Assembly: GCA_017620135.1 (NCBI GenBank)
Contig: JAFZQZ010000081.1
Span: 1-64,000, forward strand
DNA length: 64,000 bases
Source of the DNA: Bacillota bacterium
GTDB lineage: Bacteria; Bacillota; Clostridia; Lachnospirales; Bianqueaceae
Direction of reading: 5' to 3'
Below the pieces are notes generated by a model, which searched no databases, had not been told where the DNA came from, and was given only the letters and a program-made list of their open reading frames with translations. Of this stretch, positions 1 to 64,000 are shown piece by piece. Position numbers and translations under genes: made by a program. Positions within the stretch are counted from its first letter, which is position 1. Every line of letters starts with the position of its first letter.

Positions 1-984
1 CTTAGAAGAAGCGCCGGGAAACTCGCGGCTTTCTCAGAACTTCTCGGTAAGTTCCGCGGCGCCAACGAGAGTGGGATCAGTATCTGCGCGCTGATCCGGC
101 TGATCCTGAAAGAAACAGAGTATATCGCCTATCTGCAGGCAGACGATCCGACCAAGCTGGAAGACCGTCAGCAGAACATCGATGAACTGATCGCCCGTGC
201 GGACCAGTATGAATCGCAGAACGAAGAACCGTCCCTGACCGGATTTTTGGACGAACTGGCGCTGGTGGCCGCGATCGATGAATTCGAAGAAGGCGCCGAC
301 GTCGTATCTCTGATGACACTGCATTCCGCCAAGGGACTGGAGTTTCCGGTGGTGTTCATGACCGGAATGGAGGATGGGATCTTCCCCGGCTATATGAGCA
401 TGACGTCCACCAGTCCGGAGGATCTGGAAGAAGAAAGAAGATTATGCTATGTAGGGATCACGAGAGCGCAGAAAAAGCTTTATCTCAGCTACGCCAAATC
501 CCGCCATGTGCATGGAATGGAACAGCTTTCCAAACCGTCGATCTTTTTGAGAGAATTGCCGAACAGCGCGATCACACGTGAGTCATCGGAGGATCCGGTC
601 ATGGATGATTTGCCGGACTTTTTGTCCCGTCCGGCGAGCAGGGCTTACGGGAGGACCGGGCGAAGCCTTTGGGCAGAGGAGATCCGGGAAAGAGAGAATC
701 CTTATCTGTCCCGGCCAAGGACAGCTGGATCCGGCAATTTGGGAACGCGGCCGTTTTCCGGAGGGCATGAAATGTCCAAAGGAGAATCTTCTGAACGTCC
801 CATTCAGGCGCCTTCCGGGATGGAGACGCTTCAGGTGGGAGATACGGTCATGCATAAGAAATTCGGCCTGGGAACGGTCACGGAGGTTAAATCCGTGAAC
901 GCGGATTATCAGGTCAGAGTCAACTTTTCCAAAGTGGGCGAGAAGCTGCTGTTTGCCAAGCTCGCCGGCCTGAAGAAAATGTAA
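1..984 (+). CDS. pcrA: ATP-dependent DNA helicase PcrA (UvrD/Rep family), C-terminal part
   Basis: The frame is open from the first base of the window, so the N-terminal helicase core lies upstream and only the last 327 residues are seen. Superfamily 1 helicase motif V (MTLHSAKGLEFPVVF) and motif VI (EERRLCYVGITRAQKKLYLS) are intact. After a variable linker the protein ends in the Tudor-like domain typical of PcrA (LQVGDTVMHKKFGLGTV onward), which in this family contacts RNA polymerase. PcrA unwinds DNA 3'-5' in repair and in removing transcription-replication conflicts. ligA follows after 11 bases, the usual pcrA-ligA pairing in Gram-positive bacteria. The first in-frame ATG, at 247, is internal and not the start. 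Confidence 0.95.
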   Translation, partial: LRRSAGKLAAFSELLGKFRGANESGISICALIRLILKETEYIAYLQADDPTKLEDRQQNIDELIARADQYESQNEEPSLTGFLDELALVAAIDEFEEGADVVSLMTLHSAKGLEFPVVFMTGMEDGIFPGYMSMTSTSPEDLEEERRLCYVGITRAQKKLYLSYAKSRHVHGMEQLSKPSIFLRELPNSAITRESSEDPVMDDLPDFLSRPASRAYGRTGRSLWAEEIRERENPYLSRPRTAGSGNLGTRPFSGGHEMSKGESSERPIQAPSGMETLQVGDTVMHKKFGLGTVTEVKSVNADYQVRVNFSKVGEKLLFAKLAGLKKM

Positions 985-995
985 AGGAGAGAAGC

Positions 996-2990
996 ATGGA
1001 TCCAAAGGATGATACGACAGTGCAGAAACTGAAGGATCGGATGAAAGAACTGGTCGATGTGCTGAATGAAGCCGCGCGTGCCTATTATTCCGAAGAAAAA
1101 GAGATCATGTCCAACCTGGAATACGACAGGCTGTACGATGAACTGGCGGCACTGGAAAACGAAACGGGCATTATCCTGGCCGGTTCACCCACCCAGAAAG
1201 TGGGCTATGAGATCGTCAGCGAGCTGCCGAAGGTGCGGCACAGTGTTCCTATGAAATCTCTGGACAAAACAAAAGATCTCGGACAGCTCCAATCCTTCCT
1301 CAGGGATGAGACCGGCATGCTCTCCTGGAAGCTGGACGGCCTGACAGTGGTCCTGACGTATGAAGGAGGGGAACTGTCACAGGCAGCTACCCGCGGCAAC
1401 GGAGAAGTCGGTGAAGTCATCACTTCCAATGCCCGTGTATTCGAAGGCGTGCCCATCAGGATCCCCTTTGAAGGTCACCTTGTCGTTCGCGGCGAGGCCC
1501 TCATCTCCTATGAGAACTTCAGAAAGATCAACGAACAGCTTCCGCCGGATGAACAGTACAAGAATCCGAGAAATCTCTGCAGCGGATCGGTCCGTCAGCT
1601 GGACAGCCGGATCGCGAAAGAACGGCATGTACATGTGATGGTCTATACGTTTATCGAAGCGGATGTCCCCATGGACCAGTTCCGGGATTCGAAGGAGCAG
1701 GAACTGCTGTGGCTGAAGTCTCTCGGATTCGATCCTGTGCCTTATAAAATGGTAACGAAGGAAACACTCCCGGAAGCGGAGAAGTCCTTTACCGATATCG
1801 TGCGTGATTATGCGTATCCGGTGGACGGACTGGTGCTGACGATCGACAGTATAGCAAGATCCGCGGCACTCGGTTCGACTGCGAAGTTCCCGAGAGATTC
1901 CATGGCCTTCAAATGGCAGGACGAACAGGCGCCCACGAAACTGCTGGAAGTCGAGTGGAGCCCGTCCAGGACCGGTCTCATCAATCCTGTCGCGATCTTC
2001 GAGCCGGTGGAACTGGAGGGAACGACCGTCAAACGGGCTAGTATCCATAACGTCAGCATTATCCGGGAGCTGAAGCTGGGCATCGGGGATACGATCACGG
2101 TCTATAAAGCGAATATGATCATTCCGCAGATCGCGGAAAACCTGACGAAATCGGATACGCTTGAGATCCCTGAATTCTGCCCGCGCTGCGGCGGAAAGAC
2201 TGAGATCCTGACCAGGGAAGACGTACAGGTCCTGGTCTGCGCGAATCCTTCCTGTCCGGCGAAATCCCTGAAAGCGCTGGAACACTTCGTTTCCAGAAGC
2301 GGGATGAATATCGAAGGAATATCGGAAGCGATCATCGAGCGGCTGTCCGAGCAGGAGATCCTGAATTCCTTCGGGGATCTCTACCGTCTGAAGGATCATC
2401 GGGACGTGATCGAACAAATGGAAGGCTTCGGCGTCAAATCCTGTGATAAACTGCTCGATGCGGTCGAGCGCTCGAGGCATACGGAACTTTTCCGGCTGCT
2501 GGCTGCTGTCGGTATCCCGGGGATCGGTACCGCCGCCGCCAGACTTCTGGCTGACGCGGCAGGTCAGGATCTTCAGAAGCTGAGGGACGCGGATGAAGCA
2601 TTCCTTTCTTCCATCGACGGCATCGGCCCTGTCATGGCCGGCGATATCTTCCGGTTCTTCCGTCAGCAGGAGAATGCGGACATGATCGATGATCTGGTGC
2701 AGTATCTGGAATTTGCCCGTCCGGCTGATGAAAGTGAGGATGGAAGCAGCGAAAAATCCCTGAAAGGAATGACATTTGTCATTACCGGATCGCTGGAGCA
2801 CTTCGAAAACAGGGACGCGCTGAAAGACCTTCTGATCTCAAAAGGCGCGAAGGTGGCAGGTTCGGTGAGCAAAAATACCACCTATCTGGTGAATAATGAT
2901 ATCACCAGCACCTCTTCCAAGAATAAAAAGGCGAAGGAACTGGGGATTCCGATCATTACGGAAGACGAGCTTATTGCGATTTTACATTGA
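996..2990 (+). CDS. ligA: NAD-dependent DNA ligase LigA, divergent
   Basis: This 664-residue protein should seal nicks in duplex DNA using NAD+. Domain order is that of LigA: Ia domain (about 10-75), adenylation domain with KLDG (Lys112 as the AMP-accepting residue), VVRGE (Glu167), NPRN..GS.RQLD, and AFKW (Lys306); OB fold; four-cysteine zinc finger (Cys395, 398, 415, 420); helix-hairpin-helix repeats (about 440-560); and a C-terminal BRCT domain (588-664). The ATG at 996 has AAAGGAGAG upstream. Several normally conserved positions differ: motif IV reads DGLVLT, with Thr282 where the family has Lys; the GED(V/I)T loop reads GEVIT; and the Ia motif before EYDRL has Asn40 instead of Asp. Identity is firm from architecture and the pcrA neighbour; catalytic detail is uncertain. 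Confidence 0.93.
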   Translation: MDPKDDTTVQKLKDRMKELVDVLNEAARAYYSEEKEIMSNLEYDRLYDELAALENETGIILAGSPTQKVGYEIVSELPKVRHSVPMKSLDKTKDLGQLQSFLRDETGMLSWKLDGLTVVLTYEGGELSQAATRGNGEVGEVITSNARVFEGVPIRIPFEGHLVVRGEALISYENFRKINEQLPPDEQYKNPRNLCSGSVRQLDSRIAKERHVHVMVYTFIEADVPMDQFRDSKEQELLWLKSLGFDPVPYKMVTKETLPEAEKSFTDIVRDYAYPVDGLVLTIDSIARSAALGSTAKFPRDSMAFKWQDEQAPTKLLEVEWSPSRTGLINPVAIFEPVELEGTTVKRASIHNVSIIRELKLGIGDTITVYKANMIIPQIAENLTKSDTLEIPEFCPRCGGKTEILTREDVQVLVCANPSCPAKSLKALEHFVSRSGMNIEGISEAIIERLSEQEILNSFGDLYRLKDHRDVIEQMEGFGVKSCDKLLDAVERSRHTELFRLLAAVGIPGIGTAAARLLADAAGQDLQKLRDADEAFLSSIDGIGPVMAGDIFRFFRQQENADMIDDLVQYLEFARPADESEDGSSEKSLKGMTFVITGSLEHFENRDALKDLLISKGAKVAGSVSKNTTYLVNNDITSTSSKNKKAKELGIPIITEDELIAILH

Positions 2991-3015
2991 CCAAATGCAC
3001 AGTATATGGTATATT
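2987..3015 (+). promoter_or_regulatory. Candidate sigma-A promoter for the glycogen operon
   Basis: TTGACC (2987-2992) and TATATT (3010-3015) are 17 bases apart, with an extended -10 TGG at 3007-3009. The -35 box includes the ligA stop codon. A second TATAAT at 3019-3024 has only a weak -35 (TGCACA, 2996-3001) at 17 bases. No terminator is seen between ligA and glgB, so readthrough from ligA is also possible. Confidence 0.65.
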
Positions 3016-3069
3016 TACTATAATAAGTCGGTCAAATTCGACAAATAATGATCGAAGAAGAGGAACATC

Positions 3070-5022
3070 ATGAACACACAGGACAATTTTGACTCGTATG
3101 TATTTCATGAAGGTACAAATTACCGAGCTTATTCCTACTTCGGGCAGCACCCGGCGGTAGACGCGGAAGGGAATCCATGTACTGTCTTCAGGGTATGGGC
3201 CCCACATGCGTGGGATGTGAAAGTCATCGGCGATTTCAATGGATGGCAGGAGTGGAATGCGATCCAGATGGTCCGGATGCCGGATCAGAGCATCTGGGAA
3301 GGTTTCGCTTACGGTCTGAAGACCTATGACACCTATAAATACCGCGTGGTTGGCTCGGACGGACGGGTCGTTTTAAAGAGCGATCCTTTCGGTTTTCATA
3401 TGGAAACAAGGCCGGCGACCGGGTCCAAGATCTACGATATCAACGGCTACGAATGGCATGACGAAAAATGGCTTGCCAAGCGTGCGAAAACGGTTCCGTA
3501 CCGTGCGCCGATGAATATCTATGAGATGCATCTTGGTTCCTGGAAAATGCGTGACGGCGGTGAATTCTACGACTATGTTTCCATCGCGCAGGAAGTGGTC
3601 AAATATGTCAAGGAAATGGGCTATACCCATATCGAGGTCATGCCTTTATCGGAATATCCTTTCGACGGCTCCTGGGGATACCAGGTGCTGGGATATTTTG
3701 CGCCTACTTCCCGTTTCGGAACGCCGAAGGATCTCATGAAATTCGTGGATATCTGCCATCAGCACGGGATCGGCGTCATCATGGACTGGGTACCCGCCCA
3801 CTTCCCAAAGGATGAGCCGGGCCTGGCCATGTTTGACGGTCAGGCGCTTTACGAGTACGAGGATCCCAGAAAAGGCGAGCATTACGAATGGGGCACCAAG
3901 GTCTTTGACTACGGAAAGAAGGAAGTCGTCAGCTTCCTGATCTCCAGCGCGATGTACTGGCTGGATATGTATCATGTGGACGGACTTCGTGTCGATGCCG
4001 TCGCCGCCATGCTGTATCTGGACTACTGCCGTAAGGACGGCGAATGGGTCGCGAACAAGTACGGCGGAAGAGAGAACCTGGAAGCCGTCGAGTTCCTTCA
4101 GACACTGAACAAGGCTGTTTTCAAGGAGCATCCCGGTGCCCTGATGATCGCGGAGGAATCCACTGCCTGGCCGCTGGTGACCAAGCCGGTGGAGGATGGC
4201 GGTCTTGGATTCAACTTCAAGTGGAACATGGGCTGGATGAACGATATGCTGTGCTATGTGCAGATGGATCCGTTCTTCCGCCGTGACCATCACAACAATA
4301 TCACCTTCTCGCTGACCTACGCTTTCTCCGAGAACTATATCCTGCCCATGTCGCACGATGAAGTCGTGCATGGCAAGAAGTCCCTGCTGGACAAGCAGCC
4401 GGGCGATTACGGCATGAAGTTCTCCGGACTGCGCGCTTTCTACGGCTATATGATGGGACATCCCGGGAAAAAGATGCTGTTCATGGGAGGCGAGTTCGGG
4501 CAGTTCATCGAGTGGGATTATCACAAACAGCTCGACTGGTTCCTGCTTAGCTACAACATGCATCAGAAACTGCATGAATATGTGAAGGATCTGAATCATT
4601 TCTATCTGAAGCATTCGTCCATGTATGAACAGGATGATTCCTGGGACGGCTTCAAATGGATCTGTTATGATGACAACACACAGAATATCGTTTCCTTCCG
4701 CCGGATCGACCGGGACGGAAAGGAAGTGGTATGTGTCGTGAACTTCGCGCCGGTACTGCGTGAACACTACAGGATCGGTGTGGAAAAATACGCTTATTAT
4801 GTCGAAGCGCTGAACAGTGATGACGAGAAGTACGGAGGTTCCGGCGTGAAGAATGAGGGATGGATCCCGGCAGAGGAGATTCCGATGCACCGGTACGATT
4901 ATTCCATCGATATCACGGTACCGCCGCTTAGCGCTGTCTATTTCACACTGAGACCGAAGCGTAAACCCAAAGCCAAAGCGGACGAAGCCGACAAGGCTGA
5001 GAAAGCAGAAAAAGCAGAATAA
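3070..5022 (+). CDS. glgB: 1,4-alpha-glucan branching enzyme GlgB
   Basis: GlgB (650 residues) introduces alpha-1,6 branches into glycogen. It has the N-terminal CBM48-like region (VFRVWAPHAWDVKVIGDFNGW, about 39-59), the EMHLGSW motif at 152-158, and a GH13 barrel with nucleophile Asp309 in DGLRVDAVAA, acid/base Glu362 in IAEESTAWP, and the third acidic residue in LPMSHDEVVHGK. The tail is a low-complexity Lys/Ala/Glu stretch. ATG at 3070 follows a purine-rich site. It is the first gene of the glgB-C-D-A-P operon; glgC starts 31 bases after it with no terminator. Identification is secure. Confidence 0.97.
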   Translation: MNTQDNFDSYVFHEGTNYRAYSYFGQHPAVDAEGNPCTVFRVWAPHAWDVKVIGDFNGWQEWNAIQMVRMPDQSIWEGFAYGLKTYDTYKYRVVGSDGRVVLKSDPFGFHMETRPATGSKIYDINGYEWHDEKWLAKRAKTVPYRAPMNIYEMHLGSWKMRDGGEFYDYVSIAQEVVKYVKEMGYTHIEVMPLSEYPFDGSWGYQVLGYFAPTSRFGTPKDLMKFVDICHQHGIGVIMDWVPAHFPKDEPGLAMFDGQALYEYEDPRKGEHYEWGTKVFDYGKKEVVSFLISSAMYWLDMYHVDGLRVDAVAAMLYLDYCRKDGEWVANKYGGRENLEAVEFLQTLNKAVFKEHPGALMIAEESTAWPLVTKPVEDGGLGFNFKWNMGWMNDMLCYVQMDPFFRRDHHNNITFSLTYAFSENYILPMSHDEVVHGKKSLLDKQPGDYGMKFSGLRAFYGYMMGHPGKKMLFMGGEFGQFIEWDYHKQLDWFLLSYNMHQKLHEYVKDLNHFYLKHSSMYEQDDSWDGFKWICYDDNTQNIVSFRRIDRDGKEVVCVVNFAPVLREHYRIGVEKYAYYVEALNSDDEKYGGSGVKNEGWIPAEEIPMHRYDYSIDITVPPLSAVYFTLRPKRKPKAKADEADKAEKAEKAE

Positions 5023-5053
5023 TTAAATCATCATATCTTTGAAGGAGGATACC

Positions 5054-6274
5054 ATGCGCACGAAAAAAAGGACCGTAGCTATGCTTCTGGCCGGTGGCCA
5101 GGGGTCCCGTCTGGGCGTGCTGACCAAAAAGGTTGCCAAACCGGCAATTCCCTTTGGCGGCAAGTACCGGATCATCGATTTTCCCCTGAGTAACTGTGTT
5201 AACTCAGGCATTGACACAGTGGGTGTACTGACTCAGTACATGCCGCTGGATCTGAACGCTTATATCGGCAACGGCCAGCCCTGGGATCTGGACCGCAACG
5301 ATGGCGGTGTTTCCGTACTGCCGCCGTACAGCCGCGGTGCAAATGATGAATGGTACAAAGGCACCGCCAATGCCATTTATCAGAACATGCACTTCATCGA
5401 GCGTTATGATCCGGAATATGTGGTCATTCTTTCCGGCGACCATATCTACAAGATGGATTACAACGCGATGATCGAGTATCATGAGGAGAAGGGTGCTTCC
5501 GCAACGATCGCCGCGCTCAACGTGACGCTGGAAGAAGCCAGCCGCTTCGGTATCCTCAATACGAATGAAGACAACAAGGTTTATGAGTTCGAAGAGAAAC
5601 CGAAACATCCCAAATCAACCAAGGCTTCCATGGGCGTTTATGTCTTTACCTGGGCCAAGCTGAAGAAGTATCTGGAAGAAGATGAGGCGGATCCTACCTC
5701 CAGCAATGACTTCGGAAAGAATATCATCCCGAACATGCTGAACGCCGGCGAACCGCTTTACACCTATGAATTCGCGGGATACTGGAAAGACGTCGGAACA
5801 CTGCAGTCTCTGTGGGAAGCGAACATGGAATTGTTGCTGGAAGATTCTCCCGTCAAACTGAATGACAACACCTGGAAGATCTACGCCCGCAATCCCAATG
5901 AGCCTCCGGTTTATAACGGACCTAATTCCGATATCAGGAACTCCATGGTCTGCGAAGGCTCCGTGATCAACGGCAAGGTCGAGCATTCCGTGATCTTCTA
6001 CGGCGTGCATATCGGCGAAGGCGCTGTGATCAAGGATTCCGTGATCCTGCCCAATTCTGTGATCGGCGACGGCGCGATCGTCGAGTATTCGATCATCGGT
6101 CAGGAGACGAAGGTAGGCAAAGGTGCCAGGATCGGCGCAGCGGAAGAAGTCGCGAAAGCATTCTGCGAACCAGGCAAGATGACAGGTTATATGGCAGTTC
6201 TGGCAGATGAAATCAAGATCGGAGACGGTGTCGTCGTCAAACCGGGCGAGATGCTGGATCAGGATCGTGTCTAA
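5054..6274 (+). CDS. glgC: Glucose-1-phosphate adenylyltransferase, catalytic subunit GlgC
   Basis: GlgC makes ADP-glucose from glucose-1-phosphate and ATP, the committed step of glycogen synthesis. The nucleotide-binding loop GGQGSRLG is complete (residues 14-21), followed by [14 protein letters not shown], the [10 protein letters not shown] segment and C-terminal left-handed beta-helix hexapeptide repeats ([16 protein letters not shown]). I place the start at ATG 5054 (406 residues) because AGGAGG at 5044-5049 is correctly spaced; a TTG 15 bases upstream would overlap that site. glgD follows after 14 bases; the two proteins probably form a mixed enzyme. Confidence 0.97.
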
Positions 6275-6288
6275 GGAGGTGAAAACGC

Positions 6289-7431
6289 ATGAAAAGCACA
6301 ATGGGTCTTTTGTTCGCCTATCAGAACGATGAGCAGATGAAAGCGCTCACACAGAAGCGTGCGCTTTCTTCCATTCCTTTCGGCGGACGTTACAGGATCG
6401 TAGACTTCGCTCTTTCGAATCTGGTCAATTCCGGTATCACCAAGGTAGGTATCATCACCAGAGACAGCTATCAGTCTCTGATGGACCATCTGGGATCCGG
6501 TAAAGAATGGGATCTTTCCCGTAAGAACGGCGGCATGTATCTGCTTCCGCCTTTCTCACAGGGCGGATCCGGCTACGCCGGCACCGGTGTTTACCGCGGC
6601 AAGATGGAAGCGCTTCTGAACGCTGCCAACTTCATCCGTAAATCCGATGCGGAAAACGTGATCCTTACTTCCGCGGACTGTATCTTCAATATGGACTTCC
6701 GTGACGTCGTGGATTTCCATGAGGAGAAGGAAGCGGATATTACCGTTATTTATCATAAGGCTGTTCTGGAGCAGAAGGACAACGGCGAGACCGGTACCAT
6801 TTATACCGTCGGTGAAGATGGCAGGATCCTGGATGTAGCGATCAATCCTTCTCCCGCGCTGGTGAAGGGCGAAGTCAACCTGGGCATCAGCCAGATCGTG
6901 ATCGGCCGGGGCCTTCTGGAGACGCTGATCGCCGAGTGCGCGAGCCATAATATGTACAGCCTGCACAGAGATGTTCTGCAAAGACGGGTCAATGATCTCA
7001 AAATTTATGGCTATGAATATGACGGATATTGTGCTAAAATTGATTCCGTTGCGTCCTATTTCGACGCCAACATGGATCTTTTGAACGAGGATATCCGCAA
7101 AGCGCTGTTCTATACCGACAGACAGATCTTCACCAAGATCCGTGACGAGTCTCCCGCGATCTACCGCGATGGTTCGAACGTAAAGAATTCGCTGGTCGCG
7201 GACGGCTGCATTATTGAAGGCACCGTCGAGAACAGCGTGATCTTCCGCGGTGTGCGCGTCCGTAAAGGCGCGGTCATCCGCAACAGCATCGTGATGCAGG
7301 ACTGTGAGATCCAGGCAGGATCACAGCTTGAATATGCCATTATCGATAAAGACGTCGTTATACGTGAGAACCGTAAACTCTTCGGTTATAAGATGTATCC
7401 CATGGTTCTCGCAAAAGGTTCGGTGGTTTAA
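6289..7431 (+). CDS. glgD: Glucose-1-phosphate adenylyltransferase-like subunit GlgD
   Basis: GlgD is a GlgC paralogue found beside glgC in Bacillota. The protein (380 residues) keeps FGGRYRIVDFALSN, the TSADCIFNMDF segment and the C-terminal beta-helix repeats, but its N-terminus (MGLLFAYQNDEQMKAL) has no GGxGxRL nucleotide loop. It is therefore inferred to act as a regulatory or stabilising partner of GlgC rather than as an independent enzyme, as known for the family. AAGGAGGTG precedes ATG 6289. glgA begins two bases after its stop, so the two are translationally close. Confidence 0.95.
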   Translation: MKSTMGLLFAYQNDEQMKALTQKRALSSIPFGGRYRIVDFALSNLVNSGITKVGIITRDSYQSLMDHLGSGKEWDLSRKNGGMYLLPPFSQGGSGYAGTGVYRGKMEALLNAANFIRKSDAENVILTSADCIFNMDFRDVVDFHEEKEADITVIYHKAVLEQKDNGETGTIYTVGEDGRILDVAINPSPALVKGEVNLGISQIVIGRGLLETLIAECASHNMYSLHRDVLQRRVNDLKIYGYEYDGYCAKIDSVASYFDANMDLLNEDIRKALFYTDRQIFTKIRDESPAIYRDGSNVKNSLVADGCIIEGTVENSVIFRGVRVRKGAVIRNSIVMQDCEIQAGSQLEYAIIDKDVVIRENRKLFGYKMYPMVLAKGSVV

Positions 7432-7433
7432 GT

Positions 7434-8873
7434 ATGAAAGTATTATACGTCTCTGCTGAGGCTGTCCCGTTTGCGAAATCGGGCGGCCTCGGCGACGTCG
7501 CCGGTGCGCTTCCGGCCGCGCTTCGCCGCCGGATGGTAGGCTGCCGCGTCGTGCTTCCGCTGTATCAGGAGATCCCCCAGGAACTGAAAGATCAGATGCA
7601 TTTCGTCAAAGAAATGTGGGTCCCGCTTTCCTGGAGAAGTCAGTACTGCGGTATTTTCGAAGCGAAAGTCGGCGATGTCATCTACTATCTGCTGGATAAT
7701 CAGTATTATTTCGGCCGTAAGGGTTATTACGGCCACTATGATGACGCGGAGCGTTTTGCGTTCTTCTCTAAAGCGGCGCTGGAGATGCTGCAGCACATCG
7801 ATTTCGAACCCGATGTGATGAACTGTAATGACTGGCAGACCGGTCTGGTACCGTTCTACCTGAACAAGTTCTACCGCGGGGTCAATGAGATGTACGCGAA
7901 GCTTCAGGTCGTTTACACGATCCATAACATCCAGTATCAGGGCATTTTCTCGCCGGATATCGTCGAGAACGTGCTTGGTGTGGACTGGAATGACTATGCC
8001 GGCGGATATCTGCAGTTCGACAACTGTGTCAACTATATGAAGACCGGTATTCTGGCAGCCAGCTGGATCACCACCGTTTCTCCGACCTATGCCGAAGAGA
8101 TCAAGGATCCGTTCTTCGCTCATGGCCTGCAGGATCTTCTCCGTCAGGAGAGCCCGAAGCTGTCCGGGATCGTCAACGGTATCGATACGGTGATGTATGA
8201 TCCGAAAACGGACACCCACCTGTTCAAGAATTATTCGCTGGAGACCATCGAGGACAAGAAGGTCAACAAGCTGGAACTGCAGAAACTTTTGAATCTCAAT
8301 CAGAAGGCCGATGTCCCGATCATCGCGATCGTCTCCAGACTGGCGGACCATAAAGGTCTCGATCTGGTAGCGGCTGTGCTGAATGATATCCTTGGTGATG
8401 ATGTGCAGCTGGTGGTCCTTGGAGTAGGCGAGTGGCAGTATGAAGAGATGCTTCGTTCCGCCGCCAGGGCTTATCCGGGCAAGGTTTCCGCGAATATCCT
8501 CTTCAATATCGATCTGGCGCAGAAGATCTATGCAGGCGCGGATATGCTGCTGATGCCGTCGCTCTCTGAACCGTGCGGCTTGTCGCAGATGATCGCCATG
8601 CGTTACGGTACCATTCCGATCGTCCGGGAGACCGGCGGCCTGAAGGACACCGTACAGCCGTTTATCGCTGCTGACGGTACGGGCAACGGCTATTCCTTCG
8701 CGCAGTATAACGCCCATGACATGCTGTATGTCATCCGTCAGGCAGTAGCGGATTATCACGATTCAGAAAAATGGGCCAAAGTGATGAAGAATGCCATGGA
8801 GACCGATGTTTCCTGGAACGGACCGGCCAAAGATTATATCGCTCTTTACCGGAAGATCACCGGAAAAAGATAA
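7434..8873 (+). CDS. glgA: Glycogen synthase GlgA (GT5)
   Basis: GlgA transfers glucose from ADP-glucose to the non-reducing end of a growing alpha-1,4-glucan. It has 479 residues, the usual length. The N-terminal ADP-glucose loop KSGGLGD begins at Lys15; the GT-B C-terminal half carries SEPCGLSQMIAMRYGTIPIVRETGGLKDTV, shown here only in part, the family's conserved nucleotide-sugar region. It starts two bases after glgD, with a purine-rich stretch in the end of glgD as the ribosome site, and is followed by glgP after 33 bases without a terminator. Confidence 0.97.
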   Translation: MKVLYVSAEAVPFAKSGGLGDVAGALPAALRRRMVGCRVVLPLYQEIPQELKDQMHFVKEMWVPLSWRSQYCGIFEAKVGDVIYYLLDNQYYFGRKGYYGHYDDAERFAFFSKAALEMLQHIDFEPDVMNCNDWQTGLVPFYLNKFYRGVNEMYAKLQVVYTIHNIQYQGIFSPDIVENVLGVDWNDYAGGYLQFDNCVNYMKTGILAASWITTVSPTYAEEIKDPFFAHGLQDLLRQESPKLSGIVNGIDTVMYDPKTDTHLFKNYSLETIEDKKVNKLELQKLLNLNQKADVPIIAIVSRLADHKGLDLVAAVLNDILGDDVQLVVLGVGEWQYEEMLRSAARAYPGKVSANILFNIDLAQKIYAGADMLLMPSLSEPCGLSQMIAMRYGTIPIVRETGGLKDTVQPFIAADGTGNGYSFAQYNAHDMLYVIRQAVADYHDSEKWAKVMKNAMETDVSWNGPAKDYIALYRKITGKR

Positions 8874-8906
8874 ATTTGTAACACGTTAGTTAGGGGAAAG
8901 TTTTTA

Positions 8907-11348
8907 ATGACTAAGAAAGAACTGAAAGAAAAGATCGAAGGCAAGCTGAAACGCCACTACGGCGTAGAGGTAGATGAAGCGAAGCCTTTGATGATCTATG
9001 ATGCCTGTGCGCAGACGATCCGAGATATCATGATGGACAAATGGGTCGCGACCAAACACACGATCCATAAAAGAAAAGCCAAACAGCTCTGCTATCTGTC
9101 TGTCGAGTTCCTGCTCGGAAGATCTCTTCGCAACAATGTTTTCAGTCTGGGACTGATGAAACAGATGGAAGGCGTTCTGAAGGATTTCGGAACGACTTTT
9201 GAAGATATCTGCAATGTGGAGCAGGACGCCGCGCTGGGCAACGGAGGTCTGGGAAGACTTGCCGCGTGTTATATGGATGCCATGTCCTCACAGGGCCTTC
9301 CTGCGACAGGCTACAGTATCCTGTATGAATACGGTCTTTTCAAACAGCGTATTGTGGAAGGTCAGCAGACCGAGCTTCCGGACAGCTGGCTGGATACCGG
9401 CCGAAGCTGGCTGGTGACAAAAGAAGATGAAGCTGTGGAAGTACGCTTTGGCGGCAGAGTCGAGGAAGAATGGACAGAAGACGGAATGAAAGCCCACCTG
9501 GTGGACTGTGACGTCGTACGCGCCGTTCCGAACGACATGCTGATCCCGGGATACAGGTCCAAGATCGTCAATTCACTGCGTCTGTGGCAGCCGAAGTCGG
9601 TCTATACGATGAATATGACCCTGTTCAACTCCGGTGATTACCTGAAAGCGATGGAGCATGCCGTAACGGCGGAAGTCCTTTCCAAGGTCCTCTATCCGGA
9701 AGACAGCAGCTATGAAGGAAAATCCCTTCGTATCAAACAGCAGTATTTCTTCGTATCCGCCTCCATCCAGTCGATCGTCCAGAAACACATGGAGCACTAC
9801 GGAACATTGTCCTCACTGGCCGATAAGATCGCGATCCAGATCAATGATACGCATCCGGCCATGGTCATTCCGGAACTCATGCGTATCCTGATGGACGATT
9901 ACGGCATGAGCTGGGATGAAGCGTGGGATATCACCACCCATACGGTCGCCTATACGAATCATACCGTTATGGTGGAAGCGCTCGAGAGATGGCCGGAAGA
10001 CCTGATCCAGCGGATTGTACCGAGGATCTATCAGATCATCCTGGAGATCAACCGCCGCTTCTGTGAGCATCTGTGGACGGTATTTCCCGGCGACTGGCAG
10101 AAGATCGCCTACATGTCGATCGTCGGCCGCGGAGAGATCCGCATGGCGCATCTTTCGATCGCCGGCTCCTTCAGTGTCAACGGTGTTTCCGCGCTGCACA
10201 GCCAGATCCTGAAAGATGACTGCTTCCATGATTTCTATCTGGATACACCGGAAAAATTCACGAATGTCACCAACGGCATCACCTATCGCCGCTGGCTTGG
10301 ACAGGGCAACCCCGGTCTGACTCAGCTGATCACCGATTCGATCGGAAACGGATTTATGAAAGATCCGTACGAACTGGAGAAGCTGAAAGCATTCGCGGAT
10401 GATGCGGAATTCCTGAAGAAATTCGGGCAGATCAAGCGGGAAAACAAGATCCGTCTCGCGAAGTATATCGAGAAGGAAAACGGGATCATCCTCGATCCGG
10501 ATTCGATTTTCGACGTACAGGCAAAACGTCTGCACGAGTATAAGCGTCAGCTGCTGAATGTACTGCATATCCTTCGTCAGTACTATGAGATCAAGGACAA
10601 TCCTTCGATGGATGTCGTTCCGAAGACATACCTCTTCGGCGCGAAGGCAGCGCCCGGATACAGCCGCGCGAAAGAGATCATTCGTCTGATCCATGCGGTC
10701 GCCGATATGGTGAACAATGATCCGGATGTGGCCGGCCGCATCAAGGTCGTATTTATCCAGGATTATAAGGTGACAGTGGCAGAGATCCTGATGCCCGCCG
10801 CGGAACTTTCCGAACAGATCTCCACCGCAGGCCGCGAGGCTTCCGGTACCGGCAACATGAAGTTCATGCTGAACGGCGCGATCACGATTGGTACCTATGA
10901 CGGCGCGAATATCGAGATCTTCGAACGTGTCGGAGCGGATAACTTCTTCCTGTTCGGTATGAAGACGGAAGAAGTGAATAATCTGATCCGCCGCGGCTAC
11001 GACGCGATGCAGTTCTATACGAACAATAGCTGGATCAACCGTGTCGTGAGCGCGATCCAGCACGGCGTCGGACGACCCGGTCATGAAGTCGCATTCCCCG
11101 GGATCGCGAATTCGCTCCTGTTCAACAATACCGGAAATATCGCCGATCCGTATCTGGTCCTGGCTGATTTTGAAGATTACTGCCGCGCGCAGAATGAAGC
11201 GTCGAAAGTATATCTGGATCAGCTGGCATGGAACCGCAAAGCGCTCATCAATACAGCGATGTCCGGTGACTTTGCCGCGGATCGTTCTGTCCTGGAGTAT
11301 GACAGGGATATCTGGCATCTGACACATCTGAACAGTCTATCAAAATAA
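8907..11348 (+). CDS. glgP: Glycogen/starch phosphorylase GlgP (GT35)
   Basis: GlgP releases glucose-1-phosphate from alpha-1,4-glucan chains using phosphate and pyridoxal phosphate. The 813-residue protein shows NGGLGRLAACYMDAM near the N-terminal domain, the active-site stretch AKRLHEYKRQLLN and the cofactor motif EASGTGNMKF, with Lys652 as the expected Schiff-base lysine. TAGGGGAAAG lies upstream of ATG 8907. With glgB, C, D and A it makes the operon both synthetic and degradative. An unknown acidic protein follows after 17 bases. Confidence 0.97.
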   Translation: MTKKELKEKIEGKLKRHYGVEVDEAKPLMIYDACAQTIRDIMMDKWVATKHTIHKRKAKQLCYLSVEFLLGRSLRNNVFSLGLMKQMEGVLKDFGTTFEDICNVEQDAALGNGGLGRLAACYMDAMSSQGLPATGYSILYEYGLFKQRIVEGQQTELPDSWLDTGRSWLVTKEDEAVEVRFGGRVEEEWTEDGMKAHLVDCDVVRAVPNDMLIPGYRSKIVNSLRLWQPKSVYTMNMTLFNSGDYLKAMEHAVTAEVLSKVLYPEDSSYEGKSLRIKQQYFFVSASIQSIVQKHMEHYGTLSSLADKIAIQINDTHPAMVIPELMRILMDDYGMSWDEAWDITTHTVAYTNHTVMVEALERWPEDLIQRIVPRIYQIILEINRRFCEHLWTVFPGDWQKIAYMSIVGRGEIRMAHLSIAGSFSVNGVSALHSQILKDDCFHDFYLDTPEKFTNVTNGITYRRWLGQGNPGLTQLITDSIGNGFMKDPYELEKLKAFADDAEFLKKFGQIKRENKIRLAKYIEKENGIILDPDSIFDVQAKRLHEYKRQLLNVLHILRQYYEIKDNPSMDVVPKTYLFGAKAAPGYSRAKEIIRLIHAVADMVNNDPDVAGRIKVVFIQDYKVTVAEILMPAAELSEQISTAGREASGTGNMKFMLNGAITIGTYDGANIEIFERVGADNFFLFGMKTEEVNNLIRRGYDAMQFYTNNSWINRVVSAIQHGVGRPGHEVAFPGIANSLLFNNTGNIADPYLVLADFEDYCRAQNEASKVYLDQLAWNRKALINTAMSGDFAADRSVLEYDRDIWHLTHLNSLSK

Positions 11349-11365
11349 AGAACCAACAAGATAAA

Positions 11366-12541
11366 ATGACAGAAAAAATCAAAGAACTTTTGATCCGTGG
11401 GATCGATGCAGAGAAGCTCATGAATGAGCTTTCTCTGCATTTTGCTGAAGAACTGGAAGGACCGCTGGAAGCGTCGCCCGTACTGAAAGAATTCATGGAA
11501 CGCTGCAGCGATCTGAGAGGATTCTTTGCTGCGCAGGATGAGGATCTTTCCGCAGATGAGCTGGACCTTCTGGGCGATCTGAATGAGGATATCGACTACG
11601 AGCTGATGTACCAGTTCGATCTCGTGGAGGACGCGGTCAAGGAAGATCTGATCCATGGAAAGCTATCTTCCGATATCCGGAAGGATATGAGAAAAGGCGG
11701 GATCGTACCGCTTCATCCGGGAGAACCGTTTACGGAAGATGAGATCGAAGAGTACTACGTAGAAGCCTTTCGTGACTTCGATGCTGTCAGGATCCGGATC
11801 TATGAAGGGATCCTGGACCTGTCTCCGGCAGAATTCCTGCAGAAGGGAAAAGATGCCAGAGAAGCGTTCAGAAAATCCCGCGGACTTTCGATGGACGAAC
11901 AGGATTTCAACCGGTATTATCTGGACACGTTCGATCAGGAAAGACTGCAGCAGGTATTTGCCCGCAAGATCTATGATTCCATTCATTTCCACAGCCGCTA
12001 TGTACTGGAGTCATTCGATGAAGATGACGAAGAAAGCGCTTCTTCCGGCCCGGTCTGGCAGGATGAGGAAGACGAGACAGATCTTCCGGGCCAGGCTCCG
12101 GAGGAAGACGGTGTGCTGGTAGCTGCCGGTGATCTTCATCCCGAGGACTTTACCTTCGTATATGAGCTGTTGTCAGAGTACAACGGTCACCGTATCCTTC
12201 CTTCGGACGATCCGCTTACCGAACAGGCGTACTGGGAGACCTACGCGGATGAATTCGCACAGGTCCTCGGAGAATATATGATCATGCATCTCGAAGAGAC
12301 GATCGAGTACTTCGATACGAAGCGTCCGGCTGATTACGGTACGCTTTCCAGGCTTTACGGATGGTCCCGGGAGTCCAGGAAAAATCCGGAAATCATTCTT
12401 TCTTCCTGCGAGAAGATCAGCTTTTTCCTGTCCGACCTGCAGGAACGGCTGTGGGGGGATTTTCTGGAAGAAGAACTGATGCCGCTGTACCTTCAGGGAC
12501 AGGAGATCGCCTCCGGCGCGGGCGCCAGTCCCGAGGCTTGA
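11366..12541 (+). CDS. Acidic protein of unknown function, last gene of the glycogen operon
   Basis: I do not recognise this 391-residue protein. It has no signal peptide, no obvious transmembrane segment and no motif I can name. It is strongly acidic and looks mainly helical, in two parts joined by an Asp/Glu-rich, low-complexity linker at about residues 214-250 (SFDEDDEE, QDEEDETD). The C-terminal part is rich in aromatic residues (YWETYADEFAQ, SRLYGWSRES). Codon use resembles its neighbours, which supports a real gene. It starts 17 bases after glgP, and no promoter or terminator separates them, so it is probably co-transcribed with the glg genes. The Shine-Dalgarno site is weak. A role in glycogen metabolism is only inferred from position. 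Confidence 0.75.
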   Translation: MTEKIKELLIRGIDAEKLMNELSLHFAEELEGPLEASPVLKEFMERCSDLRGFFAAQDEDLSADELDLLGDLNEDIDYELMYQFDLVEDAVKEDLIHGKLSSDIRKDMRKGGIVPLHPGEPFTEDEIEEYYVEAFRDFDAVRIRIYEGILDLSPAEFLQKGKDAREAFRKSRGLSMDEQDFNRYYLDTFDQERLQQVFARKIYDSIHFHSRYVLESFDEDDEESASSGPVWQDEEDETDLPGQAPEEDGVLVAAGDLHPEDFTFVYELLSEYNGHRILPSDDPLTEQAYWETYADEFAQVLGEYMIMHLEETIEYFDTKRPADYGTLSRLYGWSRESRKNPEIILSSCEKISFFLSDLQERLWGDFLEEELMPLYLQGQEIASGAGASPEA

Positions 12542-12566
12542 TTTTTCAGCAGAAACCTGCTATAAT
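12538..12566 (+). promoter_or_regulatory. Sigma-A promoter for the peptide ABC transporter operon
   Basis: TTGATT (12538-12543) and a perfect TATAAT (12561-12566) are separated by 17 bases. The -35 box overlaps the stop codon of the preceding gene. The spacer contains a perfect 5-base inverted repeat, AGCAG (12548-12552) and CTGCT (12557-12561), with a 4-base centre that could be an operator; no T-run follows, so it is not a terminator. Confidence 0.75.
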
Positions 12567-12612
12567 GTTTTAGACAATTTCATATGAGAGAGCGAGAATC
12601 GAGGTATTCCAA

Positions 12613-14169
12613 GTGAAAAGATCATTAGCTATTCTTTTGGCATTTGGGCTCATTCTTTCCGCTGTACTGACCGGATGTGCGTCAGACGGCAAGAAAGAAG
12701 AGACCGGAGAGGACGCTCCGAAACACACGGAAACAGAGCCTTCGTACGGCGGACATCTTGTCTACGGTATGACACAGGATCTGGTAAGTCTTGACCCTCA
12801 CGAAAGTACAGACGCAGGAACGAGAAGTGTGGTTTTCAATATCTATGAAGGACTGGTAAAGCCTTCCTCCAGCGGTGACCTGATCGCGGCGGTGGCCGAA
12901 GATTATCAGATCGATCAGGCGGGAACGGAATATGTCTTTACGCTGAGAGAAGGCATAAAATTCCAGAACGGTCAGGAAGTGACCCTGAAAGATATTGAAT
13001 ATTCCTTCAATCGTTATGCGGAGTTTTCGGGAGAAAACTCCGCTTTTGTTAAGTCTGTCAAAGAATTGTCCTTCCCGGACGAGAAGACGGTCAGGATCAC
13101 CCTTACCAATCCGGATTCGGAGTTTCTGTCCGAACTGACGTTCGCGATCATCCCGGACGGGAACGATCCGAATGAGAACCCCATCGGTACCGGGCCTTAT
13201 ATGGTCACGGAGTATAAAGCCGGACAGTATCTGGATCTTTCCAAAAACCAGTATTACTGGGTCGAGAAAGAACCTTATCTGGATACGGTACGCTTCAAGT
13301 TCATCTCGGATGTCAATACCGCGTTTACGGAACTCCAGGCCGGTACGATCGATGTACTGAACTATCTGACGACCGCGCAGGTCGAAGCGCTGAAGAAAAG
13401 CGCGGGAGATGAGTTCCGGATCGTGGAAGGCAACATGAACCTGGTCCATGCCATGTATTTGAACAATCAGGCAGGACCGCTCAGCGACGTACGCGTCCGT
13501 CAGGCGCTCTGTTACGCGGTCGACCGGGATGCCATCAACAGTTTCCTTTTCGCGGGAAAGAGCATCATCATAGGTTCCCATATGACGCCGCAGCTTCCGA
13601 CCTGGTATGAACCGGCCGCAGCTTCCGTCTATACCTACGACGTGCAGAAAGCGAAGGATCTGCTCGAGCAGGCAGGATACAAGGACGGATTCGATCTGAC
13701 GATCACAGTTCCGAGCGCCTATTCACAGCACGTGGATACCGCGCAGATCATCGCGGATCAGCTGTCTCTGGTAGGCATCAGGGTAACGATCAAACAGGTA
13801 GAGTGGACCGTCTGGCTTTCCGACGTCTACAAAGGCCGGGATTATGAAGCGACGGTCATCGGGTTTGACGGAAAGCTCAATCCCAGCGACTGGATGGCAA
13901 AGTACGGTACCGACGCGCCTAAAAACATGATGAATTACTCGAACGCCGAGTACGATGAACTGCTGGAGAAGGCACTGAAAGCAGTCGATACGGAAGAAAA
14001 GGCGTCCTATTACAAACAGATGCAGATGAATCTGGCGGAGAATGCCGCTTCTGTCTACATCGAGGATCCGGCGGACTTTGTCGCGATGAACAGTCAGTTC
14101 GACGGATATGTGTTTTATCCCACTACCGCATGGGATGTGTCGAAGATCTATCAGATCAGTGGTAAATAG
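12613..14169 (+). CDS. Peptide-type ABC transporter substrate-binding lipoprotein (SBP_bac_5)
   Basis: This is the extracytoplasmic receptor of a dipeptide/oligopeptide-type importer (518 residues). It opens with a lipoprotein signal: Lys/Arg, a hydrophobic stretch and lipobox LTGC, making Cys22 the lipidated residue. The family signature for solute-binding family 5 follows: DLVSLDPHESTDAGTRSVVF and later YSFNRYAEF. The start is GTG 12613 with GAGG at 12600-12603. The next three genes encode the permeases and the ATPase. Substrate (peptide, nickel or sugar-like ligand) cannot be told from sequence alone; peptides are the commonest case. Confidence 0.92.
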   Translation: MKRSLAILLAFGLILSAVLTGCASDGKKEETGEDAPKHTETEPSYGGHLVYGMTQDLVSLDPHESTDAGTRSVVFNIYEGLVKPSSSGDLIAAVAEDYQIDQAGTEYVFTLREGIKFQNGQEVTLKDIEYSFNRYAEFSGENSAFVKSVKELSFPDEKTVRITLTNPDSEFLSELTFAIIPDGNDPNENPIGTGPYMVTEYKAGQYLDLSKNQYYWVEKEPYLDTVRFKFISDVNTAFTELQAGTIDVLNYLTTAQVEALKKSAGDEFRIVEGNMNLVHAMYLNNQAGPLSDVRVRQALCYAVDRDAINSFLFAGKSIIIGSHMTPQLPTWYEPAAASVYTYDVQKAKDLLEQAGYKDGFDLTITVPSAYSQHVDTAQIIADQLSLVGIRVTIKQVEWTVWLSDVYKGRDYEATVIGFDGKLNPSDWMAKYGTDAPKNMMNYSNAEYDELLEKALKAVDTEEKASYYKQMQMNLAENAASVYIEDPADFVAMNSQFDGYVFYPTTAWDVSKIYQISGK

Positions 14170-14189
14170 AAGGAAAGGAGGTGGCCGGT

Positions 14190-15119
14190 ATGCAGGCAAT
14201 TGTCAAAAAATTATTCTCTCTCATCCTGACGGTACTGGTCATTTCTTTTCTGACTTTTATTATCTTTTCGATCATTCCCGGCAACGCGGCACTGGCAAAG
14301 CTGGGAGTAGACGCTTCGCCGGAGCAGATCGCGGCAATGGAAGAAAAACTGCAGCTGAATGACCCGGTCATCATACGGTACGGAAGGTGGCTCTTTGGTG
14401 CGCTTCGGGGCGATTTCGGCGAGTCACTGCAGTATTCGGGCGTGACGGTAGGGGAGCTTCTGGGAAGCCGTCTGCCGGTGACGATGGTACTTGCGGGGAT
14501 CTCCTTTTTATTGATCGTCCTGCTGTCGGTCCCTGTCGCGCTTTTCTGTGTGAAGTTCAGGGACAGATTGCCGGACAGGATCCTGACAGTCCTTGGACAG
14601 GTAATGATGGCGGTTCCGGCTTTCTTTCTGGGCATCCTCATCACCTATATCTTTGGTTTACTGCTGCGCGCCTTCCGGCCCGGCGCCTATGAAGGGCTGT
14701 CGCTTAGATATCTGTTCTTCCCGGCGCTCTCGATCGCGATCCCGAAGATCGCGATGACGGTCCGGTTTCTCAAAAGCTCTGTAAGAGGTGAACTTTCGCA
14801 GGATTATGTCCGGACAGCCAGAGCGCATGGCGCCAGTGAGGATCAGGTACTGAAAAACCATGTGCTGAGGAACGCGCTGATCCCTGTGATCACCTTTCTC
14901 GCACTGGTCATCGGTGAGATCCTGGCAGGCAGTATCGTCGCGGAACAGGTATTCAGTGTTCCCGGACTGGGAAGGCTGCTGATCACATCGATCTCTGCCA
15001 GGGATTATCCGGTCGTCCAGGCGATCGTCATGTATATCACCACGGTGGTCGTCTCGCTGGATTTTCTGGTCGATCTTCTGTACCGGCTGGTGGATCCCAG
15101 GCTGAGGAGGGGAGGCTGA
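14190..15119 (+). CDS. ABC transporter permease, DppB/OppB type
   Basis: This is the first membrane subunit of the peptide-type importer (309 residues), with a first transmembrane helix at about residues 7-28, five further hydrophobic segments and the EAA-loop region typical of the family (DYVRTARAHGASEDQVLKNH). I chose ATG 14190 because AAGGAGG just upstream is optimally placed; a GTG at 14181 overlaps that site. It follows the receptor gene by 20 bases, and the second permease starts one base after its stop, giving tight coupling. Confidence 0.93.
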   Translation: MQAIVKKLFSLILTVLVISFLTFIIFSIIPGNAALAKLGVDASPEQIAAMEEKLQLNDPVIIRYGRWLFGALRGDFGESLQYSGVTVGELLGSRLPVTMVLAGISFLLIVLLSVPVALFCVKFRDRLPDRILTVLGQVMMAVPAFFLGILITYIFGLLLRAFRPGAYEGLSLRYLFFPALSIAIPKIAMTVRFLKSSVRGELSQDYVRTARAHGASEDQVLKNHVLRNALIPVITFLALVIGEILAGSIVAEQVFSVPGLGRLLITSISARDYPVVQAIVMYITTVVVSLDFLVDLLYRLVDPRLRRGG

Positions 15120-15120
15120 G

Positions 15121-15957
15121 ATGAAGAAAAGCTGGACTTTCGCCCGTATACGGGAATTCCTTCGGCTCAACCCCAAGATTCTGATCGGGCTGATCCTGGT
15201 ATCCTTTTTCGCGGTCATGTCTCTGATCGGTCAGTTCTGGACTCCCTATATCGTCACAAGGATGGACGCCTCCAGTGTTTCCGAGGCGCCGTCGCTCCTT
15301 CACTGGATGGGTACGGATAATTTCGGGCGGGATGTTCTTTCCCGTGTCATGAACGGAAGCGGCATCACGATCCTCGTCGCACTGATCACGGTACTGATCG
15401 GCGGGATCATAGGGACGATGATCGGCGCGCTGACCGGTTATTTCGGCGGGATCGTCGATGAGATCATCATGCGGCTCAATGACATTCTGCTGTCCTTTCC
15501 CAGCGTACTTCTGGCACTTTTGCTGATCAGTTTTCTGGGTCCGGGCACCATCAATGTCGTTCTGGCGCTGGGGATCCTTTTTATCCCGAGTTTCGCGCGT
15601 ATGGTACGGAGCGAAGTCATCCGGTACCGGGACCGGGATTTTGTCCGCAACGCCCGGCTGCAGGGGATCAGACCGCTGCGCATCATTCTGATACATATCC
15701 TGCCGAATGCCAGGATCAGTATCCTGACAGCGGCAGCGATCGGTTTCAACAACGCGGTGCTGGCAGAGGCCAGTATGAGTTATCTGGGACTGGGCGTACA
15801 GCCACCCACCCCGTCACTGGGACGGATGCTCTTCGAGGCACAGAGTTTTCTGCTCAATTGCCCGTGGTACGCGATCTTTCCGGGTATCACCATTATTCTG
15901 ATGATCCTGGGCGCGGCGCTTCTGTCTGAAGGGTTTAAGGAAGTGAGCGGGGCATGA
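15121..15957 (+). CDS. ABC transporter permease, DppC/OppC type
   Basis: This is the second membrane subunit of the importer (278 residues). The N-terminal helix precedes the family motif HWMGTDNFGRDVLSRVMNGS, diagnostic for DppC/OppC proteins, and an EAA-loop (DFVRNARLQGIRPLRIILIH) that should dock on the ATPase. GGGGAGG precedes ATG 15121. Its last codons overlap the start of the ATPase gene as ATGA, so translation of the two is likely coupled. Confidence 0.94.
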   Translation: MKKSWTFARIREFLRLNPKILIGLILVSFFAVMSLIGQFWTPYIVTRMDASSVSEAPSLLHWMGTDNFGRDVLSRVMNGSGITILVALITVLIGGIIGTMIGALTGYFGGIVDEIIMRLNDILLSFPSVLLALLLISFLGPGTINVVLALGILFIPSFARMVRSEVIRYRDRDFVRNARLQGIRPLRIILIHILPNARISILTAAAIGFNNAVLAEASMSYLGLGVQPPTPSLGRMLFEAQSFLLNCPWYAIFPGITIILMILGAALLSEGFKEVSGA

Positions 15958-17561
15958 GTATGGATGAATTATTAAGAGTCAGTCATCTGAACGTGTCTTT
16001 TCCGGATGATGATCCGTATGACGGGATCGAAGAGAGGGACACGGTGGTCCGGGAACTTTCTTTCACGATGAAACCGGGTGACATTCTGGGCGTCGTCGGT
16101 GAATCCGGCTCCGGAAAATCCATGACAGCCCTTTCTGTCATACGTCTTTTGAAAAAATCAGCCCGTGTCGATTCCGGGCAGATCCTCTTCCAGGGGAAAG
16201 ACCTGCTGAGCCTTTCCGAAGAAGAATTATGCGATCTTCGGGGCCTGGGGATCTCCATGATCTTCCAGGAGCCTATGACTTCTCTCAATCCGGTACTTCG
16301 GATCGAATCCCAGGTCTCGGAGGCACTGAGGCTCCATCCGGGGAAAGAGCCTCTGAGCACGGAAGAGATCCATCAGAAAGTACGGAAGGTACTGGAAGAC
16401 GTCGGTCTTCCGGATCCGGAAGGCGTATGCCGGATGTATCCGCATGAGCTTTCCGGCGGTATGAGACAGAGAGTGATGATCGCGGCCGCGCTGATCACGG
16501 ATCCTTCTTTGCTGATCGCGGATGAGCCGACGACCGCGCTGGATGTTCTGATCCAGGAACAGATACTGGATCTTCTGAAAGAGATCCATGAGCGGACCGG
16601 GGTCGCCATTTTGTTTATCTCCCATGATCTGCATGTCATCCGGCGTCTCTGCGACAGAGTGCTGGTGATGTATCAGGGACAGATCGTGGAAGAAGGAGAA
16701 ACGAAAGAGGTACTGGATCATCCTCAGCACGAATATACGAAAACACTGGTAGCGAGGATCCCCAGGGTAGCGACTGTTCCGGGAGATACGCCGGTACTGG
16801 AGATGGAGGATGTAACGATCTATTATCCGCCCCGCGGAGCCTCTTCCGGCCTTTTCCGTAAGGTCAAAGTGGAGCCCTATGTGTACGGTGCCAGCCTGAA
16901 ACTCTATCAGAATGAGATCCTGGGTATCGTCGGAGGATCGGGCAGCGGAAAGTCTACGATCGGAAAAGTCCTGACCGGCCTGCACGGGATCTATGACGGG
17001 ACGATCCGGCTGTTCGGTCAGCCTCTGGAGAAGGTCCTGGCCGGGAATGAGAGGCCGCAGATGATCTTCCAGGATCCGTACAGCGCGCTCAATCCTTCGC
17101 ATACGATCGGATGGACACTGATGGAAACGCTCCGGAGCAAAGGGACCCGTTCCAGAGAAAAGCAGCAGGAAATGGCGCTTCAGATGCTGGAGGAAGTCGG
17201 ACTTTCGGAGGCGATCTTCCACCGGTATCCGAGAGATCTTTCCGGCGGCCAGCGCCAGCGGTGCTGCATCGGACAGGCGCTTTTATACGATCCGAAGATC
17301 CTGATCGCGGACGAACCTGTTTCCGCGCTGGACGTGACGGTCTCCTCACAGGTACTGGAACTGCTTCTGAAGCTGCAGAAACAGCGGCATATGTCGATGA
17401 TCTTCGTGTCGCATGACATGAATATCGTCCGGCTGATCTGCCACCGGGTGATCGTGCTCGATCACGGAAGGATCGTGGAAGAAGGGCCGTCGGAGGAGAT
17501 CTTTGCGCATCCTTCGCACGCCTATACGAAAAAGCTGATCGAGGCAGCCATGCTGGAGTAA
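15954..17561 (+). CDS. Fused double ATPase of the peptide-type ABC transporter (DppD-DppF fusion)
   Basis: Both nucleotide-binding domains of the importer are in one 535-residue chain. Domain 1 has Walker A GESGSGKS (49-56), signature LSGGMRQR and Walker B LLIADEPTTALD. Domain 2 has Walker A GGSGSGKS (327-334), signature LSGGQRQR and Walker B ILIADEPVSALD. Each domain carries the C-terminal oligopeptide-transporter extension (HPQHEYTKTL and HPSHAYTKKL). Most Dpp/Opp systems encode these as two proteins; fused forms such as YejF are known. Start ATG 15954 overlaps the preceding stop by four bases. The gene ends the operon; no convincing terminator follows. Confidence 0.95.
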   Translation: MSMDELLRVSHLNVSFPDDDPYDGIEERDTVVRELSFTMKPGDILGVVGESGSGKSMTALSVIRLLKKSARVDSGQILFQGKDLLSLSEEELCDLRGLGISMIFQEPMTSLNPVLRIESQVSEALRLHPGKEPLSTEEIHQKVRKVLEDVGLPDPEGVCRMYPHELSGGMRQRVMIAAALITDPSLLIADEPTTALDVLIQEQILDLLKEIHERTGVAILFISHDLHVIRRLCDRVLVMYQGQIVEEGETKEVLDHPQHEYTKTLVARIPRVATVPGDTPVLEMEDVTIYYPPRGASSGLFRKVKVEPYVYGASLKLYQNEILGIVGGSGSGKSTIGKVLTGLHGIYDGTIRLFGQPLEKVLAGNERPQMIFQDPYSALNPSHTIGWTLMETLRSKGTRSREKQQEMALQMLEEVGLSEAIFHRYPRDLSGGQRQRCCIGQALLYDPKILIADEPVSALDVTVSSQVLELLLKLQKQRHMSMIFVSHDMNIVRLICHRVIVLDHGRIVEEGPSEEIFAHPSHAYTKKLIEAAMLE

Positions 17562-17585
17562 GCGGTCATGTCACCGCGAAATCAC

Positions 17586-17614
17586 TTGGCTTTCTTGACA
17601 GACTGTGATATAAT
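17586..17614 (+). promoter_or_regulatory. Sigma-A promoter for the membrane protein-Clp unfoldase pair
   Basis: TTGGCT (17586-17591) and TATAAT (17609-17614) are 17 bases apart, with an extended -10 TGA directly before TATAAT. A short inverted repeat GCGGT/ACCGC (17562-17577) sits just upstream of the -35. I see no CtsR-type direct repeat. Confidence 0.7.
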
Positions 17615-17647
17615 GGTTTCACTTATTTTGATTTTTGGGAGGAGTAT

Positions 17648-18202
17648 ATGAAAAAGAAAGGAAGGGTTTTCAGGATCATTCTGAATATTCTGATCGGTCT
17701 TCTGGGAGCGGCGTTTATCGTAGCGGCGTTCCTCTATGGCGATTGGGTTTTCGATCATATGAAAACGCCGTCGCTCGTCAGCGACGCCGAAATGCCGCAG
17801 CAGTTCCTTTTCAGCGCTACCTCCTGGTGGGAAGACGATGAATTTCCGAGCCGCACGATCCTTGAGGAACCTTTGTGGCTGACTTCTGTCGAGGAGGCCG
17901 GCGCGCAGTTCTCTTCTTATCTGGAGACGCTTCCGGAAACGAAGAAAGAAGAACTGACAAACCAGGTCGAGTATCTGAGATCTCCCGAGGTCCAGAAGAA
18001 ACTGAAGAACCGTGTCCATAATTCTGACAGAACGCTTACGATCACAGAGTTCCGGTCCATGACGCCGGCGATCGATCCGGATGGAAAACTTGTGATGATC
18101 TATTCGGTAACGATCACTAAGACTACCTACGACGACGATGATAATGAGATCGTGACCAAACAGAATTTCGAGATATACGGTCGTCTTCCGGAGGAAGAAT
18201 AA
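17648..18202 (+). CDS. Membrane-anchored protein of unknown function upstream of a Clp unfoldase
   Basis: I do not recognise this 184-residue protein. A short positively charged N-terminus (MKKKGR) is followed by one hydrophobic helix at about residues 8-30, predicting a type II single-pass anchor with about 150 residues outside the cytoplasm. The outer part is polar, with a tandem Asp stretch (YDDDDNE) and no cysteine. GGAGGA lies just upstream of ATG 17648. Its own promoter is seen, and the Clp gene starts six bases after its stop with the Clp ribosome site inside this gene, so the pair is one transcription unit. Function unknown. Confidence 0.8.
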   Translation: MKKKGRVFRIILNILIGLLGAAFIVAAFLYGDWVFDHMKTPSLVSDAEMPQQFLFSATSWWEDDEFPSRTILEEPLWLTSVEEAGAQFSSYLETLPETKKEELTNQVEYLRSPEVQKKLKNRVHNSDRTLTITEFRSMTPAIDPDGKLVMIYSVTITKTTYDDDDNEIVTKQNFEIYGRLPEEE

Positions 18203-18208
18203 ACAGCA

Positions 18209-20539
18209 ATGCTTTGTCAAATTTGTCATACGAATACAGCCGTACTTTTTGTCAATCGAATAGAAAACTCAAAACCCAAACAGCTGGCCCTGTGCCTGAG
18301 CTGCGCCAAAAAGCAGGGGATCCCGCTTCATAATCTCATGCAGAGCCCGGGCGGGATCAACCAGGAGGAACTGGAAAATATCGGGAAGCAGATGAATGAG
18401 CTCATGGAGCAGATGCAGGAGGATGGTTCCCTGGAAGGACTTTCCCAAATGATCCCGCCGCAGTTCCTGAATATGCTGAAAGGCGCGACCCATCCCGGAG
18501 AGGATGACGAAGACGCAGCGGAGGAAACGGAAAATACACCATCCGATTCTGCTTCCGGATCCTCTTCGCCGGACGGGAAGAGCGTGCAGGAAGAAGACCC
18601 TGTCGCCGCGAAAGCCAAGGCCCGGCGTAAACGCAACGAAAAACTGAAAACGCTTTCCAAGTTCGGTACGAACCTGACCGATAAGGCGGAAGACGGGGAG
18701 ATCGACGGCGTGATCGGTCGGGAAAACGAGATCGATCGTCTGATGCAGATCCTGAACCGGCGTACGAAGAACAATCCCGTGCTTCTCGGTGAACCCGGCG
18801 TAGGAAAGACGGCCATCGCGGAAGGATTCGCGCTGAGGATCGCCCGAGGAGAAGTCCCGGTCAAGCTTCGCGACAAGCAGGTCGTTCTTCTGGATATGAC
18901 AGGCCTGGTCGCGGGTACGCAGTTCCGTGGTCAGTTCGAAGCCCGTATGAAGGCGATCATCAATGAAGTGACGGCCGCCAGGAATGTGATCCTCGTGATC
19001 GATGAGATCCATAATCTCGTCGGCGCCGGCGACGCGCAGAACTCGATGAACGCCGCGAATATATTAAAGCCGGCGCTTGCCAACGGTTCCATCCAGGTCA
19101 TCGGTACGACGACACTGGACGAATACCGCAAATATATAGAAAAAGACGCCGCGCTGGAACGCCGTTTCCAGCCGATCATCGTGGATGAGCCGAGCCGCGA
19201 GGAGGCGGTCGCGATCCTGAAAGGGATCCGTTCACACTACGAAGATTATCATAATGTCAGAATCTCCGATGAAGTGATCGAAGACGCGATCTCTCTTTCT
19301 CAGCGCTATATCCATCAAAGGTATCTGCCGGATAAGGCCATCGATGTCATCGATGAAGCCGGCAGCCGCGTCAATCTGAACAATACCGGTCTCATCGATC
19401 TGCAGAATCTGGAGAAAACGCTCCAGGTCACCACGCAGAAAAAAGAAGAGGCAGCCGCCAGCGAAGATTTCGAAGCAGCTGCCAGATATCGTGTGGAAGA
19501 ACTCAAACTAAGCAGAGAGATCGAAGAGACACGGGAAAAGAGCAGTCATATCCCGCTCAGCTACGATGACGTCGCCCATGTGATCGAAAGCTGGACGAAG
19601 ATCCCTGTCAGCCGTCTGACAAAGGCGGAAGCGGATAAGCTGCTTCATCTGGAAGATCATTTGCATGAGCATCTGATCGGTCAGGATCAGGCGGTCAGCG
19701 CCGTTTCCCGCGCGATCCGCAGAAACCGTTCCGGCTTCCGGAAAGAGCGCAAACCGGCTTCCTTCATTTTCGCCGGTCCGACCGGCGTCGGTAAGACAGA
19801 ACTTGCCAAACAGCTGGCGATCGAAATGTTCGGTACGGAAGACGCGATCGTTCGGATCGATATGTCGGAATATATGGAAAAGCACACCGTTTCCAAACTG
19901 ATCGGCGCGCCTCCAGGATATGTGGGATACGATGAAGGCGGTCAGCTGACCGAAAAAGTCCGCCGTCGTCCCTTCTCGATCGTACTGCTGGATGAGATCG
20001 AAAAGGCTCATCCGGATGTCTTCAATATGCTCCTTCAGATACTGGACGACGGAAGGCTCACAGATTCACAGGGCCGTACGATCAACTTCGAGAATACGAT
20101 CATCATTATGACGACGAACGCCGGCGCCAGCTTCAAGGCTTCCTCTCTTGGCTTCAATCAGTCCGCGCCGACTTCCTTAAGTCTTCGGATCCAGGACGCC
20201 CTGAAGCAGACTTTCCGTCCGGAATTTTTAAACCGTGTGGATGATGTCATCACGTTTGATCCGCTCAGCCGCGAACAGATCCGGCAGATCGTCGATCTGA
20301 TGCTGGAGGATATCTACAAAGCCGCCAAAGATCAGTCGATGACGGTCGATGTCAGTGACGAGGTCAAGGATTATCTGGCCGAACATGGCTATGATGAACA
20401 GTATGGTGCCAGACCGCTTCGCCGACTCATCCAGCGGCTCATCGAGGATGAGATCGCGGAAGAGTTCCTGAAAGGGACTGTCAAAGAAGGCGATCAGATC
20501 CATCTGGTCCTGGAAGGAGATAAAATCGTAATTCAATAA
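18209..20539 (+). CDS. Clp ATPase with N-terminal zinc finger (ClpE-like)
   Basis: This 776-residue AAA+ unfoldase should feed substrates to ClpP. It opens with a four-cysteine zinc finger (CQIC at 3-6 and CLSC at 29-32), the hallmark of ClpE and also resembling McsA, instead of Clp-N repeats. A charged low-complexity linker follows (about 95-145). AAA domain 1 has Walker A GEPGVGKT (194-201); the middle region carries a UVR motif (EDFEAAARYRVEELKL); AAA domain 2 has Walker A GPTGVGKT (523-530). The LGF in SSLGFNQ occupies the ClpP-binding loop position. Start ATG 18209. Length exceeds Bacillus ClpE because of the linker. Close to ClpE, with ClpC-like middle features, so no symbol is assigned. 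Confidence 0.92.
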   Translation: MLCQICHTNTAVLFVNRIENSKPKQLALCLSCAKKQGIPLHNLMQSPGGINQEELENIGKQMNELMEQMQEDGSLEGLSQMIPPQFLNMLKGATHPGEDDEDAAEETENTPSDSASGSSSPDGKSVQEEDPVAAKAKARRKRNEKLKTLSKFGTNLTDKAEDGEIDGVIGRENEIDRLMQILNRRTKNNPVLLGEPGVGKTAIAEGFALRIARGEVPVKLRDKQVVLLDMTGLVAGTQFRGQFEARMKAIINEVTAARNVILVIDEIHNLVGAGDAQNSMNAANILKPALANGSIQVIGTTTLDEYRKYIEKDAALERRFQPIIVDEPSREEAVAILKGIRSHYEDYHNVRISDEVIEDAISLSQRYIHQRYLPDKAIDVIDEAGSRVNLNNTGLIDLQNLEKTLQVTTQKKEEAAASEDFEAAARYRVEELKLSREIEETREKSSHIPLSYDDVAHVIESWTKIPVSRLTKAEADKLLHLEDHLHEHLIGQDQAVSAVSRAIRRNRSGFRKERKPASFIFAGPTGVGKTELAKQLAIEMFGTEDAIVRIDMSEYMEKHTVSKLIGAPPGYVGYDEGGQLTEKVRRRPFSIVLLDEIEKAHPDVFNMLLQILDDGRLTDSQGRTINFENTIIIMTTNAGASFKASSLGFNQSAPTSLSLRIQDALKQTFRPEFLNRVDDVITFDPLSREQIRQIVDLMLEDIYKAAKDQSMTVDVSDEVKDYLAEHGYDEQYGARPLRRLIQRLIEDEIAEEFLKGTVKEGDQIHLVLEGDKIVIQ

Positions 20540-20540
20540 A

Positions 20541-20588
20541 AAGCTGCTCGCGGACATGGGTTTCCATGATCTCGCGAGCAGTTCTTTT
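20541..20588. terminator. Two-way intrinsic terminator between the Clp gene and dinB
   Basis: CTGCTCGCG (20544-20552) pairs with CGCGAGCAG (20573-20581) across a 20-base loop. TTCTTTT follows on the plus strand, and the plus-strand AAAAA before the stem gives a T-run on the minus strand, so one hairpin can end both convergent transcripts. Confidence 0.85.
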
Positions 20589-20613
20589 ATGGGTGCACCT
20601 GGAAGCTTACGAC

Positions 20614-21831
20614 TTATTCGTCGATCAGTTTTCCCCGGCGAAGCACTTCCCGGCTGTTCAGTTCACCTCCGGTCAGGATGACGTCTTTCCCGAAGCGGTC
20701 CATTAATTTCGTCAGGCTTTCATCCAGCTTTTGCTGTTTTTCCTTGCTGACAGCGTTTCTTTCGTTTTCTTCCAGGGTGATCTGGTAGGATGGTTCCGTG
20801 GTGAAATGGCTCGTGGAGATCCCGAGAAGACGGACCGGGCGGGTGAGCGGCGCCTGAAGAAGGAGGCTTTCCGCTTCCCGGTACAAATCACCGGCGGAGG
20901 AGACCGGAGAGGAAAGCGTGCGGGAACGGGTATGAAGGGACAGATCATTGTACTTGATCTTGAGGGTAACGGTCTGCGCGTAGAATCCGGGTTTTTTCAG
21001 ATGCATACTGACAGACCGCGCCAGCAGCTTGAGGGTACTTTTCATTTCTTCCGGATCCGTCATGTCCCGCTGATACGTGGTTTCTTTCCCGATGGATTTG
21101 GCTTCTCCCTCGCCAAGGCGGCTGACATGGTCGGATCCGATCCCGCGGGCGGCATAGTACAGATCGTGACCATTTTCACCAAGCAGTGAAACGAGTTTGT
21201 CTTCCTTCCAGCCAAGCAGATCACGGATGGTATGGATCCCGTACCCGGCCAGTCTTTCAGCACCTTTACCGCCGACGCCGGGAAGTACACGTACGGGACG
21301 CTCGGCCATATATGTCTGAAAGTGCTCCGGGCTTTCGAAGATGAAAAAGCCGTTCGGTTTCTTTTCCTCACTGCCGAGTTTGGCTGTCATTTTATTATAT
21401 CCTATTCCGACGGAGCAGGTCAGACCCGTTGTGTCAAGCACACGCTGCTTGATCTCATGACCGATATGAACGGGATCCCCGAAAAGCCTGGTAGATCCGG
21501 TAATATCGAGATACCCTTCATCCAGCGCGACAAATTCGATCTGGTCGGTATAGGAGAGGAGGATCTCATGGACCTGATCCGAGACTTCGTGGTAACGATG
21601 ATAGTGTCCGTGCATATAGATGCCGTTCGGACATAACCGGTAGGCTTCCTTGATGCTCATGCCGCTTCGAACACCGTAAGGTCTGGCTTCATAGGAGCAG
21701 GTGGATACCACGCCGCGTTCGGACGGAAGCGCGCCGATGATCAGAGGCTTTCCCGCCAGAGAAGGATCGTCATGAACTTCCACGGAAGCATAGAACGCGT
21801 CCATGTCCATGTGCAGAATGATACGGCCCAT
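20614..21831 (-). CDS. dinB: DNA polymerase IV (Y-family translesion polymerase)
   Basis: DinB (405 residues) copies past damaged template bases with low fidelity. The Y-family catalytic residues are present: Asp9 in HMDMDAFYASVE and Asp104-Glu105 in ALDEGYLDITGS, where the usual Ser-Ile-Asp-Glu-Ala context is slightly altered. The finger/palm stretch SVGIGYNKMTAKLGSEEKKP and the thumb helix-hairpin-helix (VLPGVGGKGAERLAGYGI) follow, then a little-finger domain. The start at 21831 has GGAGGG a few bases upstream on the minus strand. It is transcribed alone, divergent from rpsO. I found no LexA-type GAAC-N4-GTTC box in its upstream region. Confidence 0.95.
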   Translation of the reverse strand: MGRIILHMDMDAFYASVEVHDDPSLAGKPLIIGALPSERGVVSTCSYEARPYGVRSGMSIKEAYRLCPNGIYMHGHYHRYHEVSDQVHEILLSYTDQIEFVALDEGYLDITGSTRLFGDPVHIGHEIKQRVLDTTGLTCSVGIGYNKMTAKLGSEEKKPNGFFIFESPEHFQTYMAERPVRVLPGVGGKGAERLAGYGIHTIRDLLGWKEDKLVSLLGENGHDLYYAARGIGSDHVSRLGEGEAKSIGKETTYQRDMTDPEEMKSTLKLLARSVSMHLKKPGFYAQTVTLKIKYNDLSLHTRSRTLSSPVSSAGDLYREAESLLLQAPLTRPVRLLGISTSHFTTEPSYQITLEENERNAVSKEKQQKLDESLTKLMDRFGKDVILTGGELNSREVLRRGKLIDE

Positions 21832-21866
21832 TTTCTTCCCTCCTTCCCTCAGAATTAACCATAAAT

Positions 21867-21872
21867 ATTATA
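21867..21872 (-). promoter_or_regulatory. Possible -10 box for dinB
   Basis: Read on the minus strand, 21872-21867 is TATAAT, 36 bases before the dinB start codon. No good -35 hexamer is seen 16-18 bases upstream of it, so this is a weak call. It lies between dinB and the divergent rpsO promoter. Confidence 0.35.
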
Positions 21873-21883
21873 CACGAAAGTTC

Positions 21884-21912
21884 TTTACAAGGCTATATAA
21901 AAGTGATATAAT
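21884..21912 (+). promoter_or_regulatory. Sigma-A promoter for rpsO
   Basis: TTTACA (21884-21889) and TATAAT (21907-21912) are 17 bases apart, with an extended -10 TGA directly before TATAAT. Transcription should start just before or within the first leader hairpin. Confidence 0.85.
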
Positions 21913-21914
21913 AT

Positions 21915-21972
21915 CGTTTCGTGAAACGAACTGCGGCTGAGTATGCGGATACTCCGACCCTACCTCAGCTGT
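21915..21972 (+). promoter_or_regulatory. Structured rpsO leader, candidate S15 autoregulatory element
   Basis: Three inverted repeats are visible. CGTTT/AAACG (21915-21928) forms a small hairpin. GAGTAT (21939-21944) and ATACTC (21949-21954) form a 6-pair stem with loop GCGG. GCGGCTGAG (21933-21941) can instead pair with CTCAGCTGT (21964-21972), nine pairs including G-U. The last two compete for GAG 21939-21941. Ribosomal protein S15 is known to control its own mRNA through structured leaders in several bacteria; that this one does so is inferred. Confidence 0.55.
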
Positions 21973-22009
21973 CAGCAATTCTAATTATTTTTTATGGAGG
22001 TTTTTTACC

Positions 22010-22273
22010 ATGACCAAGGAAAGAAAACAGGAAATCATCAAGTCCTTCGGACGCACCGAGCAGGATACCGGATCTCCGGAAGTGCAGATCGCTCTTCTGA
22101 CTGAGCGTATCAACCACCTGACCGAGCATCTGAAATCCCATCAGAAAGATCATCACAGCCGCCGCGGTATGTTAATGCTGATCGGCCGCCGCAGAGGTCT
22201 TCTGAACTACCTGAAGGCACAGGATATTGATGCTTACCGTGCTCTGATCGAAAAACTTGGAATCAGAAGATAA
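22010..22273 (+). CDS. rpsO: 30S ribosomal protein S15
   Basis: S15 (87 residues, normal length) binds 16S rRNA helices 20-22 and helps assemble the platform of the small subunit. The sequence matches the family throughout: [20 protein letters not shown], then [16 protein letters not shown] and [14 protein letters not shown] 22010 is preceded by GGAGG at 21996-22000. It has its own promoter, a structured leader and a strong terminator, and is followed by pnp, the arrangement seen in many bacteria. Confidence 0.99.
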
Positions 22274-22284
22274 GACAAAAACAG

Positions 22285-22318
22285 GTTGTAAATCTCCCCG
22301 CGGGATTTACAACTTTTT
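22285..22318 (+). terminator. Intrinsic terminator after rpsO
   Basis: GTTGTAAATC (22285-22294) pairs perfectly with GATTTACAAC (22304-22313) around a 9-base loop and is followed by TTTTT (22314-22318). Confidence 0.92.
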
Positions 22319-22326
22319 GTCGTAGG

Positions 22327-22345
22327 AGACGGGATATGCCCGTCT
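22327..22345 (+). promoter_or_regulatory. Hairpin in the pnp leader
   Basis: AGACGGG (22327-22333) and CCCGTCT (22339-22345) form a 7-pair stem with loop ATATG, about 20 bases before the pnp ribosome site. No T-run follows. It may stabilise or regulate pnp mRNA; in Escherichia coli a processed stem in the pnp leader serves autoregulation, but here that role is only a guess. Confidence 0.5.
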
Positions 22346-22378
22346 GGTATGTACGCAACGATAAAAGGAGGATTGTTA

Positions 22379-24553
22379 ATGTCACAGATTTTTGAAATGG
22401 AGCTTGCCGGCCGCAAACTCCGTGCAGAAGTGGGCAAAGTGGCCGAGCAGGCCAGCGGTGCTGTCTGGCTTTCCTATGGAGATACGACCATCATTTCCAC
22501 CGCTACCCATTCCGAAAAGCCCAGAGAAGGGATCGATTTCTTCCCTCTCTCGGTCGATTATGAAGAAAAAATGTATTCCGTGGGCAAGATCCCCGGAGGT
22601 TTCCTGAAAAGAGAAGGCCGTCCCAGTGAGAACGCCGTGCTGACCGCGCGATGCATCGATCGTCCGATGCGTCCTCTTTTCCCCAAGGATTACCGCAATG
22701 ATGTCACGCTGGTCAATACCGTTCTGTCTGTTGACCAGGACTGCCAGCCCGAGATCCTGGCGATGCTTGGATCTTCCATCGCTGTTTCCATTTCCGATAT
22801 TCCGTTCTACGGACCTGTCGGCGCTGTTTCTGTCGGTCTGGTCGACGGCGAATTCGTCATCAATCCGACGAGCGCGCAGAGAAAAGTCTCCGATCTGGAT
22901 CTGACCGTCGCTTCCACGGCTGAAAAGGTCTGTATGATCGAAGCCGGCGCCAATGAGGTACCGGAAGATAAAATGCTGGAAGCCATCTTCCTTGGCCATG
23001 AAGTCAACCAGAAGATCGTTTCCTTTATAAATGAGATCGTAGCGGCCTGCGGAAAACCCAAACACGCCTATGAAGAGCAGATCGTTCCCGAGGAAGTCTT
23101 CGAAGCGCTGAAGAAAGTCTGCCAGCCCGAAGAGATGGAAAAGGCTGTCTTCACCGACGACAAGATGGTCCGTGACGAGCGCATCAGCAAGATCACGGCT
23201 GATTTCGAAGCTTATCTGGATACGCTTCCCGAGGAAGACAAAGAGAGAATGCTTCCCTATGTCGGAGAAGGCGTTTATCAGTATCAGAAAAAGACCGTCC
23301 GCAAGATGATCAAGGTCGACGGCAAACGTCCTGACGGACGCGCGATGGACGAGATCCGTCCGCTGTCCGCGGAAGTGGATCTGGTGCCCAGAGTTCATGG
23401 TTCCGGTCTGTTCAAGAGAGGACAGACGCAGGTCCTGAATATCGTCACTTTAGGCGCGCTGTCCGATCGTCAGATCCTGGACAGCCTGGACGAGAATGTC
23501 GATTCCAAACGCTACATCCATCAGTACAACATGCCTTCCTATTCTGTAGGAGAGACCAAACCCAGCCGCAGTCCCGGACGTCGTGAGATCGGTCATGGCG
23601 CGCTGGCAGAGCGTGCGCTGGTCCCGGTCCTTCCTTCCGAGGAAGATTTCCCCTATGCGATCCGTTCCGTCTCGGAAGTCCTTTCTTCCAACGGTTCGAC
23701 CTCTCAGGGTTCCATCTGCGCCAGTTCCCTGGCCCTGATGGCCGCCGGCGTTCCGATCAAGAGCGCTGTTGCCGGTATTTCCTGCGGTCTTGTGACCGGT
23801 GAGACGGAAGATGATTTCGTCCTGCTGACGGATATCCAGGGTCTGGAAGATTTCTTCGGTGACATGGACTTTAAGGTAGCCGGTACCCATAAAGGTATCA
23901 CTGCGATCCAGATGGATATCAAGGTGAAAGGTCTGACGCCCGCGATCATTCGCGGAGCGATCGCCCGCACGAAAGAAGCCCGTACCTATATCCTGGATGA
24001 AGTCATGGCGCCTGTCATCAGCGCGCCGAGAGAGCATCTTAGCGAGTACGCGCCAAAGATCTACAACACCAAGATCAGCGTTTCCAAGATCGGTGAAGTG
24101 GTCGGGCCGAAGGGTAAGACCATCAACAAGATCATCGCCGAGACAGGTGTTCAGATCGATATCGAAGAGGATGGCTCCGTTTATGTTCTTGGTACCGATG
24201 AGGCGATGTGCCTGAAGGCGATCCGCACCATCGAGACCATCGCGAAAGAGATCGAGATCGATGAAGTCTACAACGCGACTGTCGTTCGTCTGGCCAAGTT
24301 CGGCGCCTTCGTGGAACTGCTTCCCGGCAAGGACGCGCTGCTGCATCTTTCCGAGATCAGCTATGAATATGTGAAGGAAGTGGAAGATGTCCTTCACATT
24401 GGCGATGAGATCATGGTCAAGGTCATCGGGATCGATGACCAGGGTAAGGTCAAGGTTTCCAGAAAAGCCCTGCTGCCGCCCCCCGAGGGACGTTCGGAGC
24501 GGAGTGGTGACCGTAATTCCGACCGCCGCGGCGACCGGAGAGACCGTCACTGA
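22379..24553 (+). CDS. pnp: Polyribonucleotide nucleotidyltransferase (PNPase)
   Basis: PNPase degrades RNA 3' to 5' using phosphate and belongs to the RNA turnover machinery. The 724-residue protein shows two RNase PH domains (first with SVDYEEKMYSVGKIPGGF, second with GSGLFKRGQTQVLNIVTLG and SYSVGETKPSRSPGRREIGH), a KH domain (KISVSKIGEVVGPKGKTI) and a C-terminal S1 domain (YNATVVRLAKFGAFVELLPG) with a short Arg/Asp-rich tail. ATG 22379 has AAAGGAGG upstream; an in-frame ATG 30 bases earlier lies before that site and is rejected. No clear promoter is seen between the rpsO terminator and this gene. Confidence 0.98.
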   Translation: MSQIFEMELAGRKLRAEVGKVAEQASGAVWLSYGDTTIISTATHSEKPREGIDFFPLSVDYEEKMYSVGKIPGGFLKREGRPSENAVLTARCIDRPMRPLFPKDYRNDVTLVNTVLSVDQDCQPEILAMLGSSIAVSISDIPFYGPVGAVSVGLVDGEFVINPTSAQRKVSDLDLTVASTAEKVCMIEAGANEVPEDKMLEAIFLGHEVNQKIVSFINEIVAACGKPKHAYEEQIVPEEVFEALKKVCQPEEMEKAVFTDDKMVRDERISKITADFEAYLDTLPEEDKERMLPYVGEGVYQYQKKTVRKMIKVDGKRPDGRAMDEIRPLSAEVDLVPRVHGSGLFKRGQTQVLNIVTLGALSDRQILDSLDENVDSKRYIHQYNMPSYSVGETKPSRSPGRREIGHGALAERALVPVLPSEEDFPYAIRSVSEVLSSNGSTSQGSICASSLALMAAGVPIKSAVAGISCGLVTGETEDDFVLLTDIQGLEDFFGDMDFKVAGTHKGITAIQMDIKVKGLTPAIIRGAIARTKEARTYILDEVMAPVISAPREHLSEYAPKIYNTKISVSKIGEVVGPKGKTINKIIAETGVQIDIEEDGSVYVLGTDEAMCLKAIRTIETIAKEIEIDEVYNATVVRLAKFGAFVELLPGKDALLHLSEISYEYVKEVEDVLHIGDEIMVKVIGIDDQGKVKVSRKALLPPPEGRSERSGDRNSDRRGDRRDRH

Positions 24554-24577
24554 TCCTCGTTATTTTCCTTAGATTTT

Positions 24578-24611
24578 AAGAGGCTGTTTTTGCGAAAAGA
24601 CAGCCTCTTTT
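24578..24611 (+). terminator. Intrinsic terminator after pnp
   Basis: AAGAGGCTGT (24578-24587) pairs with ACAGCCTCTT (24600-24609) around a 12-base loop and runs into TTTT. The next promoter's -35 box begins three bases after the stem-loop and T-run. Confidence 0.9.
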
Positions 24612-24613
24612 CA

Positions 24614-24642
24614 TTTACAAAAAGAGTGTTTTATGGTATAAT
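24614..24642 (+). promoter_or_regulatory. Sigma-A promoter for the uppP-to-recA operon
   Basis: TTTACA (24614-24619) and TATAAT (24637-24642) are 17 bases apart, with extended -10 TGG at 24634-24636. It directly abuts the pnp terminator. Confidence 0.85.
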
Positions 24643-24681
24643 CATAATTCGGGATTCTATTTATTTATCAGGAGTTATGAC

Positions 24682-25521
24682 ATGAATTTTTGGCAAGCGA
24701 TTCTGATGGGGATCATTCAGGGACTGACAGAGTTCCTGCCGGTCTCCAGTTCCGGACATCTGGTCATGGGAAAAGTCTTTTTTGGAATGAATATCGATAC
24801 GTCCGCCCTGTTTGAAGCCCTGTTGCATGTAGGGACCTTAGGCGCTGTTTTCGTGTATTTCTGGAAAGACGTCAAGATGCTGGTGATCGAAGCCCTGAAG
24901 CTGATCAGGGATGTGGTACTTCTGATCTTCAAAAAGAAAGCCTGGGAAGACTACCCGCAGCGCCGAATGGTACTTTTTATCCTAATCTCGAGTATTCCTA
25001 CCGCTATTATCGGTCTCCTGGTCGAGAAATATCTGGAAGATCTTTTCTTCAGCTCGGTGATCGCAGTGGGATGCGCGCTGATCGTGACCGGCCTGATCCT
25101 TTTCAGCCTGAAAAAGATCCCTGCGGGGAAAAAAGATCTTTCCAAAATGAAATATAAAGATTCGATCTTTATCGGGATCGCGCAGGGTATCGCGACACTT
25201 CCGGGCATCTCCCGCTCCGGGACGACCGTTACGGCAGGCGTATTCTGCGGACTGGAAAAGGATTTTGCTTTCCGCTATTCCTTCCTGGTGGGGATCCCCG
25301 CGATCCTTGGTTCCGCTTTGTTGAAAGTACTGAAGATCTCGTCTTCCGACCTTTCCAACATGGGATACTACGCGGCCGGTATGGTGGTGGCCTTCGCGCT
25401 TGGCATGGTCACGGTCCACTGGATCGGCAAGCTTCTGAAAAAAGATAAGCTTCATTATTTTGGTTATTACTGTGCGGTGGTAGGTGTAGCTGCCATTATC
25501 GCCGGAATTTTCATGCATTAA
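24682..25521 (+). CDS. uppP: Undecaprenyl-diphosphatase UppP (BacA)
   Basis: UppP recycles the cell-wall lipid carrier by removing one phosphate from undecaprenyl diphosphate at the membrane, and its activity underlies bacitracin tolerance. The 279-residue, highly hydrophobic protein has both family motifs: GIIQGLTEFLPVSSSGHLV near the N-terminus and LPGISRSGTTVTAG at about residues 172-185, which form the active site. CAGGAG lies upstream of ATG 24682. It is the first gene of a long operon ending with recA. Confidence 0.97.
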   Translation: MNFWQAILMGIIQGLTEFLPVSSSGHLVMGKVFFGMNIDTSALFEALLHVGTLGAVFVYFWKDVKMLVIEALKLIRDVVLLIFKKKAWEDYPQRRMVLFILISSIPTAIIGLLVEKYLEDLFFSSVIAVGCALIVTGLILFSLKKIPAGKKDLSKMKYKDSIFIGIAQGIATLPGISRSGTTVTAGVFCGLEKDFAFRYSFLVGIPAILGSALLKVLKISSSDLSNMGYYAAGMVVAFALGMVTVHWIGKLLKKDKLHYFGYYCAVVGVAAIIAGIFMH

Positions 25522-25543
25522 GAAAAGTATGTAGGGGGCAGAG

Positions 25544-28423
25544 GTGAGTTCAACCAAGAAAAAAACAACTGCGCGTTCATCGGGGCAAAGAAAGAAAACG
25601 ACCCGGTCGCGCAGCACTTCCAGAAGCCGGACTTCTTCAAAACAAAGTCCGGTGAACGCCAAACTGAAACTGGAGATCATCGACTGGCTGATCGTGCTGG
25701 TGGTCCTTCTTTTGACCCTTGGGATCTTTTTAAAGGATTCTCTGGGTCTGATCGGACTTGGCATCAACCGTTTCTTTGTCGGACTGTTCGGTTTCAGTGC
25801 TTATCCTCTCGCGGTCCTGGCGTTGTTCGCATCGCTTCTTAACCTGTTTGGCCGCTTGAACCGGTCTGTTTTTCTGAAGGTTTTTGCCGGTTTTGGGGCA
25901 CTGGTCCTTCTTTCATCCCTTCTTCACGTGACGAATGGGAGCGGCCTGAATACCATAAAACTAATGTATACAGGCGCCACGATCCGGACAGGCGGCCTCG
26001 TCGGAGGCCTGATCGGCGGAAGCCTCGCCAAGGCGATCGGCAAGACCGGTACCATCATTGTGATGATCTTCCTGATCCTGATCATTCTGATCGTCATGAC
26101 AGAACGTTCCCTGGTGGACGGAATGATGGTCGCGGGCCGCAAGACAAAGGAAACGACGAGCAAGCTGGCAGCGGAACAGAGACAGAGAGCGAGAGAACGC
26201 GAACTGCGCAGGGAAGAACTTCTCGCGGAAAAGGAAAAACGTCTCGCCCAGGAGCAGCAGATGCGACAGCTGACGCTGGATGATACCAAACCGATGACGG
26301 CAGGCAATACTTCTTCAAAAACACCGGTATTCAGGCAGCCGGAAGAAAAGCCTGCGGAGAAAAAAGAATCCTCTCACGGTTTCCGGTTCCTTTCCGCGCT
26401 CAAGGAAGAGAAGACAGTTCAGAAAAAGGAAGCGCAGACCACGAAAAAACCGGTACTGTATCATGACGGACCGGTAGATATCCCGCTGATCTCCCATGAT
26501 CAGTATCTGGAAAGAAAACAAAGAGAACAGGCGCAGGCGGAAAAACAGAAACGAGCCGCATATCAGGATCCCTATGATAACGCGCTGTTCCAGACCGATC
26601 AGCCCAGGGGCTTTATGAGCACTCAGCCCGGTAAAGAGAAACCGGCTGCGAATGAATTGAAGACGGCTGCTGTCGTAAAGACCGGACCGGTGTTACAGGC
26701 GGCAGAGCCGGCGGATAGATCGGCGGAGCCGATGGCAGAAGATACGTTTGGAGCTCCTGTGGAAGCATCCCCGGTCACAGTGAATACCACTGCACAGGTG
26801 GAAGAACCCGCGGAAACGCGTCCGTTTGATCCGGATGGTGTTTCGACAGAGAAAGTTTTCTCACAGGAAGAATTCCCGGACGGATATACAGACAGACAGG
26901 AAACCGCGAAGAAAGCGGGGCTTACCGATACGAAGATGCCGGCGGAGAAACCGGTGGGACCTACCGGCGTATATCATTTTCCACCCATCGACCTTCTGAA
27001 ACTGGGACCCGGTGTGGAATCACAGGAAGTCAGCCGGGATGAGCTGATCGAATCCGCGCGCAATCTGGAAGAAGTGCTGGCGATCTACGGTGTGGAAGCC
27101 AAAGTCATTCAGGTAAACCGCGGTCCCGCTGTGACACGGTATGAACTGCAGCCGAAACTCGGGACCAGTGTAAAGAAGATCACGGGTCTGGACGGCGATA
27201 TCGCGATGGCGCTTGCCGTGACCAGCATCCATATCGAAGCGCCGATCCCGGGCAAGAGCGCGGTGGGTATCGAAGTGCCCAATAAAGATACCACGATGGT
27301 GACCCTGCGGGAAGTCATCGATTCCGACGTCTTCCGCAAATCTTCCTCCAAGCTGACATTCTCCCTGGGTAAAGACATCGACGGTGATGTAAGAGTGGCG
27401 GATATCGCCAAAATGCCTCATATGCTGATCGCCGGCGCGACCGGTTCCGGTAAGAGCGTATGCATCAACTCGCTGATCATGTCTCTGATATATAAGGCCC
27501 ATCCGGATGATGTGAAGATGATCCTGATCGACCCGAAAGTCGTGGAACTGCAGGTCTATAACGGGATCCCGCATCTGCTTCTGCCGGTCGTGAACGATCC
27601 CAAACAGGCTTCCGCGACACTGAACTGGGCCGTCCAGGAGATGACCAGACGATATAAAAAGTTCGCAGAATTCAATGTTCGCGATATCCGCGGATTCAAC
27701 GACGCGATCGAACGAGGTTCGCTTGGTGAGGATGCGGAGAACGAACGGAAGATGCCGCAGATCGTGATCATCATCGATGAGCTGGCTGACCTTATGATGG
27801 TAGCTTCCAAAGAAGTGGAAACTTCCATCTGCCGGCTGGCTCAGATGGCACGTGCCGCCGGCATGCATCTGGTGATCGCTACCCAGCGGCCATCCGTCGA
27901 TGTGATCACCGGTCTGATCAAGGCCAATATTCCATCCCGGATCGCGTTTGCTGTTTCTTCCGGCGTCGACTCCAAGACGATCCTGGACGGAGTCGGAGCG
28001 GAAAAACTGCTCGGCAAGGGCGACATGCTTTACGCGCCGATCGGCGCGAGCCGGCCGGTCCGTATCCAGGGCACCTTCGTTTCCGATCAGGAAGTGGAGA
28101 ATGTCGTTGAGTTCGTAAAGAAAAACGGTACCGGTGTGTATGATACGGATCTTTCCGATATGTTAAAGTCCGGATCAGCCGGCCAGGAAACGGGAGGCAT
28201 CGAAGACGAGATCGATGAGTATCTCGAAGAAGCGGTACGTCTCGTCGTTGAAAAACAAAAAGCGAGCATCAGCATGATGCAGCGCGCATTTCGCATCGGA
28301 TTTAACCGTGCAGCCAGACTGATGGACGCTCTGGAACGGCGCGGCGTCGTAGGTCCGGACGAAGGAAGTAAGCCTCGTCAGGTGCTGATGACAAAAGAAG
28401 AATGGGAAAATGAGGTAACTTAA
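25544..28423 (+). CDS. ftsK: DNA translocase FtsK/SpoIIIE
   Basis: This hexameric DNA pump moves chromosomes through the division septum. The 959-residue protein begins with a basic Lys/Arg/Ser tail, then about four transmembrane helices (residues 45-185), a long charged linker rich in Gln, Glu and Pro (about 200-470), and the motor domain with Walker A GATGSGKS (631-638) and Walker [14 protein letters not shown]. The C-terminal gamma winged helix ([20 protein letters not shown]) should read polarity signals in DNA. Start is GTG 25544 behind GGGGGCAGAG. fhs begins one base after the stop. Confidence 0.96.
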
Positions 28424-28424
28424 A

Positions 28425-30101
28425 ATGGCGTTCAAATCGGACATCGAGATCGCCAGGGAAGCGAAGATGCTCCCTGTCACCGAAATCGCGAAGGATTTGG
28501 GGATCGACGAAGAAGATCTTGACTGTTACGGACGTTATAAAGCAAAACTGAATGCCGGTCTTTGGGAAAAGATCAAAAACAAAGAAGACGGCAAACTGAT
28601 TCTAGTCACCGCGATCAATCCGACTCCCGCGGGAGAAGGAAAGACGACGACCTGTGTCGGACTGGGAGAAGCGATGGGTAAACTTGGCAAGAAAGCGATC
28701 ATCACGCTTCGCGAACCATCGCTGGGTCCCTGTATGGGCGTCAAAGGCGGTGCGGCCGGCGGCGGATACGCGCAGGTCGTTCCGATGGAAGATATCAATC
28801 TTCATTTCACGGGAGATCTTCACGCGATCTCCACGGCTCATAACCTGCTGGCGGCGATGATCGACAATCATTTGCAGCAGGGGAATGACCTGGGGATCGA
28901 TCCCAGAACGATCACCTGGAAACGCGTCGTTGACCTGAATGACCGATCGCTTCGTCAGGTCATCGTAGGTCTGGGCGGGAAAAGCCAGGGCGTTCCGAGA
29001 GAGAGCGGCTATATGATCACCGTTGCCTCGGAGGTCATGGCGATCCTTTGCCTTTCGAAAGATCTGATGGATCTGAAAGAAAGGATCAGCCGGATCCTGA
29101 TCGGTTATACCTATCAGGGGAAACCGGTATTTGCCGGTGATCTGAAAGCGCAGGGCGCGATGACCGCTCTGCTTAAAGACGCGTTTAATCCGAATCTGGT
29201 CCAGACACTGGAAAACACACCGGCTATCATTCATGGCGGACCTTTCGCCAATATCGCGCATGGATGCAACAGTCTGAGAGCGACCAGGTACGCGCTCAAA
29301 CTGGCGGATTATGTGATCACGGAGACCGGTTTCGGCGCCGATCTGGGTGCGGAAAAGTTCTTCGATATCAAATGCCGGCTGGGCGGACTGAAGCCCGACG
29401 CGGCGGTGCTGGTAGCGACGATCCGCGCGCTGAAATACAATGGCGGTGTGAAGAAGGAAGATACCGCGAATCCCGATCTGACGGCAGTAAAAAAGGGTAT
29501 CGTCAATCTGGAAGCCCAGATACAGAACCTGCAGTTATTCGGGGTCCCGGTAGTCGTTACGCTCAATTCCTTCCTGACGGATTCGCCGGAAGAAGTTGCG
29601 TTTGTCGAAGAAAAATGCCGGCAGATGGGCTGTGAGTTCGCGCTTTCCTCTGTCTGGGAGAAAGGCGGCCAGGGAGGGATCGACCTCGCGAACGCGCTTC
29701 TTAGGACACTGGAAACGACTTTGTTCGATTATCATGTGCTTTATCCGGATGAGATGAGTCTGGAGGACAAGATCAGGACCATCGCTGAAAAAGTGTACGG
29801 AGCCGACGGCGTGATCTTTGGCCCCGGGACGAAGACGGCTCTAAAGAAGTATACGGAGCTTGGATATGGGAAGTTCCCTGTATGTATGGCCAAAACACAG
29901 TATTCTCTTTCGGATAACCCGAAAAAACTCGGGAGACCGAAAGGATTCCAGATCACCGTTCGCCAGGTCGATGTATCGGCGGGAGCAGGTTTCATCGTAG
30001 CGATCGCCGGTGATATCATGACGATGCCGGGACTTCCGAAAGTACCGGCCGCCGAAGCGATCGATATCGATCTGGACGGCAATATTACAGGACTTTTCTG
30101 A
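28425..30101 (+). CDS. fhs: Formate-tetrahydrofolate ligase
   Basis: Fhs makes 10-formyl-tetrahydrofolate from formate, tetrahydrofolate and ATP. The 558-residue protein is full length and has the ATP-binding loop [18 protein letters not shown], followed by [18 protein letters not shown] and the C-terminal [27 protein letters not shown] within the end of ftsK serves as ribosome site for ATG 28425. Together with the adjacent folD it supplies one-carbon units, for instance to PurN encoded later in the window. Confidence 0.98.
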
Positions 30102-30119
30102 TTGTATTGAGGGGGAAAA

Positions 30120-30980
30120 ATGGAAACCAAGATCATTGATGGAAAACAGATCGCGAAAGAGATCCGGATCGAACTGAAAAAAGAAACGAAGCGTCTGATG
30201 GCGGAAGGATATCCTCAGCCCAAGCTGAGCGTCATTCTGGTCGGGAACGATCCTGCTTCTGAAACGTATGTCCGGAATAAGATCAAAGCCTGTGAAAAAG
30301 TCGGGGTGGAGTCCGAGCAGATCCTGATGGACGCGTCGGTCAGTGAAGAAGCTCTGCTTTCCGAGATCCGGCGTCTCAACGAGGATCCTTCCGTAAACGG
30401 GATCCTGGTACAGCTTCCTCTTCCCAGACATATTTCCGTGGATCGTGTGATCGAAACGATCGATCCAAAAAAAGACGTCGACGGATTCCATATCCAGAAC
30501 GTCGGTTCCCTGACGGTCGGTGACGGAAAAGGCTATGTTCCCTGTACACCGGGCGGCGTGATCGAACTTTTGAAAAGATCCGATATTCCGATCGACGGAA
30601 AACAGTGCGTCGTGGTAGGCCGTTCCAATCTGGTTGGCAAACCCGCGGCGATCCTGCTGCTTCGTGAGAACGGGACCGTGACTGTGTGCCATTCCCATAC
30701 GAAAAACCTGAAAGAGATCTGTCAAAGCGCGGATATCCTGGTCGTAGCGATCGGCAAGGCGCATTTCCTTTCAGGAGAAGATATCAAGGAAGGCGCGGCA
30801 GTCATCGATGTAGGCATCAACCGGACGGAAGCCGGGCTGGTCGGTGATGTGGATACCGAAAGCTGCATGGGCATCGCCGGAGCGATCACACCGGTTCCGG
30901 GCGGGGTCGGACCTATGACGATCGCCATGCTGATGAAGAATACACTCGCGGCATACCGCGTACAGAATCACATTCAATGA
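30120..30980 (+). CDS. folD: Bifunctional methylenetetrahydrofolate dehydrogenase/cyclohydrolase
   Basis: FolD interconverts 5,10-methylene- and 10-formyl-tetrahydrofolate with NADP. The 286-residue protein shows the substrate-binding stretch SETYVRNKIKACEKVGV with its conserved Lys, the QLPLPRHI motif, DGFHIQNVGSL, and the NADP-binding GRSNLVGKPAAILLL, ending with TPVPGGVGPMTIAML. GAGGGGG lies before ATG 30120. It follows fhs by 18 bases and overlaps rimO by four. Confidence 0.98.
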   Translation: METKIIDGKQIAKEIRIELKKETKRLMAEGYPQPKLSVILVGNDPASETYVRNKIKACEKVGVESEQILMDASVSEEALLSEIRRLNEDPSVNGILVQLPLPRHISVDRVIETIDPKKDVDGFHIQNVGSLTVGDGKGYVPCTPGGVIELLKRSDIPIDGKQCVVVGRSNLVGKPAAILLLRENGTVTVCHSHTKNLKEICQSADILVVAIGKAHFLSGEDIKEGAAVIDVGINRTEAGLVGDVDTESCMGIAGAITPVPGGVGPMTIAMLMKNTLAAYRVQNHIQ

Positions 30981-32350
30981 AAAGAAAAGTAGCATTTGCT
31001 TCTCTTGGCTGTGACAAGAATACCGTCGATTCCGAGATCATGCTTTCTCTTTTGACAGAGCACGGCTATGAGATCACAAAAAACGATGAAGAAGCGGAAG
31101 CGGCTGTGATCAACACCTGCGCCTTTATCCAGGACGCGCAGGAGGAAGCCATTCAGACTATCATCGAAATGGGGCAGTATAAAGAGACTGGCGCGCTGAA
31201 AGCGCTGATCGTGACCGGGTGTCTGGCACAGCGGTACGCGGATGAAATGTTTACCGAGATGCCGGAAGTCGACGCGGTCGTCGGAACCGGCAGTTATGAG
31301 AAAATCGTCGAAGCACTGGACAGAGTCCTGGAACAGAAAGAGAAAGAAGTCAGGATCCTGGACGCGCTGGATCAGCGTCCGCTCGGATATCAGAAGAGGA
31401 CACTGATCACCCCCGGGTATTATGAATACCTGAAGATCGGTATGGGATGCGACAACCGCTGTACCTACTGTATCATCCCTTATCTTCGCGGTCCGTACCG
31501 CAGCCGTCCGAAGGAGGCGATCCTGAAGGAGGCTAAGGACCTGGCGGATGCCGGCGTCAAAGAAGTGATGCTGGTGGCCCAGGATATTACCAAGTACGGA
31601 ATGGATTTTTCTGAACACTATCGTCTGCCGGATCTTCTGCGGGATCTGGTTAAGATCGACGGGATCGAATGGATCCGGCTTCTATACTGTTATCCGGAAG
31701 ACGTGACGGATGAACTGATCGATGTCATGGCAAGCGAAAAGAAGATCCTTCCGTATATCGATATCCCGATCCAGCACTCATGTGATACGGTACTGAAACG
31801 AATGAACCGTAAACATACGCGGAGCATGCTGGAAGAACTTTTAGGGAAGCTTCGCCGGAAGATGCCGGAGATCACCATCCGTACGACACTGATCACCGGT
31901 TTCCCGGGAGAAACGGAGCAGGAATTTGAAGAGATGCTTTCCTTTGTTCAGGAAGCGAGATTCGATCGGCTGGGCGTCTTCACCTATTCCTGTGAAGAAG
32001 GAACTCCGGCCGCCAGAATGAAAGATCAGATCCCGGAAGAGATCAGGGAAAAACGGAAAGATATGGTGATGGAACTGCAGCGGCAGATCAGTGAGGAAAA
32101 ATCCGCTCTTTTCGTCGGAAAAGAGATGGAAGCGCTGATCGAAGGCAGGATCCCCGGAGAAGAGACAGAAGACGGAAATCATATTTACAGTGCCAGGACC
32201 TACCGGGATGCCCCTGAGATCGACGGTTTTCTCTTTGTTACGACCGACAGGGAACTGCATTCCGGAGATATGATCCGTGTATTAGTGACCGGATCGTATG
32301 AATACGATCTGATCGGAGAAGCTGTTTTTACAGAGGAGGACGAGCTATGA
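30977..32350 (+). CDS. rimO: Ribosomal protein S12 methylthiotransferase RimO
   Basis: RimO is a radical SAM enzyme that adds a methylthio group to an aspartate of ribosomal protein S12. The 457-residue protein has SLGCDKNTVDSE (Cys12), Cys48 and Cys82 for the N-terminal cluster, and MGCDNRCTYCIIPYLRG with Cys158, Cys162 and Cys165 for the radical SAM cluster. A C-terminal TRAM-like region follows. SLGCDKN separates RimO from the tRNA enzyme MiaB. It overlaps folD and pgsA by four bases each (ATGA), so translation is likely coupled. Confidence 0.97.
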   Translation: MKRKVAFASLGCDKNTVDSEIMLSLLTEHGYEITKNDEEAEAAVINTCAFIQDAQEEAIQTIIEMGQYKETGALKALIVTGCLAQRYADEMFTEMPEVDAVVGTGSYEKIVEALDRVLEQKEKEVRILDALDQRPLGYQKRTLITPGYYEYLKIGMGCDNRCTYCIIPYLRGPYRSRPKEAILKEAKDLADAGVKEVMLVAQDITKYGMDFSEHYRLPDLLRDLVKIDGIEWIRLLYCYPEDVTDELIDVMASEKKILPYIDIPIQHSCDTVLKRMNRKHTRSMLEELLGKLRRKMPEITIRTTLITGFPGETEQEFEEMLSFVQEARFDRLGVFTYSCEEGTPAARMKDQIPEEIREKRKDMVMELQRQISEEKSALFVGKEMEALIEGRIPGEETEDGNHIYSARTYRDAPEIDGFLFVTTDRELHSGDMIRVLVTGSYEYDLIGEAVFTEEDEL

Positions 32351-32916
32351 AATGGAATCTGCCCAATAAGCTCACGATGATCCGCGTCCTGCTGGTACCG
32401 GTTTACTGTGTGATCTATCTGACAAGCTGGATCCCCAACCCCTGGAAGGATCTTCTGGCCCTGGTCGTGTTCGTGGCAGCGTCTTTGACCGATCTCTACG
32501 ACGGAAAGATCGCCCGCTCGACCAACCAGGTGACGGATTTCGGAAAGTTTATGGATCCTCTGGCGGATAAACTGCTGGTAGGTTCCGCTGTTATCTGTTT
32601 TACCCAGACAGGACTTCTGCCGGCCTGGGCAGCCGTTATCCTGATCGGAAGAGAATTCGTGATCAGCGGGTTCAGACTGGTCGCCGCCTCCAAGGGAGTG
32701 GTCATCGCCGCGGATATCTGGGGCAAGATCAAGACCACCGTCCAGATGATCATGATCGTTTCCCTGCTGATCCCTTGGGATTTCTTCGGGATACTGGCAG
32801 TACTCAGATGGATCCTGATCATTGCTTCGGTGCTTTTGACGATCATTTCCGTCGTCAACTACATCCGGAACAACCTGGATGTCCTGAAAGAGAAAGAGAA
32901 TGAAACTGAAAGCTGA
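32347..32916 (+). CDS. pgsA: Phosphatidylglycerophosphate synthase (CDP-diacylglycerol-glycerol-3-phosphate 3-phosphatidyltransferase)
   Basis: PgsA makes phosphatidylglycerophosphate from CDP-diacylglycerol and glycerol-3-phosphate at the membrane. The CDP-alcohol phosphotransferase motif is complete: Asp49, Asp52-Gly53, Ala56-Arg57, Gly66, Asp70 and Asp74, in exact family spacing. The 189-residue protein has about five to six hydrophobic helices. It overlaps rimO by four bases and cinA by 17. The neighbouring order rimO-pgsA-cinA-recA is common in Clostridia, which supports the call. Confidence 0.97.
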   Translation: MKWNLPNKLTMIRVLLVPVYCVIYLTSWIPNPWKDLLALVVFVAASLTDLYDGKIARSTNQVTDFGKFMDPLADKLLVGSAVICFTQTGLLPAWAAVILIGREFVISGFRLVAASKGVVIAADIWGKIKTTVQMIMIVSLLIPWDFFGILAVLRWILIIASVLLTIISVVNYIRNNLDVLKEKENETES

Positions 32917-34159
32917 GATCATTGCGATCGGTACCGAGATCCTTCTCGGGGATATCGTCAATACGAACGCTTCCTATATCGCCAGAGGCCTCGCGCTTCT
33001 GGGGATCGACACCTTTCACCAGCAGGTCGTGGGTGATAACCCGGCCAGAGTCAAACAGGCGTTTGAGGAAGCGTACCGGCATGCCAATCTGATCATCACA
33101 TCCGGAGGTCTCGGACCGACCGAGGATGACCTTTCCAAAGAGATGGGAGCAGAGTATTTCGGTGTGCCGCTTCGGATGGACGAGATCGCAAAGAATCATA
33201 TAGCCGGTTATATGCTGAGGCGCGGACGCGCGATCACCGACAATAACTGGAAGCAGGCGATGCTGCCGGAAGGCTGCATTCCCCTGTACAACGACAACGG
33301 GACAGCACCGGGATTCATCCTTTCCAAAGATGAAAAGATCCTGATCATGCTTCCCGGACCGCCATCGGAGATCGTTCCCATGTTCGACGGACAGGTCATC
33401 CCGTATCTTCGGTCACTGAGCGAGGACATCATGATCTCCCGGACACTGCATATCTGCGGGATGGGAGAATCGGCCGTCGAAGACAAACTGCACGATGAGA
33501 TGATCTCCATGAGCAACCCGACTCTCGCGCCATACGCGAAGGAAGGGATCGTGGACCTTCGGATCACGGCCAAAGGCAAAAGTGAAGCACAGTGCCTTGA
33601 GATGATCCGTCCGGTGGAAGATCATATCCGTGAACTGTTCGGTGATCTGATCTTTGGGGCGGATGAGGAGACCCTGACCGATGCGGTGCTGAAACTGCTG
33701 AGACAGATGGATCTTACCGTATCCGCGGCTGAATCCAGCTGCGGAGGACTGATCGCGGATCGTTTTGTCCGGCAGAGCGGCACTTCCGATCGTTTTATGG
33801 GCAGTGTGACTGCCTACAGCAATCGATCGAAGGTCAGGCTTCTCGGAGTCAAAGAAGAAACACTGGAAAAATTCGGTGCGGTCAGTGAAGAGACCGCGAT
33901 CGAGATGGCAGAAGGAGCCGCTGAAGCGTTTCAGACCGGCGCAGCTGTCGCGGAGACAGGTATCGCCGAACAGACAGCTTCCTCCAAACCTTCCGGAATG
34001 GTTTGTGTGGCTGTGAAGGTAGGCGATCGGGTCGCAAGCGATACGTATTATTTCTCCAGAAGGAGAAATTCAAACCGTGAACTTGCCGCTGTATATGCGC
34101 TCAACTTTTTACGGCGGGTACTTTTACAGGTTAAAGAAGAACGATCACAGAATTCATAA
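32900..34159 (+). CDS. cinA: CinA-family protein (molybdopterin-binding fold plus NMN amidohydrolase-like domain)
   Basis: This 419-residue protein has the N-terminal CinA domain ([22 protein letters not shown], about 5-26 in part, and [14 protein letters not shown]) and a C-terminal domain related to NMN deamidase PncC. The C-terminal domain keeps AESS at the usual AES position and AYSNRSK with the Tyr and Lys of the proposed catalytic set, but the glycine loop TGIAGP reads TGIAEQ (353-358) and the following GG is lost. CinA proteins are linked to pyridine nucleotide repair. ATG 32900 lies inside pgsA. recA follows after 14 bases. Confidence 0.93.
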
Positions 34160-34173
34160 GGAGAAACATTAGC

Positions 34174-35208
34174 ATGCAGGACGAAAGACAGAAAGCATTG
34201 GAAGCGGCTCTTTCCAAGATCGAAAAAGACTTTGGCCGCGGCGCCGTGATGAAAATGGGTGATTCCGTAGAGATGAACGTGGAATCCATTCCTACCGGAT
34301 CCCTCTCTCTGGATATCGCGCTCGGTGTTGGCGGTGTACCCAAAGGAAGGATCATTGAGATCTACGGACCGGAATCCTCCGGTAAGACTACGCTGGCGCT
34401 CCATATGGTCGCGGAAGCGCAGAAGCGCGGTGGGATTGCCGGTTATGTCGACGCGGAACACGCGATGGATCCGCAGTACGCGAAAAACCTGGGCGTAGAT
34501 ATCGATAATCTGTATATCTCGCAGCCGGATAACGGCGAACAGGCTATGGAGATCGCGGAAACGATGGTTCGTTCCGGCGCGATGGATATCGTCGTCATCG
34601 ACTCTGTCGCGGCACTGGTACCCAAAGCGGAGATCGAAGGCGAGATGGGAGACTCTCATGTAGGCCTTCAGGCCAGACTGATGTCCCAGGCTCTTCGTAA
34701 GCTGGCTGGCGCGATCAGCAAATCCAAATGTATCGTTGTCTTCATCAATCAGCTTCGTGAGAAGATCGGCGTGATGTTCGGCAATCCCGAAACGACGACC
34801 GGTGGCCGCGCACTGAAATTCTACGCTTCCGTAAGGCTGGATGTCCGCAGGACAGAGACGCTGAAACAGAACGGTAATTTCATCGGCAACCGGACCAGAG
34901 TCAAGGTCGTCAAGAACAAAGTCGCGCCTCCTTTCAAAGAGGCGGAGTTCGATATCATGTACGGAACAGGGATTTCGCATGTCGGCGATGTACTGGATCT
35001 TGCCGCGGCGGAAGACATCGTGATCAAGAGCGGTTCCTGGTACAACTATAACGACGAACGTCTCGGACAGGGCCGTGAGAATACGAAGAATTTCCTTTCC
35101 GAGCATCCGGACCTGCTGGCGGAGATCGAATCCAAAGTCCGTGTGAAACATGGATTTGATCCGCTTCCGGAAGAAAACTTCAGGGAAGGTCAGGACAGTC
35201 TGATCTGA
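34174..35208 (+). CDS. recA: Recombinase RecA
   Basis: RecA coats single-stranded DNA, pairs homologous strands and triggers LexA self-cleavage. The 344-residue protein has Walker A GPESSGKT (65-72), the Walker B region [23 protein letters not shown] (in part), and the L2 loop [28 protein letters not shown] precedes ATG 34174. It is the last gene before a hairpin terminator. No LexA-type box is visible in the short cinA-recA gap, so DNA-damage induction, if any, must act at an upstream promoter. Confidence 0.99.
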
Positions 35209-35246
35209 GACTGACGCCTGACGTTATTTGGGAAAGCTAAGAAAAG

Positions 35247-35288
35247 CGAGCAGAAGCCCAGAAAGAAATCAAAGCTTCTGCTCGTTTT
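35247..35288 (+). terminator. Intrinsic terminator between recA and uvrB
   Basis: CGAGCAGAAGC (35247-35257) pairs perfectly with GCTTCTGCTCG (35274-35284), loop of 16 bases, then TTTT. The T-run is short, which allows some readthrough. Only 24 bases separate it from the uvrB start. Confidence 0.8.
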
Positions 35289-35312
35289 ATCGAAAGATAA
35301 GGAGGAACGGAC

Positions 35313-37358
35313 ATGAGCAGTGATGCGGTCAACCCGTATATGAAAGACGGTTTTTACCGGGACACCAAACCTTTCAGAGTCGTTGCTCCCTATCAGGCGA
35401 CCGGCGATCAGCCGGAAGCCATCGAGAAGCTGTGTGACGGGTTTCAGAGCGGGAACCGTTTCCAGACCCTGATGGGAGTCACGGGATCCGGCAAGACCTT
35501 TACCATGGCCAATATCATAGAGAAGCTGCAGAGGCCGACCCTGGTCCTCGCGCACAACAAGACACTGGCGGCGCAGCTTTACAATGAGTTCAAAGAGTTC
35601 TTCCCGGATAACGCGGTCGAATACTTTGTATCCTATTACGATTATTATCAGCCGGAAGCGTATGTGCCGCAGACGGATACCTACATAGAAAAAGACAGCT
35701 CGATCAATGATGAGATCGATCAGATGCGTCACTCTGCGACAGCCGCGCTGTTTGAAAGACGGGATGTCGTTATTGTATCCAGTGTCTCCTGTATCTATGG
35801 TCTGGGCGACCCGGAAGATTACAGCAGCATGGCTCTGTCCCTTCGCCCCGGTATGATCCGGGAGAGAGACAGCGTGCTGAAGAGGCTGGTCGAACTGCAG
35901 TATACCCGAAATGATATGACGTTTGAACGCGGTACGTTCCGGGTCCATGGGGACGTGGTGGAGATCATGCCGATCGCTTATGACAAAACCGCGTACCGGG
36001 TAGAATTCTTCGGAGATGAGATCGACCGGATCGTGGAACTGGACGTTCTGACCGGTGAAGTACTGGGAAGCCGAAATCATATCATGCTGTTTCCCGCTTC
36101 TCATTATGTAACACCGGCAGAAAAGATGGAAAGGGCGATCCGGACGATCGAAGAGGAACTGGAAGAAAGACTGAAGGAACTGACAGCCGACGGAAAGCTT
36201 CTGGAAGCGCAGCGGCTGTCCCAGCGGACGAACTATGATATCGAGATGATGCGGGAGACCGGTTTCTGCAGCGGGATCGAGAACTATTCCCGGCATCTGT
36301 CAGGAAGAGCGGCCGGTACGACACCCTATACGCTGATCGATTATTTCCCGCGCGACTTTCTGGTGATGATCGATGAGTCTCATATGACGATCCCTCAGCT
36401 CAGGGCGATGTACAACGGAGACCAGAACCGCAAGAATACCCTGGTGGAATATGGTTTTCGCCTTCCTTCCGCCAAGGATAACCGACCGCTGAATTTCCAG
36501 GAATTTGAAGAAAAAGTCGGCCAGGTGCTGTTCGTTTCGGCAACGCCCGGTCCGTATGAAAAAGAGCATGAGAGCCTTCGCGCCGAACAGGTGATCCGTC
36601 CGACCGGACTGATCGATCCGAAGGTGGATATTCATCCGATCACGGGTCAGATCGACGATCTGATCGGAGAGATCCGAAAGGTCTGTGAACGCGGACAGAA
36701 AACGCTGGTCACGACGCTGACCAAGCGTATGGCGGAAGATCTGACCGATTATCTGAAAGAAGCCGGGATCAAAGTCAATTATCTTCATTCGGATATCGAT
36801 ACTCTTCAGCGGCTGGAGATCGTTCGGGATCTTCGTACCGGCGTCTACGATGTACTGGTCGGCATCAATCTGTTAAGGGAAGGCCTGGATATACCGGAAG
36901 TATCGCTGATCGCGATCCTGGACGCGGATAAAGAAGGATTCCTTCGCAGTGAGACCGCGCTGATCCAGACGATCGGCCGGGCGGCCCGAAATGTGGACGG
37001 TCATGTGATCCTGTACGCGGATTATATGACGGATTCCATGCAGAACGCCCTGAATGAAACGAACAGGCGCCGCAAGATCCAGTCCGAATACAATGAAGCA
37101 CACGGAATCGTTCCGCGCAGTATTACCAAGAAGGTCTATGACGTGATCCACACGACGCTGAAACTGGATCAGCCATCCGCGGTGGATGAGATCGATCCGG
37201 AATCCATGAGCGTTAAGTCTCTGGAGAAGAAGATCGAAGAGCTGAAAAAGGCCATGTACAAGGCGGCCGCCGATCTTTCGTTCGAAGAAGCGGCTATGCT
37301 GCGTGATGAGATCATGGACCTTAAAAAAGTACTGCAGGAAGTGAAAGAAAGGAACTGA
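35313..37358 (+). CDS. uvrB: Excinuclease ABC subunit B
   Basis: UvrB verifies DNA damage and recruits UvrC in nucleotide excision repair. The 681-residue protein has helicase motif [16 protein letters not shown], the beta-hairpin region [20 protein letters not shown], helicase motifs such as DESHMT and QTIGRAARN, and a C-terminal UVR domain ([20 protein letters not shown]). AAGGAGG lies upstream of ATG 35313. uvrA follows after one base. No separate promoter is visible after the recA terminator. Confidence 0.98.
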
Positions 37359-37359
37359 A

Positions 37360-40185
37360 ATGCCCGAAAATGTCATCCGAATCAAGGGTGCCAATGAGCA
37401 TAACCTCAAACACCTGGACGTGACGATCCCGAGAGACAAACTGGTGGTGTTCACCGGGCTTTCCGGATCCGGTAAGTCCTCCCTGGCCTTCGATACGATC
37501 TTTGCCGAAGGCCAGAGACGGTATATGGAGTCATTATCCAGCTATGCCCGCATGTTCCTCGGACAGATGGAGAAGCCTGACGTCGAGAGCATCGACGGAC
37601 TGTCTCCGTCGATCGCGATCGATCAGAAGACGACTTCCAAGAACCCGCGTTCGACCGTTGGTACTGTCACGGAGATCTATGATTATCTGCGTCTTCTGTA
37701 CGCGAGGATCGGGATCCCGCACTGTCCGAACTGCGGTCGGGTCATCGAACGGCAGAGCGTGGATCAGATGGTGGATTCCCTGATGTCCATGCCGGAAGGG
37801 ACCAGGATCCAGCTGCTGGCGCAGGTCGTGGCCGGAAGAAAAGGCACCCACGCCAAGCTGATCGACAAAGCGAAAAGATCCGGCTTCGTCCGCGCCTATA
37901 TCGACGGAGAGCTTCGTATGCTGGATGAGCCGATCGAACTGGAAAAGAATATCAAACATACGATAGAGATCGTCGTCGACCGACTGATCATTAAAGAAGG
38001 GATCGCCAAACGTTTTTCCGATTCCATCGAGACCGTTCTAAAGCAGACTGAAGGACTGCTGATCGCGGATCTGGGAAACGGAGAGCGGAGGATCTTCAGT
38101 GAGAACTTTGCCTGTCCGATCTGCGGGATCAGTATCAGCGAACCGCAGCCAAGATCATTTTCCTTCAATAATCCTTTCGGCGCCTGCCCGGAATGTCTGG
38201 GCCTCGGCGTCAAGGCTGAATTCGATCAGGATCTGCTGATCCCCAACCCGTCGCTTTCGATCCTGGAAGGCGCCATCACCGCTCCCGGATATGGTTCTGT
38301 GGCCAATCCGGACAGTTATGGTGGGAAGATCATGCGGATGCTTTCCAAGCGACATGGCTTTTCTCTGGAGACGCCGTGGAAAGACCTGAAGGAAGAAGAC
38401 AGAGAGCTCCTCCTTTACGGCGGTGACGCCCGTTCTTTCCATATTGCCTATGAAGGCAGGTTCGGTCCGAGAGATTATGAGATGACCTACGAAGGACTGA
38501 TCCCGACACTTCGCCGGCGCTATCAGGAAACACCGGAAAGCATGAGGGGTGAGTATGAACAGTTCATGACCCATCGGGAATGCCCTGTCTGTCACGGAAC
38601 GAGGCTGAAGCCGGACGCGCTGGCGGTCACGGTCGGCGGCATCAATATCAATGAACTGACCGTCAAGTCCGTCAAGGAAGCGAAGAAGTTCTTTGACGAG
38701 ATCTCTCTGACGGAGCGGGAACAGATGATCGGCGGCATGCTGCTGAAGGAGATCCGCGCAAGACTGTCCTTCCTGAATAACGTCGGTCTGGACTATCTGA
38801 CGCTTTCACGCGCTGCCGGTACGCTTTCCGGCGGTGAATCCCAGCGGATCCGGCTGGCGACCCAGATCGGTTCCGGACTGGTAGGTGTTCTGTATATTCT
38901 GGATGAACCTTCGATCGGACTTCATCAGCGGGATAATCAGAAACTTCTTCGGACACTGGAAAACCTGCGGGATCTCGGCAATACACTGATCGTCGTAGAG
39001 CATGACGAAGAAACCATGCGGGCGGCGGACCATATCGTGGATATCGGTCCGAGAGCCGGCATTCACGGAGGTCAGCTCATTTGTCAGGGAACCGTGGAAG
39101 ATATCTGCGCCTGCAAGGAATCGGTCACCGGAGATTATCTCTCCGGACGAAAGAAGATCGAAGTCCCGAAGAAACGCCGCAGACCGGACGGTCGATGGCT
39201 GGATCTTTATGGAGCGACGATGAACAATCTGAAGGGAACGGATTTTCATATTCCGCTGGGCGTATTTACCTGTGTGACCGGTGTGTCAGGCTCCGGCAAG
39301 AGCACCTTCGTGAACGGGATCCTTTATAAGATCCTGGCAAGAGATCTGAACCGCGCAAGGATCAAACCGGGCGGATACGATCATATCGACGGACTGGAAA
39401 ACCTGGATAAGGTGATCGTGATCGATCAGTCGCCGATCGGAAGAACGCCTCGTTCGAACCCGGCGACCTATACCGGTGTTTTCGATATGATCCGTGACCT
39501 TTTCGCTTCCACACAGGACGCGAAAATGCATGGCTTTACCAAAGGCCGTTTCAGTTTCAACGTCAAAGGCGGCCGCTGCGAAGCCTGCAGCGGCGACGGG
39601 ATCATTAAGATCGAGATGCATTTCCTTCCGGATGTTTATGTTCCCTGTGAAGTCTGCCACGGCAAACGGTATAACCGGGAGACGCTGGATGTAAAATATA
39701 AAGGGAAATCTATTGCCGACGTGCTGGATATGACAGTGGAGGAAGCCCTGGAGTTCTTCGAGAATGTTCCCAGGGTCTATTCCAAGATCAAGACTCTGCA
39801 TGATGTCGGACTTTCCTATATCAAGCTCGGACAGCCCTCCACGGAGCTGTCCGGAGGTGAAGCGCAGCGGATCAAGCTCGCGACGGAACTTTCCCGTAAG
39901 TCCACGGGCAAGACGTTCTATATCCTGGATGAGCCGACGACCGGCCTTCATTTCGCCGACGTCCACAAGCTGATCGAAGTGCTGGAAGAACTGGTAGAAG
40001 GCGGCAACAGCGTCCTGGTGATAGAACATAACCTGGATGTCATCAAAACGGCCGATTATATCATCGATCTCGGACCGGAGGGCGGAGACCGGGGCGGAAA
40101 AGTCATCGCGACCGGCACTCCGGAGGAGATCGCGGATACACCGGGTTCCTATACTGGAGAATTTTTGAAAAGGATCTTGAACTGA
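37360..40185 (+). CDS. uvrA: Excinuclease ABC subunit A
   Basis: UvrA finds bulky lesions and loads UvrB. The 941-residue protein has two ABC ATPase modules: Walker [13 protein letters not shown] and [12 protein letters not shown], signatures [12 protein letters not shown] and [12 protein letters not shown], Walker [14 protein letters not shown] and [13 protein letters not shown]. Zinc-finger pairs are present (CPNCGR, CPICG..CPECLG, and [14 protein letters not shown]). The C-terminal GEFLKR ending is typical. It starts one base after uvrB, using AAAGGA in the end of that gene. Confidence 0.99.
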
Positions 40186-40199
40186 TCTGAGGAATAAAG

Positions 40200-42644
<2,445 letters not shown>

Positions 42645-42660
42645 AACCGGAGATAGATAA

Positions 42661-44088
42661 ATGGCTAAAGCTAAACAGATCTACGTATGTACCAAATGCG
42701 GATTCGAATCGCCCAAATGGATGGGGCAGTGTCCGTCCTGCCATGAATGGAACTGTCTGGAAGAGCAGGAAGCACCTTCCAAAAGCGTCAGCACCGGTCC
42801 CAATACCGCGCTTTCCAAAAAGTCAGCGGGACCCGGACTGAGACCTTTAAAGAAGGTTTCTCTGGTGGGCAACGAACGGATCAGGACCAGGATCTCCGAA
42901 CTGGACCGTGTACTGGGAGGAGGGATCGTCAAAGATTCCATCACTATCATCGCGGCCAAACCCGGCGCCGGAAAGTCCACGCTGCTTCTGAGGATCGCGG
43001 AGGAAGTGGCGCAGCAGGGTATGATCGTTCTGTATGTTTCCGGTGAGGAGAGCGAAAGCCAGATGCGCCGGAGAGCGGAACGGATCCTGAATACAGGGAT
43101 CCATGAGAATCTCTGGGTCCTGTCCACCGCGCAGATGAATGAAGTCCTTTCCGCCATCGATCAGATCGATCCGGCCCTGGTGATCCTGGACAGTATCCAG
43201 ACTTTCTTTCTGGAAGAGTTTTCGTCCAGACCCGGTTCTCCGACGCAGATCGTGGAATGCACGAACGCCGTGCTTCGGATCGCCAAGGATCCGAATAAAC
43301 CAAGGGCAGTCGTGATGGCCGGACAGATGACAAAGGAAGATGAACTGGCGGGCGTACGGTCACTGGAACATATGGTCGATACGGTGCTGTTCATGGAGGC
43401 GGATCCGGTGGAGGAGATCCGGACGATCTCCGCCAGCAAAAACCGTTTCGGCAGTACCGGGGAAATGGGTTTCTTTACGATGGAAGAAAACGGTCTTATG
43501 CCGATCGATAACCCGTCCCGTTTCTTTATGACCAACCGAAGCCCGGACATGATCGTCAATGGGAGCGCGCTTTCCGTGATCAAGGAAGGTACCCGTCCGA
43601 TGATCATCGAGGTGGAGAGTCTGATTTCCCAGAGTTTTACCCCGTATCCGTCCAGGATCTCGGAATGCCTGACCCGTGACCGTTTAGGTACGCTGATCTC
43701 TATCCTGGAACAGCGGGGTGGGATCACACTGTTTGACAAGAATGTGGTCGTCAAATCGACCGGTGGTCTGAAACTGTCTCAGCCCGGTGTTTCTTTGGCA
43801 GTCCTTGTCAGTCTGGCTTCTTCCTCGCTTCGTAAACCGGTTCCTCAGGGAGCGATCTTTCTGGGAGATGTCGGTCTGACCGGAGAACTGAAGAAAGTAC
43901 CTTCCATCGATCTGATGATCCGGGAAGCCGCCCGACTGGGGTTTCATTCCATCTATGTTCCGGCGGGAGAATATAAGCCGGAAACCAGGAAAAGCCTGGG
44001 AGATGCCCGCCTGATCCCCATGAAGGACCTTACAAGCGTGATCCGCGGCGTTTTCGGAGATTACAGCCGTTCTTTCGAAAGAGGGTGA
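42661..44088 (+). CDS. radA: DNA repair protein RadA
   Basis: RadA is a RecA-like, Lon-related helicase that promotes branch migration in recombination. The 475-residue protein shows a four-cysteine zinc finger (Cys10, 13, 24, 27), a RecA-type ATPase core with Walker A AKPGAGKST (about 99-107), the RadA-specific KNRFG motif in SASKNRFGSTGEMGFF, and a C-terminal Lon-protease-like domain (GAIFLGDVGLTGELKKVPS). It starts 16 bases after clpC. A membrane-anchored unknown protein begins four bases after its stop. Confidence 0.98.
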   Translation: MAKAKQIYVCTKCGFESPKWMGQCPSCHEWNCLEEQEAPSKSVSTGPNTALSKKSAGPGLRPLKKVSLVGNERIRTRISELDRVLGGGIVKDSITIIAAKPGAGKSTLLLRIAEEVAQQGMIVLYVSGEESESQMRRRAERILNTGIHENLWVLSTAQMNEVLSAIDQIDPALVILDSIQTFFLEEFSSRPGSPTQIVECTNAVLRIAKDPNKPRAVVMAGQMTKEDELAGVRSLEHMVDTVLFMEADPVEEIRTISASKNRFGSTGEMGFFTMEENGLMPIDNPSRFFMTNRSPDMIVNGSALSVIKEGTRPMIIEVESLISQSFTPYPSRISECLTRDRLGTLISILEQRGGITLFDKNVVVKSTGGLKLSQPGVSLAVLVSLASSSLRKPVPQGAIFLGDVGLTGELKKVPSIDLMIREAARLGFHSIYVPAGEYKPETRKSLGDARLIPMKDLTSVIRGVFGDYSRSFERG

Positions 44089-44092
44089 GGGG

Positions 44093-44848
44093 ATGGATAA
44101 AGACACCCGTTCTGCCCGCGAAAACTTCCGGGAACTATCCGGAAAAGAAAAGTTTCAGCATATTCTTTCCTATTATGGTCTGTTGATCCTCGGGATCGTC
44201 ATTGTGATCGGGATCCTGGTCAGTATCATAGGAAGACTCACCTTCGCCAAAGAAAAAGATGCCTGTCTGGGCACAGCCATCCATGCCCGGTATATGGATC
44301 CGGATACGATCGATCTTCTCTCTGATCATCTGACAGAACTGTTTCCTGAAATGACGGAGGAAGGTGTGAAAGAGTTTAAAGTCTATTCCTTCTATAACGG
44401 ATATACCGCCGCGGAAGCGGAAGAGAAGACAGCGATGATCTACCGGATGGCCGCGTTTATCCAGACACAGATGATGGACGTGATCATAGGGGATGAGGAA
44501 TCTCTTCGGTTTGATGGAAGCTGCGGATATCTTATGGATCTTCGGGAGATCTTTTCAGAAGAAGAGCTGGAAGCGATCAGAGAAAAAGCGGATCTTCTTT
44601 CGAAAGACAAAGAAAGCGGTATCGTGTATGTGGATATCACCAAGACCGGAGATACAGGCAGGATCCAGGATGTTCAGAAGGATGTTCCGCTCATGGTCTG
44701 CCTTCGGGGAGCCGATAGTATAATTGACGAATCTTTGGCCGGCCGGCCCGTATATATCGGCATCGTGTCCAATGCTCCAAACCTTGACAATGCCAAGCAT
44801 CTTATATTACAATTACTTCGTATGGAGTCAAAATCTGATATGAAGTGA
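44093..44848 (+). CDS. Membrane-anchored protein of unknown function between radA and purM
   Basis: I do not recognise this 251-residue protein. After about 25 polar residues there is one strong hydrophobic helix (about residues 27-47, [20 protein letters not shown]), so it is probably a single-pass membrane protein with a roughly 200-residue outer domain. That domain has mixed alpha/beta character, an acidic stretch ([16 protein letters not shown]) and two cysteines. GAGGGTGAGGGG overlaps the radA end and gives a good ribosome site for ATG 44093. purM follows after seven bases. Function is unknown; co-transcription with both neighbours is likely. Confidence 0.8.
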
Positions 44849-44855
44849 GGATATT

Positions 44856-45917
44856 ATGGCAGTCGAATACAAAAGTGCCGGCGTCGATGTCGAAGCCGGA
44901 TACATGTCAGTCAAACTCATGAAAAAAGATGTACAGTCCACCTTTGGACCCGAGGTCGTGACCGATCTGGGGGGCTTTGGAGGACTGTTTTCTATTGCCG
45001 AAAAACTTGGTATGGCCGGAAACGGAATGGAAGAACCGATCCTTGTTTCCGGGACCGACGGCGTCGGAACGAAGCTGAAAGTAGCATTCCTACTGGATCA
45101 GCATGATACGATCGGGATCGACGCGGTAGCCATGTGTGTCAACGATGTGATCTGCTGCGGGGCTGAACCTCTGTTCTTCCTTGACTATATTGCCTGCGGC
45201 AAAAACTTTCCGGAAAAGATCGCGGCGATCGTCCGCGGCGTAGCGGAAGGATGCCGTCAGGGAAAGAGCGCGCTGATCGGCGGAGAGACAGCGGAACATC
45301 CCGGGATGATGCCGGAGGATGAATATGATATCGCCGGTTTCTCCGTAGGGATCGTGGACCGCAAAGACGTGATCGACGGCAAGGAAGTCCGTCCGGGCGA
45401 TGTGATCATCGGACTTGCGAGCACCGGCCTTCACAGCAATGGATTTTCACTCGTCCGCAAAGTCTTCGGGATCGATCTTCCTGACGCGATGGATCGGCTT
45501 TCCAGTACCTATGGTGTGCTGGATCGTCCCCTTGGAGAAGTTCTGCTGACGCCCACGAAGATCTATGTGAACGCGATCGATGCGCTGAAAAAACAGGTGA
45601 AAGTCAAAGCGATCTGCCATATCACCGGCGGCGGCTTTTATGAGAATATTCCGCGGATGCTGCCGGATTATACAGCAGCGAAGATCGAAAAAGGTACATG
45701 GCCTGTACCTGCGATCTTCTCTCTCCTGCAAAAAGAAGGGGAGATCAGTGAACATGGTATGTTCAACACTTTCAATATGGGTATCGGTATGATGGTCGCA
45801 GTAAGCGCTGAGGACGCACAGAAGGCTATAGAGGCGCTTCAGGAAGCCGGACAGCCGGCATACAGGATCGGTGTGATCGAAAAAAACCAGGAAAAAAGTC
45901 CGGAGGTCCGGCTGTGA
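44856..45917 (+). CDS. purM: Phosphoribosylformylglycinamidine cyclo-ligase (AIR synthetase)
   Basis: PurM closes the imidazole ring to give AIR in purine synthesis. The 353-residue protein is full length: [19 protein letters not shown] at the start, the ATP-site [24 protein letters not shown] and the C-terminal [14 protein letters not shown] and [17 protein letters not shown] precedes ATG 44856. It overlaps purN by four bases. Together with purN and purD it covers three steps of the pathway; other pur genes are not in this window. Confidence 0.98.
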
Positions 45918-46546
45918 TCCGGGTCGCGGTACTGGTCTCGGGCGGCGGTACCAATCTGCAGGCCCTTCTCGACGCGAAAGCAGCCGGAAAGTTTCCTCAG
46001 GCAGAGATCGTGATGGTCCTCAGCAACAGGAAAAAAGCCTATGCCCTGGAGCGGGCAAAGGCGGCCGGTATCCCTGCCGTATACCTTCCGACCGTCCGGT
46101 ATGAATCCGGTGAAGCTTATGGAAGAGCACTTCGTGACCTGCTTCTTGAGGAAAAGATCGATCTGGTCGTTCTAGCCGGTTTTCTCGTGGTCCTGGACAA
46201 ATGTCTGATCGAAGCCTTCCCTAACCGTATTATCAATATTCACCCGAGCCTGATCCCTTCTTTCTGCGGTGACGGTTTTTATGGTCTGAAAGTGCATGAA
46301 GAAGCGCTGAAGCGCGGTGTCAAGGTGACCGGAGCGACCGTACATTTTGTGGACAGCGGTACGGATACCGGACCGATCATCCTTCAGAAAGCGGTGGAGA
46401 TCTTACCGGAAGATACACCGGAAAGCCTGCAGCTTCGTGTCATGCAGCAGGCGGAATGGAAACTCCTGCCCGAGGCAGTCAGACTGTTCTCGGAAGGCAG
46501 GCTGAAAGTGGAAGGAAGAATCTGTCAGGTAACAGAAGGAGAATAA
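45914..46546 (+). CDS. purN: Phosphoribosylglycinamide formyltransferase
   Basis: PurN formylates GAR using 10-formyl-tetrahydrofolate. The 210-residue protein has [16 protein letters not shown] at the N-terminus, the catalytic region [19 protein letters not shown], and [17 protein letters not shown] with the family's catalytic Asp; the Asn-His-Asp set is complete. It starts with GTG 45914, which shares GTGA with the purM stop, and CCGGAGG lies upstream. purD follows after four bases. Confidence 0.97.
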
Positions 46547-46550
46547 CATT

Positions 46551-47816
46551 ATGAAGATTTTAGTCGTCGGCGGCGGCGGACGTGAACACGCGATCGTATG
46601 GAAACTGGCACAGAGTCCGAAAGCGGATAAGATCTGCTGCGCGCCCGGCAACGCTGGGATCGAGCAGATCGCCGAATGTGTCCCGATCAAGGCAACAGAT
46701 ATTATGGCGCTGGCTGATTTCGCGGAGAAGGAAAAGTTCGATCTGACGGTGATCGGTATGGATGATCCGCTGATGCTGGGGATCGTCGACGAATTCCAGA
46801 AAAGAAACCTGCGCGTATTCGGACCGGAGCAGAAAGCCGCGCTGATCGAAGGAAGCAAGGTTTTCTCGAAGAATCTGATGAAAAAGTACGGGATCCCCAC
46901 AGCCGCCTATGAAGAATTCACGGATCCCGATGAAGCGAAGACTTATCTGAAAAAGCTTGAAAAATACCCGATCGTTCTGAAAGCGGACGGACTGGCTTTA
47001 GGTAAGGGCGTTCTGATCTGTGAATCACAGGAAGACGCCCTGGCCGGCGTCGACGAGATCATGGTCGATCAGAAATTCGGCGCTGCCGGAAACAAAATGG
47101 TCATTGAAGAATTCCTGACCGGACAGGAAGTTTCCGTTTTGTCCTTCTGTGACGGCAAGTGCGTGAAGCCCATGGTATCCGCGCAGGATCACAAACGCGC
47201 GTTCGATCATGATCAGGGCCTGAATACCGGAGGAATGGGAACATTCTCACCCAGTCAGTATTATACGAAAGAATATGAGAAACTGGCGGAGGAGCAGATC
47301 TTCCAGAAAACCGTGGACGCGATGAATGCCGAAGGACGGACCTTCAAAGGGATCCTGTATTTCGGCCTGATGCTGACGAAGGAAGGACCGAAGGTCCTCG
47401 AGTACAACGCTCGGTTCGGTGATCCGGAGACGCAGGTCGTGCTCCCGCGGCTGAAGACAGATCTGGTCGATATCTTTGAAGCCTGCATCGACGGTACGCT
47501 GGAAGATCTTCCGATCGAATGGGATGACGGAGCGGCGGTCTGCGTCGTGCTGGCTTCCGGCGGGTATCCCGTCAGCTATAAGAAAGGCTATCCGATCGAA
47601 GGCCTTGAAAAGCTCGAGGGCAAAGAAGATATGATGGTTTTCCACGCGGGGACAAGAAAAGAACCGGATGGAACGATCGTCACGAACGGAGGCAGGGTGC
47701 TTGGCGTCGTCGCGAAGGCAGAAACACTTTCTGCGGCTATTGAAAAAGCCTATGACCATGTAGACGATATCACCTTCACGGATGTTTTTTACCGTCATGA
47801 TATCGGACGCAAGTAA
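46551..47816 (+). CDS. purD: Phosphoribosylamine-glycine ligase (GAR synthetase)
   Basis: PurD joins phosphoribosylamine and glycine using ATP. The 421-residue protein is full length: VVGGGGREHAIVWKLAQS at the N-terminus, an ATP-grasp domain with VLKADGLALGKGVLI, EEFLTGQEVSVLSFCDG and AQDHKRAFDHDQGLNTGGMG, and the metal-site FGDPETQVVLPRL. AGAAGGAG precedes ATG 46551. hemW follows after 16 bases. Confidence 0.98.
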   Translation: MKILVVGGGGREHAIVWKLAQSPKADKICCAPGNAGIEQIAECVPIKATDIMALADFAEKEKFDLTVIGMDDPLMLGIVDEFQKRNLRVFGPEQKAALIEGSKVFSKNLMKKYGIPTAAYEEFTDPDEAKTYLKKLEKYPIVLKADGLALGKGVLICESQEDALAGVDEIMVDQKFGAAGNKMVIEEFLTGQEVSVLSFCDGKCVKPMVSAQDHKRAFDHDQGLNTGGMGTFSPSQYYTKEYEKLAEEQIFQKTVDAMNAEGRTFKGILYFGLMLTKEGPKVLEYNARFGDPETQVVLPRLKTDLVDIFEACIDGTLEDLPIEWDDGAAVCVVLASGGYPVSYKKGYPIEGLEKLEGKEDMMVFHAGTRKEPDGTIVTNGGRVLGVVAKAETLSAAIEKAYDHVDDITFTDVFYRHDIGRK

Positions 47817-47832
47817 GAAGGAGACAGGGGAT

Positions 47833-48963
47833 ATGAAACACAGACAGATCATGATCTATGTTCATATCCCTTTTTGTATTCAAAAATGCCGGTACTGTGA
47901 TTTTCTGTCCTTCCCGGGCATGGGCACGGATGTGATGGAAGATTATTATCGGGCGCTGGAAGAAGAACTGAAGACCCGGAAATATGAAGCTGAGCATAAA
48001 AAGGTATCTTCTGTCTTCATCGGCGGCGGGACGCCGTCCATTCTGCCGAAGGGGATGATCTGTCGTCTGATGAATACGATCCGTGAGAACTATGACATTC
48101 TGCCCGAAGCGGAGATCACGATGGAGGTCAATCCGGGCACCGTGACGGAAGAGAAAGCGGAAGACTGGAAAAAAGCCGGGATCAACCGGATCAGTATGGG
48201 CGTACAGTCTTTTGACGATGAGATCCTCCGGGTCCTTGGCCGGATCCATGATGTACAGGCGGTGGAAAGTTCTTTCGATACGCTTTGGCAACAGGGTTTC
48301 AGAAACATCTCCTTTGATCTGATGATGGGACTTCCCGGACAAAACATGGAAAACCTGGAAGAAACGCTGAGAAAGGCAGTCTCTTTTCCCATTAGGCATT
48401 TATCTCTTTACAGTCTGATCGTTGAAGAGGGGACCGTTTTTTATGATCTTTCCGAGAAAGGGCAATTGCCGCTCCCGGAAGAAGAGAAAGAACGGCAGAT
48501 GTATCATCACGCGGTGGATTTTCTTCGTGAACATGGATTTTTGCAGTACGAGATCTCTAATTTCGCGGTTCCGGGTTTTGAGTCGGTCCATAATACCGGC
48601 TATTGGCAGAGAAAAGAATATATCGGAGCCGGCCTGGGCGCCTCATCCCTGATCGAAGAAACACGATTCCACGATACGGCCGATCTTTCTTCCTATATGG
48701 ATCATCCCGTCATGAGAGAAGAAGTGGAGATCTTATCGTCGCGGGACCAGATGTCAGAAACGGTTTTCCTGGGACTGAGACAAAACGCGGGGATCCGTCT
48801 GACCGATTTTGAAGAAACATTCGGTATGAGCATCGATGACGCATTTCCTGGTGTGATCGCAAAACATATAAAAAACGGCCTGATCGAAATACAGGACGGC
48901 AGGCTTTGTCTGACCTCTCTCGGCATGGACCTTTCCAATCAGGTATTTGTAGATTTTATCTGA
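47833..48963 (+). CDS. hemW: Radical SAM heme-trafficking protein HemW (formerly HemN-like)
   Basis: HemW belongs to the coproporphyrinogen oxidase family of radical SAM proteins but is now seen as a heme chaperone. With start at ATG 47833 (376 residues) the radical SAM cysteines are Cys15, Cys19 and Cys22 in HIPFCIQKCRYCDF. GGGTPSILP, the radical SAM GGTP motif, follows. AAGAAGGAGA just before ATG 47833 decides this start; an in-frame ATG 51 bases earlier lies inside purD with no such site. The C-terminal HemN-like domain is present. In Bacillota hemW typically precedes hrcA, as here. Confidence 0.94.
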   Translation: MKHRQIMIYVHIPFCIQKCRYCDFLSFPGMGTDVMEDYYRALEEELKTRKYEAEHKKVSSVFIGGGTPSILPKGMICRLMNTIRENYDILPEAEITMEVNPGTVTEEKAEDWKKAGINRISMGVQSFDDEILRVLGRIHDVQAVESSFDTLWQQGFRNISFDLMMGLPGQNMENLEETLRKAVSFPIRHLSLYSLIVEEGTVFYDLSEKGQLPLPEEEKERQMYHHAVDFLREHGFLQYEISNFAVPGFESVHNTGYWQRKEYIGAGLGASSLIEETRFHDTADLSSYMDHPVMREEVEILSSRDQMSETVFLGLRQNAGIRLTDFEETFGMSIDDAFPGVIAKHIKNGLIEIQDGRLCLTSLGMDLSNQVFVDFI

Positions 48964-48983
48964 ATATTTTTCATGAAAACCCA

Positions 48984-49012
48984 TTGACAAATGCGGTCGT
49001 TAGGTATATAGT
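48984..49012 (+). promoter_or_regulatory. Sigma-A promoter for the hrcA chaperone operon
   Basis: Consensus TTGACA (48984-48989) and TATAGT (49007-49012) are 17 bases apart. The CIRCE operator begins 11 bases downstream of the -10, overlapping the expected start of transcription. Confidence 0.88.
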
Positions 49013-49023
49013 ATACCAAGATG

Positions 49024-49050
49024 TTAGCACTCCTCTCGTTCGAGTGCTAA
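49024..49050 (+). promoter_or_regulatory. CIRCE operator (HrcA binding site)
   Basis: TTAGCACTC (49024-49032), nine bases, then GAGTGCTAA (49042-49050): a perfect match to the CIRCE consensus. HrcA, encoded directly downstream, is expected to bind here and repress the operon until heat shock. Confidence 0.98.
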
Positions 49051-49075
49051 CAAATAATAATGGCAGGTGATATCT

Positions 49076-50158
49076 ATGGATATGAGCGAACGTAAGCTTC
49101 AGATCCTGCAGGCCATCATTCTGAATTATCTGGAGACGGCCGAACCCGTAGGATCGCGCACGATTTCCAGGCGATTCCTGATGGATCTGTCATCAGCTAC
49201 CATTCGCAATGAAATGTCAGATTTGGAAGAGATGGGACTGATCGAGCAGCCGCATACATCGGCCGGTCGTATCCCGTCGTCAAAAGGTTACCGGTTATAT
49301 GTCGATCAGCTGATGAAGCGAGATACCGTGGACGATCAGCAGGTTGGGATCCTGATGAATCTTCTGAAGGATAAAACGGTTCAGCTGGATTCCCTCCTTC
49401 GTGAGATCGGGGATCTTCTGGCAACGCTGACCAAATATACGACCGTCGTTACCATGCCGCAGCTGAAACGATCCAAGCTGAAACATCTGCAGCTGATGCC
49501 GCTGGATGAGCACTCGGCGATCCTGGTCCTGGTAACGGACGGCAATATCGTCCGTAATCATGTCATTCCGCTTCAGCATCCCATGGATTCGACGTCGCTT
49601 TACAAAATATCCGATGTGCTGAATCAGGAACTTTCCGGCCTTTCTGTCGCGCAGATGGATCTGCCTCTGATCCAGAAGATCAAGAGAGAGCTGAACGTAG
49701 ATTCAGAAGTTATGGAAAGCCTTCTGGACGCGATCAGCGATACCCTGCAGCATGCGGATGACGGAGATGTCTTTACTTCCGGAACGACCAACATCTTAAG
49801 TTTCCCGGAATTTTCCGATATCGCGAGAGCCAGATCCCTGATGGAATTCCTCTCGCAGAAGGATCAGATGCTTCATCTGATCAGTACGGAAGAAAAGACG
49901 TCCGGTCCCGGACTGAAGATCAGGATCGGTACGGAAAACCAGATCGAACAGCTGCATGACTGCAGCATCGTAACAGCCAATTATCGCTACGGCGACCGGA
50001 CGATCGGTACGATCAGTGTGGTCGGCCCGATGCGAATGGATTATCAAAAAGTTGTATCCGCCCTCGAGGGACTGATGCAGGATTTCCCGGATCTGTTCTT
50101 TACCGGAGGCGGACATAACGCGATCACTCAGGAGGACACGAATGGAAGAGAAACCTAA
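49076..50158 (+). CDS. hrcA: Heat-inducible transcription repressor HrcA
   Basis: HrcA binds CIRCE and represses chaperone genes. The protein (360 residues) has an N-terminal winged helix (SERKLQILQAIILNYLETAE and RTISRRF, then SSATIRNEMSDLEEMGLIEQ) and HTSAGRIPSSKGYRLYVD, which is diagnostic, followed by the GAF-like dimerisation region and the C-terminal SVVGPMRMDYQKVVSAL. I chose ATG 49076 because CAGGTGA just upstream is well placed; a GTG at 49067 is part of that site. It overlaps grpE by 17 bases. Confidence 0.97.
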   Translation: MDMSERKLQILQAIILNYLETAEPVGSRTISRRFLMDLSSATIRNEMSDLEEMGLIEQPHTSAGRIPSSKGYRLYVDQLMKRDTVDDQQVGILMNLLKDKTVQLDSLLREIGDLLATLTKYTTVVTMPQLKRSKLKHLQLMPLDEHSAILVLVTDGNIVRNHVIPLQHPMDSTSLYKISDVLNQELSGLSVAQMDLPLIQKIKRELNVDSEVMESLLDAISDTLQHADDGDVFTSGTTNILSFPEFSDIARARSLMEFLSQKDQMLHLISTEEKTSGPGLKIRIGTENQIEQLHDCSIVTANYRYGDRTIGTISVVGPMRMDYQKVVSALEGLMQDFPDLFFTGGGHNAITQEDTNGRET

Positions 50159-50726
50159 TCTGCAGGATGAGATCCCGGTGGAAATCGTTCCCGAAGAAAT
50201 AGTGGAAGAAGAGCTGGAGGAACCAGTCTTCGAAGAACCCGAAGAGGAACCGGATCCACAGGAAGATGCGCTTTTAAAGGAAGCGAAAAGAGCTGAAGAA
50301 GCGGAATCCAAGGTAAAGGATCTCCAGGATCGTCTTCTTCGGAATATGGCGGAGTTTGACAACTACCGCAAAAGAACGACCAGAGAAAAAGCGCAGTCAT
50401 TTGATAACGGCGTCAAGCATGTCGCCGAAACCCTGCTGCCGGTCATCGACAACCTCGAAAGAGCGCTCAGTGCGGCACAGGACCCGGAAGACAGCTTTGT
50501 CAAAGGTGTTCAGATGACGCATGATCAACTGCTTGCCATGCTGGAAAAATCCGGTATCAGGCAGATCGATCCTTTGGGCGAGACCTTCGATCCACATTTC
50601 CATGAAGCGATGCAGCATGTCGATGATGAAACTCATGGAGAAAGTGAAGTCGTACAGGTTTTCCAGAAAGGATATGTGATGGGCGAAAGCCTGATCAGGG
50701 CCGCCCTCGTTAAAGTAGCCAATTAA
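50142..50726 (+). CDS. grpE: Nucleotide exchange factor GrpE
   Basis: GrpE releases ADP from DnaK. The 194-residue protein has a very acidic, probably disordered N-terminus (about 1-45, Glu/Pro rich), a long coiled coil (LKEAKRAEEAESKVKDLQDR) and the conserved core NMAEFDNYRKRTTREKAQS, then the C-terminal beta domain with GETFDPHFHEAM and VMGESLIRAALVKVAN. CAGGAGG within hrcA lies before ATG 50142, so the two overlap by 17 bases. Confidence 0.98.
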   Translation: MEEKPNLQDEIPVEIVPEEIVEEELEEPVFEEPEEEPDPQEDALLKEAKRAEEAESKVKDLQDRLLRNMAEFDNYRKRTTREKAQSFDNGVKHVAETLLPVIDNLERALSAAQDPEDSFVKGVQMTHDQLLAMLEKSGIRQIDPLGETFDPHFHEAMQHVDDETHGESEVVQVFQKGYVMGESLIRAALVKVAN

Positions 50727-52688
<1,962 letters not shown>

Positions 52689-52699
52689 TGTAGAACTCA

Positions 52700-53860
52700 A
52701 TGGCTGATAAAAGAGATTACTATGAAGTACTCGGCGTCGATAAATCGGCGACCGATCAGGATCTGAAACGGGCATACCGTGCGTTGGCGAAGAAATATCA
52801 CCCGGATGTGAATCCGGGTGATAAAGAAGCCGAAGAGAAGTTCAAGGAAGCCTCGGAGGCGTATGCTGTCCTTTCCGATAAGGAAAAGAGAGCGAAGTAC
52901 GATCAGTTCGGGCATGCCGCGTTCGATCAGACCGGAGGCCCCAGCTACAGTTATTCCGATTTCAGTGATATATTCGGAGATCTGTTCAGCAATATCGGTG
53001 GCTTCGGCGGCTTCGGTGATTTCTTCAGTTCCGGATCGAGAAGACGTGATCCGAACGCGCCTGTTCAGGGCAACGATGTACAGACCCGGATCAACATATC
53101 CTTCCGTGATGCGGCTTTCGGCTGTAAGAAGCAGGTCGATCTGTGGGTCTATGACAGCTGCCCGACCTGTCACGGTTCAGGCGCGAAACCGGGTACCAGC
53201 CCGGAGACATGTTCTGTCTGTAAAGGTTCCGGACGTCAGAGAGTGCAGCAGCAGACGATGTTCGGTACGATGATCAATGAACGGGTCTGCTCGAACTGCG
53301 GCGGTACAGGCAAGTATATCAAGGATAAATGCGGCAACTGCTCCGGTACCGGAAAGATCAAGGTCCGCAAGACCTATGAAGTGACCATTCCGGCCGGTAT
53401 CGATGAAGGCCAGAGCGTGAGAATGTCCGGAAAGGGAGAACCCGGCACCAATGGCGGACCGAGCGGAGATCTGTATATCACCGTTTCTGTCACACCGGAT
53501 GAAGTCTTCTCCCGCGAAGGGTATGATCTTTACTGTATCGTACCGATCTCGTACGCGCAGGCGGCCCTCGGTGATGAACTGACCATCAACACACTGGACG
53601 GACAGGTCAAGTATACGCTGGAGCCAGGAACACAGCCCGGAACCAGATTCCGTCTGAGAGGCAAAGGTATTCCGTATCTGAGAAACGCATCTCAGAAAGG
53701 GGATCTTTACGTCACGGTGATGGTGGAAGTTCCCAGAAAACTGACCGAAGATCAGAAGATGAAGCTTCGTGAGTTTGCCCGGTCCATGGGAGACAATCCT
53801 TCCGGCAACGGACAGGCAAAGAGCTCGTTCTTCAAAAAGATGAAAGACGCATTTGAATAA
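52700..53860 (+). CDS. dnaJ: Chaperone protein DnaJ (Hsp40)
   Basis: DnaJ delivers substrates to DnaK and stimulates its ATPase. The 386-residue protein is type I: J domain with His34-Pro35-Asp36, a Gly/Phe-rich linker (about 75-105), four CxxCxGxG zinc repeats ([32 protein letters not shown]), and the C-terminal peptide-binding domain. The ribosome site is weak: AAAGAGG lies in the end of dnaK, about 16 bases before ATG 52700. It ends the operon at a terminator. Confidence 0.98.
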
Positions 53861-53866
53861 AGAGAC

Positions 53867-53908
53867 CGGCGGATAAATTCTTTCGAGTGTTTATCCGCCG
53901 CTTTTTAT
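53867..53908 (+). terminator. Intrinsic terminator after dnaJ
   Basis: CGGCGGATAAA (53867-53877) pairs perfectly with TTTATCCGCCG (53890-53900) around a 12-base loop, followed by CTTTTTATT. The end of the T-run touches the -35 box of the next promoter. Confidence 0.93.
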
Positions 53909-53936
53909 TGCCTTTTTGGCCCTTAGGTCTTATAAT
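53908..53936 (+). promoter_or_regulatory. Promoter for prmA and the genes after it
   Basis: A perfect TATAAT (53931-53936) has TTGCCT (53908-53913) 17 bases upstream. The -35 box is only a partial match and overlaps the end of the dnaJ terminator. Confidence 0.65.
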
Positions 53937-53976
53937 ATGAATGTTATACTATCATTAACAGATAAGGACGCATTTC

Positions 53977-54936
53977 ATGAATTATCATCAGATCACCGTT
54001 CATACGGTCACGGAAGCCGTGGAAGCGATCAGTTACGCGTTTATGGAGCTGGGAGCAGGCGGCGTGGAGATCTTTGACCCCAAGGATATCCTGGAACAGG
54101 AAAAGACGCCGGAAAGCTGGGATTATATCGATGAAGATCTTCTGAAGGATCTTTCCCGTGATGAAGTTCTGATGCGGTGCTATTTCAGTACGGAAGTGAT
54201 CAAGGATCCGACTGAGCTTGAAGAGATGGTGCTGAAGATCCGGGAAGCGCTTCACGGGATCTCAGAATACCTTTCTGTCGGTTCCGGTCAGATCGAAACA
54301 TCCATGACCGCGGAAGAAGACTGGATGAACGCATGGAAAAAGTATTATCAGCCATTCCGTCTGGGACATCATATCTTCGTGATCCCTTCCTGGATCGAGG
54401 CGGAGACGAGGCCGGATGATATCGTCCTTCATATGGATCCGGGCATGGCATTCGGGACGGGAACACATGAGACGACTTCCATGTGCATGGCGATGCTGGA
54501 AGATGTCGTGCACTGTGGTGATACAGTACTGGATATCGGATGCGGAAGCGGTATTCTGGGCATCGTCGCGGCGAAAGTCGGCGCGGGCCAAGTCATCTGT
54601 TCCGATCTGGATCCGAACGCGGTCCTTGTCGCGAAGGAAAATGTAGAGAAGAATCAGGTGGAAGGGATCGTCTCTGTATACAAGGGTGACCTGACTGACG
54701 TACCGGCTTTTCAGGATCTTCAGGCGGATGTGATCGTCGCGAATATTATCGCGGATGTCATCATTTATCTGGCGCCGAAAGCAAAAGGTCTTCTGAAAGA
54801 CGGCGGTCTGTTCATTACATCCGGGATCATCCGGGAACGGGCGGAAGACGTCAGACAGGCCCTGACGAATGCCGGATATGAGATCCTGAAACAGGAAAAC
54901 AAGGGAAGCTGGACAGCGTTTTTGGCGAAAGCCTAG
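53977..54936 (+). CDS. prmA: Ribosomal protein L11 methyltransferase
   Basis: PrmA trimethylates ribosomal protein L11 using S-adenosylmethionine. The 319-residue protein has the substrate-recognition N-terminal domain, then WMNAWKKYYQPFRLG, the PrmA-specific AFGTGTHETTSMCMAML, the SAM-binding loop VLDIGCGSGILGI and VANIIADVIIYLAP, where the Asn is a family marker. AAGGA lies upstream of ATG 53977. prmA and rsmE directly after dnaJ is a conserved arrangement in Bacillota. Confidence 0.97.
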   Translation: MNYHQITVHTVTEAVEAISYAFMELGAGGVEIFDPKDILEQEKTPESWDYIDEDLLKDLSRDEVLMRCYFSTEVIKDPTELEEMVLKIREALHGISEYLSVGSGQIETSMTAEEDWMNAWKKYYQPFRLGHHIFVIPSWIEAETRPDDIVLHMDPGMAFGTGTHETTSMCMAMLEDVVHCGDTVLDIGCGSGILGIVAAKVGAGQVICSDLDPNAVLVAKENVEKNQVEGIVSVYKGDLTDVPAFQDLQADVIVANIIADVIIYLAPKAKGLLKDGGLFITSGIIRERAEDVRQALTNAGYEILKQENKGSWTAFLAKA

Positions 54937-54954
54937 TCTCGGAGGGGAAGTAGA

Positions 54955-55704
54955 ATGCCTAAATTCTTTGTCACCAGAGAAGATGTACAGGGAAATTACA
55001 TCGTTATTCACAAGGATACTCATCATATCCTGCATGTACTCAGAAAAGGCAAAGGAGATCAGCTTGAGATCTGTGACGGAAAGAATACCGATTATCTCTG
55101 TGAGATCCTGGAGATCGCGCGCGATGAGTCACAGATCATCTGTAAAGTACTAAAGAAAGTCACATCCTCCGCGGAATCCTCCGTGCGCATCACGCTGTAT
55201 CAGGGACTTCCCAAAGCGGATAAGATGGAGCTGATCCTGCAAAAGGGAACGGAGATCGGCATCCATGATTTTGTTCCCTTTGAGAGCAGCCGAACGATCG
55301 TCCATCTGGATACGAAGAAAGCCGGCGGAAAGATCGACCGATGGAATAAGATCGCGGAAAGCGCGGCCAAGCAAAGCGGACGAGGCAATATTCCTGTCGT
55401 CCGTCCGGTCCTTTCTTTTGCTCAGGCAGTAGAAACAGCGATCAGTGAAAACGATCTGGTGCTGGTCTGCTATGAAGCGGAAAAGAAGAACGCGCTGAAA
55501 ACCATCCTTCGCGGGGTGGACACGAAACCACAGAAGATCGCTTTACTGATCGGCCCGGAAGGCGGTTTTTCCGAAGAGGAGATCCGAAAGATACTGGCCG
55601 CGGGAGGACAGGCGGTGACCCTTGGGCCCAGGATCCTACGGACAGAAACGGCCGGAATGATCGCTGCCGCGCTCATTCTTTACGAATATGATCAAATGAA
55701 CTAG
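54955..55704 (+). CDS. rsmE: 16S rRNA (uracil-1498-N3)-methyltransferase
   Basis: RsmE methylates U1498 of 16S rRNA. The 249-residue protein has an N-terminal PUA-like domain (about 1-70) and a SPOUT knot domain with LYQGLPKADKMELILQKGTE, the SAM-binding LLIGPEGGFSEEEI, and LGPRILRTETA at the knot. GGAGGGG precedes ATG 54955. It lies 18 bases after prmA, as in many Bacillota. Confidence 0.97.
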   Translation: MPKFFVTREDVQGNYIVIHKDTHHILHVLRKGKGDQLEICDGKNTDYLCEILEIARDESQIICKVLKKVTSSAESSVRITLYQGLPKADKMELILQKGTEIGIHDFVPFESSRTIVHLDTKKAGGKIDRWNKIAESAAKQSGRGNIPVVRPVLSFAQAVETAISENDLVLVCYEAEKKNALKTILRGVDTKPQKIALLIGPEGGFSEEEIRKILAAGGQAVTLGPRILRTETAGMIAAALILYEYDQMN

Positions 55705-55720
55705 AAATAAAGGAACGAAC

Positions 55721-56887
55721 ATGCTAAGTGAACACTATCTGGATAACGCGGCGACGACCAGGGTACTGCCTGAAGTCGCCGCGCTGATCGGTAAAGTCCT
55801 GACAGAGGATTACGGAAATCCTTCCTCCCTTCACCGAAAGGGGCAGGAAGCGGAAAAGTATATCCGAACAGCCAGGAAACAGATCGCTGATATACTGAAA
55901 TGTGATCCCAAAGCGGTCTATTTTACCTCCTGCGCGACGGAAAGCACGACTTCCGTGCTGCAGGGCGTGAAGAGAAGAATGATCCATCAGGGAAGACATA
56001 TCCTGACAACGCCGGGAGAGCATTCCGCCACATCCGAAAACCTGAAAGAACTGTTTCGGGACGGTTTTGAGATCGAACAGATCGATGTGGATGAAACAGG
56101 CAGGATCCTGATCTCTTCTCTGGAAGAAAAACTCAGGGATGATACGATTCTGGTCACGATCCTGCATATCAATAATGAGACCGGTGTGATCCAGCCGATC
56201 GAAGAGATCGCGAAAGTCATCAAACGGAAAAACCCGAAGACCCTCTTCCATGTGGATGCCACGCAGAGCTTTGCCAAATATCCGATCTTTCCCGAACGCT
56301 CAGGAATTGATTTTCTGAGCGCCAGCGCCCATAAGATCAATGGACCCAAGGGAATCGGTCTTCTCTATATCAGACGAGGTTATTCTTTACCAAGTCTCAT
56401 TTTGGGCGGAGGGCAGGAATCGCATTTTCGCTCCGGCACGGAGAATGTTCCCTATATCGCGGGATTCGGTCTGGCGGCGAAGACGATGTGGGAAGAGAAA
56501 GAAGAGATCCTTTCCGGAATGAACGATATCAAGCAGCATCTTCTCGTCCGGCTGATGAATGAATTGGATGGGGTCCATGTAAACGGTCCCCGGCCGGAAG
56601 ACGCGGCGGCGCATATCCTGAACCTTCGTATCGATGGGGTCCGTTCCGAGGTACTGCTACACGCGCTGGAAGACTATGGCGTGTATGTCAGTTCCGGATC
56701 GGCGTGCTCCTCGAACAATCCCAGCGAAAAAAGTCCGTCACTGCATGCGCTGGGCCTTACGCCGACGCAGATGGATGAATCCATCCGCCTTAGTTTCGGC
56801 CGTTACAATACATTAGAAGACGCGGACGCGTTTGTGGACGCGGCACTAAAGATCGTGCCGATGCTGCGCCGTTTTAAGAGAAAATAG
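55721..56887 (+). CDS. Cysteine desulfurase (NifS/IscS family)
   Basis: This pyridoxal-phosphate enzyme takes sulfur from cysteine as a persulfide. The 388-residue protein starts with HYLDNAATTRVLPEV, carries the cofactor Lys205 in SASAHKINGPKG, and has the persulfide Cys329 in SSGSACSS within a class I type loop. AAAGGAAC lies before ATG 55721. thiI follows after 16 bases, so its main job is probably to supply sulfur for 4-thiouridine in tRNA; a wider role in Fe-S cluster assembly cannot be excluded. No iscU-type scaffold is adjacent. Confidence 0.95.
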   Translation: MLSEHYLDNAATTRVLPEVAALIGKVLTEDYGNPSSLHRKGQEAEKYIRTARKQIADILKCDPKAVYFTSCATESTTSVLQGVKRRMIHQGRHILTTPGEHSATSENLKELFRDGFEIEQIDVDETGRILISSLEEKLRDDTILVTILHINNETGVIQPIEEIAKVIKRKNPKTLFHVDATQSFAKYPIFPERSGIDFLSASAHKINGPKGIGLLYIRRGYSLPSLILGGGQESHFRSGTENVPYIAGFGLAAKTMWEEKEEILSGMNDIKQHLLVRLMNELDGVHVNGPRPEDAAAHILNLRIDGVRSEVLLHALEDYGVYVSSGSACSSNNPSEKSPSLHALGLTPTQMDESIRLSFGRYNTLEDADAFVDAALKIVPMLRRFKRK

Positions 56888-56903
56888 ACTTGAAGGATTA
56901 AGA

Positions 56904-58151
56904 ATGAAAAAAGGAATACTGATCAAATACGGGGAGATCGTCCTCAAGGGCAACAACCGGGCACAGTTTGAGAACGTGCTGATCAAGGATATCCATATCG
57001 CGCTGAAAGGAATGGGAGAGTCCGCGATCCGAAAAGAACAGGGAAGACTGTATATCAGTCTGCCGGAAGAGATCACGGATGAAAAGGCGGGAGAAGAGTG
57101 GATCCGTGAAGCCTGTGAAAAGCTGACCTATGTCTTCGGGATCCTGCGGATCTGTCCGGTGGATGTACTCGATGACGACCGGATCGAATTCCTCGGTGAA
57201 AAGATGGCCGAATATGTACAGCGTGAGTTCGATGAGCCGCATACTTTCAAGGTCATCTGTAAGCGTGCCAATAAACACTATCCTATGAACAGCATGGAAG
57301 TGGCCGCTGAGGTGGGCGCGTTCGTGCTGGATAAAGTGCCCTCCTGGAGCGTGAACGTACATGAGCCGGAAGTCACGCTGTTTGTGGAACTGAGAAATCA
57401 GGTCTATATCTACGGCAAGGAAATTCCGGGTCAAGGCGGACTTCCGGTAGGGACCGGAGGAAAGTGCGCGCTGCTTCTTTCCGGCGGAATCGATTCGCCG
57501 GTGGCCGGATGGATGATGGCAAGACGTGGTATCCGCCTTTGCGCGGTCTATTTCCATGCGCATCCTTACACCAGCGAGCGGGCAAAGGAAAAAGTGCTGG
57601 AGCTGGCCAGGATCGTCAGCCGGTACGCGGGTCCGATCCCGGTGTATGTGATCCCGTTCACCGAGATCCAGCTGGCGATCTATGAAAAATGCCATCATGA
57701 AAAACTGACCATCATCATGCGCCGTATGATGATGCTGATCGCGGAAAAGATCGCGGAAAAGGAAGGCGCGGATTCTCTGATCACCGGTGAGAATGTCGGT
57801 CAGGTCGCATCCCAGACGCTCGCTTCCATGTACTGCACCAATGCTGTCTGTCATATGCCGGTCTATCGGCCTGTCATCGCTTTTGATAAACAGGAGATCA
57901 TAGAGATCGCCCGGAAGATCGATACCTTTGAAACCTCGATCCTTCCTTATGAAGACTGCTGCACCATCTTTGTGGCCAAACATCCCACGACGCAGCCGAA
58001 ACTCCCGGATATCGAAGAAGATGAAAAACATCTCTATCCGGAAGTCATCACACAGATAGAAACTGCGGTCCGTGACGCGGAGCTGTATATCGCGCATCCG
58101 GACAGGATCAGAAAAGCAGGTACTACGGTAGAAAGCAATGATTCCGAATAA
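56904..58151 (+). CDS. thiI: tRNA 4-thiouridine synthase ThiI
   Basis: ThiI adenylates and thiolates uridine 8 in tRNA. The 415-residue protein has an N-terminal ferredoxin-like region starting IKYGEIVLKGNNRAQFENVL, a THUMP domain (about 60-165), and the PP-loop SGGIDSPVAGWMMARRG near residue 190. Cys352-Cys353 in YEDCCTIF is the candidate catalytic position. There is no C-terminal rhodanese domain, which matches the short Gram-positive form that works with a dedicated desulfurase, here the preceding gene. AAGGATTAAG precedes ATG 56904. It overlaps the next gene by 14 bases. Confidence 0.96.
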   Translation: MKKGILIKYGEIVLKGNNRAQFENVLIKDIHIALKGMGESAIRKEQGRLYISLPEEITDEKAGEEWIREACEKLTYVFGILRICPVDVLDDDRIEFLGEKMAEYVQREFDEPHTFKVICKRANKHYPMNSMEVAAEVGAFVLDKVPSWSVNVHEPEVTLFVELRNQVYIYGKEIPGQGGLPVGTGGKCALLLSGGIDSPVAGWMMARRGIRLCAVYFHAHPYTSERAKEKVLELARIVSRYAGPIPVYVIPFTEIQLAIYEKCHHEKLTIIMRRMMMLIAEKIAEKEGADSLITGENVGQVASQTLASMYCTNAVCHMPVYRPVIAFDKQEIIEIARKIDTFETSILPYEDCCTIFVAKHPTTQPKLPDIEEDEKHLYPEVITQIETAVRDAELYIAHPDRIRKAGTTVESNDSE

Positions 58152-58980
58152 GGAATTATCGATCATCTGCGCTCTGACCGGAGCGAAGCCGGATCAGATC
58201 ACGCGGACAGATGACGGTTTCCTGAGCCGGGCTTATCTGATCGATAACGGACGGATCGTGTTTAAATTCAAGAAGGAAGAGAACGCGGATTACAGGATCG
58301 AAGAAAAGATGCTGAACTTCATCGGTACGCTGGATATCCCCGTAAAAGTGCAGAAGGTCGGCTGGACCAGCCCGGATCTTAGCTATATTGGGCTTTACGG
58401 AGTGATCGGACAGAGTCTGGAAAACCTGAAGCTTTCATATACCGAAAAGATCCATATCGGTACGCAGCTGGGAGATTTCCTGAAAGTTCTCCATCAGGCC
58501 AGTTGGGATCAGGCACAGCCTTACCCGGTATCGTCGGAGATCGGGACCTGGCAGAAACGGTATCGGTACAGCATTCCCGTACTTCAGAAGTATTTCTCCC
58601 CCTCGGAAATGAAAAAGATCGATGATCTGATGATGGAAGAGATGCCTTCCCAGCTGACGTTGCTGGGGGAAACCCCGGTCCTTTCGCATGGTGATCTTGG
58701 CGGAGGCAATATCATGGTGGATGAAGCGGGAAATGTCGGCGTGATCGATTTCAGCGAGATGCTGTATCTGGACGAAGCCGCTGACTTTATGGACACCCGC
58801 GACGAGGACATCTGCCGGGCGATGCTGGATGCTTACGGCGCCGGCGGGAATCTCCGACGAAAAGTATTCATCCGCCGACTGATCCGTCCGGTATTTGTGA
58901 TCGGCACCTATGCGTTTGACGAAAGAAAAAAGGAAACCGATCTTCTGGCTGAACAAATCAGAAAGACGATCCTGTCTTAA
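58138..58980 (+). CDS. APH/choline-kinase-fold phosphotransferase, substrate unknown
   Basis: This 280-residue protein has the aminoglycoside phosphotransferase fold signature: a Lys in VFKFKKEE as likely ATP contact, the Brenner motif HGDLGGGNIM with catalytic Asp, and the metal-binding GVIDFSEM. Many such proteins in Clostridia act on small alcohols or sugars rather than drugs; I see nothing that fixes the substrate and do not call it a resistance gene. It starts inside thiI (14-base overlap) without a strong ribosome site, suggesting coupled translation. An inositol-monophosphatase-like gene follows after 31 bases. Confidence 0.85.
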   Translation: MIPNKELSIICALTGAKPDQITRTDDGFLSRAYLIDNGRIVFKFKKEENADYRIEEKMLNFIGTLDIPVKVQKVGWTSPDLSYIGLYGVIGQSLENLKLSYTEKIHIGTQLGDFLKVLHQASWDQAQPYPVSSEIGTWQKRYRYSIPVLQKYFSPSEMKKIDDLMMEEMPSQLTLLGETPVLSHGDLGGGNIMVDEAGNVGVIDFSEMLYLDEAADFMDTRDEDICRAMLDAYGAGGNLRRKVFIRRLIRPVFVIGTYAFDERKKETDLLAEQIRKTILS

Positions 58981-59011
58981 TGGCTGTCGCTATACGGAAA
59001 GGATAAATCAA

Positions 59012-59812
59012 ATGGAGCAGAAAGCTTCTTATATCGAAAAGATCTCTGTCATCGCGAAGGAAGCGGGCAGGATCCTGCTGGACGCGGAAGATATCCGTCA
59101 TCAGATCAAAGCCAAGGACGGTCACGCGAACTTCGTGACCGTTTATGATGAAAAAGTTCAGAGTTTCCTTTTCGGCAGGCTCCGGGAAGTGATCCCGGAA
59201 GCGTCCTTTATTGGAGAAGAGGATGGAGCAGACACCTATAAGGAAGAGTATGCCAAAGGCTATGTTTTCTGTATCGATCCCATTGATGGAACTTCGAACT
59301 TTCTGGCAGGATACCGTCCGTCCGTGATCAGTATCGCATTGTTTCTGGATGGGAAACCTTATATGAGTGTGATCTATGAGCCATATCAGGATCTGCTGAT
59401 TACCGCAACAAAAGGGGAAGGGGCCTTCGTGAACGGACGCAAGATCATGAGTTCAGAGGAGCCTTTATCCCGTTCTCTGGTTTCTTTCGGGACTTCGCCT
59501 TATGATCCGGAACTGATGGAAGTGTCCTTTGACCTTTGTAAAAAAATCCTGCCAAAGTGTATCGACCTTCGCCGGTCCGGCAGCGCTGTCTGGGACATCT
59601 GTCAGGTAGCCATGGGCGTTACCGGTATGTTTTTCGAGTGCAAACTCCGTCTGTGGGATTTTGCGGCAGCCGCGCTGGTACTCACGGAAGCCGGCGGCAG
59701 GATCACGGATATGGCAGGAAAGCCAATTAGTTTTCGAGGTCCTTCATCGATTTTTGCCTGCAGCAGCGGCGTGAAAAATGAGATTGATTCTTTGATCGAA
59801 CAGAAAGGTTAG
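59012..59812 (+). CDS. Inositol monophosphatase family protein (SuhB/CysQ-like)
   Basis: This magnesium-dependent sugar- or inositol-phosphate phosphatase has 266 residues. Metal ligands are in place: the Glu pair in GEEDG, FCIDPIDGTSNFLAG with both Asp residues, and LWDFAAAALVLTEAGG. The family motif normally reads WDxAAG/A; the variant here is acceptable. The start at ATG 59012 has GGAAAGGA upstream; an in-frame upstream codon at 58910 lies inside the preceding gene and is rejected. Substrate is not clear: inositol-1-phosphate, fructose-1,6-bisphosphate and 3'-phosphoadenosine 5'-phosphate are all possible in this family. Confidence 0.9.
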   Translation: MEQKASYIEKISVIAKEAGRILLDAEDIRHQIKAKDGHANFVTVYDEKVQSFLFGRLREVIPEASFIGEEDGADTYKEEYAKGYVFCIDPIDGTSNFLAGYRPSVISIALFLDGKPYMSVIYEPYQDLLITATKGEGAFVNGRKIMSSEEPLSRSLVSFGTSPYDPELMEVSFDLCKKILPKCIDLRRSGSAVWDICQVAMGVTGMFFECKLRLWDFAAAALVLTEAGGRITDMAGKPISFRGPSSIFACSSGVKNEIDSLIEQKG

Positions 59813-59820
59813 TTTGTTTT

Positions 59821-61149
59821 ATGGCTTGGTACGATGAAGCTGTTTTTTATCATATTTATCCTTTGGGACTTTTAAACGCCCCTAAACAAAACACATATGA
59901 GGCACCTGTAAGCAGGCTGCCACGTCTGAAACCATGGATCGAACATATCAAGAGCCTCGGATTTAACGCTCTTTATATCGGTCCTTTGTTTCAGTCTGTC
60001 GGCCACGGATATGAAACAACCGACTATTATACGGTTGATTCCCGCCTGGGCACAAATGCCGATTTGAAGGATCTGGTCTCCTATGCGCATGAGAAGGGAA
60101 TCCGGGTCATTCTGGACGGCGTTTTTAATCATACTGGAAGAGATTTCTTCGCCTTTCAGGATCTTCTCAGAAATCGAGAGAACTCGCCCTATAAAGACTG
60201 GTACTGCAATGTCAATTTCTGGAACAACAATTCCTACAATGATGGTTTTTCCTACGATAACTGGGGCGGATACGACCTGCTGGTGAAGCTCAATCAGTAC
60301 AATCCGGCCGTGAAAGACTATATCGCCGACGTCATCCGTTTCTGGGTACGAGAATTCGACATTGATGGCCTGAGACTCGACGCCGCAGATGTTCTCCAGT
60401 TTGATTTTATGAAGATGCTCCGCTGGGTAGCGAACACCGTAAAACCGGATTTTTACCTGATGGGAGAAGTCATTCACGGAGAATATCATCGCTGGGTAAA
60501 CCCGGAGATGCTGCACGCGGTGACCAACTATCATCTGCACAAAGCCCTGTTCTCCGGTCATAATTCGCATAACTATTTTGAAATCGCGCATACCGTGAAG
60601 CGCTTGTTGGATCAAAGAAGCGGCGCCACAAACGGTCTTTACAATTTCGTGGACAATCACGATGTGGAACGAATCTACAGCAAATTGACAAACAAAGGCC
60701 ACATGCTGCCGGTTCATGTCCTTCTTTACACACTTCCGGGAATATCGTCTGTCTACTACGGATCCGAATACGGCATCGAAGGCCGGAAGGAGAGAGGTTC
60801 GGACGATTCGCTTCGTCCGGCGCTCGATCTTTCCTCTCTGCGGGACAATGAAATGACGAACCTGATCGCCAAACTGGGATACATCCGCAATACACATCCG
60901 GAACTATCCTATGGCACTTATCGGGAACTTTTTCTCACCACCGGACAGTACGCATTTGCCCGCACTCTGGACGAAAAAAGCACGCTGATCACCGTTAATA
61001 ACGATGAAGAGCGTGCCTGGATCAGCATCCCGGATATGGGATGGGGTAAGTACCATGGAATACTTTCAGGTCGTGATATCTTTTCCGAAAACGGCCGGTT
61101 GAGTATTGAACTCGAACCGTCATCCGGAGAGATCTGGGTCAGGAATTAA
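59821..61149 (+). CDS. GH13 alpha-amylase family glycoside hydrolase
   Basis: This 442-residue, cytoplasmic (no signal peptide) enzyme has a complete GH13 active site: nucleophile Asp187 in DGLRLDAADV, acid/base Glu216 in LMGEVIHGE, and Asp281 in VDNHDVERI. The N-terminal part shows YHIYPLGLLN and DGVFNHTGRDF. It lacks a separate carbohydrate-binding domain, so it is a compact form, perhaps acting on maltodextrins or cyclic dextrins. It could help in breakdown of the storage glucan made by the glg operon, though it is 50 kb away. It starts eight bases after the phosphatase gene, with only a weak ribosome site; its stop overlaps the stop of the convergent next gene. Confidence 0.92.
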   Translation: MAWYDEAVFYHIYPLGLLNAPKQNTYEAPVSRLPRLKPWIEHIKSLGFNALYIGPLFQSVGHGYETTDYYTVDSRLGTNADLKDLVSYAHEKGIRVILDGVFNHTGRDFFAFQDLLRNRENSPYKDWYCNVNFWNNNSYNDGFSYDNWGGYDLLVKLNQYNPAVKDYIADVIRFWVREFDIDGLRLDAADVLQFDFMKMLRWVANTVKPDFYLMGEVIHGEYHRWVNPEMLHAVTNYHLHKALFSGHNSHNYFEIAHTVKRLLDQRSGATNGLYNFVDNHDVERIYSKLTNKGHMLPVHVLLYTLPGISSVYYGSEYGIEGRKERGSDDSLRPALDLSSLRDNEMTNLIAKLGYIRNTHPELSYGTYRELFLTTGQYAFARTLDEKSTLITVNNDEERAWISIPDMGWGKYHGILSGRDIFSENGRLSIELEPSSGEIWVRN

Positions 61150-62024
61150 CCTTCGAGCTCGCTGATATATCTCTTCAGATTCTCAAGTCCGGCTTCCAGT
61201 GCAAGGAAGCAGTCTTCCATACCTTCAAACTCGATCGCGACATATCCGTCATAACCGTTATTCTTCAGCGCAGCCAGGCAAGCCTTGACAGGTACATTGC
61301 CCTGGCCTACGATCGTGCCGCGCAGATAAGCGCCACCGCGGGATTTGAAGAAGAACCTCCCGGGATTCGGGCCATCAGCCGGTTTGATGATGAAGTCTTT
61401 CGCGTGAACATAGACAGCGTAGGGAGCCGCGATACCGACAGAAGTAAAGGGGTTTTCATCGGCACAGGTAAAGTTGCCCATATCGATCAGCCAGCCATAG
61501 TTCGGATGATCGACCGCTACCATCAGCTGTTCCACACGAAGCGCGTCCTGCGCGAACATTCCATGATTTTCGCTCATGGTCTTAACGCCTTTGGAAGCAG
61601 CGTATTCGGCTACCTGACGGACGCCGGCAGCCATCCGGGGCAGTGCTTTGTAGAAGCTCTCATACTTCTTTGCGCGGTCCCAGGAAGCGACGTCATGACG
61701 CATACCGGAAGCGCCGAGAATGACCGCGATATCGACTTCTTTCTTCAGACGTTCGACTTCCTCGGCCGTATCACGATTTTGAAAATCAGCGCCGACCGTA
61801 TAGTTCGTGATCACGATACCGACACGGTCCGCTTCCGCTTTGATCTCGCGGGCATAATCTTCTAAAGATTTTCCTTCGGGGCAGGAGGTCTTGAAATTGA
61901 AATCGACGACCTCAAATCCTTCGAATCCCATTTCCTTGGCTTTCGCGATGGAATCGAACAATGTGATCCTTCCGCTGCGGTAGGCCTGGGAGAAACTGTA
62001 GGAACTGACAGCTACCTTCATCAT
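61146..62024 (-). CDS. Sugar phosphate isomerase/epimerase (AP endonuclease family 2 TIM barrel)
   Basis: This 292-residue protein has the xylose-isomerase-like TIM barrel found in sugar epimerases and inositol-pathway enzymes such as IolE/IolI. Expected metal ligands are seen: Glu in MSENHGMF, Asp in WLIDMGNF, His in VHAKDF and Glu in VAIEFEGMED. The start at 62024 (two adjacent ATG codons) has ACGAGG upstream on the minus strand. It is the last gene of a minus-strand operon with a MocA-type dehydrogenase and a second isomerase. Substrate unknown. Confidence 0.88.
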   Translation of the reverse strand: MMKVAVSSYSFSQAYRSGRITLFDSIAKAKEMGFEGFEVVDFNFKTSCPEGKSLEDYAREIKAEADRVGIVITNYTVGADFQNRDTAEEVERLKKEVDIAVILGASGMRHDVASWDRAKKYESFYKALPRMAAGVRQVAEYAASKGVKTMSENHGMFAQDALRVEQLMVAVDHPNYGWLIDMGNFTCADENPFTSVGIAAPYAVYVHAKDFIIKPADGPNPGRFFFKSRGGAYLRGTIVGQGNVPVKACLAALKNNGYDGYVAIEFEGMEDCFLALEAGLENLKRYISELEG

Positions 62025-62044
62025 AGCTTAATTACCTCGTTTGA

Positions 62045-63109
62045 TTATTTTAAAATTACTTCGTGACCGGTACGGGCAGATTCGAAGATCGCGTCCAGGA
62101 TCTCCATCAGGGTGATGCCGTCTTCCGCCGGAGACTTACAGGGCGTTCCGTTCATGATGCAGTCGATGTAATGGTTGATCTCATTGCGGAAGATCACGCC
62201 CATGTTCATCGCGGTACGGGCTTTCAGTGTGGTGTCGGTCATGTAACCGTTGGCCTCGGAGATGAGTTTCAGCTCAGGATCGATCTTGGCGCCGCCCTTG
62301 GTGCCGTACAGCTCGATTATGCCGGATTCTTTTTCCACATTCAGGGAGAAGGAAACTTCCACCTGTACGACCGCGCCGTTGTCGTAGCGGATCATAGCGG
62401 TAGCGGCATCTTCGACGTCACAGATATCATGATCGGTATGAGAAGAGGAGACATATCCTTTCGGAGTCTTCAGATTGCGGCGGTCAAACAGTTTCTGGAA
62501 GGTCGCGCCGTAAACAGAGACAGGTTTCGGGTTGCCCAGCATATAGCGGGTCAGGTCGATGACATGTACGCCAAGGTCGATCAGGGGACCGCCGCCGGAT
62601 TTGGCTTTCTCACCAAACCAGCCGCCGGGGTTGCCGTTACGGCGGATGTACTGTGCTTTTGCCCAGTAGATCTCTCCGAAGTAGTCAGTGTTCTTGAAGT
62701 CCATGAAGATCTGGGTATCGTTGCCGTAACGGCGGACGAAACCGATCATGAGAAGCTTGCCGGCTTTGTCGGCGGCTTCTTTCATTTTGCGGGCTTCTTC
62801 AGCGCTGGTGGCCATGGGTTTCTCACACAGAACATGTTTGCCATAGTTCAGAGCCATGACCGTACAGGGCATATGGTTGGAGTTCCATACACAAACACTG
62901 ACCGCGTCGATCTCGGGCAGCTCTTTGAGCATGGTCTCTTCATCGGTGTACAGACGGGTCACGCCATATTTTTCGCCCATCATTTTGACTTTGGCTTCAT
63001 CCAGGTCGCAGAAAGCGTAGAGGTCAACATTCGGGTTGGCCTGATAGGCTGCGATATGCTCATTGGAGATCGTACCGGTACCGATAATAGCAACTTTTAC
63101 TTTGTCCAT
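62045..63109 (-). CDS. Gfo/Idh/MocA family oxidoreductase
   Basis: This NAD(P)-dependent sugar or inositol dehydrogenase has 354 residues. It shows the Rossmann loop AIIGTGTISNEHI, the family motif CEKPMAT with conserved Lys, and GGPLIDLGVHVIDLTRYM, where Asp and His belong to the active site. I place the start at 63109 because AAGGAG sits eight bases upstream; a GTG nine bases earlier overlaps that site. It lies between two isomerase/epimerase genes, so together they probably oxidise, isomerise and epimerise one sugar or cyclitol. Confidence 0.93.
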   Translation of the reverse strand: MDKVKVAIIGTGTISNEHIAAYQANPNVDLYAFCDLDEAKVKMMGEKYGVTRLYTDEETMLKELPEIDAVSVCVWNSNHMPCTVMALNYGKHVLCEKPMATSAEEARKMKEAADKAGKLLMIGFVRRYGNDTQIFMDFKNTDYFGEIYWAKAQYIRRNGNPGGWFGEKAKSGGGPLIDLGVHVIDLTRYMLGNPKPVSVYGATFQKLFDRRNLKTPKGYVSSSHTDHDICDVEDAATAMIRYDNGAVVQVEVSFSLNVEKESGIIELYGTKGGAKIDPELKLISEANGYMTDTTLKARTAMNMGVIFRNEINHYIDCIMNGTPCKSPAEDGITLMEILDAIFESARTGHEVILK

Positions 63110-63159
63110 GGGAATCACTCCTTTTTATATTTTTGATCGCTGGATCAGGTATGATCGGA

Positions 63160-64000
63160 TCAATATTTGGCTTTCAGGAATTTGACGGCCTTGGCGATAT
63201 CGCCTTCGGGATCATCACCGACTTCACGTTCGATGGTCAGATATCCTTTATATCCGATATCGTCCAGCGCCTTCAGATAACGGTCAAAATCGACAGCGCC
63301 TTCGCCCAGCGGAGTCTCGAGGAAAGCGGGAGAAGTGACGATAGAGTCTTCCGCACTGTGTCCGCTGTAGACAACGATGGGATCTTCCGCGAAGCACTGG
63401 ATGCCGTCTTTGGCATGGGTATGAACGATATATTCTTTCAGGGTATAGACCGCACGGACAGGATCATCGCCGGTGACCATGACGAAGTTGGCGGGGTCAA
63501 GGTTGACCGCGACGCCGGTGGAATGCAGTCCGTCAAGGAAGATACGAAGATCCTTGGCAGTCTCGGGACCGGTCTCGATCGCGAAATGCGCGTTCAGAGA
63601 ATCCGCGTACTCAGCCAGCTGACCGCAGGCATCCTGCATGATGGCGTAGCGGGGATGACGGGGATCTACCGGCACGACACCGATATGCGTGGTAACGACG
63701 TCGGTTCCCAGTTCCACGGCCATATCGAGGATCCGTTTGGAACGCTCGATCAGTTCGGGATTTCTTTTGGGATTGACAAAACCTTCGCCCAGGTCTCCGC
63801 AGAGAGCGGAGATGGCAAGACCGTGGTCAGCGACAGCCTTTTTAAAGGCAGCACGTTTCTCGCCGACCAATACTTCAGGACTCATTTCACCATAGGTAGC
63901 GTAGACCTGGAGACCCTGAGCACCGACTTTGACAGCCTTATCAAGCGCCGTGGGAATATCGCAGCGGAAAGAGTCGAGAATGACTCCGATCGGAAATTGA
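63160..64000 (-). CDS. Sugar phosphate isomerase/epimerase, N-terminus cut by window end
   Basis: The frame stays open to the last base, so the start codon is beyond the window; 280 residues are visible. The N-terminal portion reads IGVILDSFRCDIPTALDKAV, the usual first strand of this family. Metal ligands of an AP endonuclease family 2 barrel are present: Glu in FAIETGPE, Asp in NLDPANF, His in HTHAKDG and Glu in IEREVG. The Met at 63885 is internal. It is upstream of the MocA-type dehydrogenase by 50 bases and is a distant paralogue of the isomerase at 61146-62024. Confidence 0.88.
   Translation of the reverse strand, partial: QFPIGVILDSFRCDIPTALDKAVKVGAQGLQVYATYGEMSPEVLVGEKRAAFKKAVADHGLAISALCGDLGEGFVNPKRNPELIERSKRILDMAVELGTDVVTTHIGVVPVDPRHPRYAIMQDACGQLAEYADSLNAHFAIETGPETAKDLRIFLDGLHSTGVAVNLDPANFVMVTGDDPVRAVYTLKEYIVHTHAKDGIQCFAEDPIVVYSGHSAEDSIVTSPAFLETPLGEGAVDFDRYLKALDDIGYKGYLTIEREVGDDPEGDIAKAVKFLKAKY

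Follow-up and report, generated by a model that had tools for sequence, protein, structure and literature searches.

The gene cluster that most resembles the one studied here is the glgBCDAP operon of lactobacilli, known from Lactobacillus acidophilus as glgBCDAP-amy-pgm; in the accessible parts of its descriptions, the order and direction of the glg genes are the same as here (PMC10395257; PMC4282360). The Lactobacillus acidophilus operon ends in genes for amylase and phosphoglucomutase, whereas ours ends in a gene for an acidic protein instead. Operons of this kind are known already; what the present one adds at its end is an unclassified gene specific to the lineage. A protein acting on glycogen phosphorylase has been described in E. 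coli, where HPr binds the enzyme and alters both its oligomeric state and its activity, according to the available portion of the report (PMC11046441). The acidic protein might work in a like manner, as a GlgP-binding protein that alters the state of the enzyme. HPr belongs to the PTS, whereas the protein studied here is acidic, has its gene together with glgP and gave no match to a known family or fold. A further comparison can be made with the Rubisco assembly chaperone RbcX, the gene of which sits beside the gene of its client. The C-terminal part of the acidic protein shows a weak helical likeness to RbcX, with a Z score of only about 4, and the acidic protein is the larger of the two, having a helical N-terminal half in addition. 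Searches of the open-licence literature turned up nothing that describes a gene of this kind.

The locus belongs to Bacillota bacterium GCA_017620135.1 (Clostridia; Lachnospirales; Bianqueaceae) and was analysed within positions 1-64,000 of the forward strand of contig JAFZQZ010000081.1; this whole stretch of 64,000 nucleotides is called the window below. The five glg genes were identified by NCBIfam models above cut-off, the acidic protein gene as an open reading frame with an ATG start, and the two promoter-like features by consensus match only:

2987-3024, + strand: two overlapping promoter-like sites (10/12 each) 5′ of glgB, a possible operon start
3070-5022, + strand: glgB, branching enzyme, at the start of the operon
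5039-6274, + strand: glgC, glucose-1-phosphate adenylyltransferase
6289-7431, + strand: glgD, adenylyltransferase subunit
7434-8873, + strand: glgA, glycogen synthase
8907-11348, + strand: glgP, glycogen/alpha-glucan phosphorylase, directly 5′ of the acidic protein gene
11366-12541, + strand: acidic protein gene (391 aa, helix-rich, without known family)
12538-12566, + strand: promoter-like site (10/12, TG before the second hexamer) between the acidic protein gene and the transporter gene, where the next transcription unit may begin

The glg genes stand in the canonical glgBCDAP order and a single direction, with gaps of 2-33 bases. Upstream of glgB lies ligA and, farther out, the apparent end of pcrA, and the 3′ neighbour of the acidic protein gene is a transporter gene encoding a family 5 solute-binding protein. 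A strong terminator-like hairpin (11 pairs) was seen within the latter gene, at window positions 13018-13043.

A site scan of positions 2900-18300 listed no terminator-like site between glgP and the acidic protein gene, and a weak promoter-like site (9/12, second hexamer CAAAAT) within the end of glgP at 11319-11346. The scanned region held 23 promoter-like sites vs. 13.2 +/- 4.7 in shuffles, and 24 terminator-like sites vs. 12.6 +/- 3.6; as shuffled sequence also yields such matches, single sites of either type are suggestive only. The initial annotation had stated that neither promoter nor terminator separates the two genes: for the terminator this held, while for the promoter the statement is fair but not proven, given the weak 9/12 site. 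Its description of the acidic protein gene as the last gene of the operon fits the 10/12 promoter-like site ahead of the transporter gene. Judged from these sequence features, the likely transcription unit comprises glgB-C-D-A-P and the acidic protein gene.

The acidic protein has a pI of 4.22, with 95 D/E against 36 K/R residues, and its ATG follows the glgP stop after a gap of 17 bases, so that the size, acidity and spacing given initially are borne out by the open reading frame coordinates and the pI. Comparison with the 91% identical copy in a related genome (G006) gave a dN/dS of 0.09. This purifying selection, together with homologues in 18 other genomes, rules out a chance open reading frame and establishes a real gene. 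Its dN is the highest among the eight genes compared with G006, in which GlgP differs at 0.2% of residues, and the median pairwise difference of 0.69 for the acidic protein vs. 0.33 for GlgP points to fast evolution of the former. All 18 aligned homologues, some of them partial, have a pI of 4.08-4.44 and a D/E-rich linker. The whole-protein alignment (A1) comprises these 18 rows, without an 80-residue fragment from G002, and the C-terminal domain alignment (A3) has 17 rows, also leaving out a truncated copy from G003. A frameshift near position 7718 of locus L030 divides the G018 copy, through either assembly error or decay.

Homologues were found in 19 of 96 genomes, including the window's own, by a single-sequence search. 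We regard this search as the fair one, since the order-wide profile was built from most members it finds and its E-values are for that reason non-independent. The host family carries the acidic protein in 18 of its 19 genomes. The sole genome without a match (G017, 66% complete) has a contig that ends in part of a gene similar to polysaccharide deacetylase, 3′ of glgP, and thus does not cover the expected site of the acidic protein gene. Outside the host family, one of the 373 genomes sampled in the order has a homologue (G031) and 372 have none. In samples of the class (391 genomes including the window's, profile search) and of the phylum (299 genomes including the window's), the window's own copy was the only convincing one. 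Weak profile matches in other families (E 0.005 and 0.007, two of the 391 class genomes) were taken as chance, as were those obtained with the G031 protein as query (E 0.0009-0.004, four genomes). By these searches, the acidic protein group appears nearly private to one clostridial family. Metagenome assemblies account for six of the relatives, under the titles Bacillota, Clostridia, Clostridiales or Lachnospiraceae; goat omasum and deer rumen appear in two of the titles, and two carry RUG numbers, which belong to a rumen series. A viral origin was also considered and rejected: a viral contig scan with the single protein found no relative, and PHROGs matches were weak, no PHROGs family touching more than two of the 18 members (best E 0.0033).

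In all 18 host-family genomes with a homologue, that is, in 18 of the 19 genomes that have one, the acidic protein gene lies 3′ of glgP on the same strand. The distance is at most 30 bases in 13 of these 18 and 155 bases in one, and in four a deacetylase gene stands between. In G008, G015 and G018 the glgP stop and an in-frame ATG share bases in the sequence ATGA; the corresponding overlap in G012 reads TAATG, and in G002 a single base separates stop and start. The intervening polysaccharide deacetylase genes occur in two genera (L024:9527-10522, L026:10587-11504, L031:5664-6500 and L032:9846-10682) and were identified by Pfam in the three scanned copies and by similarity in the fourth. On the 3′ side, a transporter gene of peptide type follows in five genomes of genera 1 and 2 (G000, G006, G004, G011 and, after one further gene, G007); G005 and G001 have other neighbours, and G002 and G003 have contigs that stop too soon. 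Genus 3 has an unclassified gene at this place, with another open reading frame intervening in G012, and genera 4 and 5 have a PfkB kinase gene in 5/5 genomes. Directly 3′ of the homologue, L026:8309-9439 and L027:9659-10438 encode two more proteins for which Pfam gave no match. As the 3′ neighbours vary between groups of genera, the association with glgP is more durable than ordinary local gene order. On the upstream side, pcrA-ligA-glg is likewise conserved in several genera and the genomes are related, so the linked cases do not count as independent events. Pairwise distances of the acidic protein and GlgP are correlated (Spearman 0.81, 14 genomes, pairs non-independent), a parallel divergence expected from joint vertical descent.

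The survey of homologue neighbourhoods suggested by the initial annotation supports a link to glycogen, with glgP upstream on the same strand in 18/19; homologues situated mostly away from glg genes, which it had named as evidence to the contrary, were not what was found. We looked also for analogues behind glgP elsewhere, covering up to about 1500 bases and ATG-started open reading frames of at least 70 residues, with some contigs stopping sooner. No profile match was obtained among 23 open reading frames downstream of 20 same-order glgP loci (best E 0.21), nor at E 1 among 37 downstream of 29 other-order glgP loci.

The one unlinked homologue, in G031, is a 346-residue protein matched by the window protein at E 4.6e-12 and reciprocally at 3.3e-13. 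G031 represents another family of the same order, as its sole sampled genome. Here the homologue is followed after 167 bases by a glutamate dehydrogenase gene and preceded by a divergent gene, with a GH94 gene beyond the latter, and both glgP genes are on contigs other than the homologue's, which indicates that the acidic protein family can exist outside glycogen operons. A role tied to glycogen, as proposed at the outset, is supported by the 18/19 homologues behind glgP and the lack of a family match at E <0.001; regulating, scaffolding or anchoring of glycogen enzymes would be candidate forms of this role. With the G031 homologue lying away from glgP, the family need not be tied to glycogen everywhere.

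An AlphaFold2 model of the whole protein, computed with 18 sequences, had a mean pLDDT of 86 and a pTM of 0.73. It bears out the helix-rich character noted earlier and, together with conservation or alignment, delimits three parts:

11366-11989, + strand: residues 1-208, N-terminal all-helical part (model and conservation)
12023-12112, + strand: residues about 220-249, low-confidence flexible acidic linker (model and alignment)
12113-12517, + strand: residues 250-384, the bulk of the C-terminal alpha/beta part (model and conservation)

In the N-terminal part F84, E88, D89 and D139 are invariant, and D85, D125 and E128 are present in 17/17 or 17/18 sequences. The linker region comprises 16-43 residues across the 18 aligned sequences, 34-57% of them D/E. 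The C-terminal part has short strands followed by helices, the first strand (210-215) lying before the linker, and gave a pLDDT of 81 when modelled alone. Residues 250-300 are the best conserved stretch, with invariant G255, Y272, G274, R276 and W290; Y212, L251 and D256 are further invariant or nearly invariant positions. Among the aromatic residues, Y272 is found in 18/18, W290 in 17/17 and Y289 in 14/17 sequences.

The early statement that no domain is recognisable agrees with the Pfam and NCBIfam searches, which gave no family for the window protein even at E 10 and, for all members, neither an enzyme nor a DNA-binding family at E <0.001; the clear match to an unrelated family that would speak for another role was thus not seen at this threshold. 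Weak matches above E 0.001 in single members included those to a sigma factor model (0.0042, 2/18) and a dGTPase (0.0076, 1/18), and the best sequence matches in the PDB (E 0.055 with the protein, 0.21 with the alignment) were taken as chance. A fold search of the PDB with the whole model gave a best Foldseek E of 1.3 and a best Z of 6.9 (over 111 and 120 residues), to short helical bundles; with the C-terminal domain the best E was 3.1 and the best Z 4.1. The lack of fold matches for the whole protein model and its C-terminal domain is not proof of a new fold.

For GlgP as a candidate partner, we noted a match at 1e-200 in 77 of the 87 searched genomes from other families of the order; as these families have GlgP without the acidic protein, GlgP does not as a rule depend on it. 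A GlgP signature tied to the acidic protein, seen as 21 fixed differences between 16 host-family and 20 same-order GlgP proteins with an apparent cluster at 134-144, was rejected, because other-order GlgP shares most of the 134-144 motif and the class search gave no convincing homologue. Host-family GlgP (window 8907-11348) has up to 54% identity to GlgP of other orders of the class (loci L099-L118, L149-L177), against about 50% within its own order, or 52% in partial matches; from these identities, the glgP of the operon may have been gained or exchanged laterally.

A lysine-rich C-terminal tail of GlgB is frequent in the host family (window 4966-5022, loci L119-L129). The tail beyond the core has a net charge of +6 to +10 in 7/11 host-family proteins and at most 10 residues in 18/19 others of the order; in the window's own GlgB the net charge of the tail is near zero. 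Genera 4 and 5 (G009, G010, G013, G014, G016, G017) gave no GlgB match at 1e-100 in 6/6 genomes, yet five of the six carry the acidic protein. We therefore rejected the tail as sole partner and consider GlgB in general unlikely to be the only one. The genes glgC, D, A and P were seen in 4/6 genomes of genera 4 and 5, and these genera may use another branching enzyme.

The acidic protein probably serves glycogen metabolism as a helper or regulator private to this lineage. The place behind glgP, the start/stop overlap in some genomes, the absence of an enzyme family, the acidity and the flexible linker are together best fitted by a protein-binding role, and we favour an adaptor or GlgP regulator that acts by protein binding. 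As we picture it, the gene would be co-transcribed with glgBCDAP and translationally coupled to glgP; the product would bind a glycogen enzyme, GlgP being the first candidate as it is encoded directly upstream, and binding would tune the activity, oligomeric state or place of the enzyme on the glycogen particle. This reading, a lineage-specific glycogen accessory protein made from the glgBCDAP transcript that binds and tunes a glycogen enzyme, most likely GlgP, is the one we put forward, tentatively; HPr in E. coli sets a precedent for control of a bacterial GlgP through a bound protein (PMC11046441). Counting against GlgP binding are the position of the G031 homologue, the presence of GlgP without the acidic protein elsewhere and the fast evolution. 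A bolder version, in which we would be dealing with a new family of dedicated regulators or assembly factors of bacterial glycogen phosphorylase, translationally coupled and nearly confined to one clostridial family, seems to us unlikely, if worth stating.

Rather doubtful is the idea of a passenger, a protein of unrelated house function trapped behind glgP in an ancestor of the host family. The G031 homologue unlinked to glgP agrees with it, and the conserved pcrA-ligA-glg order in several genera implies that part of the glgP linkage was simply inherited; nevertheless, the gene stays in place while its 3′ genes are exchanged between genera, stays even with a deacetylase between, and its start overlaps the glgP stop in four genomes. 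Association with both synthesis and breakdown genes could also point to a glycogen-particle protein, which binds glucan or keeps enzymes on the granule. The conserved Y272, W290 and Y289 in the C-terminal part would suit this role, and prokaryotic glycogen-associated proteins are hardly studied, as far as the available part of one source goes (PMC8116748). Because there is no carbohydrate-binding module among the Pfam/NCBIfam matches, and a net charge near -50 would be unusual in a glucan binder, we hold the particle protein to be improbable.

Small, too, are the chances we give to a dedicated assembly chaperone of RbcX type, holding a glycogen enzyme subunit until the GlgP dimer or the GlgC/D tetramer forms. 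Strong acidity and a gene beside that of the client generally fit an assembly chaperone. In a second structural look at the C-terminal domain the top ten rows were RbcX or RbcX-related (Z 3.6-4.1 over 84-88 residues, rmsd 4.8-7.8): eight titles name RbcX, one a chaperone-bound Rubisco intermediate and one 'ORF134', which we take to be RbcX. A Z of about 4, however, is within the chance range and makes the likeness no more than a lead, Foldseek E exceeds 5 for these entries, and other families of the order have GlgP without the acidic protein. The RbcX family was absent among the Pfam/NCBIfam matches of all 18 members up to E 1. The least probable of these alternatives, in our view, is an enzyme with a novel fold, in which the conserved acidic residues would form a metal or nucleotide site and which would act, for example, on ADP-glucose or phosphorylated glucan. 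D85, E88, D89, D125, E128 and D139 on the long helices, as well as D256 and R276, vary little or not at all. Such acidic sets recall the all-alpha NTP pyrophosphatases of MazG/dUTPase type, helical bundles with acidic metal-binding motifs on neighbouring helices; but no all-alpha NTP pyrophosphatase was among the best 50 of 89 Foldseek rows, which does not by itself discount one, and there was no family match at E <0.001.

The preferred reading, an accessory protein that would bind and tune GlgP, gives the locus its interest. Having remained beside glgP despite marked divergence, the gene offers a concrete candidate for a GlgP-binding partner, in a field where proteins associated with prokaryotic glycogen are described as hardly studied (PMC8116748).
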